Below are positions 1 to 64,000 of a stretch of DNA of 64,000 nt, piece by piece (within the stretch, counting starts at the first letter, position 1; the number at the start of each line of letters is the position of its first letter). The stretch spans positions 1-64,000 of the forward strand of contig NZ_SSMD01000012.1 in the NCBI RefSeq assembly GCF_004799325.1, given 5' to 3'. A program made the translations under genes and the position numbers. Source of the stretch: Thalassobius vesicularis (GTDB lineage: Bacteria; Pseudomonadota; Alphaproteobacteria; Rhodobacterales; Rhodobacteraceae). The notes under the pieces were generated by a model. It did no database searches. It was not told the origin of the DNA and saw only the letters and a program-made list of their open reading frames with translations.

Positions 1-253
1 GAATATCCACGAGCGGCATGAAGTCCTGCTCGTTCAGGACCTTGTTCACGGCAAAGAGGTCAGCCTCGGTATGGCCAGGCCAGTCGAATTCGCGCGCAGC
101 CCAGTGTACAAAGTTGCGCTTGAAGGCGTTCGACGGGGTAAGGCCGATAGAACCGTTTTCATCGACGTAGGTGAAGGTTTTCAAAATCCCGCGCAAGAGC
201 GGCGAATAGCTGAGGGAGGGCTCGTCGTCAGCAAGGGACCGGAACTCGATCAC
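1..253 (-). CDS. Partial hypothetical protein, cut by left edge
   Basis: An open minus-strand frame with no stop runs from a GTG at 253 off the left edge (at least 84 residues). The start is supported by a GGGAG Shine-Dalgarno just upstream and by coupling to the repressor gene, whose TGA ends one base before this GTG. The visible protein begins VIEFRSLADDEP and later reads FVHWAAREFDWPGHT. I do not recognise the family with certainty. It is probably co-transcribed with the repressor, as a lysogeny-module or superinfection gene would be, but that is inference. The plus-strand frame at 71-292 is its shadow. Confidence 0.6.
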   Translation of the reverse strand, partial: MIEFRSLADDEPSLSYSPLLRGILKTFTYVDENGSIGLTPSNAFKRNFVHWAAREFDWPGHTEADLFAVNKVLNEQDFMPLVDI

Positions 254-254
254 T

Positions 255-932
255 TCAAATCTCCCGCGCGAACCAGCGAATACGGCCGATGATGACGATT
301 TCATCCGCCGTGCGCTCATACTCCGGATAATGCTTGTTGTCCGAGATCACGCGGACTGCCGGCGGATCGCTATTCGGAACATGCTGTAAGCGCTTCGCGA
401 CCAAGCCCATGCCATCATCCAGAACGAAGATGCCTGGCGGGTTTGGGGCCTTGCGGTCCATGTCAACGAGCACGGTATCGCCGTCAAAAAGCGTCGGTTC
501 CATGCTGTCGCCTTCCACCTTCATGATGCGCAGTTGGGAGGGCGAGGCTCTCAGGCTTTGTTTGATCCAGGATTTCCGGAAGTGGTAGGCGCGACCCGGC
601 GTCTCGTGGTCCTCAAGGACGACAGCCCCACCGCCCATGGCAGGGCGCACACCGGCATGGGTGATCGAGACGAAGGTCTCATCGGGGTTCTCCATGAACG
701 GGGAGGTGCCTTCGACATCGCCGATCCCATGGATCAGCCAGTCAAGTTCGACCTTCAGGACACGGGCCACTTCGGCCAGGCGATCCAGGCCCGGGCGTGT
801 CGAGCGGCCGCGCAGGATGTCATAGACAAAGGACCGGTTCACGCCGGCCATCTCGGCGACATGGGCCGGGTTCAGCCCGAGCTGGCTGGTGCGGGCCTGC
901 AGGCGGTCTGCGAGCGTGTGATGTCCGGTCAT
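255..932 (-). CDS. S24-family phage repressor (XRE HTH plus LexA-like domain)
   Basis: This 225-residue protein is the probable lysogeny repressor. Residues about 8-65 form an XRE-type helix-turn-helix (HVAEMAGVNRSFVYDIL). Residues about 90-225 are an S24/LexA-like domain with the catalytic serine in EGDSMEPT (S143) and the general-base lysine in LVAKRL (K180). An Ala-Gly pair at 93-94 is the only obvious candidate autocleavage site. The ATG at 932 was chosen over an in-frame start at 1301 because the HTH fold begins there and the upstream extension overlaps the divergent early gene. It is divergent from the plus-strand early operon and faces an inverted repeat at 932-969, the expected layout for an autoregulated phage switch. 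Confidence 0.9.
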   Translation of the reverse strand: MTGHHTLADRLQARTSQLGLNPAHVAEMAGVNRSFVYDILRGRSTRPGLDRLAEVARVLKVELDWLIHGIGDVEGTSPFMENPDETFVSITHAGVRPAMGGGAVVLEDHETPGRAYHFRKSWIKQSLRASPSQLRIMKVEGDSMEPTLFDGDTVLVDMDRKAPNPPGIFVLDDGMGLVAKRLQHVPNSDPPAVRVISDNKHYPEYERTADEIVIIGRIRWFAREI

Positions 933-969
933 CTTATCCCCAAGGGTCTGTGGATTAGTTTGGATAAGA
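932..969. promoter_or_regulatory. Candidate repressor operator (inverted repeat)
   Basis: Arms TCTTATCC (932-939) and GGATAAGA (962-969) form a perfect 8-bp inverted repeat with 22 bp between them. They lie between the repressor start and the divergent early gene. A related GGATTAG half-site lies inside. The position fits an operator controlling both promoters. Binding by the adjacent repressor is inferred. Confidence 0.5.
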
Positions 970-1039
970 TAGGATTGCGCCGAATCCGTCAAGAGGTTAG
1001 AACAAATCATAAACAAATGGGTGGGAGTCCGGAGGGCAG

Positions 1040-1720
1040 ATGGACATCGAAAAGGCATATTTTTCCGTGGAAGAAATCCTGAAGCGGTGGTCCATTCCGG
1101 AGGAGGATCTTGTCTATCTGGCAGAGAATGACGAACTGCGTCTGTCGATCCGGGTCTATGGTCTGCCGCTGGAATTCGGGGAATTTGCGGAAGACGGCAG
1201 CGGGCGGGTGCACCGGATACCGACGGAGCGGTATTGCTACAGCGGACTTCTTGATCTTCATGCCAGTGATGTGTTCCGGATTTATCGCGCCGGGGAGGCA
1301 TATCTGAGCGAGTTCCGGGAGGGGCAGTCGGACTATGTGACCCTTTGGGGGGCAGTGGATGCGCATTACGCGGTGATCGGGGATCTTGTACTGCGGCGGG
1401 ATGAGCGGGATCGCTTTGAGTTGAAGGCGGGCTTCAGTTCTGGCGGTCAGCCTGAGGATCGGGCGTTCATCGCCTCACATGACTATTCCGAGGTGCGCTG
1501 CAACGGGTGCAGGTTCCAGTTCGGGCCGATTCAGGCTGCTGTGGTGCGGGTGTTGCACGACAGAGCCCTGGCGGGGCAGCCCTGGCAGAATGGCAAGCTG
1601 ATCCTGTCGGAAGCCGGCTCGAAGAGTCTTCGGATGGCCGATGTGTTCAAATCCAAGAGCAACTGGCGGGCGCTGATTCAGTCGGACCGGCGCGGCAATT
1701 ACAGGCTTGGCATCGACTGA
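1040..1720 (+). CDS. Hypothetical phage early protein
   Basis: This 226-residue protein is the first gene divergent from the repressor and is preceded by a GGAGGG ribosome site. The N-terminus (FSVEEILKRWSIPEEDLVYLAEN) looks like a short DNA-binding or recruitment helix bundle. The C-terminal part contains a WQNGKLILSEAGSKS stretch that resembles a winged-helix segment. I do not recognise a named family; a role in early phage regulation is suggested only by position. Confidence 0.7.
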   Translation: MDIEKAYFSVEEILKRWSIPEEDLVYLAENDELRLSIRVYGLPLEFGEFAEDGSGRVHRIPTERYCYSGLLDLHASDVFRIYRAGEAYLSEFREGQSDYVTLWGAVDAHYAVIGDLVLRRDERDRFELKAGFSSGGQPEDRAFIASHDYSEVRCNGCRFQFGPIQAAVVRVLHDRALAGQPWQNGKLILSEAGSKSLRMADVFKSKSNWRALIQSDRRGNYRLGID

Positions 1721-1773
1721 TGCTCTGATGTCGTCCCCTGGCAAGGGGATGAAACTGCAGACGGGCGGGGGAC

Positions 1774-1799
1774 AGAGGGGGATGAGCATCCCCCTCTTT
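1774..1799. terminator. Hairpin terminator or operator after first early gene
   Basis: Arms AGAGGGGGATG (1774-1784) and CATCCCCCTCT (1787-1797) are perfectly complementary and are followed by a short T run. The stem would lose a base pair or two to form a loop. Two more CATCCCC copies follow at about 1829-1850, so the element may also be a protein-binding site. The weak T tract limits confidence. Confidence 0.5.
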
Positions 1800-1917
1800 G
1801 CGTTTTGGCCTTTGGCGGCGGGCACGGGGACATCCCCCTCTGCATCCCCCGACGGTCCTGACGACATCCCACAGCGGAGTTTTGCACTCTGTCTCCAACA
1901 CCGATCTGGAGACGACG

Positions 1918-2127
1918 ATGCAAGAGAAGATCTGCTTCACCCAAAAAGAGCTCGCACGGCGCTGGACGATATCCCACCGGACGCTGGAGCGCTGGCGCTG
2001 GACCGGCGAGGGTCCCGCCTTCATGAAAATAGGTGGCCGGATCATCTACCGGCTGGAGGATGTGCTGGCCCATGAACAGGCGCAGCTGCGCCAGCCGGCA
2101 GGATGCCTGCGCGCGAGGCTGTCATGA
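1918..2127 (+). CDS. Small HTH protein (excisionase/MerR-like helix_turn_helix_17)
   Basis: This 69-residue protein has the classic HTH_17 pattern: FTQKELARRWTISHRTLERWR, then FMKIGGRIIYRLEDVLAHE. Such proteins act as excisionases or small early transcription regulators. The ATG at 1918 has a GGAG site 7 bases upstream; the longer frame to 1798 runs through the upstream hairpin and is unlikely. The stop overlaps the next gene's start (ATGA). No integrase is in the window, so the excisionase role is open. Confidence 0.8.
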   Translation: MQEKICFTQKELARRWTISHRTLERWRWTGEGPAFMKIGGRIIYRLEDVLAHEQAQLRQPAGCLRARLS

Positions 2128-2447
2128 CCGGGCGGGGCGAAGGGCAGGGGGCGCTGTCGGATATCACGCTGCTGGCCTGGGCCGAGGCGGCCGGGCCCGG
2201 TGCGCGGCTGGCCTATCACACCGGCTTTCTTGTGGTCGATGTCGCGGAGGCCCTGTCGCGATTGCGCGGGGAGGAGCTGAACCGCCTGCGGGCGGTTGCG
2301 GCGGCGGCCTGCCGGTTGTCGGACGCAGGCCGGGTGCATCTCGTGCAGCAGCGTCTCGGACCGGACCGCTTTTCCTATCTCGCCATTGCCCGCCCCCGCA
2401 GGGGTGCCGCGGCTGTGCGTGTTGCCGACCTCGTGACGGCCGGCTGA
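2124..2447 (+). CDS. Hypothetical early phage protein
   Basis: About 107 residues, starting at the ATGA overlap with the HTH gene; an alternative in-frame ATG lies at 2103. The sequence is rich in Ala, Arg and Leu (LLAWAEAAGPGARLAYHTGFL) and contains no motif I can name. Its translational coupling places it in the recombination/replication operon. Confidence 0.65.
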   Translation: MTGRGEGQGALSDITLLAWAEAAGPGARLAYHTGFLVVDVAEALSRLRGEELNRLRAVAAAACRLSDAGRVHLVQQRLGPDRFSYLAIARPRRGAAAVRVADLVTAG

Positions 2448-2471
2448 TCCATTCAAGTACAGGAGACCTCA

Positions 2472-2957
2472 ATGACCTATCCCCACAATATTCCGGGTGT
2501 GAACGAGATGCTCAGTTTGCCCGCGGGCGAGCTGGCGCAGGTGCCGGTGGAACTGCTGGCTGCGCTGCAGGCGGAGCTGGAGCATGCCGGCAAACAGCTG
2601 AAGGCGGCCACGGCGCGGTTCGGCACGGCGCTCGAGGTGCGCTATGCCACCCGTGCGGCCGAGGCGCGGCGCGCCTGTGGCAAAGACACCGGCACGGTCC
2701 GGCTTGTGGATGGCGATTATGCCGTGGTGGCCGATCTGTCCAAACGGGTGGACTGGGACCAGGACAAGCTTGCCGGGATCGCTGCCAGCATCGCTGCGGC
2801 CGGGGATGATCCGGCCGAGTTCATCGACACGAAGCTGACCGTTGCGGAGCGCAAATACAGCGCTCTGCCCGAAGCCTGGCGCAAGGGGTTCGAGCCTGCG
2901 CGCAGGGTCGGATCCGGCAAGGCGAGCTTCCGGCTCGAGCCGGTGAAGACCCCCTGA
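2472..2957 (+). CDS. Hypothetical phage protein upstream of Sak4-like gene
   Basis: A 161-residue protein with a good GGAG site before the ATG. It has a helical first half with heptad-like spacing (LAALQAELEHAGKQLKAATARFG) that could form a short coiled coil. The second half is charged and ends at RLEPVKTP. Proteins of this size and type commonly sit next to single-strand annealing modules in Rhodobacterales phages, but I cannot assign a function. Confidence 0.7.
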   Translation: MTYPHNIPGVNEMLSLPAGELAQVPVELLAALQAELEHAGKQLKAATARFGTALEVRYATRAAEARRACGKDTGTVRLVDGDYAVVADLSKRVDWDQDKLAGIAASIAAAGDDPAEFIDTKLTVAERKYSALPEAWRKGFEPARRVGSGKASFRLEPVKTP

Positions 2958-3062
2958 ATGCGGCGGCGGGGACGCCCGGACCGCGAGGCTGGGCAGGCTC
3001 CCCTTCGGCGCCCGGTCACCCCCCGCCGCTGCAGATCTTTCTGTCATCTCAAGGAGAGCGCC

Positions 3063-3935
3063 ATGGCATTGCGCATCATCACCGCCGACGAACGATTGTC
3101 GGCATCTGAAAACAAGACATCGCTGGCGGTGTTCGGTCCGCCGGGTGTGGGCAAGACCACGCTGATCCGGACGCTGCCCGCGGACAAGGCTGTCTGTCTT
3201 GATCTCGAAGCGGGTATGAAATCCGTGCAGGACTGGCGGGGGCCGAGCATCCCGATCCGCAGCTTCAGCGACTTCCGCGATCTTGTGGTCCTGATCGGAG
3301 GCGCCGATCCGTCTCAGCCGGCGGATGGCTTTTACAGCGCCGGGCACTTTGCCCATGTGCAGAAGGCATTTGCCGAAAGCGGGATTGAGGAGTTCCTGAA
3401 GAAACGGACGATCATCTTCGTCGACAGCATCACCGATCTGACGCGCCAGGCGATGGCCTGGGCGAAACAGCAGCCGGAGGCGTTCTCGGACCGGACCGGC
3501 AAACCGGATATCCGCGGGGCCTACGGGCTTCTGGGCCGCGAGGTGATCCAGGCGCTCAAGCATCTGCAGCACGCCCGCGGCAAGACCGTGATCTTCGTGG
3601 GGGTGCTGGAGAAGGTGACCGACGAGTTCGGCGCCTCCGCCTGGGTGCCGCAGATGGAAGGATCCAAGGCGGGGCGTGAGTTGCCGGGGATCGTCGATCA
3701 GGTCATCTCGATGCAGCTTTTTGGCCGGGATGCCGAGGGCGGCTGGGTGCTCGACGAACAATCTGCCGAACGCCGTCTGGTCTGCACCTCCGGTAATCCC
3801 TGGGGGCTGCCCGCGAAGGACCGCTCGGGACGGCTCGATATGACCGAGCCGCCAGACCTCTCTGCGCTGCTGGCCAGGATTGACGGGCGGGGCGCGCCGG
3901 CCGCAGCCCTCACCACTCACAGCACTTCTGTCTGA
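3063..3935 (+). CDS. Sak4-like RecA-fold phage recombination ATPase
   Basis: A 290-residue P-loop ATPase. Walker A is FGPPGVGKTT (about residues 22-31) and Walker B is IIFVDSIT (about 118-125). There is a long RecA-core tail but no AAA+ sensor region. This matches the Sak4/AAA_24 group of phage ATPases that help SSB-coated single strands anneal. An AAGGAG site precedes the ATG at 3063; the earlier in-frame start at 2958 overlaps non-coding-like sequence. The next gene looks like its SSB partner, so the pair would form the phage recombination core. Confidence 0.8.
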   Translation: MALRIITADERLSASENKTSLAVFGPPGVGKTTLIRTLPADKAVCLDLEAGMKSVQDWRGPSIPIRSFSDFRDLVVLIGGADPSQPADGFYSAGHFAHVQKAFAESGIEEFLKKRTIIFVDSITDLTRQAMAWAKQQPEAFSDRTGKPDIRGAYGLLGREVIQALKHLQHARGKTVIFVGVLEKVTDEFGASAWVPQMEGSKAGRELPGIVDQVISMQLFGRDAEGGWVLDEQSAERRLVCTSGNPWGLPAKDRSGRLDMTEPPDLSALLARIDGRGAPAAALTTHSTSV

Positions 3936-3954
3936 ACCGGAAAGGATACCTCCG

Positions 3955-4671
3955 ATGAGTTACGATCTGAATGATGCCGCGCCGCAAATGGCGCCGATGG
4001 GGGAGCTGATCCCCGATGGCACCTTTGCAAAAGTGATGATGAAACTGCGCCCCGGCGGGGCCAATGGCGCGAGCGCACTGGATGCGGGTCTTCTGAAAGC
4101 CTCGCCGCACAGCGATGCGAAGATGCTCGATTGCGAATTCACCGTGACCGAGGGGCCCTGGGCGCGGCGCAAGTTCTGGCAGAACTACACGGTTGCCGGG
4201 GGCAAGCTCGATGAAAAAGGCCAGTCGAAAGGCTGGAACATCTCGAAAAGCGCCTTCCGGGCGATGGTCGACAGCGCGCTTGGGCTCAGCCCTGACGATA
4301 TGAGCGAAGGGGCGCGGGCAAAGCGCGTGATCGGCGGGCTGAAGCAGCTTGACGGGATCATCTTTGCCGCGCGCCTCATGGTGGAGGCCTCGGACAATCC
4401 GAACTACCGCGACAGCAACAAGATCGCCAATATCGTGCTGCCCAATGAGCCCGCTTATGGGGCGATCATGCGCGGGGAAACGGTGGCGCCCGAGCCGGTC
4501 AATGCACCGCCGCGCAAAGCCGCGGCTCAGGTGCCGCCGGCCTGGGGTGCATCGTCCCCGGCACAGGGCGGATGGTCCGGGGCGCCGCAGAGCCCTGCAG
4601 CTGGGTCACAGCCGGAAAGTGCCGCGCCGGCCGCACCCCCGGGCGGAGCCCCGGCCTGGCTGAACAGCTGA
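3955..4671 (+). CDS. SSB-like phage single-strand binding protein (inferred)
   Basis: A 238-residue protein. The N-terminal 160 residues look like an OB-type core of the kind encoded beside Sak4 genes (LIPDGTFAKVMMKLRPGG, LDCEFTVTEGPWARRKFWQNYTV). The last 70 residues are a Pro/Ala/Gly-rich flexible tail ending in PAWLNS, the arrangement used by SSBs to display an interaction tip. The role is inferred from architecture and from the Sak4-like neighbour. Confidence 0.65.
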   Translation: MSYDLNDAAPQMAPMGELIPDGTFAKVMMKLRPGGANGASALDAGLLKASPHSDAKMLDCEFTVTEGPWARRKFWQNYTVAGGKLDEKGQSKGWNISKSAFRAMVDSALGLSPDDMSEGARAKRVIGGLKQLDGIIFAARLMVEASDNPNYRDSNKIANIVLPNEPAYGAIMRGETVAPEPVNAPPRKAAAQVPPAWGASSPAQGGWSGAPQSPAAGSQPESAAPAAPPGGAPAWLNS

Positions 4672-4675
4672 GCCT

Positions 4676-4903
4676 ATGAGCCCGGATGAGTGGCAGGCGC
4701 ATGTGACGCGCGAAGCGGCAAAGGAGATCGGCACATGGCTCGAGGCCCGCGGGCGGCTGGACCGGCCCATCGCAAGCCTGCGGCTGGGGGATCTCGACGC
4801 CATGGCGTCGGTGGCCATCAGCCGCTTCATCGTCCTGGCTTCGCGCCGGATCCGGGACGACCCGGGCCGGCATCCCGATCTGGAAAACCTGCTGATGGGG
4901 TGA
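4676..4903 (+). CDS. Small hypothetical protein (75 aa)
   Basis: A short mostly helical protein starting 4 bases after the SSB-like gene and ending in a GTGA overlap with the next gene. It carries no recognisable motif. The tight coupling on both sides supports it as a real gene of the early operon. Confidence 0.6.
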   Translation: MSPDEWQAHVTREAAKEIGTWLEARGRLDRPIASLRLGDLDAMASVAISRFIVLASRRIRDDPGRHPDLENLLMG

Positions 4904-5277
4904 GCCCCGGCGTCTGCGCGATTTGCGGCCGGGAGGCCCGGGGCTTCGGGTTCTGCCTGCGCCTTGAGCGGTCTCGCCACCCTTTCCATCGTTTCTGTTC
5001 GCGCCGGTGTCAGTCCATTGGCGCGGACCTTGCCCGGAGGAGCTTTGGCATGATTGATAAAACCGCCCGCGAGGCACAGGCCATTCGCGATGCCCGCAAG
5101 GATTTTGCCGAAGCGCTGACGGCGCTCGGCCTGATGGCGCCGTTCTTTGACCGCACGGCTGCCGAGATCGATCAGCTGATCGAGGCGGCGGTCACCGGCT
5201 ACATCGCGAGTATGCAGGCGCAGGGCGCGCGATCTGAGCGCGATGGCCGCGTGCCTGACGACCCTATCCCCTTTTGA
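4900..5277 (+). CDS. DUF6511-like zinc-ribbon phage protein
   Basis: A 125-residue protein read from a GTG overlapping the previous stop. The N-terminus has two Cys pairs (VCAICGREARGFGF, then FHRFCSRRCQ), a treble-clef or zinc-ribbon arrangement. A helical region follows, containing MIDKTAREAQAIRDARK and IEAAVTGYIASM. This pattern matches what I know as DUF6511 of alphaproteobacterial phages. Function is unknown; nucleic acid binding is plausible. The longer frame back to 4690 lies over the previous gene and is rejected. Confidence 0.7.
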   Translation: MSPGVCAICGREARGFGFCLRLERSRHPFHRFCSRRCQSIGADLARRSFGMIDKTAREAQAIRDARKDFAEALTALGLMAPFFDRTAAEIDQLIEAAVTGYIASMQAQGARSERDGRVPDDPIPF

Positions 5278-5285
5278 GGTGCACC

Positions 5286-6080
5286 ATGATTGACCTGAAC
5301 CACGGCTCAGGCGCGCAGTATGGGCCGCCCGCACCCCTTCCCGACATCACCACATCCCTGGGGGCTGTCATCGACACCGCACTGCGGTCGCGCAATGGTG
5401 CTGAGCGACCCCGGACCTATGTCAGCTCCTCGGGGTTGGGACGCGCCTGCCTGCGTCAGATCCAGTATGACTTCCTGGCGGTGCCGAAAGACGAGGGGCA
5501 GGAGTTCGCCCCGAAGACGCTGAGGATATTCGAAGCGGGCCATCGCGGCGAGGATATGGTGGCGGGCTGGCTGCGGCTGGCCGGGTTTGATCTGCGCACC
5601 GAACGCGCTGATGGGCGCCAGTTCGGGTTCTCCGCTCTGGGAGGGCGGTTCAAAGGGCATATCGACGGCTGTCTGGTCAGCGGTCCGGTTGCCATGGACT
5701 ATCCGGCGCTCTGGGAGACCAAGGCGCTTGGAGCGTCGAGCTGGAAGGATACGGTCAAACGGGGTGTTGCGGTGTCAAAGCCGGTCTATGCGGCGCAGAT
5801 CGCGCTTTATCAGGCCTATCTCGATCTGCCCCATCCGGCGCTCTTTACCGCGCTCAACCGCGACACGATGGAACTCTATGCCGAGCTGGTGCCATTCGAT
5901 GCCGCTCTTGCGCAGCAGATGAGTGATCGGGCGGTCACGGTCGTCCGGGCGTCGCAGACGCAGGACTTGCTGCCGCGTGAAGCGGCCGCGCCCACATCGG
6001 TTGTCTGCAAAGGTGGAATGGCGGCGGGGCACTGGCACCCGCCCTGTGCCTGGGCAAAGCGATGCTGGAGGGACGCATGA
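5286..6080 (+). CDS. Cas4-like PD-(D/E)XK nuclease with probable Fe-S cysteines
   Basis: A 264-residue nuclease of the Cas4/YqaJ/RecB-like type. The catalytic pattern is visible as GHIDG (D127) and WETKA (E144, K146), with H86 upstream in EAGHRGED. Four cysteines sit where Cas4/AddB proteins hold a 4Fe-4S cluster: C55 near the N-terminus and C241, C254 and C260 at the C-terminus. It overlaps the helicase gene (ATGA) and would act as the processing exonuclease of the Sak4/SSB recombination set. The TTG at 5274 was rejected in favour of ATG 5286. Confidence 0.8.
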   Translation: MIDLNHGSGAQYGPPAPLPDITTSLGAVIDTALRSRNGAERPRTYVSSSGLGRACLRQIQYDFLAVPKDEGQEFAPKTLRIFEAGHRGEDMVAGWLRLAGFDLRTERADGRQFGFSALGGRFKGHIDGCLVSGPVAMDYPALWETKALGASSWKDTVKRGVAVSKPVYAAQIALYQAYLDLPHPALFTALNRDTMELYAELVPFDAALAQQMSDRAVTVVRASQTQDLLPREAAAPTSVVCKGGMAAGHWHPPCAWAKRCWRDA

Positions 6081-7396
6081 CCAGCTTTACCCCATCGGCG
6101 CAACAGGCGGCGGCTATGCGGGCGATCAGAACCTGGTTCGAAACCCGCACGCACGACCAGCAGGTGTTCCGGTTGTTTGGCTATGCCGGCAGCGGCAAAT
6201 CCACGGTTCTCAGGTTCGCCCTCGGGGAGCTGGGCCTTTCGCCTCACCGCAGCGCACGGGACGGGATCTGTGTGCCCGGTGTTGTCACGGCGACCTTTAC
6301 CGGCAAGGCGGCGCTGGTTCTGAGCCGCAAGGGAACGCCCGCGCGCACGATCCACAGCCTGATCTATTCCGTGGCGGAGGCGACGGAAGAGGAGATTGAG
6401 GCCGCGGCGCAGAAGCTGCGCGAGGCCGAAGTGAGCATCCGGACCCTGAGCGGGTTTGACCGTACCGCTGCCGAGGCCGGGATCGAGGCAATGCGTCAGG
6501 CGCTTTCGGCGATGAAGAAACCGCGCTTTGCGCTGAACCCGCAGAGCGATGCGGCGGATGCGCGGCTGATCGTGCTCGATGAGGTATCGATGGTGGGGGA
6601 AGACATGGCGCGTGATCTGATGAGCTTCCGCAAACCCATTCTGGTGCTGGGGGATCCGGGGCAATTGCCGCCGATCAAAGGCGAGGGCGCCTTCACCAAT
6701 GTGGAGCCCGACATCATGCTGACGGAGATCCACCGTCAGGCAGCCGGGAGCGCGATCATTCGCCTGGCCACCATGGCGCGCGAAGGCCGGCCGATCGGCT
6801 TTGGCCGCTATGACGCCCATGTCGCCCGGATGCGCAAGGGCGACATCACGCCGGATCAGGCCCTGCGGGGTGGGCAGCTCATCTGCGGGATGAACGCAAC
6901 GCGTCTGCAGCTGAACAATGCGATGCGTGCGGCGGCAGGGCTGGCAGGGGGCATGCTGCCCTCGGGGCCTGCGGAAAAGATCATCTGCCTGAAGAACCAG
7001 AATGATCTCGGGCTCATCAACGGCATGTTCATCTCGCTTGAGGACATAGTCGACGAGGGCAGCCAGTACTTCTCTGCGATCGTCCGTGATGAGGACGGCC
7101 GCCATGTCGGGGCCCCGGACGCCAGGGGCGGGCCGGGCCGTCTGCGCCTCTACAAGGGGCATTTTGAGGACCATCTGTCCTTCGACCGGAATCGCCATGA
7201 CCGGGACTGGAAGGAGAAGAAGCACCTGACCGAGGCGACATTCGGCTGGGCAATCACGGCGCACAAGGCTCAGGGGTCGCAATGGGAGAATGTGATTGTC
7301 TGGGATGATGGGTTGGGGCGCAGCGAGACCGACCGCCGCCGCTGGCTTTACACAGCCATCACCCGGGCCGAGCGTGGCCTGGTACTCCTCGCCTGA
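6077..7396 (+). CDS. SF1 helicase, RecD2/Dda-like
   Basis: A 439-residue ATP-dependent DNA helicase. Walker A is GYAGSGKST (about 35-43), motif II is LDEVSMV (about 166), and motif III is GDPGQLPPI (about 190). Motif VI lies in a UvrD_C_2-type end, ITAHKAQGSQWENV plus YTAITRAERGL. This is the compact layout of phage Dda/RecD2 helicases. The ATG at 6077 overlaps the nuclease stop and has GGAGGG upstream. It probably works with the adjacent primase-helicase and nuclease. Confidence 0.88.
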   Translation: MTSFTPSAQQAAAMRAIRTWFETRTHDQQVFRLFGYAGSGKSTVLRFALGELGLSPHRSARDGICVPGVVTATFTGKAALVLSRKGTPARTIHSLIYSVAEATEEEIEAAAQKLREAEVSIRTLSGFDRTAAEAGIEAMRQALSAMKKPRFALNPQSDAADARLIVLDEVSMVGEDMARDLMSFRKPILVLGDPGQLPPIKGEGAFTNVEPDIMLTEIHRQAAGSAIIRLATMAREGRPIGFGRYDAHVARMRKGDITPDQALRGGQLICGMNATRLQLNNAMRAAAGLAGGMLPSGPAEKIICLKNQNDLGLINGMFISLEDIVDEGSQYFSAIVRDEDGRHVGAPDARGGPGRLRLYKGHFEDHLSFDRNRHDRDWKEKKHLTEATFGWAITAHKAQGSQWENVIVWDDGLGRSETDRRRWLYTAITRAERGLVLLA

Positions 7397-7407
7397 GGTG
7401 CGTCCCG

Positions 7408-9960
7408 GTGATTGATCTCAACGATGTCTACGTGCCCTCAGCCCGCCCTGATCTGGGTGTCGTCCGGGACAGGCTGGCGGCGACAGCCCGTGACTGGCTG
7501 CCGGGGCTGTTTCCCGAGGCACGGCTGACCCATGACCGGCGCGCCCTGCGCTGCGCGGATCTGTCGGGGCGCCGTGCCCGCGCCGAGGGCTCCTGTCTCA
7601 TCCATCTCGACGGGCCTTATGCGGGCTGGGGATTTGATTTTGCCACGGGCGAGCGCGCGGGGCCGATCGACCTCATTTATCATGCCACGGGCCTGTGTGA
7701 CGGGCGGCTCTATGAGGAAGCGGCCCGGCTGGCGCAGATGGCGCGCGACGTGCCGGGGAGGCCGGATGCACCGCGACGCCCTGACCACAGCCTGGAAATC
7801 CGCCGGATCCTCGATGGCTGTGCCCCATTGGCAGGCAGTGTGGCGCAGGCCTACCTGCAGTCGCGGGGGCTGGCCGCCCCCCGGTCACCGGACCTGCTCT
7901 TCCATCCCGATCTGACAGATTATGACAGCCGACGTGGCTGGCCGGGCATGGTGGCGATCCCGCGTCTGGCCAATGGCGAAGCTGCCGGTGGCCTGCACCG
8001 TACCTTCCTGCTCGATGACGGCAGCGGTAAGGCGCCGGCTGGCAAGAAGATGCTGGGATCTGTTGGCGGAGCAGCCGTGCGGCTCCTTCCGATGGCGGAG
8101 GACGGGCATCTTGGCGTTGCCGAGGGGATCGAGACGGCGCTCGCAGCCCGGGCGATATTCGGCATTCCGGTCTGGGCGGCACTTTCCGCCGATGGCGTGG
8201 CGCGGTTCCAATGGCCCGAAGGCACGCGGCGCGTCACGATCTTTGCCGATGCGGGCGCCGCCGGGCGTCAGGCTGCGGCCGGTTTGTCGGACCGCCTGAA
8301 CAGGGCGGATATCCCGAACGGGATTGTTGCTCCGCTGCATGGCGATGACTTCAACGACGATCTGCTCAAAGGGGCCCTGAAACCCGATTACGATATTGGG
8401 GCGTTTGTGCCGGATGTTCAGCCTGCGGTCACTGCTGCGGCGCCCGACCCGGAACACCCGGCCGGGGCGCTGGCCGCTGCGACAGAGGCGCTGACGAACC
8501 CGCCCGATCTGACGGATCTCGGAAGCCTCATGGGGCGCGTTGTCATGGCGCGGCTCGAGCCGATGGAAGAGCGCCATGTGCTGTCGCTGATCAAGGCCCG
8601 CACGGGCATCGCCATGTCGATCCTCGATAAGCAACTCGGTGTGCTGCGGCGCCGGCTCAACAGCTCCGGCGATCTTTTGAAACCGGTGGCGCGCCCCGCC
8701 TGGGCCAGCCGGTTGCGGCTGGACCTTTCCGGCACGCCCGAACGCAATGAGGCCAATGTCATCATCGCGCTCGGTTCCGACCCGGCCTTCGCTGGTGCAA
8801 TCGCCTTTGACGAGTTCCGCCAGGAGGTGGTGGTGCTGCGTCCCATGCCCTGGGAGGAGGCAGAAACCGATTGCCCGCGGCCCTGGGAGGACAGCGACGA
8901 CATCCGGCTGGCAGAATGGCTGCAGCATCGGGAGGTCAATGTTGCACCGCTGGTCGTGGGGCGCTCGGTGGGTGCCGTCGCACGCGAACATCGCATTCAT
9001 CCGGTGCGCGCCTATCTCGATCTGCTGCAATGGGATGGCGTGCCCCGTATCGAGACCTGGACCAGCCGCTATCTCGGGGCAGAGCCCACCGATCTGAGCC
9101 ACGCGATGGGCAGCCTCTGGCTGATCTCGGCGGTCGCGCGCATTTGTCGTCCCGGTGTGAAAGCCGACCACATGCTGATCCTTGAAGGTCAACAGGGCGC
9201 GCGTAAATCCACAGCGCTGAAGATCCTTGCCGGGGAGGACTGGTTTACCGACGAGCTGCCCGATCTGGGCTCCAAGGATGCGGCCATTCACATGCAGGGG
9301 GTCTGGATCGTGGAGATTGCCGAGCTCGATGCCATCGGCCGGGCCGAGGTCTCGCGGATCAAGGCCTTCCTCACGCGCACCACTGACCGGTTCCGCCCCC
9401 CTTATGGTCGCCACACCGTCGAGATCAGGCGCCAGTGCGTCTTTGCCGGCACCGTAAATCCTGACACCTACCTGCGCGATGAAACCGGCAACCGCCGCTT
9501 CTGGCCGATCCGCTGCGGCGAGATCGACATCGAGGCGCTCCGCCGGGATCGCGATCAGCTCTGGGCCGAGGCTGTGGCCCGCTTCAGGGCCGGGGCCATC
9601 TGGTGGCTGGAAGACCGGGATCTGCTCAAAGCTGCGCGCGACGAGCAGGACAAGCGATACCAGTCCGATGCCTGGGATGGGCTGATCGATCGCTGGCTCA
9701 CCCATGAAATCCGGGTCGTCGGCGACAGCTTCTCCTCCTTTGATCCGCCCCGGCGGGAAAGCGTGCTGCGTCGCGAGCCGCTGGGGGATGTCTCTGTCGG
9801 GGAAATCCTTGAAGAAGCCATCGGGATTGAGCCAGCGCGCTGGAACCGTGTCGATCAGATGCGCGTGTCCGGGTACCTGAAGAAAAACGGATGGGAACGG
9901 TACCGGACGTATGACGTCGTTGATGGCAAAACGGCGCGGGAGTGGCGGTATCGGAGGTGA
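7408..9960 (+). CDS. Phage primase-helicase (Toprim plus VirE-type ATPase)
   Basis: An 850-residue replication protein read from a GTG. Residues 1-140 are a CHC2-like N-terminus without zinc cysteines. Residues about 230-310 form a Toprim domain (VAEGIETALAA with E239, then FADAGAAG with D281). Residues about 510-760 form a virulence-protein-E/D5-like ATPase with Walker A EGQQGARKST (about 593-602) and IVEIAELDAI, followed by NPDTYLRDETGNRRFWP. The protein ends the early operon. It probably primes and unwinds at the phage origin. The large minus-strand frame over it is an artefact of GC bias. Confidence 0.88.
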   Translation: MIDLNDVYVPSARPDLGVVRDRLAATARDWLPGLFPEARLTHDRRALRCADLSGRRARAEGSCLIHLDGPYAGWGFDFATGERAGPIDLIYHATGLCDGRLYEEAARLAQMARDVPGRPDAPRRPDHSLEIRRILDGCAPLAGSVAQAYLQSRGLAAPRSPDLLFHPDLTDYDSRRGWPGMVAIPRLANGEAAGGLHRTFLLDDGSGKAPAGKKMLGSVGGAAVRLLPMAEDGHLGVAEGIETALAARAIFGIPVWAALSADGVARFQWPEGTRRVTIFADAGAAGRQAAAGLSDRLNRADIPNGIVAPLHGDDFNDDLLKGALKPDYDIGAFVPDVQPAVTAAAPDPEHPAGALAAATEALTNPPDLTDLGSLMGRVVMARLEPMEERHVLSLIKARTGIAMSILDKQLGVLRRRLNSSGDLLKPVARPAWASRLRLDLSGTPERNEANVIIALGSDPAFAGAIAFDEFRQEVVVLRPMPWEEAETDCPRPWEDSDDIRLAEWLQHREVNVAPLVVGRSVGAVAREHRIHPVRAYLDLLQWDGVPRIETWTSRYLGAEPTDLSHAMGSLWLISAVARICRPGVKADHMLILEGQQGARKSTALKILAGEDWFTDELPDLGSKDAAIHMQGVWIVEIAELDAIGRAEVSRIKAFLTRTTDRFRPPYGRHTVEIRRQCVFAGTVNPDTYLRDETGNRRFWPIRCGEIDIEALRRDRDQLWAEAVARFRAGAIWWLEDRDLLKAARDEQDKRYQSDAWDGLIDRWLTHEIRVVGDSFSSFDPPRRESVLRREPLGDVSVGEILEEAIGIEPARWNRVDQMRVSGYLKKNGWERYRTYDVVDGKTAREWRYRR

Positions 9961-10065
9961 CAAGCCGATGGCTGAATATCTTTCAGTAGCTATTCTCCGT
10001 GTGAGTAGACGGCTCAATCTTTTCAGTTTGTTTCGCCGCAGAGATATCGCGAAATAAAAATTTTG

Positions 10066-11694
10066 TCATTTTCTTATTCCAAGAGCTGCAAAAAGCATTG
10101 GGTGAACGCTAAACTTGGTAGAGGCTTCAATCTGGTGTGGTGAAACTGGGCGAGCGGAATCATAGATCCAATCCCAAGGGCGATCCTCTCTCAATTTTAA
10201 TCCAATTGCTCCAATCAAATGAAGTCGATAAAGAGCCTCTTGCGCCAGCTCGGCAGCCTCAAGGTTTATATTGCCGTTGACATAATCGACCAATTTCTTC
10301 CATAGGTCGTCGTTATGGCAATCGGATTTTTTACCAAGCGCATCGTATAGTTCTTCCAGAAGCTTGCTGTGCATCAATTCTGAAGCACTACGATAAGCTG
10401 GTTTTCCTCTTAGAATTTCAATTACTTCACTAATTGCCGGGAAGGTTCCTGACCATTCGTGGATTAATGTTTCGTGTCGAAGGTTGGAGTAGTTAGATTC
10501 TCCTCGCAAGAATGCATTTTTACTTACCGCTGATTTTCCCTCTGCAGCTTGTAAGGCCAAGTTGATAAAGTTTATTACATCTCGCGGCCGGTTCAGTGTG
10601 CGCGCGACGAGATACTCCCAAGGTGCAGTGCGTGTGTCGGGGTATTGTTTGAAGACATCGTCAAATGAAACATTTTCGGAAGAGTATTTCCACCTAAATA
10701 GTTCTCTAATTCGTTTTTCAGCCAAAGTTCGAAGTTGCGACTTCGACCACCTTAACCGTATGATCAGGTCTTCATATTTTTCAATCTGACGTTGGGATGA
10801 CGGTGTTTCCTGTACCATGCGAATGTACAGATCATTTCGCAAAGCAACGGCGACTTGAAAATTTCTCAGTTTTTTTAAGCTTTTTAGGCACTCAAACAGC
10901 GATTGAAGCAGTTGAAATTTTATATCGTCATCAACCCAGTGCTCGTCCAGCCCATCGACTGTAATATAGAATTTATCTTGCCGGTCGCGCGTATAATCTG
11001 AGAGTGCAGAGATTACAGTGGGTAATTCAGATATGGTTATGTCGTTCAAAAACTTTTTAGCTCTCTGTTGTAGTTGGACTTTCTGCTGACTTCCGAGGCT
11101 GTGAAGATAGCCAGCTTTCCCGACAAATTTCTTCATTTCGCCGCCAAAGTTGGTGCTAAATTCACGTTCAAGTGAATCGGAAAGTTCAATCACGTTCTCG
11201 TCAACAGTATTCCAAAACTGGTCCTCATGATCGTTAACAAACTTTTCGAGTTTCTCTCGCTGTTTGCTGCGTGTTATCGCATCAAAGATTTTCGATATCT
11301 TAAATCTAAACTGGTCTTTACTAGGCGCCTCTAATGCGATGCGTATGTATTCGATACAAAAAACATGCTTCCACAGAGCTTGAAAAAATAGAGTCAGATC
11401 AACATCTAGTCCTTGGAGAAATGCAATTGTATCGCTGTTTGCAATATGGTTCATAGCCATATCGTGGACGATCAATTCAGAGCAATTCTCCAAATTCCGC
11501 CCCATCATTCTTAGGATGGCAGTTTTTCCAGCCCCAGTGCTTCCCAGCAAAAATGTGCTTGGGCTGTTTGTGTCGATTAGATCGCTGTATGATGGATGGT
11601 CTACGAAACATTTAAAAAGAAATTCATCATCGTGCTCGGCGCCATTTTGTCCGATATTGACACCCTCTTTTAGAACTATTTTGTTTGCGTTCAT
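10066..11694 (-). CDS. Sll1717-type P-loop ATPase, probable phage-borne defence or accessory gene
   Basis: A 542-residue STAND/KAP-like NTPase. Walker A is LLGSTGAGKT (about 49-58) and Walker B is YITVDGLDEHW (about 243-253). A sensor-type ALRND lies at 285-289 and an RPRDVINF segment at 369-376, as in the Sll1717/KAP group. The C-terminal 160 residues are helical and could be a sensor. It is on the strand opposite the early operon. It is much poorer in GC than its neighbours (one sampled 60-base line counts 25 G/C), a sign of recent acquisition. Such ATPases occur in anti-phage contexts; that role is inferred here. Confidence 0.75.
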   Translation of the reverse strand: MNANKIVLKEGVNIGQNGAEHDDEFLFKCFVDHPSYSDLIDTNSPSTFLLGSTGAGKTAILRMMGRNLENCSELIVHDMAMNHIANSDTIAFLQGLDVDLTLFFQALWKHVFCIEYIRIALEAPSKDQFRFKISKIFDAITRSKQREKLEKFVNDHEDQFWNTVDENVIELSDSLEREFSTNFGGEMKKFVGKAGYLHSLGSQQKVQLQQRAKKFLNDITISELPTVISALSDYTRDRQDKFYITVDGLDEHWVDDDIKFQLLQSLFECLKSLKKLRNFQVAVALRNDLYIRMVQETPSSQRQIEKYEDLIIRLRWSKSQLRTLAEKRIRELFRWKYSSENVSFDDVFKQYPDTRTAPWEYLVARTLNRPRDVINFINLALQAAEGKSAVSKNAFLRGESNYSNLRHETLIHEWSGTFPAISEVIEILRGKPAYRSASELMHSKLLEELYDALGKKSDCHNDDLWKKLVDYVNGNINLEAAELAQEALYRLHLIGAIGLKLREDRPWDWIYDSARPVSPHQIEASTKFSVHPMLFAALGIRK

Positions 11695-12018
11695 CTAAGT
11701 CTCTTTGATTGTAGCGTTTTATTTTTCTGGATGTGCGTTTTGCTTGATATGCGGACACTCGCCGCCGGATCGGTAGAATGCCGCCTCTTTCTTATCCAGA
11801 ACTGGGAAGATCGACCAAGGGATCGATGAGACCATAGAGGCCCCGTGAATCTCGGGGTGCCTGAATGGTCGGCAGAGGTGTTGCTTCGAGAAGATGAGCA
11901 AGCAGATCTTCAGCAAAGAAGTGCATTGAAAGGCTCCGGATCAAATTGCCAGCGGCGGATGGCGCTGAGCGCACAGAATGACGTTGCCCCCGAACCTTAA
12001 TCCGGGGGCTGCGTGGTA
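11695..12018. other. Low-coding gap with a gene remnant
   Basis: About 320 bases between the P-loop ATPase start and the M48 gene stop. The first 60 bases are AT-rich and may hold the ATPase promoter. The rest holds the short frame described at 11792-11926. I see no other convincing gene. Confidence 0.5.
11792..11926 (-). pseudogene. Possible truncated GIY-YIG-like phage gene (N-terminus only)
   Basis: A 44-residue frame with a proper GGAG site before its ATG. It reads MHFFAEDLLAHLLEAT and later RGLYGLIDP before a stop. GLYGLID resembles the start of a GIY-YIG-type domain seen in Rhodobacterales phage proteins, recalled from memory rather than compared. The second half of such a domain would follow, but only short frames are present downstream. 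I read it as a decayed remnant left where cargo inserted; a true small protein is the alternative. Confidence 0.35.
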
Positions 12019-12837
12019 TTACTTGCGTCTCTCCAGGGCCTGTCGCTGCCTGATCTGATCGTCTACAGCGATCACGGTGGCCAGTCGTTTTTCATCCGGC
12101 GGATGGGTGCCCCAGAAGCTGAGTTTGCCAGCCTCCGTCCGGGCTTTTTCGGGCCGGGCGAAGAATTTGGCACCCTTGACCGGGTCGTATCCGGCCGCCG
12201 CAGCGATGCGCGTCCCAAGGGTATCGCTTTCCAGCTCATAGGACTGCGAGTAAGCCATGCTGCCCGCGGCCGCGCCGATCTGCATGTTCCGGTCAATCGC
12301 ATTCGGATCGTAATACTGACCCGCTGCCGCCGATTGCGAATTCGCATATGCGGTAATCGCACCAAGAATGATCGCCCCCACCAGGGCTTGCTGCTTCTGC
12401 TTCTCGATGTGGCGGCCAATCAGATGCCCATATTCATGGCTCATAATGAAGGCGACTTCGTGATCGCTTTCGGCATCCTGCAGGATGGGCATGGACAACC
12501 GGATGACAGGTTTTTCCTTCACATAGGTGAAATATGCGTTGCGCTCTTTCATCTCGCGATCGATCTGGATCGAAACCTTGCAGTCGAAACCCTGTCGTTC
12601 CGCAGTTTCCTGAGCGCAGAGTTTTTCCGCCACGGGGGCAACCCGTGCGGCGACACGCCTGAAGCGCCCCTCGGCAACGTTTTTGGAAGCCTGCGACCTG
12701 TTGGTGTCGTTCTTCGCCTGCTGGAACATTGTCTGGGCGCGGGACGCAGAGCTTTCGTCCAGGTCAGGCAAAACATAGGTCGTGCCACATCCGGAAAGTG
12801 CAGCGGTAATTCCAAGTACTATCAGACCTTTGCGCAC
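12019..12837 (-). CDS. M48-family metallopeptidase lipoprotein
   Basis: A 272-residue protein with a lipoprotein signal ending in the lipobox LSGC (C17). It therefore acts at the cell envelope. The zinc site is HEYGH (H134, E135, H138), with the downstream glutamate in YELESDTLG (about E201). The family includes HtpX/BepA-like peptidases, and this short form lacks multiple membrane spans or TPR repeats. It lies on the minus strand between phage replication genes and the repeat array, so it is probably a lysogenic-conversion gene rather than a phage core gene. Confidence 0.85.
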   Translation of the reverse strand: MRKGLIVLGITAALSGCGTTYVLPDLDESSASRAQTMFQQAKNDTNRSQASKNVAEGRFRRVAARVAPVAEKLCAQETAERQGFDCKVSIQIDREMKERNAYFTYVKEKPVIRLSMPILQDAESDHEVAFIMSHEYGHLIGRHIEKQKQQALVGAIILGAITAYANSQSAAAGQYYDPNAIDRNMQIGAAAGSMAYSQSYELESDTLGTRIAAAAGYDPVKGAKFFARPEKARTEAGKLSFWGTHPPDEKRLATVIAVDDQIRQRQALERRK

Positions 12838-13118
12838 ACGATTCTCTCCTCCGATCTGGTTTTATGACTACTTTTGATAAGTGCGAAAATATCTCTTCGC
12901 AACCATGGGAATGCATTTCGCAGGACGCGGAGGAGGTTCGGAGAGCCGCCGTTGGCAGTCTGGCAAGAGGTGTCAGGGTAGTATGATTGGCTGTTTTTTC
13001 AGTGGATGCTGGCATGGCGGCCATGAAAAACACCATGCAAGGTGTTCGGGCTTGATTGAGAATAAACTTTTCTGAACCGCTTTCGTTTTTTCCGCCAAAC
13101 CTGGGTTCCGTTCCGTTT
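12838..13118. other. Intergenic stretch before the repeat array
   Basis: I see no convincing gene here; a 64-codon plus-strand frame at 12881-13075 lacks a ribosome site and motif. It probably carries the promoter of the M48 gene on the minus strand. Confidence 0.4.
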
Positions 13119-13414
13119 GTCCCAACCCTCATGTTTGTCCCAACCTCGTCCTAACCTCAGCAAGGGGTTGGGACGAGAATTTCCCGTTTGATTTCAACGT
13201 CGTCCCAACCTCCCCCCTTTTGTCCCAACCTTTTTGCTTACTTTGTATGTGGAGTATGGAACCACCGGGAAAACCTACACGCTATATGAAAAAGGTAGGG
13301 GAGGGGTTGGGACGAGGACAGGTTGGGACAATATTGCTTATGCTGTTGATAATAATTAACTAAATTCCGTCCCGACCTCTGCTCGAGGTTGGGACGAGAC
13401 GAGGAGGTTGGGAC
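13119..13414. repeat. Eleven-copy GTCCCAACC repeat array (candidate origin or operator)
   Basis: Plus-orientation copies of GTCCCAACC start at 13119, 13137, 13202 and 13222. One-mismatch copies start at 13148 (GTCCTAACC) and 13369 (GTCCCGACC). Inverted copies GGTTGGGAC start at 13166, 13305, 13321, 13387 and 13406. The copies at 13369 and 13387 make a near-perfect 11-bp inverted repeat with a 5-bp centre. An AT-rich tract (about 13332-13367, including TTGATAATAATTAACTAA) lies within the array. Many direct and inverted iterons plus an AT-rich unwinding-like stretch next to a resolvase gene fit a phage replication origin. A multi-site operator is the alternative. Confidence 0.7.
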
Positions 13415-13535
13415 AAAACTGAACGGTCCGAAAGTGTATCACTTGCCCTGCGGTTTTCCTTGTCTGTCACTCTGCGGCAGGTTAATTTGCCCTTGACCAA
13501 AGCCGAAGGCCCACTCGAACTCGTGAGCCTTCACC

Positions 13536-14057
13536 ATGAACACACAAGAAGAGATCCCGACCAACGCACTGCCGCAAACCGCTGGCAGTGTCCGCACCAT
13601 CCTTGCCCTCGATCTGGGCACCGCAACCGGCTGGGCGATCCGCGGCTATGACGGGCTGATCACCAGCGGCACTGTCAGCTTCAGGCCCGGTCGCTACGAT
13701 GGCGGTGGCATGCGCTACCTGCGCTTCACCAACTGGCTGACCGAGCTTGACCGGCTGTCCGGGCCGGTAGAAGCGATTTACTTTGAAGAGGTGCGCCGCC
13801 ACGCAGGGACCGATGCAAGCCACGTCTATGGTGGTCTGATGGCCACGCTGACGGCCTGGGCTGAACTACGGGGCATCCCGTATCAGGGTGTGCCGGTGGG
13901 CACCATCAAACTCCATGCCACTGGCAAGGGGAATGCCTCCAAACAGGCGATGATCGACGCGGCACGCGCCCGTGGTTTCCACCCAGCTGACGACAATGAA
14001 GCGGATGCCATTGCCATCCTGCTCTGGGCGCTGGAAAGCAAGGGAGGGCTGGGCTGA
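13536..14057 (+). CDS. RuvC-like Holliday junction resolvase
   Basis: A 173-residue RNase H-fold nuclease of the phage RuvC type. The first acidic site is in LALDLGTATGWA (D26), the second in YFEEVRR (about E88-E89), and the last in DDNEADAIAI near the C-terminus. These are the expected catalytic carboxylates. It would resolve branched phage DNA before packaging. It lies directly downstream of the repeat array and overlaps the next gene by one base. Confidence 0.82.
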   Translation: MNTQEEIPTNALPQTAGSVRTILALDLGTATGWAIRGYDGLITSGTVSFRPGRYDGGGMRYLRFTNWLTELDRLSGPVEAIYFEEVRRHAGTDASHVYGGLMATLTAWAELRGIPYQGVPVGTIKLHATGKGNASKQAMIDAARARGFHPADDNEADAIAILLWALESKGGLG

Positions 14058-14257
14058 TGGGCATGCGGTTCACGCCCAGAGGCTACGGCGGTCATCGCCG
14101 CAGCCCCGACGAGGTCAAGCGCGATGGCTGGCAGGAACAGGGCGTTCTGGCGGTCAGCATCGATGATCACCGGCTGAGCTGGCCGGAACGGGAACTGGTC
14201 CGTCAGCTCGGAGAAAAGCTCTATGGCCGGCGGGACGGGGAGGTGAGCGATGACTGA
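14057..14257 (+). CDS. Small hypothetical protein (66 aa)
   Basis: Translationally coupled on both sides: it starts in a TGATG overlap with the resolvase gene and overlaps the DUF6362 start by 8 bases. It is basic at the N-terminus (MRFTPRGYGGHRRSPDE) and has no motif I can name. Confidence 0.55.
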   Translation: MGMRFTPRGYGGHRRSPDEVKRDGWQEQGVLAVSIDDHRLSWPERELVRQLGEKLYGRRDGEVSDD

Positions 14258-14672
14258 CTGGACCCGTGCCCGTGTGGCCGATCGGCTGGATCTGGCTGCA
14301 GAAGTGATGCGTGCTCTGCCGCCGGTTCGCCCGCAGGGCTATATCAGCACCTGGCCGGCTTATCTCCACAGCTTCGCCGATCAGGTGGGGCAGGAGGCAA
14401 AACTCAAGCGCCCGCTGCCATCACCGCGCATGATCACCGAGGCCGACGAGGCGATGCTCTGGCTGCGCTGGGTGGACAAGGACATTGGTCAGATCCTCTG
14501 GGCACGCGCGAACCGCAAGCCTTGGAAGGGGATCTGCTGGGAGCAGGGGATCAGCCGGGCCACCGCCAACCGGCGGCACGAATATGGTCTGGCTGTGATC
14601 GTCTGGCGGCTCAATGGCATGGTGCCACCGAAGAAGCGGTCGATGGAATACGTGATTGAACGGACTCGGTAA
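14250..14672 (+). CDS. DUF6362-like phage protein with HTH-type C-terminus
   Basis: A 140-residue protein matching the pattern I know as DUF6362: RPQGYISTWPAYLHSF near residue 28, DEAMLWLRWVDKD around 70, and WKGICWEQGISRATANRRHEYG near 95, which reads as a helix-turn-helix. In related phages it lies at the end of the early region and is a candidate late-gene regulator. Its last codons are repeated downstream at 14880-14915. Confidence 0.7.
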   Translation: MTDWTRARVADRLDLAAEVMRALPPVRPQGYISTWPAYLHSFADQVGQEAKLKRPLPSPRMITEADEAMLWLRWVDKDIGQILWARANRKPWKGICWEQGISRATANRRHEYGLAVIVWRLNGMVPPKKRSMEYVIERTR

Positions 14673-15006
14673 GTTTTAACAGGGACGATCCGTTATTCAG
14701 GCTTTTCCCTCTATTCTTTAGTAAGAGGGTGGGCCAATTATAGGTTGCCGCGAAGACGTGCGGGCAGAACCAGAGGCTGGATCAGTTCGTTGAAACAAGC
14801 GCTGGCGGTGAGCGCGTCCGGACCTTTGTGCTGGCCTCGTTGCCGCCTGTCCCACCTCTGGAGCTGACGCAACTCATGGCGGTCGATGGAATATGTGATC
14901 GAGCGGACAGCCTGATGGTGGCGCCGTACCGGAATGGCGCGGCACCTCGACCTTGACCTTTTCAGGCATGGACGTATATACCATTGTATGCTCATAGGGG
15001 GTAATC
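14673..15006. other. Gap with recombination scar upstream of AbrB/Doc
   Basis: About 330 bases without a credible gene. It contains the duplicated DUF6362 tail (14880-14915). Upstream of the AbrB start lies sequence TTGACC (14953-14958) that could be a -35 box. The minus-strand frame at 14738-14995 has no support. Confidence 0.45.
14880..14915 (+). pseudogene. Remnant 3' end of a second DUF6362 gene
   Basis: Twelve codons read RSMEYVIERTA and a stop, in parallel with the true gene end at 14637-14672 (RSMEYVIERTR and a stop). The DNA differs at only a few, mostly third, codon positions. The upstream part of this second copy is absent. This is best explained by illegitimate or homologous exchange with a relative whose DUF6362 gene was followed by the AbrB/Doc pair. 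Confidence 0.7.
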
Positions 15007-15231
15007 ATGTTCGAAACCCGAATTCGCAAAGTCGGCAATTCTGCCGTGGTCACGCTGTCTGCTGAAATGCTTGCCGCTTTGGATGCGCGGGAAGGTGACA
15101 CCGTTTATCTGGTGCGCGGAGATGATGGCAGTCTGAAAATCACGCCGCAGAACCCTGAGCTGGCCGCGGCCCTGGCGGCTGCCCAGATCGTAATGGATGA
15201 AAACCGCGATATGCTTCAGGCTCTGGCGTGA
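15007..15231 (+). CDS. AbrB/MazE-type antitoxin
   Basis: A 74-residue protein with a swapped-hairpin AbrB DNA-binding domain (IRKVGNSAVVTLSAEMLAAL, DTVYLVRGDDGSLKI). Its C-terminal tail (ENRDMLQALA) is of the kind that caps a toxin. The antitoxin stop and Doc start overlap in GTGA. It probably represses its own operon and neutralises the Doc toxin. Confidence 0.88.
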   Translation: MFETRIRKVGNSAVVTLSAEMLAALDAREGDTVYLVRGDDGSLKITPQNPELAAALAAAQIVMDENRDMLQALA

Positions 15232-15620
15232 GCAATCTGATCTGGGTGCCGCTGCAGGCGGTCGTGATCATTCATGATCGCCAGATCGCACGGCATGGCG
15301 GCGCGGCCGGACTTCGGGATATCGGGTTGCTGGAGGGCGCTCTCGAGCGGCCGCGCAACAAGGCTGCCTATGGCAAGCCCGGTCTGGAGGAGGTGGCTGC
15401 CGCCTATGCCTTCGGTATTGCAAAGGCGCATGCGTTCGTTGATGGCAACAAGCGCACGGCTTTCGTCACGTCGGCCACGTTCCTGCGGCTGAATGGCTTC
15501 GGCTTGCGGCCTGATCCGCTCGATGGTGTCAGGGCAATGGAAGATCTGGCGTCCAGCCTTCTCTCAGAGGACGAGTTCGGTGCCTGGCTCGGAAAGCTCA
15601 TGGTTCCGATTGCACCGTGA
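15228..15620 (+). CDS. doc: Doc/Fic-family toxin (death on curing)
   Basis: A 130-residue Fic-fold protein with the motif HAFVDGNKRT, the Doc variant of HxFx(D/N)(G/A)NKRT. In P1, Doc phosphorylates elongation factor Tu, and family members act as addiction toxins. It starts at GTG 15228, overlapping the antitoxin stop. As part of a prophage it would stabilise lysogeny. Confidence 0.9.
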   Translation: MSNLIWVPLQAVVIIHDRQIARHGGAAGLRDIGLLEGALERPRNKAAYGKPGLEEVAAAYAFGIAKAHAFVDGNKRTAFVTSATFLRLNGFGLRPDPLDGVRAMEDLASSLLSEDEFGAWLGKLMVPIAP

Positions 15621-16095
15621 CCTGTCCGTCGTCCTGTCAACCCTGTTCGCTCCTGCGAGACAGTTTCCGGTGAGACACTGCAAGCTGTGACAGATGCCCG
15701 GCGAGAGGCTATAGAAACGATAAGATGGTTGTCGTGTGGCCGGGTGAGACCGGCTGGTCTGAACAGGTTTCCGGGGGTACAGATGGGTATCGGTTGGCGG
15801 AACAAACTCTCTCCGGTCGATTTTGCGAGACACGCAAGCTGTTGATAATTAACGGGTCCTTCCCGGCGACCAACGTATTCGGGGGGGCGCAGCGCGGCGC
15901 TTTCCCAGTCACACCCTAAAAAATACCCGTTTCGTTTCGCTTTGAGCGCTGACATAACAAAACAAGGGCCTGAGGGCTCTTCAAACACCCTCTGAACCGA
16001 AACGAGGGGGGCGACCCCATTTCGGTTTGGCAGCCAAAGCCGTTTCGCTTTCGCGGAGCTTCGGTTCGCTTCGGGACAAAGATCAGGACATCACC
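15621..16095. promoter_or_regulatory. Regulatory gap with CGTTTCG repeats before ParB-MTase gene
   Basis: About 475 bases with no credible gene. The 3' third holds an 11-bp direct repeat CGTTTCGCTTT (15933-15943 and 16041-16051), an inverted form CCGAAACG near 15997, and related TTCGGTT copies near 16021 and 16061. The cluster sits just upstream of a protein with a ParB-like domain, so it may be an operator or partition-like site. An AGGA site at 16085 precedes the ATG. Confidence 0.45.
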
Positions 16096-17328
16096 ATGGA
16101 CGTCGTCGACCTGCCGCTTGAGCAGATCATTCCCTATGCGCGCAACCCGCGCCACAACGAAAAGGCGGTTGCCACGGTGGCGGCGTCGATTGCGGAGTTC
16201 GGCTGGCGCCAGCCCATCGTGGTGGATGAAGCGATGGTGGTGCTGGCCGGGCATACCCGGCTGCTGGCAGCGCGGCAGCTCGGGCTGACTACGGTGCCGG
16301 TGCATCTGGCGAAGGGGTTGAGCGAAGCGCAGGCCCGGGCGTTCCGGATCATGGACAACCGCTCAGGTGAGAATGCCGAATGGGACAAGGATCTGCTCGG
16401 GCTTGAGCTTGGGGATCTGCTGGAGGCCGAGTTCGATCTCGGGCTGACGGGCTTCAGCGATGACGAGCTGAACGCCCTGATGCGCGGCCTTGACGAGGAT
16501 GCCGGTGCGCAGGAGGGGGAAGATGACATTCCCGACGCGCCTGAGGATCCGGTCAGCCGGCCGGGAGATCTGTGGGTCATGGGCCCGCACCGTTTGCTCT
16601 GCGGCGACAGCACCGTGGTCACGGATGTGGAGAGGGTGCTTGGGACAGTAAAACCGCTGTTGATGTGCACAGATCCACCCTATGGAGTTGAATACGACCC
16701 GAGCTGGCGCAACCAGTCTGGGGCTGCCAGGACCAAACGCACCGGTAAGGTGCTGAATGACGACCGGGCCGACTGGCGCGAGGCTTGGGCGCTGTTTCCC
16801 GGGGATGTCGCTTATGTCTGGCACGGCGCGCTGCACGCAGCGACGGTGGCCGAAAGCCTCGAAGCCTGCGGCTTTACTATCCGGTCCCAGATCATCTGGG
16901 CCAAGGAGCGGCTGGTTCTGAGCCGGGGGGATTATCACTGGCAGCATGAACCGGCCTGGTATGCTGTCAAAAAGACCGGCAAGGGTCATTGGGCGGGGGA
17001 TCGCAAGCAGACGACGCTGTGGCAGATCCCGAACAAGGACCAGGACGCAAAGACGGTGCATGGCACCCAAAAGCCGGTCGAATGTATGCGCCGTCCGATC
17101 CTGAATAATTCGAGCCCGGGTCAGGCGATTTATGAGCCCTTCATGGGATCGGGGACGACGCTGATTGCTGCCGAGACCACGGGCCGCGTCTGCCTTGGTA
17201 TCGAGCTGAACCCAGCCTATGTCGATGTGGCTGTCGAGCGCTGGCAGAAATTCACCGGGAAGCAGGCCTTTCTTGATGGAGGCGAGCAATCCTTCGGTGA
17301 CCTGAAAGCTGAGCGCGAGGCGGCATGA
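16096..17328 (+). CDS. ParB-like domain fused to beta-class DNA methyltransferase
   Basis: A 410-residue fusion. Residues 1-110 are a ParB/Srx-type domain (LPLEQIIPYARNPR, VLAGHTRLLAARQLG). Residues about 155-400 are an adenine-N6 or cytosine-N4 methyltransferase with motif IV TDPPYG (about 192-197) before motif I FMGSGTT (about 349-355), the beta-class order. Such phage enzymes modify phage DNA to avoid host restriction. The ATG at 16096 has an AGGA site; the TTG at 16027 lies in the repeat region and is unlikely. Confidence 0.9.
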   Translation: MDVVDLPLEQIIPYARNPRHNEKAVATVAASIAEFGWRQPIVVDEAMVVLAGHTRLLAARQLGLTTVPVHLAKGLSEAQARAFRIMDNRSGENAEWDKDLLGLELGDLLEAEFDLGLTGFSDDELNALMRGLDEDAGAQEGEDDIPDAPEDPVSRPGDLWVMGPHRLLCGDSTVVTDVERVLGTVKPLLMCTDPPYGVEYDPSWRNQSGAARTKRTGKVLNDDRADWREAWALFPGDVAYVWHGALHAATVAESLEACGFTIRSQIIWAKERLVLSRGDYHWQHEPAWYAVKKTGKGHWAGDRKQTTLWQIPNKDQDAKTVHGTQKPVECMRRPILNNSSPGQAIYEPFMGSGTTLIAAETTGRVCLGIELNPAYVDVAVERWQKFTGKQAFLDGGEQSFGDLKAEREAA

Positions 17329-17549
17329 AGCAGTCCCGTCTCATGTCTCTGGTCGAGGCCGTCGCCAACGTGATCGTGGGCTATGGAGTTGCGGTTATCG
17401 CGCAAATCCTGATCTTCCCGATCTTCGGGCTTCACACGACGCTGGCGCAAAACCTGAAGATGGGCGCGTTGTTCACCGTGGTGTCGACAGTGCGTTCGTT
17501 CGCCCTGCGGCAGGTGTTCGAGGCGATCCGGATGGGCACAGAAGGATAG
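17325..17549 (+). CDS. DUF7220-like small membrane protein
   Basis: A 74-residue protein overlapping the methyltransferase stop. It has two predicted membrane segments (VEAVANVIVGYGVAVIAQIL and MGALFTVVSTVRSFAL) and a short charged tail. It matches a small phage membrane family I recall as DUF7220. Function is unknown. Confidence 0.7.
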   Translation: MKQSRLMSLVEAVANVIVGYGVAVIAQILIFPIFGLHTTLAQNLKMGALFTVVSTVRSFALRQVFEAIRMGTEG

Positions 17550-17558
17550 ACAGCCCGG

Positions 17559-18014
17559 GTGGATTTCTTGCGATGTACTTGCTCGAATGACGCGACTCCA
17601 ATTATTAACATGCCAACATCTGGACGGTTGATAGGAGCGCTAGTGTTCAACGAATACCCTGAAACTTTAGAAGGTTTGGAGCAGGCTAAAGAGCATCTTG
17701 AACGCCTCGAAGAGCGAGACGGTTTGGATACCTCGGGCAATCCTGAAAAGTATCACACACGCATTAATGGGGCTCGCATGGAAGTCAGGCGAGTTACTGA
17801 AAGCCTGAAGGCGCAGGGTCTCATACCTTACTCGGATCAGGAACTACTGAACAGAAAGCTGGATATGGCGTTTCCGAAGGCGCGTTCGAAGGACATCGTC
17901 GATTTCGATGGAGCCCAGTACCAAAAGCGGTTCAGTCCTGCGACGAAAAGCCGATCTGGGAAAACTGTCACATCTTGGAACCAATGGTGGCAGAGGCTCC
18001 CGGACGAAAAATAA
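17559..18014 (+). CDS. Hypothetical protein of lower GC
   Basis: Up to 151 residues from a GTG; the conserved-looking part may start at the ATG near 17610 (MPTSGRLIGALVF). The middle is a charged helical stretch (LEGLEQAKEHLERLEERDG) and the C-terminus is basic. Base composition is less GC-rich than its neighbours, suggesting transfer. It is convergent with the next gene. No family recognised. Confidence 0.55.
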   Translation: MDFLRCTCSNDATPIINMPTSGRLIGALVFNEYPETLEGLEQAKEHLERLEERDGLDTSGNPEKYHTRINGARMEVRRVTESLKAQGLIPYSDQELLNRKLDMAFPKARSKDIVDFDGAQYQKRFSPATKSRSGKTVTSWNQWWQRLPDEK

Positions 18015-18088
18015 GGCGTCATTACCAGAATTCGGCAAGGACGCGTTCGCCGATGAGAGTGAACGCGTTCTCGAACTGACGACTTTTG

Positions 18089-18628
18089 TCAGGCAGCCGG
18101 AAGCCGGTAAACCCGTCCCCGATCCTCGACCTTCTCCGAGGTCACCTCGAGTCCGAGCCTCTTCTTCAGCGCGCCTGCTATCGCGCCGCGCACGGTTTGC
18201 GGTGTCCATTGCAGGGCGGCGCTGAGCTCTTCTATGGTTGCGCCATCCTTCGCGCGCAGCATGGTGATCAGAGTCGCCTGCTTGGTGCCCTCGCGCGGCG
18301 TTTGAGTCTTGGGCGTGGCGTCGGTTTTGGCTTCGGTTGGTGCCGAAGCGTCGATTTTCGGTTCGGGTTTGGTTCGTCTGGTCATGGGGTCGGCTTCCTT
18401 GCGTTCAGACAGAAACGGCGCGATGTCGAGGATTGGCCCGGGATCAGTCTCTGCCAGTTCGCAGGCCATGGCCAGCGAAGGGCAGATGCGCGGATCGCCC
18501 GAGCGGGTGAGCCCATGGACATGGAATTCCCAAACCGGTCCGTGGCCGTAATCCTCCCGAACCGCCCATATCTGGGTCCGGGATCCGTTGGCATCGTGGA
18601 CAAGATACATGCGTGTCGCTTCCGTCAT
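18089..18628 (-). CDS. DUF3489-like protein with winged-helix C-terminus
   Basis: A 179-residue protein. The N-terminal 75 residues are a small mixed domain (RMYLVHDANGSRTQIWAVRE). A Lys/Pro/Thr-rich linker follows, then the DUF3489 region (QATLITMLRAKDGATIEEL, WTPQTVRGAIAGALKKRLG). The last part is a winged helix typical of this family. It may act as a regulator. It is the last gene of a three-gene minus-strand cluster. Confidence 0.75.
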   Translation of the reverse strand: MTEATRMYLVHDANGSRTQIWAVREDYGHGPVWEFHVHGLTRSGDPRICPSLAMACELAETDPGPILDIAPFLSERKEADPMTRRTKPEPKIDASAPTEAKTDATPKTQTPREGTKQATLITMLRAKDGATIEELSAALQWTPQTVRGAIAGALKKRLGLEVTSEKVEDRGRVYRLPAA

Positions 18629-18704
18629 GGGACACGCAGGATGCGCGCCCTTCTACGGGGCCAGGCCCGCCAGTCAGGCGGGCAGGTCGCGATGCGGGAT
18701 GACA

Positions 18705-18980
18705 TCAACTGGCGTGTTCGCCCTCGCCAAAGGCGCTGTCGGTGATCTGGCGCAGAAGGCCGGCGTAGTGGTCGAGCACGCCAACCGTCGCCCAGCCCAC
18801 CTCGTCGGGGTGGCAGTTAAAATGTTCGTCGCTGAGTGCCTGAAGGCGCGCAAGCATCGCGTCGATCCCGGCTTTCTTTGCAATGAAGGCCGCCTGTGCG
18901 GCTTCCTTGTTCTTACGCGCCTTCTCAGTGCGGAGTTCGTGGCGGGGCGTGGTGATCGGGTTCAGATGGTTCGTCATCAT
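18705..18980 (-). CDS. Small hypothetical phage protein (91 aa)
   Basis: A charged helical protein (RTEKARKNKEAAQAAFIAKK near residue 18) followed by a region with several acidic residues. It sits between two other minus-strand genes with a short spacer. No family is recognised. Confidence 0.55.
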   Translation of the reverse strand: MMTNHLNPITTPRHELRTEKARKNKEAAQAAFIAKKAGIDAMLARLQALSDEHFNCHPDEVGWATVGVLDHYAGLLRQITDSAFGEGEHAS

Positions 18981-18989
18981 CGTGCCTCT

Positions 18990-19172
18990 TCAGTTCTTCT
19001 TTTCAATCATCGCGAGGATCGCGCAGGCCATGCCGCCCAGAAACTCGCCGCGCCGGAAGACGATCTCGTCGATCTCGGTCGTGCTGATGATGGCGGGGTC
19101 GACCTGAAGGTCGGCAGCCATGTGCGGCAGCAGGCGGGCGGCTTCTAGGTTGTAGCGTTCGGCGATGGTCAT
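18990..19172 (-). CDS. Small hypothetical phage protein (60 aa)
   Basis: Read from ATG 19172, which has a GGAG site; the longer frame from 19232 lacks one. The sequence MTIAERYNLEAARLLPH and later FRRGEFLGGMACAILAMIEKKN is helical. It is the first gene of the minus-strand cluster and divergent from the terminase operon; the 115-base gap between them probably holds the late promoter. Confidence 0.55.
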   Translation of the reverse strand: MTIAERYNLEAARLLPHMAADLQVDPAIISTTEIDEIVFRRGEFLGGMACAILAMIEKKN

Positions 19173-19287
19173 GGCGGGCTCCGTTGGGTGCAGCGTTTTC
19201 TTCGGATCAGCTTCGCTCTCCGGGGGCTGCACATCCAGTATAATAGCAGCAATAACATGGCTTTAATCGGAGCATTCGTATCATCTC

Positions 19288-19866
19288 ATGTCATCAGCGA
19301 GCCAGCCCATCGGGGTGATTGCAAAGCTCCTGGATCTCTCGGAGCGGCGGGTGCAGCAGCTGAGCCGGGAAGGCGTGATCCCGAAAGCCACACGCGGTCA
19401 GTATGACCTGATTGGGTCTGTGCGTGGCTATGTGCGCTATCTGCGGGAGCAGGCGGTCCGGGCTCAGGCCGGGGCCCCGGACTATGCGGTTGAGCGGGCC
19501 CGGCTGATCAGGGCGCGCGCGGATCTGTCAGAAATGGAAGCGGAGGCCAGACGGGGCGCGCTGATTGCGGCGGACGATATCGAAGCGGCCTGGATCGCGG
19601 TGCTGGCGCAGTTGCGTACGCGGCTTCTGGCGCTGCCGGACCGGCTGGCACCGGTTGTGCATGCGCAGGAGAGCCCGGCTGGGGTGCGCGAGGTGATCCG
19701 GGAGGCGATCCGCGAGGCGCTGGAAGAAATGGCGGAAGCGGATGTGCGCGTCGAAGAGGAAAGCGACGGTATCGGTCCTGATCCTGAAGGGTGGGACGGT
19801 GCTCTGTCAGACGGTGCGGCGCGCCCTGGCGGTGCTGACGCCGCCGCCGGACCTGACAATCAGTGA
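19288..19866 (+). CDS. Terminase small subunit (Nu1-like)
   Basis: A 192-residue protein with an N-terminal winged HTH (IGVIAKLLDLSERRVQQLSR, GQYDLIGSVRGYVRYL), then a helical oligomerisation region (ARLIRARADLSEMEAEARRG) and an acidic tail. This is the layout of lambda Nu1-type packaging subunits that recognise cos DNA. It overlaps the large subunit gene by about 125 bases. Confidence 0.85.
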   Translation: MSSASQPIGVIAKLLDLSERRVQQLSREGVIPKATRGQYDLIGSVRGYVRYLREQAVRAQAGAPDYAVERARLIRARADLSEMEAEARRGALIAADDIEAAWIAVLAQLRTRLLALPDRLAPVVHAQESPAGVREVIREAIREALEEMAEADVRVEEESDGIGPDPEGWDGALSDGAARPGGADAAAGPDNQ

Positions 19867-21745
19867 CTGGGCGGATGCCAACCGGCGGCTGAGTTCGGAG
19901 GCGAGCGCCGAGCCGGGGCGGTGGCGCACGAGCCGCGCCGAATACCAGCGCGGGATCATGGAGGCGGTCTCGGATGCCTCCACCGAAACCGTTGTGATCA
20001 TGTCCAGTTCACAGGTGGGCAAGACGGAAGTGGTCAATAACTGCGTCGGTTACCACATCGATCAGGACCCGGCGCCGATCATGGTGGTGATGCCCACAGA
20101 GCGGGATGCGGAAACCTGGTCGAAGGACCGCTTCTCGCCGATGGCGCGGGACACGCCCTGCCTGCGCGACAAGATCGCCAACCCGAAGTCGCGGGATGGC
20201 AACAACAAGATCCTGCACAAGCGCTTCCCGGGCGGTCATCTGACCATTGTCGGGGCGAACGCGCCCTCAGGGCTGGCGAGCCGTCCGATCCGGCTCCTCT
20301 TGTGCGATGAGGTGGACCGCTATCCGTTCAGCGCAGGCGCTGAAGGCGACCCGGTGAACCTCGCAAAAAAGCGGACCGTGACATTCTGGAACCGCAAGAT
20401 TGTGCTCGTGTCCACGCCGACGAACAAGGGGGCGAGCCGGATTGAGGCGGCATTCGAGGAAAGTGACCAGCGCCGGTTTTGGGTGCCATGCCCCGCGTGT
20501 GGTCACGAACAAATCCTGACCTGGGGACAGGTCAAATGGGACAAGGACGAGAACGGCGGCCATCGCCCGGAAACTGCGCGGTATCACTGCGCAGAGTGTG
20601 ATGCGGCGTGGAAGGACGAAGCCCGCTGGGCAGCGATCTCCAAGGGCCGCTGGATCGCGGCGGCACCATTCAATGGGACCGCGGGGTTCCATCTGAACGA
20701 AATCTATTCGCCCTGGGTGCGGCTGGAGGCGATGGCGAAGGCCTTTCTGTCTGCCCGTGCCGGTGGTGACGAGACCATGAAAACCTTCGTCAATACCTCG
20801 CTTGGCGAGACCTGGATGGAAAGCGGCGAGGCGCCGGACTGGCAGCGGCTGCAGGGGCTGAAGGAGGACTGGCCTGCAGGTACGGTGCCCGGGGGAGGTC
20901 TCATCCTGACGGCCGGGGCGGATGTGCAGAAGGACCGGATCGAAGTTGATGTCTGGGCCTGGGGGCGGGGGCTCGAAAGCTGGCTCGTGGATCATGTCGT
21001 CATCGGGGGCGGTCCGGGGGAGCCGGCCTGCTGGCAGGGGCTTTCGGATCTCCTGAACCGGAGCTGGCTGCATGCGAGCGGAACACCGATGAGCATCGCA
21101 AAGCTGGCGATTGATACCGGTTATGAGACGGCGGCGGTGTATGGCTGGGCGCGGCAGGCGGGATTTGCCCAGGTGGCCCCCGTCAAGGGGCTGGAGGGGT
21201 TCAACCGCTCGAGCCCGGTTTCGGGGCCGAGCTATGTGGATGCGACAGTGGGCGGCAAACGGCTGCGCCGCGGGGCGCGGCTCTGGTCGGTGGCGACTTC
21301 GACCTTCAAGGCCGAGACCTATCGCTTCCTGCGGCTCGATCCGCCGGAGAACTCCGGGCTGGGAGGAGCCGGTGCCGGGGCGTTTCCGCAGGGCTTTCTG
21401 CATCTGCCCGGATGGGTCGATGCCGAGTGGCTCAAACAGCTGACGGCCGAGCAGCTGGTCACGGTCAAGAACAAGCGCGGGTACGCCAGGCTTGAGTGGC
21501 AGAAACTGCGCGAACGCAACGAGGCGCTGGACTGCCGGGTCTATGCGCGGGCGGCGGCCTGGATCCTCGGGGCGGATCGCTGGCCGGAGGCACATTGGGC
21601 GGCTCTGGCGGATGAGCTGGGTGTGCTGTCGGCTGAGGCAGCGCCGATGATGCCGCAAAGGCCCGATGCTGCCGCACGTGCCCCACGGCAGGATACGTCA
21701 CGGGAGGGGCGCTGGGTCAGCCGGCGGCGGGGCAGTTGGCTTTGA
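19742..21745 (+). CDS. Terminase large subunit (GpA family)
   Basis: Up to 667 residues. The ATPase half has a Walker A variant SSSQVGKTE (about 87-95) and Walker B LLLCDEVDRYP (about 183-193). A zinc-binding segment CPACGHE/CAEC lies near 250-285. The nuclease half includes TAGADVQKDRIEVDVWAWG (about 393) and IDTGYETAAVYGWA (about 457). This is the lambda GpA type that packages DNA through the portal. The start may be a downstream GTG near 19799, which would shorten the overlap with the small subunit. Confidence 0.92.
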   Translation: MCASKRKATVSVLILKGGTVLCQTVRRALAVLTPPPDLTISDWADANRRLSSEASAEPGRWRTSRAEYQRGIMEAVSDASTETVVIMSSSQVGKTEVVNNCVGYHIDQDPAPIMVVMPTERDAETWSKDRFSPMARDTPCLRDKIANPKSRDGNNKILHKRFPGGHLTIVGANAPSGLASRPIRLLLCDEVDRYPFSAGAEGDPVNLAKKRTVTFWNRKIVLVSTPTNKGASRIEAAFEESDQRRFWVPCPACGHEQILTWGQVKWDKDENGGHRPETARYHCAECDAAWKDEARWAAISKGRWIAAAPFNGTAGFHLNEIYSPWVRLEAMAKAFLSARAGGDETMKTFVNTSLGETWMESGEAPDWQRLQGLKEDWPAGTVPGGGLILTAGADVQKDRIEVDVWAWGRGLESWLVDHVVIGGGPGEPACWQGLSDLLNRSWLHASGTPMSIAKLAIDTGYETAAVYGWARQAGFAQVAPVKGLEGFNRSSPVSGPSYVDATVGGKRLRRGARLWSVATSTFKAETYRFLRLDPPENSGLGGAGAGAFPQGFLHLPGWVDAEWLKQLTAEQLVTVKNKRGYARLEWQKLRERNEALDCRVYARAAAWILGADRWPEAHWAALADELGVLSAEAAPMMPQRPDAAARAPRQDTSREGRWVSRRRGSWL

Positions 21746-21755
21746 GGATGTGATC

Positions 21756-21959
21756 ATGAGCTGGACGCAGGAGGAACTGGCGGCCCTCAAACAGGCCTAT
21801 GCCAGCGGGACGACGCGGGTGAGCTACGATGGCAAGTCGGTGGATTATGGCACGGCGGCGGATCTGCTGCGCCGGATTCGGGTGATCGAGGCGGAGCTGG
21901 CGGCAACCGTGGGCCGCCCCAGGCCAAGGCGCAGCTTTGCCAGCTTCTCGAAGGGCTGA
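21756..21959 (+). CDS. Head-tail joining protein (gpW-like)
   Basis: A 67-residue protein matching gpW: MSWTQEELAALKQAYASG, then RVSYDGKSVDYGTAADLLRRI. It has a GAGGA site and lies between terminase and portal as in lambda-like phages. It seals the portal and connects head to tail. Confidence 0.85.
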   Translation: MSWTQEELAALKQAYASGTTRVSYDGKSVDYGTAADLLRRIRVIEAELAATVGRPRPRRSFASFSKG

Positions 21960-21971
21960 GGAGCACCTGTC

Positions 21972-23483
21972 ATGAACTGGTTTGACCGGACGCTCGGGGC
22001 GATTGCGCCGGGTGTGGGGCTGCGGCGGGTGCGCCAGAGGCAGGCGCTGGAGGTGCTGGCGCGCGCCTATGAAGGGGCAAAGACCGGGCGGCGCACCGAA
22101 GGCTGGATCACGCCCGGCACCGGGGCCAACAGCGAGATCGGCCCGGCGCTGGCACGTCTGCGGGCGCGTTCGCGCGATCTGGTGCGCAACAATCCCTATG
22201 CCGCCAAGGCCGTGCAGGCGCTGGTGAGCAACATGGTGGGAACAGGGCTGATGCCGCGGGCGCGGGCCGGGGAGGCGGAGCTTGCCCGGCAGGCCGATCG
22301 TCTCTGGGCGCGGTTTGCGTCGGAATGCGATGCGGACGGTCTGACGGATTTCGCCGGTCTGCAGGCGCTGATCGTACGGTCGCTGGTGGAAAGTGGCGAG
22401 GTGCTGGTGCGCCTGCGCCCGCGCCGGGTGGAGGATGGGCTGGCGGTGCCGCTGCAATTGCAGGTGCTGGAGCCCGATCACCTGGACACAGGGCGCACTG
22501 AGGAGCTGCCCGGTGGCGGGTATATCCTGCAGGGTGTGGAGTTCGACCCTCTCGGGCGGCGCGTGGCCTATTGGCTTTATCCGCGCCATCCGGGCGAGGC
22601 GGGAGGGCTGTCGGGACTGGGCCTTCCGGTGGCGCGGCGGGTTCCGGCTGATCAGGTGCTGCATCTCTTCGAGCGGTTGCGCCCGGGACAGGTGCGCGGA
22701 GTGCCGTGGTTTGCACCGGTGATGCTGAAGCTGCGCGATCTGGACGACTATGATGAGGCCGAACTGGTGCGCAAAAAGATTGAGGCCTGTTTCGCGGCCT
22801 TCGTCACCGGGGCTGAGGACGAGGAGACACTGGGCCGGGCGCAGCTGGATGCGGCGGGCCGGCGGGTGGAGAGCTTTGAGCCGGGGATGATCGAATATCT
22901 CGAGCCGGGCAAGGATGTGAAGTTCGCAAGCCCCGCCGCCTCGGGCGGCTATGCCGAATATATGCGGATGCAGCTGCATGCGGTCGCGGCGGGGGTGGGG
23001 CTCACCTATGAGTTGCTGACCGGGGATCTGAGCCAGGTGAATTACAGCTCGATCCGGGCAGGGCTGATCGAGTTCCGCCGCCGGATGGAAGCGCTGCAAT
23101 GGCAATTGCTGGTGCCCGGGCTCTGTCAGCCGGTCTGGCGGCGGTTTGTCCTGGCGGCCCAGGCGGCCGGGGCGCTGCCGGACGGGGCAGAGATTGCGGC
23201 GGAATGGACCGCACCCCGGTTCGAGGCGGTGGATCCGCTGAAGGACATCCAGGCGGATGTGCAGGCGGTGCGGGCCGGGGTGATGACGCTGAAGGAAGCC
23301 ATTGCGCGCCAGGGCTATGAGCCGGCGCAGGTCCTCAGAGAAATCGCCGAGACCAATGCCGAGCTCGATGCGTTGGGGCTCATTCTCGACAGCGATCCCC
23401 GGCGTTCCACGAAAACAGGGCAGGACAGCGGGCGCGAGGTTGCGCCCGCATCATCAGATGAGGATCGCAATGACACGGAATGA
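21972..23483 (+). CDS. Portal protein (lambda family)
   Basis: A 503-residue portal protein. Characteristic segments include DLVRNNPYAAKAVQALVSNMVGTG near residue 67 and VESGEVLVRLRPR near 140. EPDHLDT follows, then INYSSIRAG-type sequence near 360 (QVNYSSIRAGLIEFRRR). The C-terminus is flexible. It forms the dodecameric vertex for DNA passage. It overlaps the capsid gene start by 14 bases. Confidence 0.93.
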   Translation: MNWFDRTLGAIAPGVGLRRVRQRQALEVLARAYEGAKTGRRTEGWITPGTGANSEIGPALARLRARSRDLVRNNPYAAKAVQALVSNMVGTGLMPRARAGEAELARQADRLWARFASECDADGLTDFAGLQALIVRSLVESGEVLVRLRPRRVEDGLAVPLQLQVLEPDHLDTGRTEELPGGGYILQGVEFDPLGRRVAYWLYPRHPGEAGGLSGLGLPVARRVPADQVLHLFERLRPGQVRGVPWFAPVMLKLRDLDDYDEAELVRKKIEACFAAFVTGAEDEETLGRAQLDAAGRRVESFEPGMIEYLEPGKDVKFASPAASGGYAEYMRMQLHAVAAGVGLTYELLTGDLSQVNYSSIRAGLIEFRRRMEALQWQLLVPGLCQPVWRRFVLAAQAAGALPDGAEIAAEWTAPRFEAVDPLKDIQADVQAVRAGVMTLKEAIARQGYEPAQVLREIAETNAELDALGLILDSDPRRSTKTGQDSGREVAPASSDEDRNDTE

Positions 23484-25761
23484 TCCCCCACCCGGGGGCG
23501 GGCAAGAAGTGCGGCCGGGCAGTGGCGGAGACAACCGTCGCCTCGGGGTGCAGCTGCGCAGCGATGTGCGGCTGATGCCTGAGACGGTGGATGTGCCAGC
23601 GCGGACGGTGGAGCTGGTCTGGTCGAGCGGGGCGATGGTGCGCCGGCGGGATGCCTGGACCGGCAAACGCTATGACGAGGTTCTCTCGCTCGAGCCGGGT
23701 CATGTGGATCTGAGCCGCCTCAATGGCGGTGCGCCACTGCTCGACACCCACGGGGCATATGAATTGAGCCAGGTGCTGGGGGTGGTTGAGCGCGCCTGGG
23801 TGGAGACGGACGGGTCCGCACCGGTGGGCAAGGCGCGGGTGCGCTTCTCGGAAAGGGCGGATGTGGAGCCGGTCTGGCGCGATGTTCAGGCCGGGATCAT
23901 CCGCAATGTCTCGGTGGGTTATGCGGTGCGCAGCTTCGAGATCACCGAAGAAGAAGGGCAGGTGCCGGTCTGGCGGGCGGTGGACTGGCAGCCGATGGAG
24001 CTCTCGGCGGTGCCGGTGGGCGCGGATGCGCAGGCCGGGTTCCGGGCCAGCCCGGACGCAGAGCAGGACTGCACGCTGGTGCGGCGCGCAGCACCAGCTC
24101 CCGGTCGTGACGATCAGGACAGATTGAAAAAGTCAGAAGCTGCGGAGCGCAGCGATGGAGGGGATCAGCCTCCGTTACAGGATGGGAAGGACAAAGAGAT
24201 GAGCGGATCAGCAACGGAAGGCGCACAGGGTCAGCAGGCCCGCGGCGCGGAGCCCGGGATGGTGGCAGGGCGTGACGCGACGGCCGGCCCGGGCGGGCCC
24301 ATGGGGGCCTCGCCAGAAGCCCCGGCACCGGCGACTGACAGTGCTGCGCGCGCCGGACACGTGCAGCGCAATGCTTTGCCACAGGACGGCCGGGCCGGAG
24401 CGCCTGCTGCAGAAAACAACCATAACAATGAGCCGGCCGGACACCCTGTCTCCGCAGCAGATATGCGGCGCATTGCGCAGGAGGCGATGGAAGGTGAGCG
24501 GGCGCGGATCGCCGGCATTCAGGAGGCGGCGCGCAAGCTTGGCGTGGGCGGGGAGGTCACGGCGGATCTGGTGCGCCGGGGTGTCAGCCTCGATGAAGCG
24601 CGGGGAGCGCTCATCGATGCGGCCGCGTCTCTGGACCGGTCGGTGGACACCCGGCCGCATATCCGTATGGACGGGCAGAGCGAGGTGGAGACCCGACGGG
24701 CGGCGGTGGAGGCGGCCCTGATGCATCGCTATGAGCCGGGGCGGCATGAGCTGAGCCCGGCGGCACGGGAATGGCGGGGTCTGTCGCTGATCGAGATGGC
24801 GCGTGAGTTCCTCGCGGCCGAAGGGGTGCGGGTGCGCGGTCTGGGGCGCGATGAGATTGCCACGCGCGCGCTGCACACGAGTTCGGACTTTCCGCTCATC
24901 CTGGCCTCGGTCACCAACCGGACGCTGCGGGCGGCCTATGAGGCGGCGCCGCGCAGTTATCAGATGGTGGCGCGGCGCACCTCGGTGGCGGACTTCAAGG
25001 CGGTTCAGCGCCTGCAGCTGGGAGAGGCACCGCAGCTCGAGAAGGTCAACGAGGCGGGCGAGTTCAGGCGGGGCACGATCGGGGAGGCGAAAGAGAGCTA
25101 CCGCGTTGAGACCTACGGCAAGGTCGTCGGGATCACGCGACAGGTTCTGATCAATGACGATCTCGATGCGTTCACCCGTGTCCCGGCGCTCTTTGGCACG
25201 GCGGCGGCGACGCTGGAAAGCGATGTGGTCTGGGGGATCTTCCTGCAGAATGCGGCCATGGCCGATGGCAAGGCGCTGTTCCATGCGGGCCATGGCAACC
25301 TTGCCGCCAGCGGCACGGCGCTCGATGTGGTGAACCTTGCAAAGGCCCGCACCGCAATGTCGCGCCAGACCGGGCTCGATGGCAAGACGCTGCTGAACAT
25401 CCGGCCTGCATATCTGGTGGTGCCGTCGTCGCTGGAACTGGCCGCCGAGCAGCTGCTGGCGCAGAACCTCGTGCCGGGCAAGCCTGCGGATGTGGTGCCG
25501 GGCAATCTGCGCAGCCTGACGATTGTTTCCGAGCCGCGGCTCGATCCGGCGAGCGGGGCGGTGCCCTGGTATCTGGTGGCCAGCCCTGCAGCGATCGACA
25601 CGATCGAATATGCCTTCCTCGAAGGGCAGGAGGGTGTGTTCATGGAAACCCGCATGGGGTTTGACGTGGACGGGGTCGAGATCAAGGCGCGTCTGGATTT
25701 TGGCGCCAAGGCCATCGACTGGCGCGGGCTCTACAAGAACCCCGGTGTCGCACTCACCTGA
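23470..25761 (+). CDS. Prohead protease fused to HK97-fold major capsid protein
   Basis: A 763-residue fusion read from ATG 23470, preceded by GAGG. Residues 1-200 are an HK97-type prohead protease with His in LLDTHGAY (H94) and Ser in RNVSVGY (S148). Residues about 200-330 are a disordered Gly/Ala/Gln-rich linker. Residues about 340-763 are the delta region and capsid shell (RTSVADFKAVQRL, GITRQVLINDDLDAF, FMETRMGFDVDG). An in-frame ATG at 24199 with an AAGGA site would make a 520-residue capsid-plus-scaffold product. The protease is expected to release itself and trim the capsid. Confidence 0.92.
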   Translation: MTRNDPPPGGGQEVRPGSGGDNRRLGVQLRSDVRLMPETVDVPARTVELVWSSGAMVRRRDAWTGKRYDEVLSLEPGHVDLSRLNGGAPLLDTHGAYELSQVLGVVERAWVETDGSAPVGKARVRFSERADVEPVWRDVQAGIIRNVSVGYAVRSFEITEEEGQVPVWRAVDWQPMELSAVPVGADAQAGFRASPDAEQDCTLVRRAAPAPGRDDQDRLKKSEAAERSDGGDQPPLQDGKDKEMSGSATEGAQGQQARGAEPGMVAGRDATAGPGGPMGASPEAPAPATDSAARAGHVQRNALPQDGRAGAPAAENNHNNEPAGHPVSAADMRRIAQEAMEGERARIAGIQEAARKLGVGGEVTADLVRRGVSLDEARGALIDAAASLDRSVDTRPHIRMDGQSEVETRRAAVEAALMHRYEPGRHELSPAAREWRGLSLIEMAREFLAAEGVRVRGLGRDEIATRALHTSSDFPLILASVTNRTLRAAYEAAPRSYQMVARRTSVADFKAVQRLQLGEAPQLEKVNEAGEFRRGTIGEAKESYRVETYGKVVGITRQVLINDDLDAFTRVPALFGTAAATLESDVVWGIFLQNAAMADGKALFHAGHGNLAASGTALDVVNLAKARTAMSRQTGLDGKTLLNIRPAYLVVPSSLELAAEQLLAQNLVPGKPADVVPGNLRSLTIVSEPRLDPASGAVPWYLVASPAAIDTIEYAFLEGQEGVFMETRMGFDVDGVEIKARLDFGAKAIDWRGLYKNPGVALT
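24199..25761 (+). other. Possible internal translation start for capsid product
   Basis: Inside the protease-capsid frame, ATG 24199 (MSGSATEG) is in frame and preceded by GGGAAGGACAAAGAG, a strong ribosome site. This would give a linker-capsid protein without protease, allowing many capsid copies per protease. The lambda C/Nu3 genes use an analogous nested start; use here is inference. Confidence 0.5.
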
Positions 25762-25843
25762 CCGGCTTGAGAATGGTCAAGGCCGGGAGAGGCGGGGCAG
25801 GTCAGAGTGATCCTGTCCCTTTTCCTTCTGAACATCTTCAGAC

Positions 25844-25875
25844 GGGCAGCCTGACAGGCTGCCCTTTCTTTTTTA
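25844..25875 (+). terminator. Intrinsic terminator between capsid and decoration genes
   Basis: Arms GGGCAGCCTG (25844-25853) and CAGGCTGCCC (25855-25864) are followed by TTTCTTTTTT. It lies inside the late operon, so it probably attenuates rather than ends transcription, or is passed by an antiterminator. Confidence 0.82.
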
Positions 25876-25891
25876 CAAAGGGACCAATCCC

Positions 25892-26227
25892 ATGAACTCT
25901 TATATCCAGCCGGGCGGCACGCTGACGCTGACGGCGCCGTATGATGTTGTCTCCGGCGCCGGTCTCAAGGTGGGCGCGATCGTCGGCGTGGCTGCGCGTG
26001 ATGCGCTTGCGGGTGCTGCGGTGGAAACCGTTCTGACCGGTGTGTTTGATATGGCCAAGGCAGCAAGCCAGGCCTGGAGCACCGGCGCAAAAATCTACTG
26101 GGACGATACGGCCAGGGTGACGACCAGTGTCGCCACTTCGAACACGCTGATCGGCGTGGCGGTAGCGGATGTGGCCGGGGGTGCCAGTGACGTGACCGGG
26201 CGGGTGCGTCTGAACGGGGCCTTCTGA
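25892..26227 (+). CDS. Capsid decoration protein (DUF2190-like)
   Basis: A 111-residue beta-rich protein (MNSYIQPGGTLTLTAPYDVVSG, VGAIVGVAARDA, IYWDDTARVTT). This is the pattern of DUF2190 head decoration proteins that follow the major capsid gene. Its stop overlaps the next start. Confidence 0.82.
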   Translation: MNSYIQPGGTLTLTAPYDVVSGAGLKVGAIVGVAARDALAGAAVETVLTGVFDMAKAASQAWSTGAKIYWDDTARVTTSVATSNTLIGVAVADVAGGASDVTGRVRLNGAF

Positions 26228-26538
26228 TGTCGGTGTTTGACGGGGCGTTGGGACGGCTTTTTGCCGATCCCAATCTCTCGGTGGAGATCGTCCACCGGGA
26301 CATGGAGGGGCGCTTCACGCGGGGCAGGGGCATTCTGCGCCGGCCCGACGAGATCACCGGGTTTGGTGCGGCGCGGCTTTTGTCGGAAACCACGCGGCTC
26401 GATGTGCGGGTGGCGGATGTGCCAGCCCCGCGTCCGGATGAGCAGATCCTGATCGGGGAGGACACGTTCCTCATTCAGGGGGAGCCGAAGCGGGACCGGG
26501 AGCGGCTGATCTGGACGCTGGAGCTGTCTCCGGCATGA
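26227..26538 (+). CDS. Head-tail connector (head completion) protein
   Basis: A 103-residue protein whose place after the decoration gene and content (FLIQGEPKRDRERLIWTLEL at the end) fit small head-tail joining proteins of lambdoid phages. It starts by overlapping the previous stop. The assignment is mainly by synteny. Confidence 0.65.
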   Translation: MSVFDGALGRLFADPNLSVEIVHRDMEGRFTRGRGILRRPDEITGFGAARLLSETTRLDVRVADVPAPRPDEQILIGEDTFLIQGEPKRDRERLIWTLELSPA

Positions 26539-26708
26539 GGCCCGGCAGGCGCTTTGCTGCGGATTGTGAAGACTGGATGGCAGCCGGATCCCGGCTGCCA
26601 TCTGCCTGCCGGCCTCTCCCCACGGGACTGGAGAGGCCAGCCCATCCGGAAGAATATTCCGGACATCCGAAGACTGGATGCCCGATGTGGGGTCTGTCCA
26701 GTCCTTAA
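26535..26708 (+). CDS. Possible 57-aa small protein overlapping a structured element
   Basis: The frame starts in an ATGA overlap with the previous stop and ends at TAA 26708. Its codons run through four hairpins, and the protein (MRPGRRFAADCEDWMAAG...) shows no motif. The coupling is the only support; it may be a chance frame in a structured spacer. Confidence 0.25.
   Translation: MRPGRRFAADCEDWMAAGSRLPSACRPLPTGLERPAHPEEYSGHPKTGCPMWGLSSP
26568..26703. repeat. Cluster of four hairpins with a 12-bp direct repeat
   Basis: The stems are 26577-26587 with 26591-26601 (ATGGCAGCCGG), 26611-26619 with 26630-26638 (GGCCTCTCC), 26646-26651 with 26657-26662 (CCGGAA), and 26672-26678 with 26697-26703 (GACTGGA). 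GAAGACTGGATG occurs at 26568-26579 and 26669-26680. Such dense folding between late genes suggests an RNA processing or attenuation element, or a small mobile repeat. Confidence 0.6.
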
Positions 26709-26727
26709 TCAGCGGGGCTGAGCGCAG

Positions 26728-27360
26728 ATGCAGCTTGGTGTTGAGGTCAGTGGTGATCTGGTCGCGATTATGGCGGCCGAGATCCGCGCAGGTGAAAAGG
26801 CTGTGAGCCTCGCGATGCGGGAGGCCGGATCCGGGCTCAAAGCTGACTGGCGCGGGCAGATCACCGGGGCCGGGCTGGGGCAGCGCCTGGCACATTCGAT
26901 CCACAGCGCCTCCTACCCGAAATCCGGCGACAGTCTTGAGGCGGCCGCCCTGGTCTGGTCGAAAGCACCGGTCATTGTGGGGGCGCATGATGCGGGGCCG
27001 CTCATTCGCTCGAAATCCGGCTTCTGGCTGGCGATCCCGCTGCCGGCGGCGGGCAATGGCGTGGGTGGCCGGCGGATGACACCCGGCGAATGGGAAAAAC
27101 GCCGCGGGCTGCGCCTGCGCTTTGTTTATCGCCGCCGTGGCCCCAGCCTGCTGGTGGCGGACGGACGGCTCAGCAGCAGGGGTCTCGGCGTGGCCTCCCG
27201 CGCGAAATCAGGCCGGGGCCGGGCCAGCGTGCCGATCTTCCTGCTGGTGCCGCAGGTCAGGCTGCTCAAGCGGCTGGATCTGGCGCGGGACGCGGCGCGT
27301 GCGCAGGCGGAGCTGCCGGGGCGGATCGCAAAACACTGGGTGGCGGGGAGGTTGGGATAA
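26728..27360 (+). CDS. DUF6441-like phage minor head/tail protein
   Basis: A 210-residue protein matching my recollection of DUF6441: LGVEVSGDLVAIMAAEIRAGEKAVS at the N-terminus, a middle VWSKAPVIVGAHDAGPLIRSKSGFWLAIPLP, and FLLVPQVRLLKRLDLARDA near the end. These lie at the head-tail junction and may be tail-completion proteins. Directly after it the late operon is interrupted by cargo. Confidence 0.75.
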   Translation: MQLGVEVSGDLVAIMAAEIRAGEKAVSLAMREAGSGLKADWRGQITGAGLGQRLAHSIHSASYPKSGDSLEAAALVWSKAPVIVGAHDAGPLIRSKSGFWLAIPLPAAGNGVGGRRMTPGEWEKRRGLRLRFVYRRRGPSLLVADGRLSSRGLGVASRAKSGRGRASVPIFLLVPQVRLLKRLDLARDAARAQAELPGRIAKHWVAGRLG

Positions 27361-27402
27361 AGAAAAGGCGACGACACAGGGAGGAGGAGGTGTCGTCGCC
27401 TT
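27358..27402 (-). terminator. Intrinsic terminator of the tRNA operon
   Basis: Arms at 27365-27377 and 27390-27402 form a perfect 13-bp inverted repeat (AAGGCGACGACAC) with a 12-base loop. On the minus strand the stem is followed by TTTTCTTT, so it terminates transcription from the tRNA genes. It abuts the stop of the DUF6441 gene. Confidence 0.82.
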
Positions 27403-27552
27403 GTTCGAACTGGCTCCAGGGAGGAAGAAAAAAGCCATCCGAGTTTCTGAGACTTGAAATAGGGAGTTTCTGCGCGTGCACAATAGGGGAAGGGCGAATA
27501 GCTGATCTGCGCTGAGTGCAAGGCCCAGCGAGGACCTGTCGTGAAGACGTCG

Positions 27553-27636
27553 TGGTGCCCCCTGCCGGACTCGAACCGGCACGCCCGCAGGCAGAAGATT
27601 TTAAGTCTCCAGCGTCTGCCATTCCGCCAAGGGGGC
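27553..27636 (-). tRNA. tRNA-Leu (UAA anticodon)
   Basis: Read on the minus strand it begins GCCCCCTTGGCGGAATGG and ends in GGTTCGAGTCCGGCAGGGGG plus encoded CCA. The anticodon loop has TTAAAAT, giving anticodon UAA for the UUA codon. The variable arm (TGCCTGCGGGCG region) is of class II size, as Leu tRNAs need. It is the second gene of the operon. Confidence 0.93.
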
Positions 27637-27638
27637 TT

Positions 27639-27715
27639 TGGTAGGCCCGGCAGGATTTGAACCCGCAACCAAAGCGTTATGAGCGCTCTGCTCTGACCGT
27701 TGAGCTACAGGCCCG
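27639..27715 (-). tRNA. tRNA with CAU anticodon, probably Ile2
   Basis: Minus strand: begins GGGCCTGTAGCTCAACGG, anticodon loop CTCATAA, T-arm GGGTTCAAATCCTGC, encoded CCA at 27639-27641. The CAU anticodon can be elongator Met or Ile2 (lysidine). The CGCT-TTGGTTG stretch after the anticodon stem resembles Ile2 more. There is a G1-U72 pair, so it is not an initiator. It is first in the two-tRNA operon. Confidence 0.85.
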
Positions 27716-27723
27716 CTGGGTGG

Positions 27724-27752
27724 GTTGAACGCGAATATGCGCGAATGGTCAA
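27724..27752 (-). promoter_or_regulatory. Promoter of the two-tRNA operon
   Basis: On the minus strand a -35 box TTGACC (27747-27752) and a weaker -10 box TTCAAC (27724-27729) are separated by 17 bases. They end 8 bases before the 5' end of the CAU tRNA. Position and spacing fit a housekeeping tRNA promoter. Confidence 0.6.
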
Positions 27753-27921
27753 GGTGGCGCGGCGGAAATCTGCGGGTCGCGAGATCTCAGGGCAGAGAGC
27801 AGGTATTCAGAAGGCTGCGGATCAGCAAGACCGATTGCCAGCAACCCTGTTCTCTGCAATTGGGTTGGCAGCGTCCCGCACCTCACGGGCGCGTTCAGCG
27901 CACGTCCCCCGGGAGCAGACC

Positions 27922-28545
27922 GTGACCCTCGAACTCTGGCTTCTTTATCTGGCGGCGGCGATTGGCTTGTCCCTCACACCTGGTCCGAATGGGCTGCTGT
28001 CGGTGACGCATGGCGCATGCTATGGATTCCGGCGGACCGTTTTTACGGTTCTGGGCGGTGCGCTGGGGTTTCTGATCCTGATCGGGGTGTCTCTGGCGGG
28101 GCTGGGGGCGCTCCTGGCGGCATCCGGCAGCGCATTTGAAATCGCCAAATGGATTGGGGCGCTTTATCTGATCTACCTGGGGCTACGGGTCTGGCGCGCT
28201 CCACCCCCTTTGGCTGACACTGCCGTGTCAATGTCCGGAGCGTCTGCGTCGAGGCCGGCCCGGTTGTTTTTCCAGGGGTTCTGGGTGGCGGTTTCCAATC
28301 CCAAGGGGCTGGTGTTTTTTGCAGCGTTTCTGCCGCAGTTCATGGTTCCGGGCGCTTTTTTTCTGGTTCAGCTTGCGATATTCGGGGGCACTTTCGTGCT
28401 GGTCGAGATCGCCTATGAGCTTCTGCTCGCCCGGCTTGCACAACGGGTGGCGCCCTGGCTTTCAAAGTACGGGCGTCAGTTCAATCGTGTGACAGGTGGC
28501 GCATTCATCTGCCTTGGTGCGGTTCTGACGACCGCGTCGCGCTGA
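27922..28545 (+). CDS. LysE/RhtB-family amino acid exporter
   Basis: A 207-residue membrane protein read from GTG 27922 with GGGAG upstream. It has five to six membrane segments and the family signatures SLTPGPNGLLSVTHGACYGFRR at the start and SNPKGLVFFAAFLPQF near residue 127. It exports amino acids or analogues. It is not a phage gene family, so it is cargo. A longer frame back to 27700 runs through tRNA and promoter sequence and was rejected. Confidence 0.88.
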   Translation: MTLELWLLYLAAAIGLSLTPGPNGLLSVTHGACYGFRRTVFTVLGGALGFLILIGVSLAGLGALLAASGSAFEIAKWIGALYLIYLGLRVWRAPPPLADTAVSMSGASASRPARLFFQGFWVAVSNPKGLVFFAAFLPQFMVPGAFFLVQLAIFGGTFVLVEIAYELLLARLAQRVAPWLSKYGRQFNRVTGGAFICLGAVLTTASR

Positions 28546-28661
28546 CGGTATCAACGCGCAGGTCCGGAAAAAAATGAAAATCCAGGCGCGAGGTGGTTTC
28601 GACATCTCGCTTGAGGGTTGAGTGCCGGGCGGTTAGCATCTTCGAAAAACAGGAGATGATG

Positions 28662-29960
28662 ATGCAGATCTTGAAATCCGGGATACCTTTTCTGATTGCG
28701 GCTCAGTTCGCGCTGCCCGTTTGCGCGCAGACGGCTGATAGTCTGCGCGCAGAGCTTGATCTTGTGGTTACTCAGATCGAGGAGGCGGATGCGACGATCG
28801 CGCGGTTTGACGGAGGGCTGATCCGTGCGCTTGCCGAGGCGAGAAAAGAAGCGCTTTCGCTTTCGGAAGCTGTGATCCGGAACCGCATTCTTGGTCTTGA
28901 AGGGGGAAATGCCGTTGAAATCGTCATTCCGGCTGTGCAACCCGATGACGCCCGGGCGACCCGGATCCTGGGGGAAATAGCTGCAGCCCAGAGCCGGATC
29001 GCAGAGGCCGAAAAGGAAGCGGCGCGGGCCGGTGGTCTCATTCAGGCGGTAGCGCTGAGCCGGGTCGAGACCGAAAAGCTGACCCTTGCGCAGCTGCAGA
29101 TGGGATATTTCCAGGCAAAATACGGGATCGCTTTCCCCAATTCAGTTGCTTTGGCACCCCCTCCGTCCTCAGGGTCGGGTAGCGGCGAACCGGAGCCTCT
29201 GAGCACGGCACAAGATACTGCGACCGGTGAGGCCGAAACCTTGCCCTGGGCGGATAAACGGTTTCCGCAGATCGACTATTCGCTGCAGCCGTTCGAGCAG
29301 GCGCATAAGGATGGCGACAGGATTTCGGGGTGGTGGTCGATCGAAACCGAGCGGGCGGTTGTCGATGACAGTCCAAAAGTCGTTGCAATCAACTACTCGA
29401 ATTTCGAGCCGGGCAGCTACAGCGGGTTCACGGGTTTGCTGGCGCGCTGCACTGAAGGGGAAACGGCACTGGTGTACATTCAGGATGACTACCTGATGAC
29501 GGATTTTCGGCGCAACAGTTTCGATATCACCTACCGTATCGATGATGCTCCGGCACAGCAGACGAGATGGAACAGTCTGACGAACAACAAGGGCGCGGGT
29601 TTGTTTGGCCGGGAAGCGGAACAGTTTCTGCGCAGGATTTATGATGCCAAGAGCCTCTTCATCCGTCTGGTCGAAAAAAATGGCCAGCGCCACGATGCGG
29701 TATTTGATCTTTCCGGGGGGCAGGATGCTGTTGAAGCGGTTGCATCGGCCTGCGGGTGGTCGACGCTGTCACTGTCACCGGAGGACTACAAGGCCATTCA
29801 GACCATGCTCAATGCAGGTGGGTTCGAGGCAGGTACGCCAGATGGCCGCTGGGGCGCGGGTTCAAAGCGCGCGCTGAAGGCGTTTCAGGCATCGGTTGGA
29901 TTGCCTGAAACCGGCGCCCCGGACCGTGCGACTTTGACCAGGCTTGGTTTTGGGGAGTAA
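28662..29960 (+). CDS. Secreted peptidoglycan-binding domain protein
   Basis: A 432-residue exported protein with a signal peptide (GIPFLIAAQFALPVCAQ, cleavage after about 23). A coiled-coil region follows to about residue 150, with SRIAEAEKEAARAG-type repeats. A Pro/Ser linker comes next, then a beta-rich domain (about 210-370), and a C-terminal PG_binding_1 domain (YKAIQTMLNAGGFEAGTPDG, ALKAFQASVGLPETG). It is probably periplasmic. Three ATGs (28656, 28659, 28662) compete; CAGGAG lies just before them. Confidence 0.75.
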   Translation: MQILKSGIPFLIAAQFALPVCAQTADSLRAELDLVVTQIEEADATIARFDGGLIRALAEARKEALSLSEAVIRNRILGLEGGNAVEIVIPAVQPDDARATRILGEIAAAQSRIAEAEKEAARAGGLIQAVALSRVETEKLTLAQLQMGYFQAKYGIAFPNSVALAPPPSSGSGSGEPEPLSTAQDTATGEAETLPWADKRFPQIDYSLQPFEQAHKDGDRISGWWSIETERAVVDDSPKVVAINYSNFEPGSYSGFTGLLARCTEGETALVYIQDDYLMTDFRRNSFDITYRIDDAPAQQTRWNSLTNNKGAGLFGREAEQFLRRIYDAKSLFIRLVEKNGQRHDAVFDLSGGQDAVEAVASACGWSTLSLSPEDYKAIQTMLNAGGFEAGTPDGRWGAGSKRALKAFQASVGLPETGAPDRATLTRLGFGE

Positions 29961-29982
29961 AGGTCAGCCCATTCAGAATTGC

Positions 29983-30018
29983 GTCCATATGGACTTGAAA
30001 TATAGGTCATATGGACTT
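29983..30018. promoter_or_regulatory. Operator of the Xre-RES pair
   Basis: CATATGGACTT occurs at 29986-29996 and 30008-30018, 22 bp apart (two helical turns). The first lies in a perfect palindrome GTCCATATGGAC (29983-29994). They sit just upstream of the antitoxin start, as expected for autoregulation by the antitoxin complex. Confidence 0.6.
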
Positions 30019-30047
30019 ATTCTTTGGGTGAAATGGAGGGTTTGTCT

Positions 30048-30437
30048 ATGGAAAGCGTGGTCAGCGAACGTCCGGCGGCCGCAGTGCAGGCTGTTGCGTT
30101 GAAGGCTTTCAGTCGGATTGCCGAGGGCTGGTCACTTACCGGCCGCGAGGCAGCGGCGCTGGCGGATATGTCCGAGTCGACCTGGAAACGTGCCAGGAAG
30201 CCAGGATTTTCCGGTGAATTGACACGCGATCAGATGTTGCGGCTCAGCGCGCTTGTCGGGCTCTATAAATCACTCGAACTGTACTTCAGCCCGGCAATTG
30301 CGGGGCAATGGGTCAAGCTGAGCAACCGGGGGCCGGAATTCGATGGTCAGCGCCCACTGGATGCCATGGTGCATGGGGGCCTTCCCAAGATTTTGCGTGT
30401 CCGGACTTATGTGGATGCCCTGCGGGGTGGCGTTTGA
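30048..30437 (+). CDS. Xre/MbcA/ParS-type antitoxin
   Basis: A 129-residue antitoxin of the type paired with RES toxins. An N-terminal HTH (EGWSLTGREAAALADMSESTWKR) is followed by the MbcA/ParS-like C-terminus (MLRLSALVGLYKSLELYF, RPLDAMVHGGLPKILRVRTYVDAL). ATG 30048 has GGAGGG 7 bases upstream. Its stop overlaps the TTG start of the toxin. Confidence 0.88.
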   Translation: MESVVSERPAAAVQAVALKAFSRIAEGWSLTGREAAALADMSESTWKRARKPGFSGELTRDQMLRLSALVGLYKSLELYFSPAIAGQWVKLSNRGPEFDGQRPLDAMVHGGLPKILRVRTYVDALRGGV

Positions 30438-31126
30438 AGATTACGGCTCTGAACGACCGGGGACTGGTTCGCCTGATCCCGGCCACTTATCACAAGCCAC
30501 CCGTGTTGCGTGGGCTTGTTGACAGTGATGAAGAAGCGGCAATCCTGGCTGAGCTCGAAGGAGAAACCAGCACACGCCTGATCGCTGAACGGGAAGGCAG
30601 TCCTGCACTTGACCGGCGCGAACTGGTTTTTGAACGACGGGCTCATGACCTGAATGTTTATGGTCAGAGCCACATCAACGCGGCCTTCTCATATACCCGG
30701 CCGACAGGGAACCGCTTCAATGGTGGTGAACGTGGGGCATGGTATTGCAGCTTTGATGTTCTGACCTCTGCCGAGGAGGTTGCCTATCACAGGACGCGGG
30801 AGCTCAGCTTCATTGGCGTTTTTGACGACGAGGCCAGATATGTGGAATTGCTTGCCGACTTCATAGGTGACTTTCCGGATCTGGCAGACGAGAGCGGACA
30901 TCCGGCGCTGAATCCCGATCCGGCGACAGGATATCCGGCCGGACAGTCTCTCGCGACGGCTCTGCGCCAGGAGGGTCATCGGGGTTTGCTCTATCCATCG
31001 GTCAGGCGCACGGGCGGGGCATGCTTTGTGGCATTTGATCCCGGCATTATTCAGAATGTGAGGCCGGGAGCGAGCTGGAATATCTCCTGGTCGGGTTCGC
31101 CGGAGTATTCCATCGAAGGGCTCTGA
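30434..31126 (+). CDS. RES-domain toxin
   Basis: A 230-residue RES-fold toxin. Motif regions are FSYTRPTGNRFNGG, GAWYCSFDVLTSAEEVAYH and the C-terminal GHRGLLYPSVRRTGGACFVAFDP. RES toxins degrade NAD+. It is translated from TTG 30434 overlapping the antitoxin stop; the upstream frame at 30308 overlaps the antitoxin and is rejected. The N-terminal extension of 60 residues before the fold is longer than usual. Confidence 0.87.
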   Translation: MKITALNDRGLVRLIPATYHKPPVLRGLVDSDEEAAILAELEGETSTRLIAEREGSPALDRRELVFERRAHDLNVYGQSHINAAFSYTRPTGNRFNGGERGAWYCSFDVLTSAEEVAYHRTRELSFIGVFDDEARYVELLADFIGDFPDLADESGHPALNPDPATGYPAGQSLATALRQEGHRGLLYPSVRRTGGACFVAFDPGIIQNVRPGASWNISWSGSPEYSIEGL

Positions 31127-31194
31127 TCTTTCCGGGCACTGAACTGCTTCAGATTTGACAGCTTCTGAAACCAGCAGAGCGAAAGCTATCCATC

Positions 31195-31614
31195 ATGCCC
31201 ACCCTCCGCGAAACCCTCCTCACCAGCCTGCATGCGCGGCTGTCAGCCCTGCCTGCTTCGGTTCTGCGCGGGGAGGTGCTGCCTGAGCGGGTGCCGGCGG
31301 GAGGGGTTGTGATCCTGAGGGATGGCGATCCGGGGGAGCCGGAGGTGACGCTGTCACCGCTGCGATATCACTATGCGCATCGGGCCGAGCTTGAGGTGGT
31401 GGTGCAGGACAGGGAGCGGGATGCGGCTTTCGACACCCTTTGTGCAGGCATCGGGACAGCACTCGCTGCCGACCGTACGCTGGGCGGGCTGTGCGACTGG
31501 GTCGAGCCGGAGGCGCCGCGGCCGGTGGATCTGCCGGTGGAGGGGGCGGCCAGCCTGAAGGCGGCCGTCATCCCGGTTGTGCTGCATTATACGCTGGCAG
31601 ACCCGCTGGCGTGA
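31195..31614 (+). CDS. Minor tail/tail-completion protein (DUF3168-like)
   Basis: A 139-residue protein with the pattern of small tail-terminator proteins (MPTLRETLLTSLHARLSAL, HRAELEVVVQDRERDAAFDTL). It is the first phage structural gene after the cargo block and before the tail tube. It ends tail-to-tail with the bactofilin gene, overlapping by 28 bases. Confidence 0.7.
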   Translation: MPTLRETLLTSLHARLSALPASVLRGEVLPERVPAGGVVILRDGDPGEPEVTLSPLRYHYAHRAELEVVVQDRERDAAFDTLCAGIGTALAADRTLGGLCDWVEPEAPRPVDLPVEGAASLKAAVIPVVLHYTLADPLA

Positions 31615-31973
31615 ATGCCCAGGTCATAGGCCGCGAGCTTGCCGATCCGGCCCTCGATCTGCGCGCCGGGCTCGATGCAGATCCGCTCACAGGTGAGATC
31701 TGCGGAGACGATGGCCGAGGGTCTGAGGGTGAGGTTCAGCGCTGCGGCCGAACCCTGCAGCGTGCCTTCAATGGTGAGATGGCGGGCGCGGATCTTGCCG
31801 TGAACGCGGGCGGTTCTGGTGAGTACCAGGGTATCGGCGGTGAGCTCACCGCGGATCTCGCCGCCGAACTCGAGAATGCCCCGGGTTGTGAGGCTGCCGG
31901 TGATGCGGACATCCTCGCCGATCAGCGAGCGTTTGCGCTCGGGGGTGGTCTGGGGGATGGCAGAGCTGGTCAT
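31587..31973 (-). CDS. Bactofilin-family (polymer-forming cytoskeletal) protein
   Basis: A 128-residue protein with the bactofilin beta-helix repeats: SLIGEDVRITGSLTTRGILE, FGGEIRGELTADTLVLTRTA, VHGKIRARHLTIEGTL. Bactofilins polymerise under the membrane and organise cell shape. It is on the opposite strand inside the tail operon, so it is cargo. Its C-terminal coding region overlaps the tail-completion gene. Confidence 0.82.
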   Translation of the reverse strand: MTSSAIPQTTPERKRSLIGEDVRITGSLTTRGILEFGGEIRGELTADTLVLTRTARVHGKIRARHLTIEGTLQGSAAALNLTLRPSAIVSADLTCERICIEPGAQIEGRIGKLAAYDLGIHASGSASV

Positions 31974-32072
31974 TGGCGTTTCTTTCCCGGTTTGTCCGTC
32001 TGATGGCCGTGGGGGTGCCCGGCTGTCAAGCGGATTGGGCCCTGAACAGATCTGAGCAGACAGGAGAATGGA

Positions 32073-33011
32073 ATGGCACGAGCCCAGGGGGCGCGGGCGC
32101 AGATGGCGCTGGCGTTCGAGAGTACATATGGAACGCCGCCGGTGGGCGGATATACGAAGATGCCCTTTGCGACGGCGTCGCTGGGGGCCGAGCAGCCGCT
32201 GCAGGCTTCAGAGCTTCTGGGATACGGGCGCGATCCTCTGGCACCAATGCGCGATGCAATCACCGCCGATGGCAGTATCGTGGTGCCGGTTGACACGGAG
32301 GCCTTCGGGGTCTGGCTCAAGGGGGCATTTGGTGATCCTGTGACCACTGGCACCGGGCCCTACACCCATGTCTTTACCAGCGGAAGCTGGACTTTGCCGA
32401 GCTTCACGGTGGAGACCGGGCTGCCGGACGTGCCGAGCTATGCGCTCTATGGCGGTTGCATGGTCGACAAGATCGGCTGGCAGATGGCGCGCTCTGGCCT
32501 GCTGACGGCTTCGGTGGAGATCGTGGCCCAGGGCGAGACGCTGGGGACGGCATCCGGGGCGGGCACACCGGCAACTGTGGACCTGCAGCGGTTTGGTCAC
32601 TTCAACGGATCGGTGACGCGCAACGGGACGGCGATCGGTAATATTGTCGGGGCGGAACTGAGCTATTCCAACACTCTCGACCGGGTGGAAACGATCCGGG
32701 CGGACGGCAAGATCGAGGGGGCGGATCCGTCGATCGCGGCGATGACAGGACGGATTGATGTTCGTTTTGCCGATACGGTGCTGCTGAGCCAGGCGATCTC
32801 GGGCACGTCCTGCGCGCTGGAGTTTGCCTACAGCCTTGCGTCTGGAGAAACTCTGACGGTCTCGGTGCCGCGGGTCTTCCTGCCGCGGCCGCGCCGGGAA
32901 ATCACCGGCCCGCAGGGGGTGCAGGTGAGCTTTGACTGGCAGGCTGCACAGCAGACCAACGGCGATCCGATGGTGACAGTGACCCTGATAAATGGCCGCG
33001 AGGCCTATTGA
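32073..33011 (+). CDS. Major tail tube protein
   Basis: A 312-residue protein of the phage tail tube type (LAFESTYGTPPVGGYTKMPF near the start, VPVDTEAFGVWLKGAFGDP, EITGPQGVQVSFDWQAAQQ near the end). It assembles into the siphovirus tail tube. Position before the chaperone and tape measure confirms it. Confidence 0.87.
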   Translation: MARAQGARAQMALAFESTYGTPPVGGYTKMPFATASLGAEQPLQASELLGYGRDPLAPMRDAITADGSIVVPVDTEAFGVWLKGAFGDPVTTGTGPYTHVFTSGSWTLPSFTVETGLPDVPSYALYGGCMVDKIGWQMARSGLLTASVEIVAQGETLGTASGAGTPATVDLQRFGHFNGSVTRNGTAIGNIVGAELSYSNTLDRVETIRADGKIEGADPSIAAMTGRIDVRFADTVLLSQAISGTSCALEFAYSLASGETLTVSVPRVFLPRPRREITGPQGVQVSFDWQAAQQTNGDPMVTVTLINGREAY

Positions 33012-33094
33012 CGGTATCCGGAAGGCGGGATTGCGTGTAGCATACGGGTGTACGCAGCATTCAGTGTTTACCTCGCCTTCGGTCTTGTCAGGGG

Positions 33095-33144
33095 CCGGAG
33101 GCTGCTCCCTGACCTCCGGTGCCTTCGGGCACCGTTTTTTTTTT
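33095..33144 (+). terminator. Attenuator: overlapping anti-terminator and terminator hairpins
   Basis: Hairpin A is CCGGAGG (33095-33101) with CCTCCGG (33113-33119). Hairpin B is CGGTGCC (33117-33123) with GGCACCG (33128-33134), followed by ten T. The two share 33117-33119, so they exclude each other, an attenuator layout. It lies between the tail tube and chaperone genes. Confidence 0.8.
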
Positions 33145-33155
33145 GGAGATGTGAC

Positions 33156-33515
33156 ATGCTGAGACTTTCTCTTTCAACCGAGCCGCGCTGGATCGGGCTG
33201 GCGGGCGGTGCGCGCGTGCGGGTCCGGCCCCTGAGTTCGGCGATGATGCTGGCGGCGCGCAATGATCCGCGCGTTCAGGATCTGGTGCAGGCTGAGGAGC
33301 ACCCGGACGAGGATGCGGTGGCGCTGGCGGTGGCAAAGATCCTCGCGGGGCTGGTGATCGAGGCCTGGGAGGGCGTGGGGGATGAAACGGGCGCACCGGT
33401 TCCGGTGACGCAGGACTGGATCGATGCGCTGCTCGATCTCTGGCCGATGTTCGAGGCTTTCCAGGAAAAGGTGGTGGCGGGTGCGATGCTGGTGGACGCG
33501 GAAAAAAACGTCTGA
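33156..33515 (+). CDS. Tail assembly chaperone, G-type product
   Basis: A 119-residue protein read from ATG 33156 with GGAG right after the terminator T-run. It resembles tail assembly chaperones (LSLSTEPRWIGLAGGARVRVRPL, VAKILAGLVIEAWEGV). Near its end the slippery heptamer A_AAA_AAC (33503-33509) in frame allows a -1 shift to the T-like extension, as in lambda G/GT. Confidence 0.85.
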   Translation: MLRLSLSTEPRWIGLAGGARVRVRPLSSAMMLAARNDPRVQDLVQAEEHPDEDAVALAVAKILAGLVIEAWEGVGDETGAPVPVTQDWIDALLDLWPMFEAFQEKVVAGAMLVDAEKNV

Positions 33516-33856
33516 GCGCCCTTGCCGACTGGGAGTTCGGCGGGGGCGGCGACTATTGCGCGGCGTGTGATGGAATTTGCCCTGAGTGTCCGGGGATCAT
33601 GCATGCACCGCAGAGCATCGAAGGCTGGCAGGTCTGGGACCTTGTGCAACGCTCGGGCGGACAGCTGCGGGTGGCCGGGGGCCTTGCGCCGCAGGTGCTG
33701 GGCTTTGACATGACAGCGGTGCTGGCGCTGGCCGGCGCCCTTGGGGTGCCGCCTCTGGCGGTGGGCGAGCTGATGCCGGCCGTAGAGGCGGCGATGGTGC
33801 GCAGGATGAATGAAGCCGGTGAAGCTGATCCCCGGGCTTCGGGCTTCTTGCCTTAA
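33503..33856 (+). CDS. T-like extension of the chaperone, reached by -1 frameshift
   Basis: In the -1 frame after A_AAA_AAC the reading continues without stop for about 115 residues (RLSALADWEFGGGGDYCAACDG...). The full product would be about 233 residues. A CxxCx3CxxC metal-like motif follows the shift. The downstream part (SIEGWQVWDLVQRSGGQLR) is conserved-looking and has its own ATG at 33599, which is less likely to be the main start. It ends at the HigA gene. Confidence 0.75.
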   Translation, partial: KKRLSALADWEFGGGGDYCAACDGICPECPGIMHAPQSIEGWQVWDLVQRSGGQLRVAGGLAPQVLGFDMTAVLALAGALGVPPLAVGELMPAVEAAMVRRMNEAGEADPRASGFLP

Positions 33857-34146
33857 GGGGTGAGGGTGCGCTGCACGATTTGCGGGTCTTTCGCGATCAG
33901 TGCGAGCAGGACGCGGGCAGGCCCTTCGGGATGGCGGCGACCTTGCTCCCAATTGAGCAGGGTCGCTTTCTTGACACCGATACTGCGCGCAAAGGCAACC
34001 TGTGACAAACCGGTGCGGGCGCGGATAGCCTGAACATCGGGGTCGGGGATCTCGATCTCATGGAGTACCGCGGCGCTCTTGTCTCCGCGTGCGTGCGACA
34101 GGGCTTCTTTCAGCCCCTGTTCGATGCTTTTGAATGCGTTACTCAT
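33853..34146 (-). CDS. HigA-type XRE antitoxin
   Basis: A 97-residue HTH protein (IRARTGLSQVAFARSIGVKK, LLNWEQGRRHPEG) of the HigA/RelE-associated type. It follows the toxin gene in HigBA order and overlaps it by 4 bases. It ends 4 bases into the phage chaperone frame. It is a TA cargo gene inside the tail operon. Confidence 0.87.
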   Translation of the reverse strand: MSNAFKSIEQGLKEALSHARGDKSAAVLHEIEIPDPDVQAIRARTGLSQVAFARSIGVKKATLLNWEQGRRHPEGPARVLLALIAKDPQIVQRTLTP

Positions 34147-34484
34147 GTCTTCCTCCGGTAGGTCTCTGACAGCAAGCTGCCGAGCTTTTTTACGGTATCC
34201 GTTTCCGATTTGGTCAGGTTGGCTTTCTCGTTCTTGGCGAACACGGTGATCAGAAAGATCGGCGTTCCGTCGTCGCTGTTGTAGAAATGGATCACGCGGA
34301 AGCCGCCGCTCTTGCCTGCGCCTTCGCGTGCAAAGCGGAACTTGCGCACACCGCCGCCCAGCGGCACGCCCGACATCGGATTGCGGGCGATGAAATCGAT
34401 CAGTTCCAGCCGCTCTGCTTCGCTCATAAGGGCATGGGCGCGGCGCTGGAACTCAGGCGTTTCGACTACAGTCACGATGGTCAT
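34143..34484 (-). CDS. HigB/RelE-type toxin
   Basis: A 113-residue toxin of the RelE/HigB type (TPEFQRRAHALMSEAERLELID, RKFRFAREGAGKSGGFRVIHFYNS, FLITVFAKNEKANLTKSE). Such toxins cleave mRNA on ribosomes. Its gene precedes the antitoxin, typical of HigBA. The pair's promoter would lie in the 60-base gap before the tape measure gene. Confidence 0.9.
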   Translation of the reverse strand: MTIVTVVETPEFQRRAHALMSEAERLELIDFIARNPMSGVPLGGGVRKFRFAREGAGKSGGFRVIHFYNSDDGTPIFLITVFAKNEKANLTKSETDTVKKLGSLLSETYRRKT

Positions 34485-34545
34485 GGCTCAATATGTGCGC
34501 CAATGACGCATATGTCAATGGCGCATAGTCTGATGAGGAAAACCC

Positions 34546-37014
34546 ATGTCCGAGAAGACCCTTTCGGTCCGCCTGTCCGCCCGGGGCGGGGGGCAGGTGA
34601 AGCGTGAGCTGCGCAGGGTCGGCGAGGCCGGGGCGCAGGCATTCGAAAGGATCCCACGCGAGGTGGAGCGGGCGAATGCAAAGCTTGCGGCGTTTGCGGG
34701 CAAGGTTCGTCTGGCCGCGATCGGAGCTGCGACGGCCGCTGCAGCGGGGGCGGTGGCGGCCACGCAATCGGCGATGACGCGGGCGTTCGAGGTGCAGCGC
34801 CAGGCGCAGGTGGCCAATGCGGATCCGGAGCTGTTTCAGGGCTGGGCGGCCGGGGCGGCGACGGTGGGGATCGAGGCCGACAAGCTGGCGGACATTCTCA
34901 AGGATGTGAACGACCGGGTGGGGGATTTCCTGCAGACGGGCGGCGGTCCGATGAAGGACTTCTTCGAGAGCATTGCGCCGCGGGTCGGGGTGACGGCGGA
35001 TCAGTTTGCGCGGCTTTCCGGGCCGGAGGCACTGCAGCTTTACGTGTCGTCTCTGGAACGGGCCGGTGTGAGCCAGCAGGAGATGACCTTCTATCTCGAA
35101 GCCATGGCGTCTGACGCCACGGCGCTGATCCCGCTGCTCAGAAACAACGGCGCGGAGATGACGACGCTGGCGGCCCGCGCGGCGGATCTCGGTGTGGTGA
35201 TGGATCGCAGGACGGTGGCGGCGCTTAACCGCTCGCGTCTGGCGCTGGCGGCGGTGGGGCAGGTGATGACGGGGATCGGCAACCGGGTGGGTGCTGTGCT
35301 GGCGCCGGTGCTGGAGCGGCTGGCGGGGATCCTTGTGAATCTGGCCGGTGCGACCGGGCCGGTCGGCCGGGTGCTGTCGGCTCTGTCGGATCAGATCGGC
35401 CGGCTTGCGGCCTGGACCGGAACCTTCGTGGCGCTGATTGGCGCGCGGTGGGTGGCGGGGCTGGCTGCCGCGGCGGTCACGACGCTGCGCCTTGCGGGTG
35501 CGCTGAGCGTGCTGAAGGGCGCGCTGATCCGGACGGGGATTGGCGCTCTGATCGTGGGGTCGGGGGAGCTCGTCTACTGGTTCACCCGCCTGGCGGAGGG
35601 TGCCGGGGGCTTCGGAGAGGCCATGCGGCTTCTGAAGGATGTCGCCGTTGAGGTCTGGGACCGGATCCAGCTCGGGGCCGCGGCGGCAGGGGCGCGGGCA
35701 GCGGCCATGTTTTATGACCTCAAATCCGATGCGGCCTCGGCCATGGCGTCGGCGATTGAAAGCGTGGTCGCCTTTGGCAATGCGGCGGCGAACACGTTCG
35801 AAGGGGCGTTGCTGGCGGTCAGGGCGATCTGGTCGCGCCTGCCGGAGGTGATCGGGGATCTGGCTTTTGTGGCCGCGAACCGGATGCTCGACGGGGTGGA
35901 AGCGATGCTCAACGGGGCGATCCGGCGCATAGATGCCTTCACGGGCCGGATCCGCGAGGCGCTGGCTGCCGTCGGGATTGAGACCACCTTTGGCGCGATC
36001 GGCGAGATCGATCTCGGCGATATTGCCAACCCGTTCGCCGGGGCCTCTGCCGAGGCCGGGACAGCTGCCGCCGAGGCCTTCCGGCGGGCGTTTGAAGACA
36101 CCCCGCTCACGGTTCCGGATCTGGGACTGGAGGGGACTGCCGCCGAGGCGCTGGCCACGGCTGGCCGGTTCCGGCAGGCGGCGGAGGATCTGATCGCCGC
36201 CGGCAGACTGCCGCTGGAAGCCTGGCAGGCGCTCAGGGAGGCGGTCGCAGGGGCTGGCGGGGCGGGAACAGTTGCGCTCGATGCGGCGGCGGCCTCTGCC
36301 GACAAGGTGACCGGGGCGCTCGGGCGCGCCGGGGGAGCTGCAAAGGGGGCGAAGGCCGAGCTGACAGGGTTTGCCGCGGTTCAGAAGAGCCTGAGTGAGT
36401 ATGCCAGGGACGCGATGAACTGGGGCAAGGGGCTGGGCGAGACGCTGGTCTCGGCCTTTCAGGGGGCGGAGACCGCGCTGCGGGGCTTTGTCGAAGGCGG
36501 CAAGCTCGACTTCCGGTCGCTGATCCGTTCGATGATAGCCGATCTTGCGATGCTGGCGATCCGGCGCAATGTCCTGGGCCCCCTTGCCACGGCGCTTGTG
36601 GGCGTATTTGGCGGGGGCGGGTCGGGGCTGGTGACAGCGGCGGTCTCGCATACGGGCGGGATGGCGGGGATGTCCGGGGTCACGCGGTCTGTGCCGGCGG
36701 CGGTCTTTGACGGTGCCCCGCGTCTGCACGGTGGGGGCTGGGCCGGGTTGCGGCCGGATGAGGTGCCGACGATCCTGCAACGGGGCGAGCGGGTGCTCTC
36801 GCGCCGGGAGGTGGCGCAGGGCGCGACCGCGCCGGCCGGGGCGGTCGATGTGCGGATCTGGGTGGATCAGGGCGGCAACTGGCAGGCGGCGGTGGAGCGG
36901 ATCAGCGGCACTGTCGCGGCGGGTGTGATGCAGGCGGGGCTCCGGCAGTATGACCGGGAGGTTCTGCCGGCGCGGGTCGGGGCGATCAGCGCCGATCCCC
37001 GGAGGGTGGGCTGA
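34546..37014 (+). CDS. Tail tape measure protein
   Basis: An 822-residue tape measure protein. The N-terminus has coiled-coil tendency (LRRVGEAGAQAFERIPREVERANAKL). Hydrophobic segments follow in the middle (LGARWVAGLAAAAVTTLRLAGAL region). The C-terminus has the lambda-type LRPDEVPTILQRGERVLSRRE motif. It sets tail length; the length predicts a tail of medium siphovirus size. It overlaps the next gene by one base. Confidence 0.9.
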   Translation: MSEKTLSVRLSARGGGQVKRELRRVGEAGAQAFERIPREVERANAKLAAFAGKVRLAAIGAATAAAAGAVAATQSAMTRAFEVQRQAQVANADPELFQGWAAGAATVGIEADKLADILKDVNDRVGDFLQTGGGPMKDFFESIAPRVGVTADQFARLSGPEALQLYVSSLERAGVSQQEMTFYLEAMASDATALIPLLRNNGAEMTTLAARAADLGVVMDRRTVAALNRSRLALAAVGQVMTGIGNRVGAVLAPVLERLAGILVNLAGATGPVGRVLSALSDQIGRLAAWTGTFVALIGARWVAGLAAAAVTTLRLAGALSVLKGALIRTGIGALIVGSGELVYWFTRLAEGAGGFGEAMRLLKDVAVEVWDRIQLGAAAAGARAAAMFYDLKSDAASAMASAIESVVAFGNAAANTFEGALLAVRAIWSRLPEVIGDLAFVAANRMLDGVEAMLNGAIRRIDAFTGRIREALAAVGIETTFGAIGEIDLGDIANPFAGASAEAGTAAAEAFRRAFEDTPLTVPDLGLEGTAAEALATAGRFRQAAEDLIAAGRLPLEAWQALREAVAGAGGAGTVALDAAAASADKVTGALGRAGGAAKGAKAELTGFAAVQKSLSEYARDAMNWGKGLGETLVSAFQGAETALRGFVEGGKLDFRSLIRSMIADLAMLAIRRNVLGPLATALVGVFGGGGSGLVTAAVSHTGGMAGMSGVTRSVPAAVFDGAPRLHGGGWAGLRPDEVPTILQRGERVLSRREVAQGATAPAGAVDVRIWVDQGGNWQAAVERISGTVAAGVMQAGLRQYDREVLPARVGAISADPRRVG

Positions 37015-37673
37015 TGGCGCTGAGCTATCCGCTCGACCGGGATGACTTTCTGGGCGCCTTGCGGATCCGGAGCTTCAGCCTGGAGCTGGGCGAACGGATG
37101 GAGGTCTCGGGGCTGGCGGACGGGTCCGTGCTGCGCGATCAGCTGGGACCGCGGCTCTGGCGCGGGCGAGTGGAGCTGCATCCGGCACCATTTGCCCAGG
37201 CCCGGGCCATGGCGGCACGGCTGGCGCTGTTGCAGGAACCGGGGCGCAGCTTTCTGGCCTGGCCGGTAGATCAGGCCGGGCCGGCGCGGGACCCCAAGGG
37301 AACGCTGCTGGGCGCGGCAGCCCCTCAGATTGCCAGCCTCGCGCCGGATGCGCGGGACTTGTCGCTCTCGGGCCTGCCTGCGGGCTATGAGCTGAGCTGC
37401 GGTGACGGGCTGAGCTTTCTCTATGGCAGCGATCCGGTGCGCCATGCTTTCCACCGCATTGTCACCGGGTCTGTTGTGGCCGACGGGACGGGCGCGACCT
37501 CTGTGTTCGAAGTGGTCCCGTCGCTGCGGGCGGGGGCTGCCATTGGCGCGCCGGTCACGCTGCTGCGCCCGGCCTTCAAGGCGGTGCTGCTGCCCGGCAC
37601 GGTTACGGCGGGCAGTTCGGAACGCGTGCGTACAGGCGGGGCGTCCTTCGAGTTCATTCAGACCCTGAGATAG
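37014..37673 (+). CDS. Distal tail protein (minor tail)
   Basis: A 219-residue protein directly after the tape measure. Its beta-rich pattern (LSGLPAGYELSCGDGLSFLYG, HRIVTGSVVADGTGATSVFEVVPSLR) is that of distal or minor tail proteins. The position equals the gene 12 slot of the Rhodobacter gene transfer agent tail cluster. Confidence 0.72.
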   Translation: MALSYPLDRDDFLGALRIRSFSLELGERMEVSGLADGSVLRDQLGPRLWRGRVELHPAPFAQARAMAARLALLQEPGRSFLAWPVDQAGPARDPKGTLLGAAAPQIASLAPDARDLSLSGLPAGYELSCGDGLSFLYGSDPVRHAFHRIVTGSVVADGTGATSVFEVVPSLRAGAAIGAPVTLLRPAFKAVLLPGTVTAGSSERVRTGGASFEFIQTLR

Positions 37674-37685
37674 GAGAGACTGGTC

Positions 37686-38309
37686 ATGCGGGCCTTGCCT
37701 TCACCGGTTCTCGCGCGGCTTGCGGCGCGCGAGGGGATTTGCGCGCGCGTGCTGCTCTGGGTGAAAGCCCGGGAGCGCGACAGCGGGGCTGAGGCCTGCC
37801 TCGGGCTCTGGTCGGGCGAGGATCATGCGGTCTTCGTGATCGGCGGGGAGAGCCGGAGCTATTTTGGTGCCGGCGGGCTGATCTCGATGCCGCCTCTGAC
37901 CTCGGAGGTAGGGCTGAACGTGCGCAGCCACCGGCTGGTACTTTCGCCGCTGGCGCCGGAGGTGAGCCAGCTCATCCGTGGATATGATCCGCGTCTCGCG
38001 CCTGTCGAGATCCATGTGGCCAGTTTTGATCCCGCCACCGGGGTATTGCTGGCCGAGCCTGCGCGGGTGTTCCGGGGGGTGATCAACACGGTCACGGTGG
38101 AAACCCCGCCTGAGGGTGGTGAGGCGCGGGTCGAGCTGGAGCTGCTGAGCGCGGCCCAGGCGCTCACCCGCACGCTTGCCCTCAAGAAATCCGCGGAAAC
38201 CCTGCGCCTGCGCGCGCCCGCAGATGCGTTCCGCCAGTATATCGCCGTCACCGGCGCTGTGGAGACGGTCTGGGGCGAGGCGCGCGCCACCCGACCCGCG
38301 AACGGCTGA
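37686..38309 (+). CDS. DUF2163-like tail-tip protein
   Basis: A 207-residue tail protein of the DUF2163 type (YFGAGGLISMPPLTSEVGLN, VASFDPATGVLLAEPARVFRGVI). It corresponds to the gene 13 slot of gene transfer agent tails. The GC-rich spacer after its stop (38310-38382) has GCGCGTTCCTGCGC and GCGCGTCCTGCGC, near-identical repeats of uncertain meaning. Confidence 0.72.
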   Translation: MRALPSPVLARLAAREGICARVLLWVKARERDSGAEACLGLWSGEDHAVFVIGGESRSYFGAGGLISMPPLTSEVGLNVRSHRLVLSPLAPEVSQLIRGYDPRLAPVEIHVASFDPATGVLLAEPARVFRGVINTVTVETPPEGGEARVELELLSAAQALTRTLALKKSAETLRLRAPADAFRQYIAVTGAVETVWGEARATRPANG

Positions 38310-38382
38310 CCCTGCGCGTTCCTGCGCGCGACTGACCTAGCGCGTCCTGCGCCCTGACATCCTCACTCTCGGAGAGATCCCG

Positions 38383-38787
38383 ATGACCCGTCTGCCCGAC
38401 TGGACCCCGCGCCTTGTGCGCTGGCTTGCCCTTGCTGCGCCGCGCCCCTTTGTGCCGGGCACGCATGACTGCGCGCTGTTCCTGGCGGGCGCGGTGGAAG
38501 CGATGACCGGGGTGGATTATGCCGCCTCCTACAGGGGGCGCTACACCACCCTGCGCGGGGGGCTGCGCATCCTGCGCCGGGACGGGTTTGCCGATCACAT
38601 CGCGCTGGCTGCGCATCATCTGCCGGAGATCTCCCCGGCTGAGGCCCGTCCGGGGGACGGGGTGGTGGTGGAGACGCCGGACGGCCCGGCGCTGGGGCTG
38701 CATCAGGGCGAGGCGGTCTGGGTGCTGAGCCCCGGGCGTCTGGCGCTGGTCCCTGCGGCGCGGGTGATCCGCGCCTTCGGGGTCTGA
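38383..38787 (+). CDS. NlpC/P60-like tail protein (DUF6950)
   Basis: A 134-residue protein of the DUF6950/NlpC-like type. The possible catalytic cysteine is in GTHDCALFLAGAVEAMTG (about C28); His residues follow near 74-75. It matches gene transfer agent gene 14 in position. It may cut peptidoglycan during DNA entry. Confidence 0.78.
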   Translation: MTRLPDWTPRLVRWLALAAPRPFVPGTHDCALFLAGAVEAMTGVDYAASYRGRYTTLRGGLRILRRDGFADHIALAAHHLPEISPAEARPGDGVVVETPDGPALGLHQGEAVWVLSPGRLALVPAARVIRAFGV

Positions 38788-38790
38788 GCC

Positions 38791-41700
38791 ATGCCCCAGG
38801 TTGGCGCATTCTTTGCAGGCATGTTCTCGGCCGCGGCCCCGGCGATCGGGTCGGCCACGTTCGGGGCCTGGGCGGCCGGCGCAGGGGTGTCGGGCTTTCT
38901 CACTACGACGGTGCTGGGCCGGCTTCTGAGCACGGTGGCGCTGACGGCGCTGTCGCGGGCACTTGCTCCCAAACCCACGGTGCCTGGGATCCGGACGACG
39001 CAGACCCTGACCGGGGGCGTGACACCGGCGAGCTTCATTCTGGGGCGCTATGCCACCGAAGGCCAGCTGGTTTGCCCGCCGATGAGTCACGGGCGCGATG
39101 GCGGCACGCCGAATGCCTATCTGACCTATGTGATCGAGCTTGGGGATGTGCCGGGGCAGACCCTGGAAGGGATCATCGTCGATGGTCGTGCCTGTGTGCC
39201 CGACAGCGAAAACCCACACGCGGATTATGGCTTTCCGCTCCCGGAGCTCAGCGAGAGCCGGACCCGGACGCAGGTGGTGGGCAGTGATCCGGTGGATGGC
39301 TATCCGATCTATGACGAGGTCACGACCGAGACTCCCACGGCCTGGGTGCGGTATTACGATGGCACGCAGGTCGCGGCCGATCCGATGCTGATGGACCGGT
39401 ATGGCGATTATCCCGAACGGCCGTGGACGGCGGACATGGTGGGGACGGGGATCTGTTATGCGATCCTGACCTTCCGGCTGGCCCGGGCGATCTACACGGG
39501 CTTTCCGCAGGTGCGCTTCGTGCTGGGGGGCATTCCGCTTTATGACCCGCGGGCTGATGACACGGCCGGTGGTGCAGGTCCCCAGCGCCGGGAGGATCCC
39601 GCCACCTGGACCCCTTCGGAAAACCCCGCCGTGCAGGTCTACAATATCCTGCGCGGCATTGCGCTGCCGGGCGGTCACGTCTGGGGCGGGGATATGGCGG
39701 CGGAGGATCTGCCGGCCGGGAGCTGGTTTGCTGCGATGGCGGCGGCGGATGCGCCGGTGGCGCTCGACGAGGAAGGCGCCAGCGAGCCGGCCTGGCGCAG
39801 TGGATACGAGGTCTTTGTTGCCGATGAGCCGGCCGGGGTGATCGAGGAGCTGCTCAAGCCCTGTTCGGGACAGCTTGCGGAGATCGGGGGCGTGTGGAAG
39901 ATCCGCCTCGGGGGCCCGGGCCTGCCGGTCTTCTTCTTCAGCGATGCGGATGTGAACATCTCCGACAGCCAGCAGTTCGATCCCTTCCCGGCGCTGGCGG
40001 ACACCTATAATGGCGTGCATGCGAGCTATCCCGATCCCGATGCGCTCTGGAACAGCGTCGATGCGCCGCCGCGCTATGATGCCGGCTCCGAGGCGGCCGA
40101 CGGAAACCGGCGCCTCATCGCCGATCTGAGCCTGCCGGCCTGTCCCTATGCCAATCAGGTGCAGCGGGTGATGCGGGCTTATCTTGAAGAAGAGCGGCGC
40201 ATGCGGCGTCATGTGCTGACGCTGGCGCCCGAGGCCATTCCGCTCGAGCCGCTCGATGCGGTGGCCTGGAGCTCGGCGCGCAATGGCTATGAGGCGAAGA
40301 TCTTCGAGGTGGTCACGATCGTCGATCCGCTGGTCACCTCGAAACCTCAGCTCAGTCTGCGCGAGCGCGATCCGGCTGATTATGACTGGCAGCCGGGGTT
40401 TGCGCTGCCGGTCAGCCTGCCGAGCCCGGCCACGGTGCCGGCGCTGCCCCTCAGTGTCGGTCTGTGGTCGGTGGCGCCGACCAGCCTGCGCGGCGCCGAT
40501 GGCACGGCGCGTCGTCCCGGGCTCTTGCTGAGCTGGCAGGGGGCGGATCGCGATGAGGCGGCGGGCCTGCGCTACCGGGTGCGGCTCGCGGCCACGCAGG
40601 AGGTGGTGGCCACCGGCCAGACCGAGGATGCGACCGAGGGGGCGCGGGTGATCTCGGAGGGAGTGCTGCCGGACACGGACTACCAGGTCCGGGTGGCCTG
40701 GGCCGCGCGGGACGACCGCGAAAGCCTCTGGTCGGACTGGGCTGCGGTCACGACGCCCGACACGCGGCTGGCGCCGCCGGATCTCGATCCGGGCGTGCAG
40801 GGCGCGCTCAGCGATGCGGTGAGTGCGCGGGCCGATCTCGATGCGCTGACGGATGGCTATACCGGCACGCTGGCGGGGACGGTGGCGGGTTTTGACGGGG
40901 TGATTGCGGGTCTTGAGGCCACGCTGGCGTCTGTCTCGGGGGATCTGACGGATCTCTCTGGTGCCTATGGCGCGCTCACCACCGGTTTTGCCGGCACACT
41001 TTCGGCGGCCGTTGGGGATCTTGCCGCTCAGATCGGCGGGCTTGATCAGGCGGTGATCGATGCGCGCGCCGAGGCTGCTATGGCAATTGCCCCGCTCGGG
41101 GTCAGTGTGCCGCGTGCGCCTTCCAGCGCCTGGACCATGGATCCGACCTCGACGGCAGCCCCGGTGCTGCGGCCTGCGGCGGAGGCGTCGCGCTTTGTGA
41201 CGGATGACGCGGTCTTTGGGGAGTGTTTTGAGCTGGGGCCGCAGAACCAGACCCTGGCCGCGGCCTATCCGCTGAGCTTCGATCCGGAGGCCGTCTACCG
41301 GGTCGATGTCACCTTCCGGGTCACCGATGCGGGCAGCACGGGCGGCGTCCGCTGGCGGATCGGGGCCACGACCTTTGCAGGCGGGGCGATTGCCGAGAGC
41401 AATATCCAGTCGCTCACGCAGACCGCCACGCTCGCCGATGGGGTTGTGACTGCCTCGCTCTGGATCTCTGCCAGTTTGCAGACGCTGCAGGAGGCGGAGC
41501 TTGCAGACAATCTGCATCTGGCGGGATCAGGGTCGGCGAACCGGGCCTGGTTCCACCTGCGGGCCAATGTCTCGGGCGACAGCGACGGGATCGTGCATGT
41601 GGCCTCTCTCGCGGTGCGCGATGTGACCGCAGCGCTCGAGGTGGCCGCCACATTGCGCAGCACGCTCAGCGCAGAACTCGGTCAGGTCTCGGCCACGCTC

Positions 41701-44700
41701 GCGCAGGATTATTATACGATCACTGAGACCGATCAGGCGATCACGGCCGCCGGGCTGGCGCTGCAATCGGCGATCGGGGCTGTGGCGGCGGATCTGGCGA
41801 CGAACTATTACACGCGGGCCTCGGCCGACGGCGCGATCGCGGGCGCGATCACCAGCTATCATGCCGATCTGACGGGGGCCTCCGGGGCGCTCGGACTTCT
41901 CTCTGCCGATCTGGAGACGAACTATTACACCAGCACGCAGACAGACAGCGCTATTGCCGGGGAGATCACGAGCTACAATGCGGCATTGCTGAGCCCCGCC
42001 GGCGCGGTCGGGGCGATCTCCGCGGACCTTGCGTCGAATTATTACACCATTGCCGGGACCGGGAGCGCGATTGCCAGTTCGGTCACCGACTATCACGCTG
42101 AGCTGGTCGGGGCCTCGGGTGCTCTGGGCCTGCTCGCAGCGGATCTGAGCACGAACCACTACACCATCACCGAAGCCGATCAGGCCATTGCCGGCTCTCT
42201 TACCGAGTATACGTCCTCGCTGCTGGCCCCCGGCGGTGCGATCGGCGCGCTTTCGGCAGATCTTGCGCAGAACTATTACACCAGAACCGAAGCCGACAGC
42301 GCCATTGCGGGTCAGATCACCAGCTATGATGCCCAGCTTACGGGTCCGGCCGGTGCGCTTGGATCGCTGTCGGCGAACCTCACGCAGAACTATCTGACCC
42401 GCACCGAGACCGGCACAGCAATTGCCCTTTCCGCGCAGCGGATGCAGGCCCGGTCCGAACGCCGCCTTATGGCGGCGGCCGCCTGCCTGCCGCAGATCTG
42501 CATGGTCTCGGGCAGCTATGAGTTTGCGGCCTTCGAAGACGGGACGGTCCTTTACAGGGATGGCGCGCGGGTGCTGACGCTGGATCGGGGAGAGATCTCC
42601 GCGCTGGCTTGTACGCGCGGCGAGCGCTTCACCAGTGACAAACCCTTCGTGGCTTCGCTTGCGGGCAATCCCGGCTATGGGACGCCACTTGGGTCAGAAG
42701 GCATGGCGGGCACGCGCTTTGCGCATGCCTTCACCCGCGACACGCCGGTTACCACCACGATCCTGCCGCTGGCCTCGGGGCGCTGGCGCGCGCGCACCGG
42801 ACCGGTCGATGATGGGGATCTGAGCGCCGAGCCCTGGCAGGAGATGGCAGCCGGGACCTTCATCGATCTGAGCGACAGCAGAAGCGGCGAGATCTTTGTT
42901 CATGTCGAAACCACCGCATATGTGCTGGTGCATCGTCGCGGGGGAGGTACATCGGACGGCGAGCTGATCAGCCCGGCGGCGCCGGAACTGATGGCACTCA
43001 ATGACTGGCCGTCGATGATTGCGCCGCCCGTCGGGGTGGTCGTTCAGAACTCCGGTGCTTATTACGCTTCCAGCGACGGGGAAACCCTGCTGTGGAGCTT
43101 TGCCAGTGGCGATGGCGCCGGCAGTGACGCGGAAACACATATGCCGGTCGCGGCCTGTGGCGATGAATATTGCCTGGCCCAGACCGGGATCGCCGACTAT
43201 TTCCTGGCCACGATGGACCAGCCTTCGGTGATCACCGTCACCGACCGGACCGGGACGATGATCGGCACACATGCGCTGGCTGCCTTCGATACGCTGCAGA
43301 TCGGTCTGGAAAGCGGTGCGGGGGCTCAGATCAGTTCTGAGGGGCCGTTCTACTTCAGCGGCAGCGCACCGTTCTTTCTGCGTGCCAACAAAACCTCGGA
43401 CGAGTTTGTCGCGGTGGGCTACCGGCGCGCCGCACGCCAGGAGGTGGAAAGTGCGGCGCTGACGGGCGCGATCAATGATATCCGCAATCTTGAGACCAAT
43501 GCACTGACGGGTACGGCTTTTGCGACGATGTTGCAGGCGCTGCAGGTCGATGCGGCCGGCAATTCGGCCTTCGTGTCGCTGTCCGGAACAGCGCTGGCCA
43601 ATCTGCAGGGCTATCTGGCGGCCAGTGCATCGCTGACGGCGGAGCTCTCAGGTGGTCAGATCGCGGGGCTGCGCGCGACGGTCTACGATGGGGCCGGAGG
43701 GGCAAGTCCGGGTGCACTTCTCGAGCTCATCGGGGATACGGTGATTGCACCTGGTACGATCTCGACGAGCCGTCTCGTGGTGTCGGATCTGACAAACTTT
43801 GCGGCCGGTTGCGACTTTGAAACCGATGCCGGCATTCCCTTCGATGTCGCGGCGGCCGGGTTCGTGCTGGACGACACGGTCTGTCTTACCGGCGCACGGT
43901 CGCTCAGGATCAGTCATGCAGCGGTCACGGCGCCCTTCTTTAACGACATGATCGTCTCCCCGGGCTCAGAGATCTATGCGGAGCTCCACGCCCGGAAATC
44001 CCCAGACTGGGATGGGGACGGGGCCAATGCGAAGCTGCGCTTTGGTAATAACACAACAGGTGCAAACAGCTATGTCGCGGCGATCCCGCTTGGGACCGGT
44101 GACTTCAGTGCCGCTGACAGCTGGGAGCGCAAAACGCTGGTCGTCACGGTGCCGGCGGGCTGTACGCGCCTGAGCGTGAGCCTCATGTTCGCCAGTGCGG
44201 CGGCCAGTGCCGGCAGCATCTGGCTCGATGGCATCGTCATCCGTCACAGAAACGGCGGTGAGCTCATCGTGGATGGCGCGATCACCGGGGATCATGTCGC
44301 AAGCCAGACGCTGAGCTCGGAGCATGTCCTGGCCGGGGGGATCTCTGCGGACAGGCTGGCGATCGGTATGGGCGGCAACCTGATCGAGGATCCGGTCTGG
44401 GCAACCGGGACTGAAGGTATCGGCACATGGACCGCCAACGCGACCCTCAACGCCGAGACGACCGTCGACCTGCGTCCGCCGGGGCAGTGGGCGGGGGTAA
44501 ACTTCCCGACCATGATGATCTTCCAGGACGGTACGACGGTTGCGGATTATTACCTCTATCTCAAACGGGTCGGTGCGGGTTATGGCAATGGCCAGTGTTT
44601 CCCGGTTGAGCCGGGGCAATGGTATGATGGCAGTGCGCATGTCTCCACGCATCGCTGTGGTGGTCAGTTGCAGATCCGCTGGCGCGATGGCTCCGGCACC

Positions 44701-45531
44701 GATCTGGGTGGGCCTGCGAGCGTGGAGCTCAGCAACAATCTTGCGGGCTCTTCCGGCAATCCTGATGCCTGGGCGCGCTATGGCGTGAGGGGGCAGGCGC
44801 CGTCGGGCGCGGTGATGGGGCAGGTCGTGCTGCGCAAATACGGCACAAATCCGGGAGAGGCGAACAGCTACGTCTTTGTGCACAAGCCGATGCTGGCGCA
44901 GACCCATGCCCATGCCTCGGCCTCGCCACCCTGGTCCCCCGGCGGGCAGACCTCGATTGCCGGCGATCAGATCCGTACCGGGGCGATCCGGTCTGCCAAC
45001 TTCGTCTCAGGCGTGGCGGGCTGGAGCATCGACACCGTCGGCAATGCCGAGTTCAACAGCCTGATTACCCGCGGCGCGCTGATCGATGGCGCGGCCTCGG
45101 ACGGGGGCGCGATCGTGGCCCATGCCGGCGGAGTGGTCGCGGTTCAGAATACCGTGGCGGCGGTTCTGGCCACGGGCCCGCTGCAGCACGGGCAGCTCTG
45201 GCAGATCGGCGTGATGTCGGAATACCGCCGCCATTCGAGCTACAGCTACGAGGCCAAGACCACTGTGACGGTGAATGTGGAAACGCGGTTCCGGGTGCAG
45301 ATGCGCGTGAAGAGCGCCGGGGTCTGGTCGGGCTGGGCCACGGAGTTCACCGCCCCTTACAGCTCGAGCCCGGTCTGGACGTCGGACAATTACCTCTTCA
45401 GCCGGATGGGAAGTTTTGAAGACATGGAAATCCGGCTGCTCTGCGAGCTCTCGGCCACGCCGGATCCGGCCACTCCGGGCCAGAGCAATATCCGCAATGC
45501 CTCGGTCTTTGCCCGGGCGCTGGAGCGTTAG
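38791..45531 (+). CDS. Tail-tip / host specificity protein (J-like, 2246 aa)
   Basis: A very large tail-tip protein. The N-terminal hydrophobic glycine-rich segment (PQVGAFFAGMFSAAAPAIGSA) and the next 600 residues carry the J/TipJ-like core (LEGIIVDGRACVPDS, DPADYDWQPG). A fibronectin-type region lies near 590-650 (TDYQVRVAWAARDDRE). A seven-unit repeat follows (residues 973-1215), and the last 900 residues are beta-rich and possibly receptor-binding. It caps the GTA-like tail-tip block. Confidence 0.85.
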   Translation: MPQVGAFFAGMFSAAAPAIGSATFGAWAAGAGVSGFLTTTVLGRLLSTVALTALSRALAPKPTVPGIRTTQTLTGGVTPASFILGRYATEGQLVCPPMSHGRDGGTPNAYLTYVIELGDVPGQTLEGIIVDGRACVPDSENPHADYGFPLPELSESRTRTQVVGSDPVDGYPIYDEVTTETPTAWVRYYDGTQVAADPMLMDRYGDYPERPWTADMVGTGICYAILTFRLARAIYTGFPQVRFVLGGIPLYDPRADDTAGGAGPQRREDPATWTPSENPAVQVYNILRGIALPGGHVWGGDMAAEDLPAGSWFAAMAAADAPVALDEEGASEPAWRSGYEVFVADEPAGVIEELLKPCSGQLAEIGGVWKIRLGGPGLPVFFFSDADVNISDSQQFDPFPALADTYNGVHASYPDPDALWNSVDAPPRYDAGSEAADGNRRLIADLSLPACPYANQVQRVMRAYLEEERRMRRHVLTLAPEAIPLEPLDAVAWSSARNGYEAKIFEVVTIVDPLVTSKPQLSLRERDPADYDWQPGFALPVSLPSPATVPALPLSVGLWSVAPTSLRGADGTARRPGLLLSWQGADRDEAAGLRYRVRLAATQEVVATGQTEDATEGARVISEGVLPDTDYQVRVAWAARDDRESLWSDWAAVTTPDTRLAPPDLDPGVQGALSDAVSARADLDALTDGYTGTLAGTVAGFDGVIAGLEATLASVSGDLTDLSGAYGALTTGFAGTLSAAVGDLAAQIGGLDQAVIDARAEAAMAIAPLGVSVPRAPSSAWTMDPTSTAAPVLRPAAEASRFVTDDAVFGECFELGPQNQTLAAAYPLSFDPEAVYRVDVTFRVTDAGSTGGVRWRIGATTFAGGAIAESNIQSLTQTATLADGVVTASLWISASLQTLQEAELADNLHLAGSGSANRAWFHLRANVSGDSDGIVHVASLAVRDVTAALEVAATLRSTLSAELGQVSATLAQDYYTITETDQAITAAGLALQSAIGAVAADLATNYYTRASADGAIAGAITSYHADLTGASGALGLLSADLETNYYTSTQTDSAIAGEITSYNAALLSPAGAVGAISADLASNYYTIAGTGSAIASSVTDYHAELVGASGALGLLAADLSTNHYTITEADQAIAGSLTEYTSSLLAPGGAIGALSADLAQNYYTRTEADSAIAGQITSYDAQLTGPAGALGSLSANLTQNYLTRTETGTAIALSAQRMQARSERRLMAAAACLPQICMVSGSYEFAAFEDGTVLYRDGARVLTLDRGEISALACTRGERFTSDKPFVASLAGNPGYGTPLGSEGMAGTRFAHAFTRDTPVTTTILPLASGRWRARTGPVDDGDLSAEPWQEMAAGTFIDLSDSRSGEIFVHVETTAYVLVHRRGGGTSDGELISPAAPELMALNDWPSMIAPPVGVVVQNSGAYYASSDGETLLWSFASGDGAGSDAETHMPVAACGDEYCLAQTGIADYFLATMDQPSVITVTDRTGTMIGTHALAAFDTLQIGLESGAGAQISSEGPFYFSGSAPFFLRANKTSDEFVAVGYRRAARQEVESAALTGAINDIRNLETNALTGTAFATMLQALQVDAAGNSAFVSLSGTALANLQGYLAASASLTAELSGGQIAGLRATVYDGAGGASPGALLELIGDTVIAPGTISTSRLVVSDLTNFAAGCDFETDAGIPFDVAAAGFVLDDTVCLTGARSLRISHAAVTAPFFNDMIVSPGSEIYAELHARKSPDWDGDGANAKLRFGNNTTGANSYVAAIPLGTGDFSAADSWERKTLVVTVPAGCTRLSVSLMFASAAASAGSIWLDGIVIRHRNGGELIVDGAITGDHVASQTLSSEHVLAGGISADRLAIGMGGNLIEDPVWATGTEGIGTWTANATLNAETTVDLRPPGQWAGVNFPTMMIFQDGTTVADYYLYLKRVGAGYGNGQCFPVEPGQWYDGSAHVSTHRCGGQLQIRWRDGSGTDLGGPASVELSNNLAGSSGNPDAWARYGVRGQAPSGAVMGQVVLRKYGTNPGEANSYVFVHKPMLAQTHAHASASPPWSPGGQTSIAGDQIRTGAIRSANFVSGVAGWSIDTVGNAEFNSLITRGALIDGAASDGGAIVAHAGGVVAVQNTVAAVLATGPLQHGQLWQIGVMSEYRRHSSYSYEAKTTVTVNVETRFRVQMRVKSAGVWSGWATEFTAPYSSSPVWTSDNYLFSRMGSFEDMEIRLLCELSATPDPATPGQSNIRNASVFARALER
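41707..42440 (+). repeat. Seven-unit protein repeat inside the tail-tip gene
   Basis: Units start with a D/N-Y/H-Y/L-T pattern at residues 973, 1005, 1044, 1083, 1122, 1161 and 1200. Spacing is 39 residues (117 bp) except for a first shorter unit of 32. Each unit has an AIA..ITSY and a GALGLLSADL-like core. Likely a coiled or fibrous linker in the tail tip. Confidence 0.85.
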
Positions 45532-45533
45532 AC

Positions 45534-46043
45534 ATGCCTCTCTTCGTCAAACTCGACGCGGCCGGTCTGGTGACCGGGGTTCTGCGCCATGCGGCGCGCC
45601 CGGGGCCGGACTGGCTGGAAGTGGTACCGGCCCGGGATCAGGAGGTCCCGGCGCAGGTGGTGATGCGGCCCGATGGGGTGGAGGTTCTGGAGGAGGCGCA
45701 TGTGCGGGCCTTCGTGACCCCGTCCGGAACGATCGGACTTCGGGATGGGCCTGCCGGTCTGGTGCGCCTGTCGCGCATGCGTGCTGAGGGTGCCGAGCTG
45801 CTGTCCCGGCCGCTGCCTGGCGTGCTGACCGAAGAGGTGGAGGGCTGGCGGATTACGGATCTGCCTCAGGGCGCTCAGGTCGAGATCCATGATCTGAGCG
45901 GCGGCGAGGTGCTGGCGCGGGTCATGCCGGAGGGGGCCGGGGCGGAAGTCAGCTTCTCTCTGACAGATCCCGGGCGCTACGCGGTCGAGATCACGGCACC
46001 GGCGCCCTACCTGCCGGTCACCCATCTGATGGAGGTTTCCTGA
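45534..46043 (+). CDS. Hypothetical phage tail-associated protein
   Basis: A 169-residue protein right after the tail-tip gene. It has a mixed N-terminal domain (VKLDAAGLVTGVLRHAARPGP) and a beta-rich C-terminal half (AQVEIHDLSGGEVLARVMPEG). No family recognised; it may be a tail fibre or fibre-associated protein. Confidence 0.6.
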   Translation: MPLFVKLDAAGLVTGVLRHAARPGPDWLEVVPARDQEVPAQVVMRPDGVEVLEEAHVRAFVTPSGTIGLRDGPAGLVRLSRMRAEGAELLSRPLPGVLTEEVEGWRITDLPQGAQVEIHDLSGGEVLARVMPEGAGAEVSFSLTDPGRYAVEITAPAPYLPVTHLMEVS

Positions 46044-46044
46044 C

Positions 46045-46482
46045 ATGCTGATCCTGTCCCGGTCCGGGCAAAGCAAGGCGCGCGAGCTTGAGCACCATGC
46101 CAGCGCGGGCATTGCCGCGATCAATGCGGCGGTGGATCAGGCGCGGCGGCGCTACATAACCCCGATTGCCGGTCAGGACATGATCTACCGGGAAAAACAG
46201 GCCGAGGCGGAGCGCTTCCTGGCGCTGGATCCGGTGCCCGACGCGGAAAGTCTCGATCCGGGGGTGTTTCCCTTCATTGCGGCTGAAAGCCATGCCACCG
46301 GACAGACACCTCAGGAGGTCGCTGCCCTCTTTGAGCGTCTGGCCACCGAGTGGCGCCAGCTCGGCGCCCAGATGGAAGCGCTGCGCATCGGGGCCATCGC
46401 GCGGGTGCGGGCCGCCGCAGGCCCTGCGGACATCGGGGCTGCGGTTGCGGAGGTCGTGGCGCTTCTGGAGGGTCTGTCATGA
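46045..46482 (+). CDS. Hypothetical phage protein (145 aa)
   Basis: A helical protein (SKARELEHHASAGIAAINAA, LFERLATEWRQLGAQMEALR) that overlaps the next gene in ATGA. Its helical pattern and place after tail fibre genes suggest a tail-fibre assembly role, but this is inference. Confidence 0.6.
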   Translation: MLILSRSGQSKARELEHHASAGIAAINAAVDQARRRYITPIAGQDMIYREKQAEAERFLALDPVPDAESLDPGVFPFIAAESHATGQTPQEVAALFERLATEWRQLGAQMEALRIGAIARVRAAAGPADIGAAVAEVVALLEGLS

Positions 46483-47015
46483 TCACGATTGAGGCTTTCG
46501 ATCTGGCCGGATTGCGGTTGCGCTGGCCGGACATCGCCCGGCTGCAACAGGACGTGCCACACGAGCAGGACCTGCATTACCTCGCGGATCTGGCTGGTCG
46601 TGGCGCCCGGGCGGTTCTCGCGCGGCAGGGCTGGCGCATTGTCGGCAGCTATCTGCATCTGCCAGCCACAGAGGTGCCGGCTCTGGCCGGGAATGCGGAG
46701 TTTGTTGCGGAACTTGCCATGCTGGAGATCGGGCTCGGGGAACTGAGCGTGGCCACGCATATCTATGTTGATGGCGCGGTCCGGGGGCAGGGGCTCTCGG
46801 TCCGCCTGGCCGCGGCGCGGGCCCGGGATGCGCTGGCCTGCGGCATGACCCATGGCGTGCTCTTTGCCGCCCAGACCCCCGAGATCCGGAGCTGGGCCGG
46901 GCGCTGGCCGGGAATCCTCACGACCGGTGTGGCAGATGCGGACGGCCGGGCGATCTGCCTTGTGCCGCTCGACGGGCTGCACGGGGCGGCAACGCCACAG
47001 AGCTCTCACGCATAA
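46479..47015 (+). CDS. Possible GNAT-fold acetyltransferase-like phage protein
   Basis: A 178-residue protein. The segment THIYVDGAVRGQGLSVRLAAARARDALACG resembles the acetyl-CoA binding loop and helix of GNAT enzymes (RGQGLS). The rest (LPATEVPALAGNAEFVAELAM) fits the fold, but key residues cannot be verified. The start ATG 46479 overlaps the previous stop; the frame from 46350 is a shadow. Confidence 0.5.
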   Translation: MITIEAFDLAGLRLRWPDIARLQQDVPHEQDLHYLADLAGRGARAVLARQGWRIVGSYLHLPATEVPALAGNAEFVAELAMLEIGLGELSVATHIYVDGAVRGQGLSVRLAAARARDALACGMTHGVLFAAQTPEIRSWAGRWPGILTTGVADADGRAICLVPLDGLHGAATPQSSHA

Positions 47016-47028
47016 AAGGACAGGAAAC

Positions 47029-47271
47029 ATGTTGGACAGGATCGAGGACGCGCTCTTCTGGGCGGTCAGTTCTCTTGTGGGGGCGATTGCCTCGGGTACG
47101 CTCTGGCTCATCCGGCGGGTGATCACCAATCAAAAGCAGATCGAATTGCTGCAGGCCGAGCTCAGCACCAGAGAAAAGCAACGCGATGAGGATCGCGAGC
47201 GCATGGCCAAGATCGAATCCGGTGTCGAGCGGATCGAGGGCGTGCTCATGAAACGGGGAGCAGACAGATGA
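47029..47271 (+). CDS. Holin-like membrane protein
   Basis: An 80-residue protein with one clear membrane segment (LFWAVSSLVGAIASGTLWLI), a basic C-terminal tail and coiled-coil heptads (IELLQAELSTREKQRDEDRE). This fits small holins or anti-holins next to lysozyme. It starts at ATG 47029 with AGGA upstream and overlaps the lysozyme start. Confidence 0.65.
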   Translation: MLDRIEDALFWAVSSLVGAIASGTLWLIRRVITNQKQIELLQAELSTREKQRDEDRERMAKIESGVERIEGVLMKRGADR

Positions 47272-47768
47272 GAGTTTACAGAAAAGCCGGGCTGGGTCTC
47301 GCCAGTGCGGCGGTGCTGGCCGCTGCCATTCCCGGTGTCCGTCATTGGGAGGGGCGCAGCCTGCGCGCCTATCAGGATATTGTCGGGATCTGGACCATCT
47401 GTGACGGGGTTACCGATGGGGTGAAACCCGGTGATCTCGCCACCCCGGCGGATTGCGATGCGCGGCTCATGCAGGAACTGCGCAGCCATGCCGAGGGGCT
47501 CTCGGCCTGTATCGACGATCCGCTCGAGGCTCAGATCCCGCGCCAGACCGCGGCAGCCCTTCTCTCCTGGACTTACAATGTCGGAGTTGGCGCTGCCTGC
47601 GGCTCAACCCTGGTACGGCATCTGAATGCCGGGAACTGGGCCCGGGTCTGTCCCGAGCTCTCGCGCTGGACCCGGGCTGGCGGGCAGGTCATCCGCGGGC
47701 TCGTCAACCGCCGTGCCGCCGAGCGCGCTGATTGCGAGGCCGGACTGCATGAGGCGGGGCTGATATGA
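47268..47768 (+). CDS. Phage lysozyme (GH24, SAR-type)
   Basis: A 166-residue T4-type endolysin. A hydrophobic N-terminus (GLGLASAAVLAAAIPGV) suggests a signal-arrest-release segment. The catalytic glutamate is in HWEGRSL (E28), and GIWTICDGVTDG follows. It hydrolyses peptidoglycan for host lysis. It overlaps the holin and spanin genes. Confidence 0.88.
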   Translation: MRVYRKAGLGLASAAVLAAAIPGVRHWEGRSLRAYQDIVGIWTICDGVTDGVKPGDLATPADCDARLMQELRSHAEGLSACIDDPLEAQIPRQTAAALLSWTYNVGVGAACGSTLVRHLNAGNWARVCPELSRWTRAGGQVIRGLVNRRAAERADCEAGLHEAGLI

Positions 47769-48019
47769 TCGGGCGGCTTGCCGTGCCGGTGCTGATCGGT
47801 GTGTTGGGGGCGGTCCTCGGCTGGAGTGTGCTCCTGCATCGTGAGAACCGGCAGCTGGTCCGTCAGATCTCCGTGCTCGAAGGGCAGATCTCCGGCTGTC
47901 AGGCCCGCACCCGCAACATCACAAAGGACAAACAAAGCGATGCGACTGTTGCTGATCCCCGCACTTACCACGTGCCTGAGCGCTGGCTCCTGCCTGACCC
48001 CGACGCCGCCCGCGATTGA
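47765..48019 (+). CDS. Inner spanin (Rz-like)
   Basis: An 84-residue protein with one N-terminal membrane segment (LAVPVLIGVLGAVLGWSVLL) and a periplasmic helical part (RENRQLVRQISVLEGQI). This is the layout of inner-membrane spanins. It overlaps the lysozyme stop and the outer spanin frame. Confidence 0.78.
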   Translation: MIGRLAVPVLIGVLGAVLGWSVLLHRENRQLVRQISVLEGQISGCQARTRNITKDKQSDATVADPRTYHVPERWLLPDPDAARD

Positions 48020-48164
48020 AGCGGCGCTCTTCTGCGATGTCGAGGAACCCCGGCGGTTTACCCAGGCCGAGATCGACTGGCGTAGTGAAAACGCGCCGTG
48101 GAACCTCGCGCGGGACTTCAGGACCAACCTCAGTTGGGAACGGGAGTGTGGGGGAGGGATATAA
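47940..48164 (+). CDS. Overlapping outer spanin-like (Rz1-like) protein
   Basis: A 74-residue frame starting inside the Rz-like gene in another frame (ATG 47940). It has an N-terminal signal-like stretch (LLLIPALTTCLSAGSC) with a weak lipobox, then FCDVEEPRRFTQAEIDWRSEN, a pattern common in alphaproteobacterial prophages at this site. Overlapping spanin genes are the norm in lambda-like phages. Confidence 0.7.
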   Translation: MRLLLIPALTTCLSAGSCLTPTPPAIEAALFCDVEEPRRFTQAEIDWRSENAPWNLARDFRTNLSWERECGGGI

Positions 48165-48465
48165 TCCTCCGGGGTGCGGTCTTCGCCAAATCCTGGGTCA
48201 ACGAGTTTGCGTTCGATATCGGGAAATAGCCGCCAGCTGGCATGTGACCGCGAAGGTGGTGGGGATGAGAGCCAGGGCCTGGACGGGGCAGGCTGGAAGC
48301 GCCGCAGCCACAAATTTGGCAGAGCTGAGCGAGTGTTTGCGGCCAGACCTATTGCTTCCGTTAGGCGAATGGGGGCTTGCCATCGCAATACGTTTGTGGC
48401 CGCTTCGCTAAGATGTGGGTAAAGCACAGTACTATCGATGCGGAACATTTGTAGTCTCCACCGTT
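48165..48465. other. Junction between prophage and defence island
   Basis: About 300 bases with no gene I can support; short frames on both strands look like shadows. It probably contains the right prophage end, but no repeat or attachment site can be matched because the left end is not in the window. It also holds the 3' end region of the RelE-UvrD gene. Confidence 0.5.
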
Positions 48466-50637
48466 TTAAGGGCGCATGATTTTGCTGGGGTGTCCAGACC
48501 ACGAAATCCGCAATGACTTCTTCGCCCGAGTGGCGGCGACGTGCAGAAGGGAGCGATACTGAGTGACGATATCTTCGCGATCAGCTGCATCAACGGCCGA
48601 TTTCAGTGCCCCGGGCGGTGGGAAGGCGGACTCGGCCAGGAAGGGGATCGCCACGGCGAAAAACTCCAGCCCCTTGGCGCGGTGCATTGTCGTGATCCGG
48701 ACCCCGGGCACGGACCGGTCATCAGCGCCAGCCTGGAGAACCACTGTCTCGATACCGTCCGCCCGCAGCGCCGCGCTAACGCGCTCAACATCTGCGCGGC
48801 GCGCACAGAGGATTCCGATGTCCGAAAGTCGCACGTTTTCCGATGGGAGACTGCGAACCCAGGTTGAAACCCCTTTCAGTTCTTCGACTTCCGAAGTGCA
48901 GCCGACCAGTTCAGGCGACACACCATGCAGGAGGCTGACATAGCCCTTGAGGGTATCGCTTCCCTCATCGAGATCATCGACGCTGACGCCTTCCAGAACC
49001 GAAACAGCCCACGACCTGATTTCCTGCGTCGTCCGGTAGTTGAGCCTGAGCCGCTTCGAGCGGCCGCGCACGTTGATCCCGCAGCCCGCCATACTGGCGC
49101 GGCGCCCATAAATCCTCTGGTGCGCATCGCCCACGATGAAAAGGGAATTTCGATCCCCGGATGGACCTTCCGGGACGATCGCCCGGATCAGACGGAAGGC
49201 CTGCTCGCCCATGTCCTGCGCCTCATCCACGATCACGGCCGCATAGGGGAGGTTCGGTGCCTCGGAGGACAGGATTTCGATCGCTTCACGATAGGCATCA
49301 TCCGGCTCGGCGAGCCCCTCACTCACCACTCGGGCTCGATAGTCAGCGAAGATGTCCCATAGAGCGGCCCGTTTTCGGCGGTCAAGCGGCGTACCGCGTC
49401 CGGCCCGGGATACCTTGAGGTAGGCCCTTTGATCCATCAGACCTTTCGCCTGAACGATCTGTGCCCATTCCGCGCGGATGAACGGTTCCGAGAGGCCCTC
49501 GGGAAGCTCATGGTCGTCGAACACTTCGCGCCAGATCTGGTCCAGCCGGTCCCGCGCTTCCCCGAAGAACGCGACCTCGCGGGCGAAGCTTTTGCGCTTG
49601 AGGAACTGGGAGACCCAGCGATCGAGGTTGATCACTTCGATCCGGGGCGGCCGGGCAGCCAGATGCTCCGGGCAGAGGGTCCGGAGGTTCGCTTCGATAT
49701 CCTGTGCGAGACTGGTCGTGAACGTGGTCAATAGAACCCTTTGACCGGCCCTGGTCAGATCCTGTTCGATCTGATCGGCTAGGTGCTTCGCCCGGTGCAT
49801 GGCGACGACGGTTTTCCCGGTCCCGGCGCCCCCGCGCACCATGGCCGGGCCGTTATAGTCCCGGTAGGCGAGCTTGCGTTGATCGGGGTGCAGGAACACC
49901 CGCCAGCCTTCGAGCCCTTCCTCGAAGACGCGCCGCAGTTCCTTTTCATCTTCGGGGATGAAGATGGTCTGGCGGCTCTCCTCGGTCTCGATCATTTGAT
50001 CGAAGGTCAGGTCGGCCGGTGGGGTTTCCGGGGCGGTTTCCGTCTCTTCCGGAACGCCCGTCAAAGCATAGACTTCCTCGTCGGAATAGCCCGCAGCGAG
50101 CGCATAGAGGATCTGATAGGTCAGCGGGTCGAACCCCTCTTCCGCCTCTTCGAGCCCCTCGATCGATGTAAGCGCCCGGACGGCTGGGATTTCTTCGTCC
50201 GGAACACCGAGGGCCTTCAGCCGTTTATCGGTCACTGCCGAGAACAGTCGCGGCTCTTCCGCGACTTGGGGCGCAGCCTCGACGACGGTCACGTCGAGTT
50301 CCTCAACGACGCGGATCCGGTTCGTGTCCGGGTCCAGTTTGACCCGCCGGTTTCCGGCCCAGCGGTAGGCCTTGTCGTGTTCGTTGACGTGCACGAACAT
50401 GATGTCGCGGCCGACCTCGAAAGCGATGGCCCGGTACCCCTGATCGACCCGGAGGGATTTGATCGAGCTGTCTTTCGCACCCTCCACAGTCTCGAGGTTG
50501 AGCCCGTTCGCGGACGGGTCCGACATATAGCGGGTCATCATATCCATGAAGCGCAGCGCCACCTTGTCGGGGAGCTTCCGCAGGCTTTTCATGCAGCCGA
50601 TGTCATAGGAGACCCGCTTGTTGATCGCGTCCATCAT
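48466..50637 (-). CDS. RelE-like domain fused to UvrD-type SF1 helicase
   Basis: A 723-residue protein. Residues 15-105 resemble a RelE/ParE toxin fold (SIKSLRVDQGYRAIAFEVG, FVHVNEHDKAYRWAGNRRV). A linker to about 255 follows. The helicase has Walker A RGGAGTGKTV (268-277), motif II VIVDEAQDMG (about 478), YRTTQEIRSW, and C-terminal motifs VRITTMHRAKGLEF and HVAATRAKKSLRI. It starts in overlap with the stop of the DEAD helicase gene (ATGATG), so it is co-translated. It is the last gene of the defence operon. The RelE part probably serves binding rather than toxicity; this is inferred. Confidence 0.85.
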   Translation of the reverse strand: MMDAINKRVSYDIGCMKSLRKLPDKVALRFMDMMTRYMSDPSANGLNLETVEGAKDSSIKSLRVDQGYRAIAFEVGRDIMFVHVNEHDKAYRWAGNRRVKLDPDTNRIRVVEELDVTVVEAAPQVAEEPRLFSAVTDKRLKALGVPDEEIPAVRALTSIEGLEEAEEGFDPLTYQILYALAAGYSDEEVYALTGVPEETETAPETPPADLTFDQMIETEESRQTIFIPEDEKELRRVFEEGLEGWRVFLHPDQRKLAYRDYNGPAMVRGGAGTGKTVVAMHRAKHLADQIEQDLTRAGQRVLLTTFTTSLAQDIEANLRTLCPEHLAARPPRIEVINLDRWVSQFLKRKSFAREVAFFGEARDRLDQIWREVFDDHELPEGLSEPFIRAEWAQIVQAKGLMDQRAYLKVSRAGRGTPLDRRKRAALWDIFADYRARVVSEGLAEPDDAYREAIEILSSEAPNLPYAAVIVDEAQDMGEQAFRLIRAIVPEGPSGDRNSLFIVGDAHQRIYGRRASMAGCGINVRGRSKRLRLNYRTTQEIRSWAVSVLEGVSVDDLDEGSDTLKGYVSLLHGVSPELVGCTSEVEELKGVSTWVRSLPSENVRLSDIGILCARRADVERVSAALRADGIETVVLQAGADDRSVPGVRITTMHRAKGLEFFAVAIPFLAESAFPPPGALKSAVDAADREDIVTQYRSLLHVAATRAKKSLRISWSGHPSKIMRP

Positions 50638-53600
50638 GTGTTCATCTCCTGTAGTGCCTGTATAACTCTGGTGACCGTCTCGCCGATTGGATCGCTCTCC
50701 GGATCAAACGGGATGAGCCGCCAGCTCCCCCCCTCGCATGGCGTTTCCGCGATCGCGACGCCAGCCCCCTCCCAGCCAAACTCCATCATCCCCACGACCC
50801 GCCCCTCGACGAGGAGGTCATCCCCGAACCGGTCCGGGCCTGGCACTTCGGCTGCGATCAGGGCGTCGATCAGGGGGTGGAACAGGTCATCACAAAGGGC
50901 CCGGGCCTCGAGCCAGGCTTCGGTGTCCGCATCCGTCGGCCCGGTCCCGACCGACATATCGGGTGGCGAGAGCGTGTCGAGACCCGCCAGTTCAACGTGG
51001 AAACCGCGCACTCCCTGGAACAGATTGACGAGCCGCCAGAGACCACGCCAAGCCTCGGCGTAGAGGGCTTTCGCCGCAGGTTCGTGGCCCGGATCAGGGA
51101 GTTCCGCGCGCAGTAGAAGTCGAATATCGGCGTCTGTTCCCGCCCATTCCGTCGGAGAGATCTGCTTGCAGGCCAGATAGAGGTCGAGCACTCCCGCCCC
51201 GACATGCTCCGTCAGGCCCGGTGTCAGCAGGAACTGCCGCCCCTCTTCCGTCAGGGAGGCCTGGTGTGGCAGCTGATCGAGCGGACGCCCGGTCGCAACG
51301 AAGCCCCGGGTCAGAATCGAACGGCCCGGAAGTCCATCGTCCCGTGCACCATCCAAAAGGCGCCAGAAACCCTCAAGGGAGCTTTCCCCCTGAAGGGCAC
51401 GGACACCGTCGATGTGATCTGCGAAGCCCGGGAAGGCGCACACCCGGGCGAGCCGTCCGACCTTCTCCCCGCTCAGGGCCGGTTCCGAGAGCGGATTAAG
51501 GTAGGACCGGTTCTCTGCGTCGAGGTCTGCCCAGGCGAGGGTCCAGACCCTAACCTGACCAGACCGGATCATCAGGATCCGGTCGAGCAGGTCCTGGGCG
51601 ACGGTATCGGCGTGATACTCAAGGCCATCCATCTCCAGAACGACGGGCACCGCTCCGGTCTGACCGGTGGGTGTAAGAAGGAAATCGACCCGTTTGCGGG
51701 GGAGACCCTTGAAACGGGCATCGATCTGCACCTGGGGTTCGATCGTCCAGAGACGAGGCCGGTCTTTCGGACCCGCGCGCAGCACAAAACCGCGACGCCC
51801 GCCCGAGAGAACCTGCGGGGTCAGTGCATCGTCCCCATACCGGTTCGCAAGGGCGTTCAGGAGGCGCTTCTCAAGCGCACTTTCGACCATGGCGTCCCGG
51901 ATCGACGCGTCGATCCCGGTCTCGGTCCGGCTGAGGCTGTCCCACTTCTGCAGGATCGCGTCCATCATTTGACGGGCTCGATCCCGATCCGGCTCGCCAG
52001 GTCCGAACTGGAAGCGGTACGGCTTCACGCAGCGGAAGCAGCCGTTCCGGTCCGGTTCCTGGTTACAGGGACAGTCCCGTAGCGCCTCCGCCGCACGACT
52101 GATCACCGCCTTCATCGTGTCCGGGTGCTCACCAACCTGTCGCAGATACCCGGACCCGCCAGGGACCGCATCATAGAGGTAGAGGCTGCGGACGGTGGTC
52201 ATCCCGTCGAGCTGGGCTGCGAAGATCGTGGAGCGGAGGTGGTCGACCTTCCCCGCGAAGTGTCGGCGCATGCCAAGGTTGATCGCCGCGACGAAGCTCT
52301 TCAGATCATCGTCATCCGCCTCGCCGACGACTGGGATCACGATCCGGATCGCTTCGGTATCAAACTTCCGCATCAGGAAGACCCCGGTCTCCCATCTCTC
52401 ACGGGCGAGATCCGGTTCGCGAATGACCTTACAGCTAGGCGGATGGGTCCCACGATCGTCCTGGTCCTTCGCCGGCCTCTGCAGCGTGCCGCAATGACGG
52501 CAGATCAGGAACGGCTGCGCGGGTCTCTTCTCGCCGGCGATTTTCGGGCCAGGAAGTGCGGATTTCGGGCCGAAGTTGAAATCCCGGAAGGTACAATTGG
52601 GCAAGAACTCGAACCCGAAGGGCGCACCATTGTCCCGGCTCGTGAACCACGAAGAGGCGATGTCTTCCGGCCCGTGGAAGGGCATGAGAACTCGGTCGAA
52701 CTGACGCTGGTCGCGCTGATCCCCATCTCGGATCGCTGCCTTCTCCTCGCTGTCGACAGAGATCACGGATTTGAGCTGGACGACATCGTGGTTGGACCCA
52801 GAGTCGGACCACATCTCATCCCCGCAGCGCGGGCATGTGTTGGTTTCCGCGCCCTCAATCCGGTGCGCGACATGGGAACAGGAGGGACAGAAGGTCCAGC
52901 GGTTCAGATCTTCCTTCCCGATCTCAATCCTCTCGATTTCGACCTGTCGCCCGTTCGCATAGAAGAACTGGCCCGGTGCGAACTCTGACAGGGCCGAGCT
53001 GGCCGGTCGGGAATACTCCACGTAGAGAAGTCCGTCCTCGTCCTTCGACGCGGTCTTGGAAGGATCGTTGCGGCGCGACAGGATCGAGGTGAGTTTCACG
53101 CCCTCTTCCGGGAAGGCGTAGTTCGGCAGGATCCCTTTGTCGGTGAGGAATTTGATAACCGCCACGTCGTCGATCCCGCTGCGGATCAACCGGTTGATCT
53201 CGGTTCGGTCACGCGCGATCTCGCCCTCGCGATTCTCGAACTCGTCATCGGTCAGCTCGGCGCGCCGTTTCCGCAGCCGGGTCAGCTCCTTCGTGGCCTC
53301 CTCGCGCTTCTCGATCAGTCGAGCCTTCTCGGCGGCAGCGCCATCGAATGCCGCGCCGATCCGCCATCCGATCGAGGTTTGATCAGTCCCGGTCAGGAAG
53401 CCGCGAACCCGGTTCACCAGGTCAGTGCGCGCCTGAACATCTGGCGGAAGCCCTGCCAGGAAGGCCGTCGCCAACTCGTCCCCTCTGGCTCGGACCAAAT
53501 CCAGCCATTCAATGGGGAAACCCTCCGTCGCCCCGGAGGAGCGGCGTTTCAGGACATCGCGCACCTTCCCGTAATCCCCCGCCTCGGCGGACGCCGCGAC

Positions 53601-56600
53601 ATAGGTATCGAGGGTGAAGGCCGTCACCTGACGCAGAAGGACCTCTTCGGCCGCGAGGAAGACCCCCGGTGGGCGCACCTGCCCCGCCAGCATCGGGGTC
53701 GGATCTTCCCAGAACTGAAGGTCGTGGGCCCGCGAATTGGCGAGGACCATGTTCAGGGCATTCCCGTCGCGCCGCCCGCTCCGGCCCATCCGCTGGACGT
53801 AATTCGCCTCCTCCGGGGGCACCGAGCCCAGAAGCAGGGTCGAGAGGTCCCCGATGTCGATCCCCATCTCAAGAGTTGGGGTCGCGGAAATCAGGTTCGG
53901 TGCCCACCGTGTCTCGCCCGTGATGAACCCGGTCTCGACCCGCAGCCGCTCATCGGTTTCGAGGATGCCGGTATGCTCGCGCGCGACCACCCGGTGGTTT
54001 CGGTTGGATTGAAGGGATCGGCGCAGAGCCGGGCGCGGCGGCATGCCCGCTACCACAAGATGCCCGGAACAGCCGATCTTGGTGCAGGGGGATCCCGCCG
54101 CAAAAGCCTCGTTCTCCTCGAGCGCCGTCTCCTGCCGACCACAGCGATCACAGGTGAGCCCGATTGTCCGGGTCGTGACCGTGATCTTGTCCGGGTCGAT
54201 CAGCCAGGCGTGCCGGTTCTGCCCGTCCGGGCCGTTAACCCGGCGCAGGATGCTGTCCGCCTCAAGGCGCTGCAGAACCATCGGGTAGATCGTATCCGGG
54301 TCCGTTCCATAGCGGATATCTTCCGGACCCAAGGTCCGGAAGAGCCAGTCCCGATACCAGCTCACCCCCTGCGATTTCGTGATGCGCTCATACCCGATCG
54401 GTGGGTAAGCCAGCGTTACCGGGATGGGCGCAAGGCCGCGCCGACTGTCCGGGGTCGGAAGCGTTCCGGTCCTGCCGACCCCCATTTGGGTCGCCGCTGC
54501 GAACCAGTTCAGGCCGCGAGCGCCCGAGGCCGTGGCAATCGCGCTGGCGATATAGGGATGCGCGACAGACCCTTGGCGGCGCATGCGCTGCACAACACCC
54601 GAAAGGAACCGGGTGAGAACCGCGGGATCAATGTCCGGGGCACCGGGGAGGTCGTTCTTGAGCTCGCGGGCAAGCCGTTCCGCAGAGGCGCTGAGGAGGT
54701 CACTGGAGACATCCGCTGCGGCCATGCCGTTCGCTTCAAGCGCGTGACTGAAATGCGAGCGATAGCTCAGGTCGACGAAATACTCCCACCCGAGACGCAG
54801 CGTCATATGACGAAGGAAGCCCGTATCGGTGATCGAGGTCCCGGCTCGGATCAGGTCCTGATATCGGCTCCGCCACGTCTGCTCTTTCGGAATATAGAGC
54901 GCGGTGAAGGCATCCGGCCCATGTTTTTCGAGCTCCGCGGCAGGAACGGTTTCGATCACCTCCGCGAGGCTCATCCCATCGGTTTCGGCTTCCTCAAGGG
55001 CGGTGAAGAGGGATTTCTGGTAGACCGAGAGGGCGTTCCGGGTCTCGGCCACCGCCGCCCGGTGCGCCGCATCCTGCACGGAATCCGAGAACATCAGAAA
55101 CCGCGGCTTCGCCTCCGGCTCTTCCTCGTTCTGAGCAGAGGTATAGAGGGTCCCCGTGATCCCGGTCGTCAACCGGGCGGCCCGCATCCCGAAGAGCAGG
55201 AGACCGCGCGCCTGACCGCAGGCCGGGCAGGATCGGTCGATCCGCCCGCTCGTTGCATCCGTCGGGTCATACATCCAGACCGGTGCGGCGGGACCGGTTT
55301 CGAGATTGTCGTGGTCCGACGGGGTAAATTCGATACTTTCGGCGTCCAGAAGCCCCTTCACGATCCGCACACCGCCGCCGGACGCCGGGATCATCCGATC
55401 AAGGGTCTCATGATAGAAGAGCCGGATCTTTCCGCCGGCGTTGTCATCGAAAAACTCTTCGTAGAGCTGCTCGAGCGGGGCCCAGCAGGCGGTCGAGTTC
55501 GGGTTCAGCCGCCCGACATGGGCGGTGGCCCCGCAGCGGTTACAGTTCACGATCGGGAGCGAGCGACGCAGGGCGTGCCTGTCGAGATCGAGGGCGTGGA
55601 ACAGGTCCATCCGGGACCTGACGCCCCCCGCCTCGGTCCGGGGCAGATTCGTCACCATCCGCGCCATTTCGCGGATCCAGAGCTGAAGCCGGACGTTGAA
55701 CAGGGGCCTTGGACTCTCGGCCGAACCGGACCGGGCCCAGGCGACCAGCGCCACGACCAGCTCCGCGAGCGCGCGGTGATCAGCCTCGGACCAGTCCCGC
55801 AGGACCCGGACCTGTCCGAGCCCGGCTGCGATTGCCTCAAGCGGGGCCGGACCTTTATGTTCGGCGATGATCTTGAGGACCCGCTGACAGAGATGGTGTT
55901 CTTTCAGCCGCTCACCAAGCGCGATCCGCCAGGCTGGATCAGCGGCATCGCCCTCGTCGAGGAAGGCGAGGTCCGGATCGGCCCGGTCCGGAAAAAGGGC
56001 TGTCGCCAGGCGATGTGCGGCGGCGGCCTGGTCCATTTCTTCCGCTTCGCGCAGGGCCGCGTGGATGTCCGTCGGATCCGGCCGCTCGAGATATTCCGGG
56101 TCTCCGAACACCTCGTTCGGCGTCTTCCGGGTCTCCGTCACCACCGCCCCTTCATCGAAGGGTTCCCCGAAAATCGTCTCGGCATACCGCCGCAGATCGA
56201 CCTTCGCGTCTTCACCCGCGCCGAGCGTGGCCGAAGACCCCACGCAGATCAGATGACCTTTCGGGGTGTTCAGGCGGTGTTTCAGGCGGCGCAGCAGAAG
56301 GGCGAGGTCCGCCCCTTGCGCCCCGTCGAAGGTGTGCATCTCGTCCACCACCAGAAACCGGAGCGTCTCCGGGTCGTTCTGCGACCAGAGCGGCTTGTCC
56401 CGGCCGCGCAGCAGGAGATAATCCAACATCTTGTAGTTCGTGAGAAGAATATCTGGCGGGTTTTTCCGCATCGTTTCCCGATGCGTGATCACGCTGTCCG
56501 CCGTCACCTCATGGGTCGCGTTACTCGGTTCCTTATCCGCATAGATCCCGGCCCGAACCCCGCTCAGGGACGGGATACTGGAGATCGCAGCCGCGATCCG

Positions 56601-57038
56601 GCGCGCCTGGTCGGTGGCCAGCGCGTTCATCGGGTAGATCAGGATTGCCTTGATCCCGGGCTTCCCCTTGTTCCGCCGACAGTGGTCCAGGATCGGCCAC
56701 AAATAGGATTCCGTCTTACCCGACCCGGTCCCGGTCGCGACCAGCGTCGAGCGCATCGTCGCCCCGCTCAGCCTGGCGAAGGCGTCCGTCTGGTGCTGGT
56801 AGGGGGCGAATTTCAGCGGCACCTCCGGGAAGGGTTGCGCCCATGTCTCCTCCTTCGCCCCGTCGATCTGCCGGAACGGCATGTCGACCGAGATCCACGG
56901 CCCCTTCAGGAAATTCGCGGGCTCGGCGATGAACCGGTCCACCATCCCCTCGAAGGCGGGGCTGGAGCTGTTCAGCGTCGTGTGGACCAGTTCGCGCAGG
57001 CTGTCCTGCACATGACGGGCGAGGAGGATCGGGTTCAT
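50634..57038 (-). CDS. DISARM-related DEAD helicase with DUF1998 and nuclease-like domain
   Basis: A 2134-residue protein. The N-terminal SF2 helicase has Walker A ATGTGSGKT (about 101-109), motif II VVDEMH (about 231-236), SATLGAG (about 284), and C-lobe TLEMGIDIGDL with MGRSGRRDG (about 1056-1085). Zinc-like CDRCGRQ lies near 975. A DUF1998 Cys cluster with PGGSGYLRQVGEH and CPCNQEP/CFRC lies at about 1630-1675. A restriction-endonuclease-like segment VDFLL/LEMDGLEYH follows near 1780-1810. It looks like DrmA and DrmB joined. It is one base from the upstream methylase stop. Confidence 0.85.
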   Translation of the reverse strand: MNPILLARHVQDSLRELVHTTLNSSSPAFEGMVDRFIAEPANFLKGPWISVDMPFRQIDGAKEETWAQPFPEVPLKFAPYQHQTDAFARLSGATMRSTLVATGTGSGKTESYLWPILDHCRRNKGKPGIKAILIYPMNALATDQARRIAAAISSIPSLSGVRAGIYADKEPSNATHEVTADSVITHRETMRKNPPDILLTNYKMLDYLLLRGRDKPLWSQNDPETLRFLVVDEMHTFDGAQGADLALLLRRLKHRLNTPKGHLICVGSSATLGAGEDAKVDLRRYAETIFGEPFDEGAVVTETRKTPNEVFGDPEYLERPDPTDIHAALREAEEMDQAAAAHRLATALFPDRADPDLAFLDEGDAADPAWRIALGERLKEHHLCQRVLKIIAEHKGPAPLEAIAAGLGQVRVLRDWSEADHRALAELVVALVAWARSGSAESPRPLFNVRLQLWIREMARMVTNLPRTEAGGVRSRMDLFHALDLDRHALRRSLPIVNCNRCGATAHVGRLNPNSTACWAPLEQLYEEFFDDNAGGKIRLFYHETLDRMIPASGGGVRIVKGLLDAESIEFTPSDHDNLETGPAAPVWMYDPTDATSGRIDRSCPACGQARGLLLFGMRAARLTTGITGTLYTSAQNEEEPEAKPRFLMFSDSVQDAAHRAAVAETRNALSVYQKSLFTALEEAETDGMSLAEVIETVPAAELEKHGPDAFTALYIPKEQTWRSRYQDLIRAGTSITDTGFLRHMTLRLGWEYFVDLSYRSHFSHALEANGMAAADVSSDLLSASAERLARELKNDLPGAPDIDPAVLTRFLSGVVQRMRRQGSVAHPYIASAIATASGARGLNWFAAATQMGVGRTGTLPTPDSRRGLAPIPVTLAYPPIGYERITKSQGVSWYRDWLFRTLGPEDIRYGTDPDTIYPMVLQRLEADSILRRVNGPDGQNRHAWLIDPDKITVTTRTIGLTCDRCGRQETALEENEAFAAGSPCTKIGCSGHLVVAGMPPRPALRRSLQSNRNHRVVAREHTGILETDERLRVETGFITGETRWAPNLISATPTLEMGIDIGDLSTLLLGSVPPEEANYVQRMGRSGRRDGNALNMVLANSRAHDLQFWEDPTPMLAGQVRPPGVFLAAEEVLLRQVTAFTLDTYVAASAEAGDYGKVRDVLKRRSSGATEGFPIEWLDLVRARGDELATAFLAGLPPDVQARTDLVNRVRGFLTGTDQTSIGWRIGAAFDGAAAEKARLIEKREEATKELTRLRKRRAELTDDEFENREGEIARDRTEINRLIRSGIDDVAVIKFLTDKGILPNYAFPEEGVKLTSILSRRNDPSKTASKDEDGLLYVEYSRPASSALSEFAPGQFFYANGRQVEIERIEIGKEDLNRWTFCPSCSHVAHRIEGAETNTCPRCGDEMWSDSGSNHDVVQLKSVISVDSEEKAAIRDGDQRDQRQFDRVLMPFHGPEDIASSWFTSRDNGAPFGFEFLPNCTFRDFNFGPKSALPGPKIAGEKRPAQPFLICRHCGTLQRPAKDQDDRGTHPPSCKVIREPDLARERWETGVFLMRKFDTEAIRIVIPVVGEADDDDLKSFVAAINLGMRRHFAGKVDHLRSTIFAAQLDGMTTVRSLYLYDAVPGGSGYLRQVGEHPDTMKAVISRAAEALRDCPCNQEPDRNGCFRCVKPYRFQFGPGEPDRDRARQMMDAILQKWDSLSRTETGIDASIRDAMVESALEKRLLNALANRYGDDALTPQVLSGGRRGFVLRAGPKDRPRLWTIEPQVQIDARFKGLPRKRVDFLLTPTGQTGAVPVVLEMDGLEYHADTVAQDLLDRILMIRSGQVRVWTLAWADLDAENRSYLNPLSEPALSGEKVGRLARVCAFPGFADHIDGVRALQGESSLEGFWRLLDGARDDGLPGRSILTRGFVATGRPLDQLPHQASLTEEGRQFLLTPGLTEHVGAGVLDLYLACKQISPTEWAGTDADIRLLLRAELPDPGHEPAAKALYAEAWRGLWRLVNLFQGVRGFHVELAGLDTLSPPDMSVGTGPTDADTEAWLEARALCDDLFHPLIDALIAAEVPGPDRFGDDLLVEGRVVGMMEFGWEGAGVAIAETPCEGGSWRLIPFDPESDPIGETVTRVIQALQEMNT

Positions 57039-57039
57039 C

Positions 57040-60000
57040 TCAGGCGGCCTCTTCGGATTTCAGCCGCTCGAAATGAGCCCAGGCGCGGCGGTAGTCCTCG
57101 ATCCGGTCGCACTGGGTGAAGGGGCCGACGAAGTGGCGGGTGACGGTGCGCGGGCCGCCGGGCATCGTGTCGTCGATGGCGGTGCAGGTCAGCTCGGACG
57201 GGTTTTCGGCGAGAATCTTTTCCCATGCCGCACGGCCAGGGCTCTTGCCCTTTTCATCGAGCCAGCCGACACTAGGCAAGCCCTTTGATCGCGTCCAGAC
57301 GATCCGGCCGTTCTGATCGTACCAAGTAGCGGCCTCATTCTCATTCAAGATCGGAAAGTATATTCGATATATTTCAATCAATTGTTCAAGGTTGAGGCCA
57401 AAAGCCATAGAAACCAAGACATCGATTTCTACCAATGCCAGTCTACGAGAATATTCGGTACGCAACGCTACTGAACGGTTCCAAGTTGACCTATCTTTAC
57501 CATACGCAAGACCCTCGAGCCGGTTATCTTCTGAGGACCAAGTAGTTGGAGCTGAGTTTGGCGCGTGCCGCTCCCAAAGGTCTGAGTAAGTGTCCGACAA
57601 GCAAGAGAGCACGAGAGCCCTGTGACGAGCAGTCTTGTCAAGCTTTGCCCACGGGAGTCTTCTAGCATCCTTGTCGTGAAGATTGAGCTTGCCACCGGCC
57701 TTGATCAGAAAATCAAAAGGTATGGAGAATAGTAGAGCCGCTGCGTTAAGAAGATCATCTTCATTTGCGAACGCAATACTCTCCACGCTATTGACGTGCA
57801 TAACGCCGGGAGGAATTATGCAAGAAACGAGACTTCTTTCGTTCGTCAAGCCAATCATAGCTCGTATGGCAAGCCTGTAAAAATCTGAGTGCCGTCTGGA
57901 ATGATCCCATACACATCGCGTCATTCGACTACGATAATCGGATATCTCTATCGCGGGATGATAATTAGTACGAGGAAGATAGTCACCAGGCGCGTCAACA
58001 AGATCAATTACATTGTAGGCTTTGTTTGAATTGCAGATCGCCTTTGGCGATTTGTAGAAAGGATTGCCGACATAGAAAAGCGGCCCCTGCAAAACCATTT
58101 CACTAGCCAACCGGAAGCCTGTTTCACGCAGGATTGTTCCATCTTTCTGGGAGGAAGTTTCATTCCAGCCTGCGGACATTTGCCACCCAGCAACGCGGCG
58201 CGCAGCCGCTCCATCGGATACGCTTTGGATTGCACTCTCTAGCTTTGTTGCCGATGCCATCCGTTTAAAAACAGTCATCGTGTCGCTGGAATAGGGTGGG
58301 ATAAAGCGAGTTTGATTCACAGGAACCCCGTCCAGCTCTGCCAGCTCATGAATAACCGACAGATTGACCTTATCCATGTGGACAATGCGCTTGCGGTGGC
58401 CGGTCACATTCCATGAGCCATCAGCGAGCTTGCTTCCGGGGATCTCCCCTACACCGTCATGCAGATAGGAGTCTTCAATTTGAGACGGCAAAAACGCACC
58501 TGAAAACAAGTCGAAGCTCGGTTCACTATCTACGCCGCGGTATATATTGACTGAGAATCGAATTTTGTTGTTCACCTCAGAAAAGTTTTTACTCTTAATT
58601 TCATTTCTTATTTCAAAGTACTTTGCAATTCGACGGTACCAACTGATGCGAAAGCCGGCAGAGTTTGGGTCAGTTAAATGGCCATCTTGATGAATTATGG
58701 CGGCATATCCCATTTTAGCTGTTAAACGTAGTGAAAGATCTACAAAACAACGATAGAGGTTGTTTGAACCTCCTCCTGCGAAAGGGTTCATCACCTCAGA
58801 CGAGGTTACCTCCATCGCCCCCCGGGTCGACACGAAATCCTGAAGGAAGGCCTCCACCGCCGGAACCAGGCGCCCCTCGCGCCGCACGGACGGCGCCTTC
58901 GGTAGCGCCTCGGGCAAGACCTTCTTCGCGTCCGACGCCGACAGTCCCGCATGAAGTGGGTCGATATCCGCCAGCACCAGTCCCTCGTTCCAAGACGGCT
59001 TGGCCCAGGGCGGGTTCCCGACGATCACGTCGAACCCGCCGCGCGCCTTCATGATGTCGGCGAAGATCAGGTCGAAATGCACGAAGCGCTCGCGCTCGGC
59101 GACTTCGACCGCGACACCGAGCCAGTCGAAGGTCTCGATCAACGCCTCGACATTCGTTTCGCGGAACAACCCATCCTGCCGCTTGGCGGCGGCCTTGAAC
59201 AGGTCACGCGCGGGCGCGTCCGGCTCCATCAGATCAAGGAAGTCCGGGGCCGGATCGGCGAACTCGTCCATGCTGGGGGCGGCCAGTGATCCGTCCGGGG
59301 TAAAGCCCCCCTCCAGGATCATCGCCATGCCCTGCAGGAACTCGGCTCGGCTGGGCAGCAGGTCCGCCTTGTCCAGTGGCCAGAGCCAGAGGGCACACCA
59401 CGCGTCCATCGCGGTCTTCAACCGCTTATAGGGAAGCGTGTTCGTGGCATGATCGGCCCCGATCAGGTGGGCGTTCAGCTTCTCCTTGGCGTGGAAGTCG
59501 AGGCCCTTGTTCCCAGCGATGACCTTGTCCGGCCAGAGCGTGATCGCGTCATTCGCCGCGGTCCGGGTCTTGGCGAGATCCTCCGCCACCTGATCGAACA
59601 GCGCCTCGGCGACCCGGCTGAGTTTCTGGACCAGCTTGACCTCGTGGGGTTCGAGCTTCTTGAAGAAGCCATCCTTGCGCCAGGCCTTGATCCGGTCCTG
59701 CGCATCTCCCGCGAAGGGGGCGATCGACTTGTCTTTGTCGAAGTTCGCCATGTCCTTGGCGGGGAGCAACCACTGCCACACATGGTTTTCCGGCAGGCGC
59801 TTGCGCCAGCCGATCTCGTCGGGTTTCGCGGTGAGCCAGAGGTCCTTCTGGGACCTTGCGTTGAGAAGCGCGGGGGCATAGGCGGCCCGGCGGGCGCCGA
59901 TCAGGGAGTTCCCGGCGTGGAGCTGGTCCCCGAACCACGGGGAAAAGTCGCTCGCGTGCAGACTGTTCAGCCAGAGCGAGATCGCCCCGAGTTCCACGGC

Positions 60001-61941
60001 GATGGGGTTGAGGTCGACCCCGAAACAGTTCCGGTCCGCAATATAGGCCCGCACCCGCTGTTTCTCGAGGACGATCCGGTCCTGCGGGATCGTCTGGCCG
60101 GTCTCCTTCTGTTTCCGCTCGAGGTAGAGGTCGGCGAGCTGGTTCGTGGTTTCCACCAGAAAAGCCGCCGAGCCCATGGCGGGCTCGAGGATCTTGAGGT
60201 CCAGAAGTTCGTCGGCGGTCAGGTCCCGGCACCGCTCCATGAGCGCATGCTTCACGAGCAGCCGGGCGAGCGGTTCCGGTGTGTAATAGGAGGCGGATTT
60301 CTCCCGGTCCCGGCCCGCGAGGCGGTAGATGAAGGTGCCTTTCGGATAGACCAGCGCCTCTGAGCCGTTGAACACGATCTCCTCCGGGGCGAATTCGCCG
60401 ATCCGGTTGCGCGGCACGAACCAACTTGGGGCCAGAGGATCAACCTTGTCGCGGCGGAAGGTGTCGTCCGGCTCCGTGTCGTCGTCCCCGAACAGATCTT
60501 CTTCGACGTCGTCATCCGCATCCGGGGTGTCCGCATCGTCCCCGTCCTCGACCGCGTCATTCGACCGGCCTTTGCGGGGCTTCAGCTCAATGAGGTCTGT
60601 CTTTGCGACGACCCCCGTGAAAGAAATAAGCGTTTCATAAACCGCGCCGAGCTGACCGATCCCGAGCTTCGCATAAGAGATCCGGCCCGTGCTCTTGCCG
60701 GTGGACCGGAGCGAGAGGAGCCGGATTACCTTCTGGATCGCCTCGTTGCGCAGCATCAGTCCGTTCAGAAGGGGCGTACTCGCCGGGTCGAGAAGGGATA
60801 CCTTCACCGACGGCAGGCGCAGCCCGCTGCCCTTTTCCTCGTCGGCGAGATCAAGCCCGGTGTAGAGAAGCGTCAGCGTCCGCTGGAGGCTTTCCCAGAG
60901 GAAAGTTCCCTCCCGGTCTGCCGTGGTGCGCAGGGGCACCGACTCCAGATCGCGCAGCGTTTCCAGGGAATAACCTGTCGCATAGATCGGGTTCTTCAGG
61001 TCCAGCAGATTCAGCCGTGGGTTCGCCTCAGCGTAGAACAGGAACAGCATCCGGTACATGTAGCGCAGGCATTCGCGGGACAGCTCCGGCCCGTCGATCC
61101 AGACTCCCTTGTGTGTCCCACCGGTGACGTCGAGAACCTCTTGACCCAGAAGCTCAATAGCGTCCCGGACGGTCCGCTTCAGCGAGGTGGTGACGGCATT
61201 GGCGTTCCGCTGCGCCTCTTCTTCGAGCCGATCCGAGATCGGCGCACCCTGGTCCGGCACTCGGGCCTCCCGCGAGATCAGGCAGGCCATCACGGTCAGC
61301 GTGTCCCGGTCCGAGCGGGCGAAAATTTCCTGAAGATCGAACCGGAGGACAGACCGGGCCGGCCATTTCCTCTTGTCGATCAGCACGATCTGCGAAAGGC
61401 CGAGGACAAGAACATGGCGCGGTCCGTCGGCAAGTTCGAACACCCCTTCTGCCAAAATGGACTCGATCGTCCGGTCCAAAAGCGCCGCTTCGCCGGCATC
61501 GGCGAGAAACTGATCCGGCACAAAACACGCGCCGAGCGGATCCGCCGCCTCGTCCTCGGCGTCCGGAAGGGGCGACTCGATGATCCAGAGCGCATCCCGA
61601 CCGGCTGCGTCCGCCACCCGGGAGATCAGTGGAATAACCGGTGCGCCTTCCATCGCGGTGAACGCGGCATCGCGTTTCCAGGCATACCCGAGTGCGCCCA
61701 ACAGGGCGTGGTGCATCTCCCGGGTCAGTTCGGTCCTGCGTTCCAGGTCCGAACTGTTCCGGATCTGTCGAAGGCCTTCGATGCTCGAGGTGGCAACCCG
61801 GGACAACCGCTCAATCGGATGAGCAGACTTCTCAAGGCCCGCCCACCGCGCCGTGATATCAGAAAGCTCTTCCTTCAGAACATCTGAAAGCGTCCCGGAC
61901 GGGAAGAACTCGGCTTCGTTTTCAATACCGATCAGATCCAT
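57040..61941 (-). CDS. Eco57I/DrmMI-like N6-adenine DNA methyltransferase
   Basis: About 1633 residues from ATG 61941 (an in-frame ATG at 61992 overlaps the upstream gene). Motif I is LEPAMGSAAFL (about 583-593), followed by FGVDLNPIAVELGAISLWLN; motif IV is GNPPWAK (about 975-981). The N-terminal 500 residues match large Eco57I-type methylases. The target-recognition region (about residues 1050-1550) is encoded by sharply AT-rich DNA, unlike the rest. In DISARM the methylase marks self DNA; here it sits between the SNF2 helicase and the DEAD helicase. Confidence 0.88.
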   Translation of the reverse strand: MDLIGIENEAEFFPSGTLSDVLKEELSDITARWAGLEKSAHPIERLSRVATSSIEGLRQIRNSSDLERRTELTREMHHALLGALGYAWKRDAAFTAMEGAPVIPLISRVADAAGRDALWIIESPLPDAEDEAADPLGACFVPDQFLADAGEAALLDRTIESILAEGVFELADGPRHVLVLGLSQIVLIDKRKWPARSVLRFDLQEIFARSDRDTLTVMACLISREARVPDQGAPISDRLEEEAQRNANAVTTSLKRTVRDAIELLGQEVLDVTGGTHKGVWIDGPELSRECLRYMYRMLFLFYAEANPRLNLLDLKNPIYATGYSLETLRDLESVPLRTTADREGTFLWESLQRTLTLLYTGLDLADEEKGSGLRLPSVKVSLLDPASTPLLNGLMLRNEAIQKVIRLLSLRSTGKSTGRISYAKLGIGQLGAVYETLISFTGVVAKTDLIELKPRKGRSNDAVEDGDDADTPDADDDVEEDLFGDDDTEPDDTFRRDKVDPLAPSWFVPRNRIGEFAPEEIVFNGSEALVYPKGTFIYRLAGRDREKSASYYTPEPLARLLVKHALMERCRDLTADELLDLKILEPAMGSAAFLVETTNQLADLYLERKQKETGQTIPQDRIVLEKQRVRAYIADRNCFGVDLNPIAVELGAISLWLNSLHASDFSPWFGDQLHAGNSLIGARRAAYAPALLNARSQKDLWLTAKPDEIGWRKRLPENHVWQWLLPAKDMANFDKDKSIAPFAGDAQDRIKAWRKDGFFKKLEPHEVKLVQKLSRVAEALFDQVAEDLAKTRTAANDAITLWPDKVIAGNKGLDFHAKEKLNAHLIGADHATNTLPYKRLKTAMDAWCALWLWPLDKADLLPSRAEFLQGMAMILEGGFTPDGSLAAPSMDEFADPAPDFLDLMEPDAPARDLFKAAAKRQDGLFRETNVEALIETFDWLGVAVEVAERERFVHFDLIFADIMKARGGFDVIVGNPPWAKPSWNEGLVLADIDPLHAGLSASDAKKVLPEALPKAPSVRREGRLVPAVEAFLQDFVSTRGAMEVTSSEVMNPFAGGGSNNLYRCFVDLSLRLTAKMGYAAIIHQDGHLTDPNSAGFRISWYRRIAKYFEIRNEIKSKNFSEVNNKIRFSVNIYRGVDSEPSFDLFSGAFLPSQIEDSYLHDGVGEIPGSKLADGSWNVTGHRKRIVHMDKVNLSVIHELAELDGVPVNQTRFIPPYSSDTMTVFKRMASATKLESAIQSVSDGAAARRVAGWQMSAGWNETSSQKDGTILRETGFRLASEMVLQGPLFYVGNPFYKSPKAICNSNKAYNVIDLVDAPGDYLPRTNYHPAIEISDYRSRMTRCVWDHSRRHSDFYRLAIRAMIGLTNERSLVSCIIPPGVMHVNSVESIAFANEDDLLNAAALLFSIPFDFLIKAGGKLNLHDKDARRLPWAKLDKTARHRALVLSCLSDTYSDLWERHAPNSAPTTWSSEDNRLEGLAYGKDRSTWNRSVALRTEYSRRLALVEIDVLVSMAFGLNLEQLIEIYRIYFPILNENEAATWYDQNGRIVWTRSKGLPSVGWLDEKGKSPGRAAWEKILAENPSELTCTAIDDTMPGGPRTVTRHFVGPFTQCDRIEDYRRAWAHFERLKSEEAA
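57290..58795. other. AT-rich block inside the methylase gene
   Basis: Sampled 60-base lines at 57361 and 58561 contain 21 and 14 G/C, against 35 in a line at 59101. The change near 58790 is abrupt. The block encodes the expected target-recognition part, so a recent recombinational replacement of specificity is likely. Confidence 0.75.
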
Positions 61942-61945
61942 CCGC

Positions 61946-64000
61946 TCACCCCACAAATACCGCTTTGACATCGACATAAGGGTTGGGGTCATCCACCATC
62001 AGGCGGGTCCGCTCAAACCACTCTGTCCAGTCCTTGAACAGGTCCTCGATCTTCTTCTCTTTCGCGCGCCGGATCGTCAGCCGCCTCTTTTCAAGTGCGC
62101 TGAGGCCTTCGGTGGACTCCGCGGCCTCACCGAGATCGAGCGTCAGCTGGGCCTGAAAACGGCGCTCCAGCTCCCCGAGCCGGGTCAGGACAGCGTCAAG
62201 GTCCTGCTGGATCAGGGCTGCGCGTTCTCTCCCGAGCCCGCGCAGATGGGTCTGGAACCGGTCTACAGCGGTTTCGATCGCAGCCTGCGCAGGGCCCAGA
62301 TCCTCCACCGGACGACCAGGAGTATCCTGTGCGAGACGGACCCGGGCGATGAAGTCCGGCACCTCTTCGATACGAATATCCCCGTCCGCCCTCTGGATCA
62401 CGACAGCCCACCGGTCGACAACCGGGGCACCGTTCGCGTTCGGGATCGCACCATGCATCACGACCGCGACCTCTCCCTTGGAGAGAGCACTCAGGGGCGC
62501 GACCGGAGCGGAATGCTCTGGGAAAAAGGTGCTGGCCCGGTCCGCGAACCATTCGAGGATCGGGTGACCATCCCAGAGGTACTGCACGGTCGGCCAGGAC
62601 CGTTCCTGCATCTTCGCATGATCGATCGCCCGGTTGATCACCTGCGCCTGATCGGTCAACTCGACCCGGTCCCCGGCGCCGACCGCCTCTTCGGGCATGA
62701 AACGCCCATCGACCGCGCCCTCACTCGCATAGCCGAAACCATCCCGGGCCCGCATGTCATCCGGGATCGCGATCCGGATCGTCCGATCCCCCAGGGAGAT
62801 GTCAGGCGCAGACGGGAAGGCCCGCTCTTCGGCGCGAGACAACCGGCCGATCATCGCGGCCGCATAGCTGAAGGTATCCGGGAAAAGGCGCGGCGGCGCG
62901 CCCTCGGTGGCGGTGTCTCCATCCGCCTTTGTCTCGGCCGGGGCCGCGTAGTCCCCAAAGAGGGCCGCGAACTCGTCATCGAGAGACATCTGTGTCTTCG
63001 CCTCGTCCGCGCGGGCGTTCATCTGGGCGTCGAACGCATCTGCGCCGATCCCGGCTGAGACCGCTTCCGCGACGACAGCCTCTTCCTCGTCAGCGTCGCC
63101 TTTCCCGAGGAAAACGGCCGGGTCTCCGACCCCGGACTGCGCCGCTTCATCTTTTTCGACCAGCTTTTCCAGGACCCACATCTGCCGCACCTTAGGATGT
63201 GTGCTCTCGCCCACAAAATAGGTGATCAGCGGCGGGCGATCCTGACCATATCGATCGATCCGGCCGTTACGCTGCTGGAACCGCAGGAGCGACCAGGGCA
63301 GGTCGAAATGGATGAGGCGATGGCACTGGAAGTGCAGGTTAAGCCCCTCGGAGGCCATGTCAGAGGCGATCAGGATCCGGATCGGGGACTTTTCCTGCCC
63401 GAAGGCGTCGATCACTTCCTGGGTCCGGACATCCGCTTCGACGCTACCCCCATCCACACGCGCCACCTGACCCTCAGACAGGTCCAGATCCGCCTGAAGG
63501 CGCTCTGCGAGCCAGGACACGGTGGCGATGCGTTCTGAAAAGATGACGATCCTGTCCCGCGGCGCCTTTCCGGTCCAACGCAGGTCCCGCAGCATTTTGA
63601 GAAGGTCCTGATACTTCCGGAAGGCCCCCGTATCGATCGCCGCCACCTGATCTGAGAGATCGCGGAGCCGATCCCGGTCCTCTTCCGTGCCACGGGCGGT
63701 TCCGTTCTCGATTCCGCGGATGCGCCTCTCTAGAGTCTCGAGGCAGGCAGCCGGGCTCGAGAAGATCGCTTTCGCCAGCGTGGTTCGGAACAGATCGATG
63801 GCGCGACCCCGGGTCGATTGTTCATCGAGATCCAGATGCAGCTCTGCGATCGACTGATAGGCGATTTCCTCTTCGGGGCTAAGCGGGAAGTTTCTGCGGA
63901 CCAGTTGCCGCTTCGGGACCTGCTGCCCGATATCGGCGGCGACATTTTTGTCAGACCGGAACCGTCTGATAACCAGATCTTCGATATCCGATCGGTGCAA
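61946..64000 (-). CDS. DrmD-like SNF2-family helicase, C-terminal part (cut by right edge)
   Basis: At least 684 residues run off the right edge, with no start in the window. The visible C-lobe motifs are DRIVIFSERIATVSWLAERL, ILIASDMASEGLNLHF and RFQQRNGRIDRYGQ (motif VI). A long charged C-terminal extension ends in DDPNPYVDVKAVFVG. SNF2 helicases of this size followed by a large N6 methylase are the DrmD-drmMI arrangement of class 1 DISARM. The stop is 4 bases before the methylase start. Confidence 0.87.
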   Translation of the reverse strand: MHRSDIEDLVIRRFRSDKNVAADIGQQVPKRQLVRRNFPLSPEEEIAYQSIAELHLDLDEQSTRGRAIDLFRTTLAKAIFSSPAACLETLERRIRGIENGTARGTEEDRDRLRDLSDQVAAIDTGAFRKYQDLLKMLRDLRWTGKAPRDRIVIFSERIATVSWLAERLQADLDLSEGQVARVDGGSVEADVRTQEVIDAFGQEKSPIRILIASDMASEGLNLHFQCHRLIHFDLPWSLLRFQQRNGRIDRYGQDRPPLITYFVGESTHPKVRQMWVLEKLVEKDEAAQSGVGDPAVFLGKGDADEEEAVVAEAVSAGIGADAFDAQMNARADEAKTQMSLDDEFAALFGDYAAPAETKADGDTATEGAPPRLFPDTFSYAAAMIGRLSRAEERAFPSAPDISLGDRTIRIAIPDDMRARDGFGYASEGAVDGRFMPEEAVGAGDRVELTDQAQVINRAIDHAKMQERSWPTVQYLWDGHPILEWFADRASTFFPEHSAPVAPLSALSKGEVAVVMHGAIPNANGAPVVDRWAVVIQRADGDIRIEEVPDFIARVRLAQDTPGRPVEDLGPAQAAIETAVDRFQTHLRGLGRERAALIQQDLDAVLTRLGELERRFQAQLTLDLGEAAESTEGLSALEKRRLTIRRAKEKKIEDLFKDWTEWFERTRLMVDDPNPYVDVKAVFVG

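Follow-up and report, generated by a model that had tools for sequence, protein, structure and literature searches.

A four-gene operon beside a Thalassobius vesicularis prophage very probably encodes ARMADA type II and may occupy an exchange slot bounded by a WYL regulator

The window analysed here is a stretch of 64,000 nucleotides, positions 1 to 64,000 of Thalassobius vesicularis contig NZ_SSMD01000012.1 (C12). It contains a prophage and, on the opposite strand, four long genes, which are given below under the names of the ARMADA type II genes.

255..48248, plus strand: prophage with a repressor-like gene (recognised by eye), VapE/Toprim primase, terminase, portal, capsid, tail and lysozyme genes
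48466..50637, minus strand: armD, a GajB/UvrD-like helicase with an N-terminal RelE-fold domain (Pfam, alignment)
50293..50637, minus strand: predicted RelE-fold domain of armD, residues 1-115 (predicted structure)
50634..57038, minus strand: armC, a YprA-family (DruE-like) helicase of 2134 aa (DEAD, Helicase_C, MZB)
51504..51896, minus strand: armC region, about residues 1715-1845, the candidate counterpart of the published Vsr-type nuclease (motif alignments)
57040..61941, minus strand: armB, a PglX/type IIG-like N6-adenine methylase (NPPW motif and SAM motif present)
57493..58695, minus strand: block of armB that is low in GC and hypervariable (approximately residues 1100-1500 of the 1650-aa ORF), a candidate target-recognition region
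61946..64000, minus strand: armA (3' part in the window), a SNF2/RapA (BrxHII/DrmD-like) helicase (Pfam, PADLOC, alignment)

As originally predicted, the four genes form a single minus-strand operon (ORFs 61946-64000, 57040-61992, 50634-57038 and 48466-50637). They are not chance reading frames, since they are 32-82% identical over hundreds to thousands of residues to their counterparts in seven other copies. The window edge at 64000 cuts armA, and the operon continues beyond it: on C12, which is 65,896 bp long, the whole gene spans 61946-64897 and encodes 983 aa. Directly upstream, outside the window and overlapping armA by 4 bases, lies a WYL gene (64894-65856, 320 aa). The spacing between armB and armC is 1 base, and armC and armD overlap by 4 bases. 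The armB ORF (57040-61992) opens at an ATG at 61992 that overlaps the armA stop; an in-frame ATG at 61941, which leaves a 4-base gap between armA and armB as in three plasmid copies, is more likely to be the start.

The proposed protein families were borne out by Pfam, which found SNF2-rel_dom and Helicase_C in the SNF2 helicase, Eco57I/N6_Mtase in the giant N6-adenine methylase (1650 aa), and DEAD, Helicase_C and MZB (MrfA zinc-binding domain) together in the 2134-aa helicase. The last gene encodes the expected RelE-UvrD protein, with UvrD detected by Pfam and the RelE fold by modeling. The model of ArmD residues 1-115 has a mean pLDDT of 81.8 and matches 38 PDB entries at E<=0.001, nearly all of them RelE/YoeB/YafQ/ParE/HigB-type or other toxins and one a 'conserved hypothetical'; the ArmD N-terminus thus models as a RelE fold. 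In the C-terminal region of ArmC, at about residues 1715-1845, alignments show conserved RxD[FY], DGxx[YF]H and DxxxR motifs, from which we infer a candidate Vsr-type nuclease. Pfam and PDB sequence searches with this region returned no match, and its model (mean pLDDT 54.9) gave no PDB fold match at E<=0.001.

The neighbouring prophage had also been anticipated, and genes for a GpA terminase, lambda-type portal, capsid, lambda tape measure and phage lysozyme were found. It is related to phages of Rhodobacter capsulatus, among them RcHotPocket (67% over 18% of a 7.6-kb query). The same genome carries a sister prophage on contig C13, in which a different operon (YprA helicase, SNF2, methylase, HNH) lies between the lysis genes and a WYL gene. 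Homology of the C12 prophage to its sister stops at 48248, and the WYL genes of the two are 95% identical. We consider it likely that the ARMADA operon lies within the phage genome. This placement is one we infer, because no attachment site could be located and the assembly is interrupted at the WYL/integrase arm. The two ends of C12 have three 15-mers in common, all within ORFs and none a convincing att core. Searches of C12 and C13 gave no match to a tyrosine integrase, and none of the five serine recombinase matches in the genome is on either contig. The arm of the one on C18 fits C12, and the one near the end of C10 is similar. Contig C46, a mosaic with an inverted repeat, shares a repeat with the end of C12.

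An alternative, to which we give a minority of our belief, is that the operon is a resident defence island alongside which the prophage integrated, and is not phage cargo. Plasmids carry related modules of a WYL gene and ARMADA II, and their gene lists show no phage structural genes beside these; C18 directly joins a chromosomal RND-type gene to an integrase arm. Moreover, few loci (such as L085, L098 and L152) match the C12 late genes within 10 kb in a survey that scanned with two short peptide patterns and kept the best 80 of 110 WYL relatives. However, lysis genes, defence operon and WYL gene occur in the same order in both sister prophages, with flanks that are 92-95% identical. What is more, phage early genes, a serine integrase, a WYL gene and a defence operon stand in a row in Histidinibacterium (L086), Tropicimonas (L110) and a viral contig (L070), and one circular map accommodates these three together with both sister prophages. 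We prefer to place the operon within the phage.

ARMADA type II was named, and tested in E. coli (strains NCTC 12900 and ATCC 8739), in a September 2025 preprint by Bell et al. (PMC12458937). According to that preprint, all four proteins are required, the ATPase and methylase motifs matter, with partial activity retained in an ArmB SAM-motif mutant, and protection is direct, the cell not being killed. The type II YprA protein is described there as having a BrxA-like insert, zinc-binding modules and optional inactive EEP/Vsr domains. The published ArmA-ArmB-ArmC-ArmD order, that is, a BrxHII/RapA-like helicase, a PglX-like methylase, a YprA helicase and a RelE-GajB helicase, is matched here. 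In an alignment with seven other copies, all eight residues mutated in E. coli are present (ArmA K136 and D236, ArmB G605 and N971, ArmC K110 and D234, ArmD K266 and D454), and the published numbering agrees with their positions in each of the two E. coli copies examined. Identity to the chromosomal copy of E. coli 19SZHZ886Rt is 38.1% for ArmA, 37.7% for ArmB, 31.9% for ArmC and 40.6% for ArmD.

The four genes are conserved together. The set recurs on plasmids of Haematobacter and Nostoc (each with one extra gene), Martelella, Gemmobacter, Microvirga and E. coli, and on one E. coli chromosome. BLASTN of the window DNA against E. coli genomes gave no match, so a copy on an E. coli plasmid, which a protein search had uncovered, became the query; a 4000-base piece of its armC is present in 518 of 5426 E. 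coli genomes. In a 17-row ArmC tree, calculated without the preprint authors' reference sequences and carrying a warning that some long branches meet, the 12 rows with type II gene order (our ArmC and 11 others) fall on one side with 99% SH-aLRT support, and four copies of another ARMADA-like operon fall apart from them. We are confident that the operon is ARMADA type II, a known system; at this locus a role in phage defence is predicted from the genes. The earlier view that the operon is DISARM-related was right, but the suggestion that it may be a distinct system was wrong: in the order of its genes, in its domains and in all eight of the mutated residues it is an exact match to this characterised system. 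While the E. coli operon lies in a satellite-like island, the alphaproteobacterial copy adjoins a prophage with structural genes. It also has a WYL gene upstream, and the main text of the preprint has WYL only in a reference title (PMC12458937).

The features that had pointed to DISARM are real: ArmA matches the DrmD model and ArmB the DrmMI model, the DrmA- and DrmB-like parts (DEAD, Helicase_C, MZB) are fused in one protein with no separate drmA or drmB gene, and Pfam detected no PLD domain in any of the four proteins or in that of the WYL gene. Matches of ArmA to the PLD_Helicase and HKD+Snf2 models are confined to its helicase part. That the operon is nonetheless a variant of class 1 DISARM (drmD, drmMI, drmA, drmB, drmC) with DrmA and DrmB fused and DrmC lost is highly improbable. 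The two have SNF2 and methylase relatives in common, with DrmD the best match of ArmA (343 bits) and DrmMI scoring 198 bits on ArmB, but a type IIG model scores 671 bits on ArmB, and ArmC reaches 331 bits with DruE models and only 41 bits with DrmA. The YprA and zinc-binding parts lie in one protein here, a DrmC/PLD gene is missing and a RelE-UvrD gene is added. In addition, the recurring copies bear no DISARM annotation (their annotation is generic and the plasmid tables incomplete), and the published tree puts ArmC outside the DrmA and DrmB lineages (PMC12458937). A Druantia-type system is just as implausible: the predicted proximity to DruE did emerge, DruE models heading the PADLOC matches of ArmC, but the best 25 PADLOC matches of each operon protein include no DruH, DruA-D or DruM/F/G partner, ARMADA and Druantia are separate clades in the preprint (PMC12458937), and the YprA-like protein of L109, encoded beside a DruF-like gene, has a very long branch of its own in our 17-row tree. 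Membership of both systems was rejected on the basis of the PADLOC profile matches and the ArmC tree.

To return to ARMADA type II, ArmB stands out in variability. When two plasmid copies were compared in 107 overlapping segments of 100 residues covering all four proteins, the 11 lowest were all in ArmB, from residue 951 onward. The low-GC block of ArmB is possibly an exchanged target-recognition region, and the prediction that follows is that ARMADA recognises sequence motifs. In the mechanism we propose, ArmB would read a short DNA sequence through the variable block and methylate that sequence in host DNA. On DNA lacking the mark, the ArmA (SNF2) and ArmC (YprA) motors would load and translocate, and cutting would fall to the candidate Vsr-type nuclease in the C-terminal part of ArmC; a precedent is the DruE-type helicase-nuclease effector reported for Druantia III (PMC13192584). 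The UvrD motor of ArmD would process the exposed single strand, with its RelE domain as a structural or RNA-cutting add-on. By analogy, the WYL protein would repress the operon until infection. The operon would be temperate-phage cargo, flanked by the lysis genes on one side and the serine integrase on the other. Such cargo would be exchanged whole behind the conserved WYL gene.

The gene upstream of armA encodes a WYL domain and stands first in the defence operon, at its 5' end. BrxR/CapW-type WYL regulators (Picton et al. 2022, PMC9122601) likewise lie directly upstream of defence operons, and that family is already known beside diverse defence systems. Unlike it, a single narrow clade whose members reach 98.9% identity precedes operons of entirely different kinds here: BREX, Mza, Hma, Druantia-like, Ssp, restriction and both ARMADA-type operons among the 68 of 80 surveyed loci that were labelled (12 were unlabelled). 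Labels came from a simple gene caller, BLAST clusters and PADLOC on 19 representatives (17 with matches, two with none), and many loci stop before the operon ends. The WYL tree has 89 rows, of which 76 are labelled, eight of these coming from elsewhere (the window, C13, three plasmids and three viral contigs); 37 of its 82 inner branches are open, with less than 80% support, and some rows are near-copies (the L086 and L068 WYL proteins are identical). Twelve loci were labelled 'ARMADA I': in seven the YprA gene is preceded by an additional gene of about 645 aa, only four (L113, L115, L135, L149) have YprA, SNF2 and methylase genes together, and L124 has a YprA fragment only.

The C13 operon is ARMADA-like and would be type I by gene order, an assignment made without type I reference sequences. 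The operon (L053, 794-13274) has the YprA gene first, followed by BrxHII-like and PglX-like genes. Its SNF2 protein scores best with a DpdE model (613 bits), and an extra HNH gene is present. The defence cargo of the two prophages amounts to about 13-16 kb and is bordered on one side by a conserved regulator gene. Temperate phages with variable defence cargo at fixed sites are also known from the hotspots of P2-like phages and P4-like satellites (PMC9122126); the phages here are different ones, and the cargo of this size with its edge regulator distinguishes the present case.

We also considered site-specific recombination at the WYL junction and rejected it, as the synonymous codons of the DQQIVLLN stretch show no unusual conservation in the 72 usable sequences of 89; ordinary homologous recombination is for this reason the likelier route. 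Upstream of the WYL gene there is a GCGTGTA-N9-TACACGC palindrome and a further half-site. Across 88 loci the best palindromes score 4.90, as compared with 4.15 in shuffled sequence, so small an excess that the evidence for a WYL operator is weak.

As a defence system, the copy described here confirms and extends a recent discovery. Its context is of greater importance: a single genome holds two close prophages in which the same regulator stands before different ARMADA-type operons, a natural experiment on the movement of large defence operons. It is an even bet, in our judgement, that temperate phages and plasmids of Rhodobacterales have an exchangeable immunity slot with WYL as its fixed edge. 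Entire operons for defence (ARMADA I, ARMADA II, BREX, Mza, Hma, Druantia-like and others) would replace one another there through recombination in the final WYL codons; the sister prophages would then be a before-and-after pair, and exchange of the ArmB block a second layer. If this is true, every incoming operon would fall under the same infection-responsive WYL switch.

Four long open reading frames lie on the minus strand at positions 48466-64000 of the window. The SNF2 gene crosses the window edge and runs on to position 64897 of contig C12 (65,896 bp), where a regulator gene with a WYL domain stands upstream of it. The genes are as follows.

48466-50637, minus strand: armD, UvrD domain
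Minus strand, 2134 aa: armC, DEAD, Helicase_C and MZB domains
Minus strand, 1650 aa: armB, Eco57I/N6_Mtase domains
Minus strand, 983 aa: armA, SNF2 and Helicase_C domains
Contig C12 64894-65856, 320 aa: WYL-domain gene, overlapping armA by 4 bases

The original prediction had proposed a possible relative of DISARM, and the top PADLOC matches are DrmD for ArmA, a type IIG enzyme followed by DrmMI for ArmB, DruE for ArmC, and C3a187 (NERD+UvrD) and GajB for ArmD. The operon is ARMADA type II, a system that already has a name; the host is new and the setting informative. Bell et al. 2025 (PMC12458937) report that ARMADA protection in E. coli is non-abortive and needs all four genes. Six of their eight point mutants lost protection altogether and the other two kept it at a reduced level. 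Seven copies were aligned with the window proteins: those of four alphaproteobacterial plasmids, an E. coli plasmid, an E. coli chromosome and a Nostoc plasmid. The published residue numbers hit the correct residue in both E. coli copies, and all eight mutated residues are kept in the window proteins. Compared with the copy on the E. coli chromosome, ArmA is 38.1% identical, ArmB 37.7%, ArmC 31.9% and ArmD 40.6%. The nearest copies are those of Martelella for ArmA (82.2%), ArmB (76.7%) and ArmC (79.0%), and of Haematobacter for ArmD (81.5%). In a 17-row tree, to which a long-branch warning applies, ArmC clusters with 11 other copies of type II order. A RelE fold is predicted for ArmD residues 1-115; the model has 38 PDB matches at E<=0.001, nearly all to toxins of the RelE/YoeB/YafQ/ParE/HigB kind. 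Motif conservation points to a candidate Vsr nuclease region in ArmC, for which fold, Pfam and PDB sequence searches returned no match.

An optional extra gene occurs between armB and armC in Haematobacter (L003:10728-11576; a weak M78-peptidase-like match, slightly under the Pfam cut-off) and Nostoc (L008:10972-11529; a MoxR-like ATPase). Genes of 282 aa also follow armB in loci L089, L092 and L146.

PglX and type IIG enzymes offer an analogy for an exchangeable target-recognition region. Between Haematobacter and Martelella most windows of ArmA, ArmC and N-terminal ArmB are 80-100% identical. Of 107 overlapping windows covering the four proteins, the 11 with the least identity (39-71%) all fall in ArmB, from residue 951 onward. 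The E. coli plasmid and chromosomal ArmB are mostly near-identical, with a dip to 40-80% at columns 1126-1225. In the window, armB has a GC content of 46-52% over residues ~1100-1600, against 57-66% before that stretch. By this analogy the variable block is most simply read as a candidate exchanged target-recognition region. The main text of the ARMADA preprint (PMC12458937) is silent on this block: it contains neither "methylation" nor "TRD", has "specificity" in a reference title only, and uses "target recognition" only of YprA zinc-binding modules.

The operon adjoins a prophage that extends from the start of C12 to 48248, with genes for primase, GpA terminase, portal, capsid, tail and lysozyme and, read by eye, the following.

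255-1301: repressor-like gene

Its relatives are Rhodobacter capsulatus phages (~67% DNA identity over parts), and IMG/VR classes the entire contig as viral. A low-GC stretch (~44%) inside the prophage holds a gene (10066-11694, minus strand) whose 542-aa product weakly matches P-loop ATPases, possibly further prophage cargo. The prophage also carries a gene with a ParB-N domain fused to a DNA methylase (16027-17328) and, in the late region, tRNA-Leu and tRNA-Met genes (27553-27714, minus strand).

Contig C13 of the same genome holds a second prophage, compared in detail over window 35396-48248, where it is 92-95% identical except for a gap at around 41.3-42.3 kb. Homology ends at 48248, 218 bases short of the armD stop, and the same slot in C13 is filled as follows.

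L053:3-14027 (C13): HNH (249 aa), methylase (1457 aa), SNF2 helicase (932 aa) and YprA-type helicase (1764 aa), then WYL

This operon has the gene order of published ARMADA type I, with an additional HNH gene. Its WYL gene is 95% identical to that of the window (96.1% for the C12 and C13 pair in the comparison of WYL proteins), with a different operon behind it. The two sister prophages thus share their flanks and differ in the ARMADA-type operon that lies between them.

Is the operon part of the phage? Three other loci, from Histidinibacterium (L086), Tropicimonas (L110) and a viral contig (L070), show in succession phage early genes, a serine integrase, a small gene, the WYL gene and a defence operon; L110 has an additional short stretch with an AlpA-like gene ahead of WYL. 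The far end of the Tropicimonas operon adjoins phage tail genes (read by eye) and a lysozyme-like gene 31% identical to that of C12; in C12 and C13 it borders lysis genes. A serine integrase is found on contig C18, together with the final part of the gene that begins at C12:8-253. A single circular order of lysis, operon, WYL, integrase, repressor, early and late genes fits C12, C13, L086, L110 and L070. Several findings speak against phage cargo: the integrase arm on C18 runs into a chromosomal RND-type gene, contig C46 has a mosaic structure, a search for an att site found none, and matches to C12 late genes lie within 10 kb in only a few of 80 WYL loci. On balance we consider the operon probably phage cargo. 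C46 (L063, 3.9 kb), possibly a misassembly, combines a copy of the 5' end of WYL with a 540-base inverted repeat, whose arms are 95% identical, and has the integrase-arm end twice. Another Tropicimonas locus (L167, G230 C20:100000-119999) has the same early genes and serine integrase, with other large genes (1080 and 948 aa) beside the integrase.

The ARMADA II operon is mobile and patchily distributed. Among 61 related genomes searched, including its own, a close ArmD occurs in none of the 60 others; the next in rank shares 29% identity across residues 42-712. Matches at E<=0.001, in 35 of the 61, are mostly to short helicase motifs. ArmC at E<=1e-100 was found in two of 198 genomes of the family, its own and one where the match spans residues 1382-2134 (76%). 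ArmD matches occur on 108 plasmid records (E<=1e-5, distant helicases counted), 47 with at least 80% query coverage, and a piece of the E. coli plasmid armC in 518 of 5426 E. coli genomes. Six viral contigs other than the window's own carry ArmD relatives; in five a long open reading frame immediately precedes armD, and four of these frames have the length of ArmC, the fifth being truncated where the locus begins.

The requirement for all four proteins and most of the motifs is published for E. coli (PMC12458937); our inferences concern the sequence of events, the part played by methylation and repression by WYL. ArmB would mark self DNA by sequence-specific methylation, and the ArmA and ArmC motors would engage DNA lacking the mark. 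The candidate C-terminal nuclease of ArmC would then cut, and ArmD would process single strands and may contribute an RNase. The WYL protein would hold the operon off until infection.

BrxR-type WYL regulators are already known beside diverse defence systems (PMC9122601). In viral contigs and the best 80 of 110 genome relatives, WYL relatives front widely differing operons. PADLOC gave matches in 17 of 19 representative loci: BrxC/PglX (BREX), MzaB/C/E, HmaB/C, DruF, SspC, type III and type I restriction, and HKD+Snf2. Labels were assigned to 68 of the 80 loci: 19 were BREX, falling into four groups, 12 ARMADA I-like, 10 Mza, 7 HKD-Snf2, 5 Hma or Hma-like, 4 ARMADA II and 11 others. A WYL tree with 76 labelled rows and 16 states requires at least 33 label changes, against 50-59 (mean 54.75) in 200 shuffled draws, so an operon descends in part together with its WYL gene and is frequently replaced. 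In 15 loci from two WYL subclades, with C12 and C13, the residues after a conserved DQQI[VI]L[LM]N vary by cassette; tails are close within the same cassette and subclade, and those of one cassette type differ across subclades. The cassette-specific tails locate the exchange to the final codons of WYL, where synonymous sites are not unusually conserved, so a special recombination site is not indicated. Among the titles and abstracts listed by our literature searches, none describes such swaps behind a near-identical WYL gene for ARMADA. WYL proteins fronting BREX and ARMADA II are 98.9% identical in one pair (L144 and L146) and 98.6% in another (L078 and L089). What this analysis adds is a near-identical front WYL gene with the operons swapped behind it.
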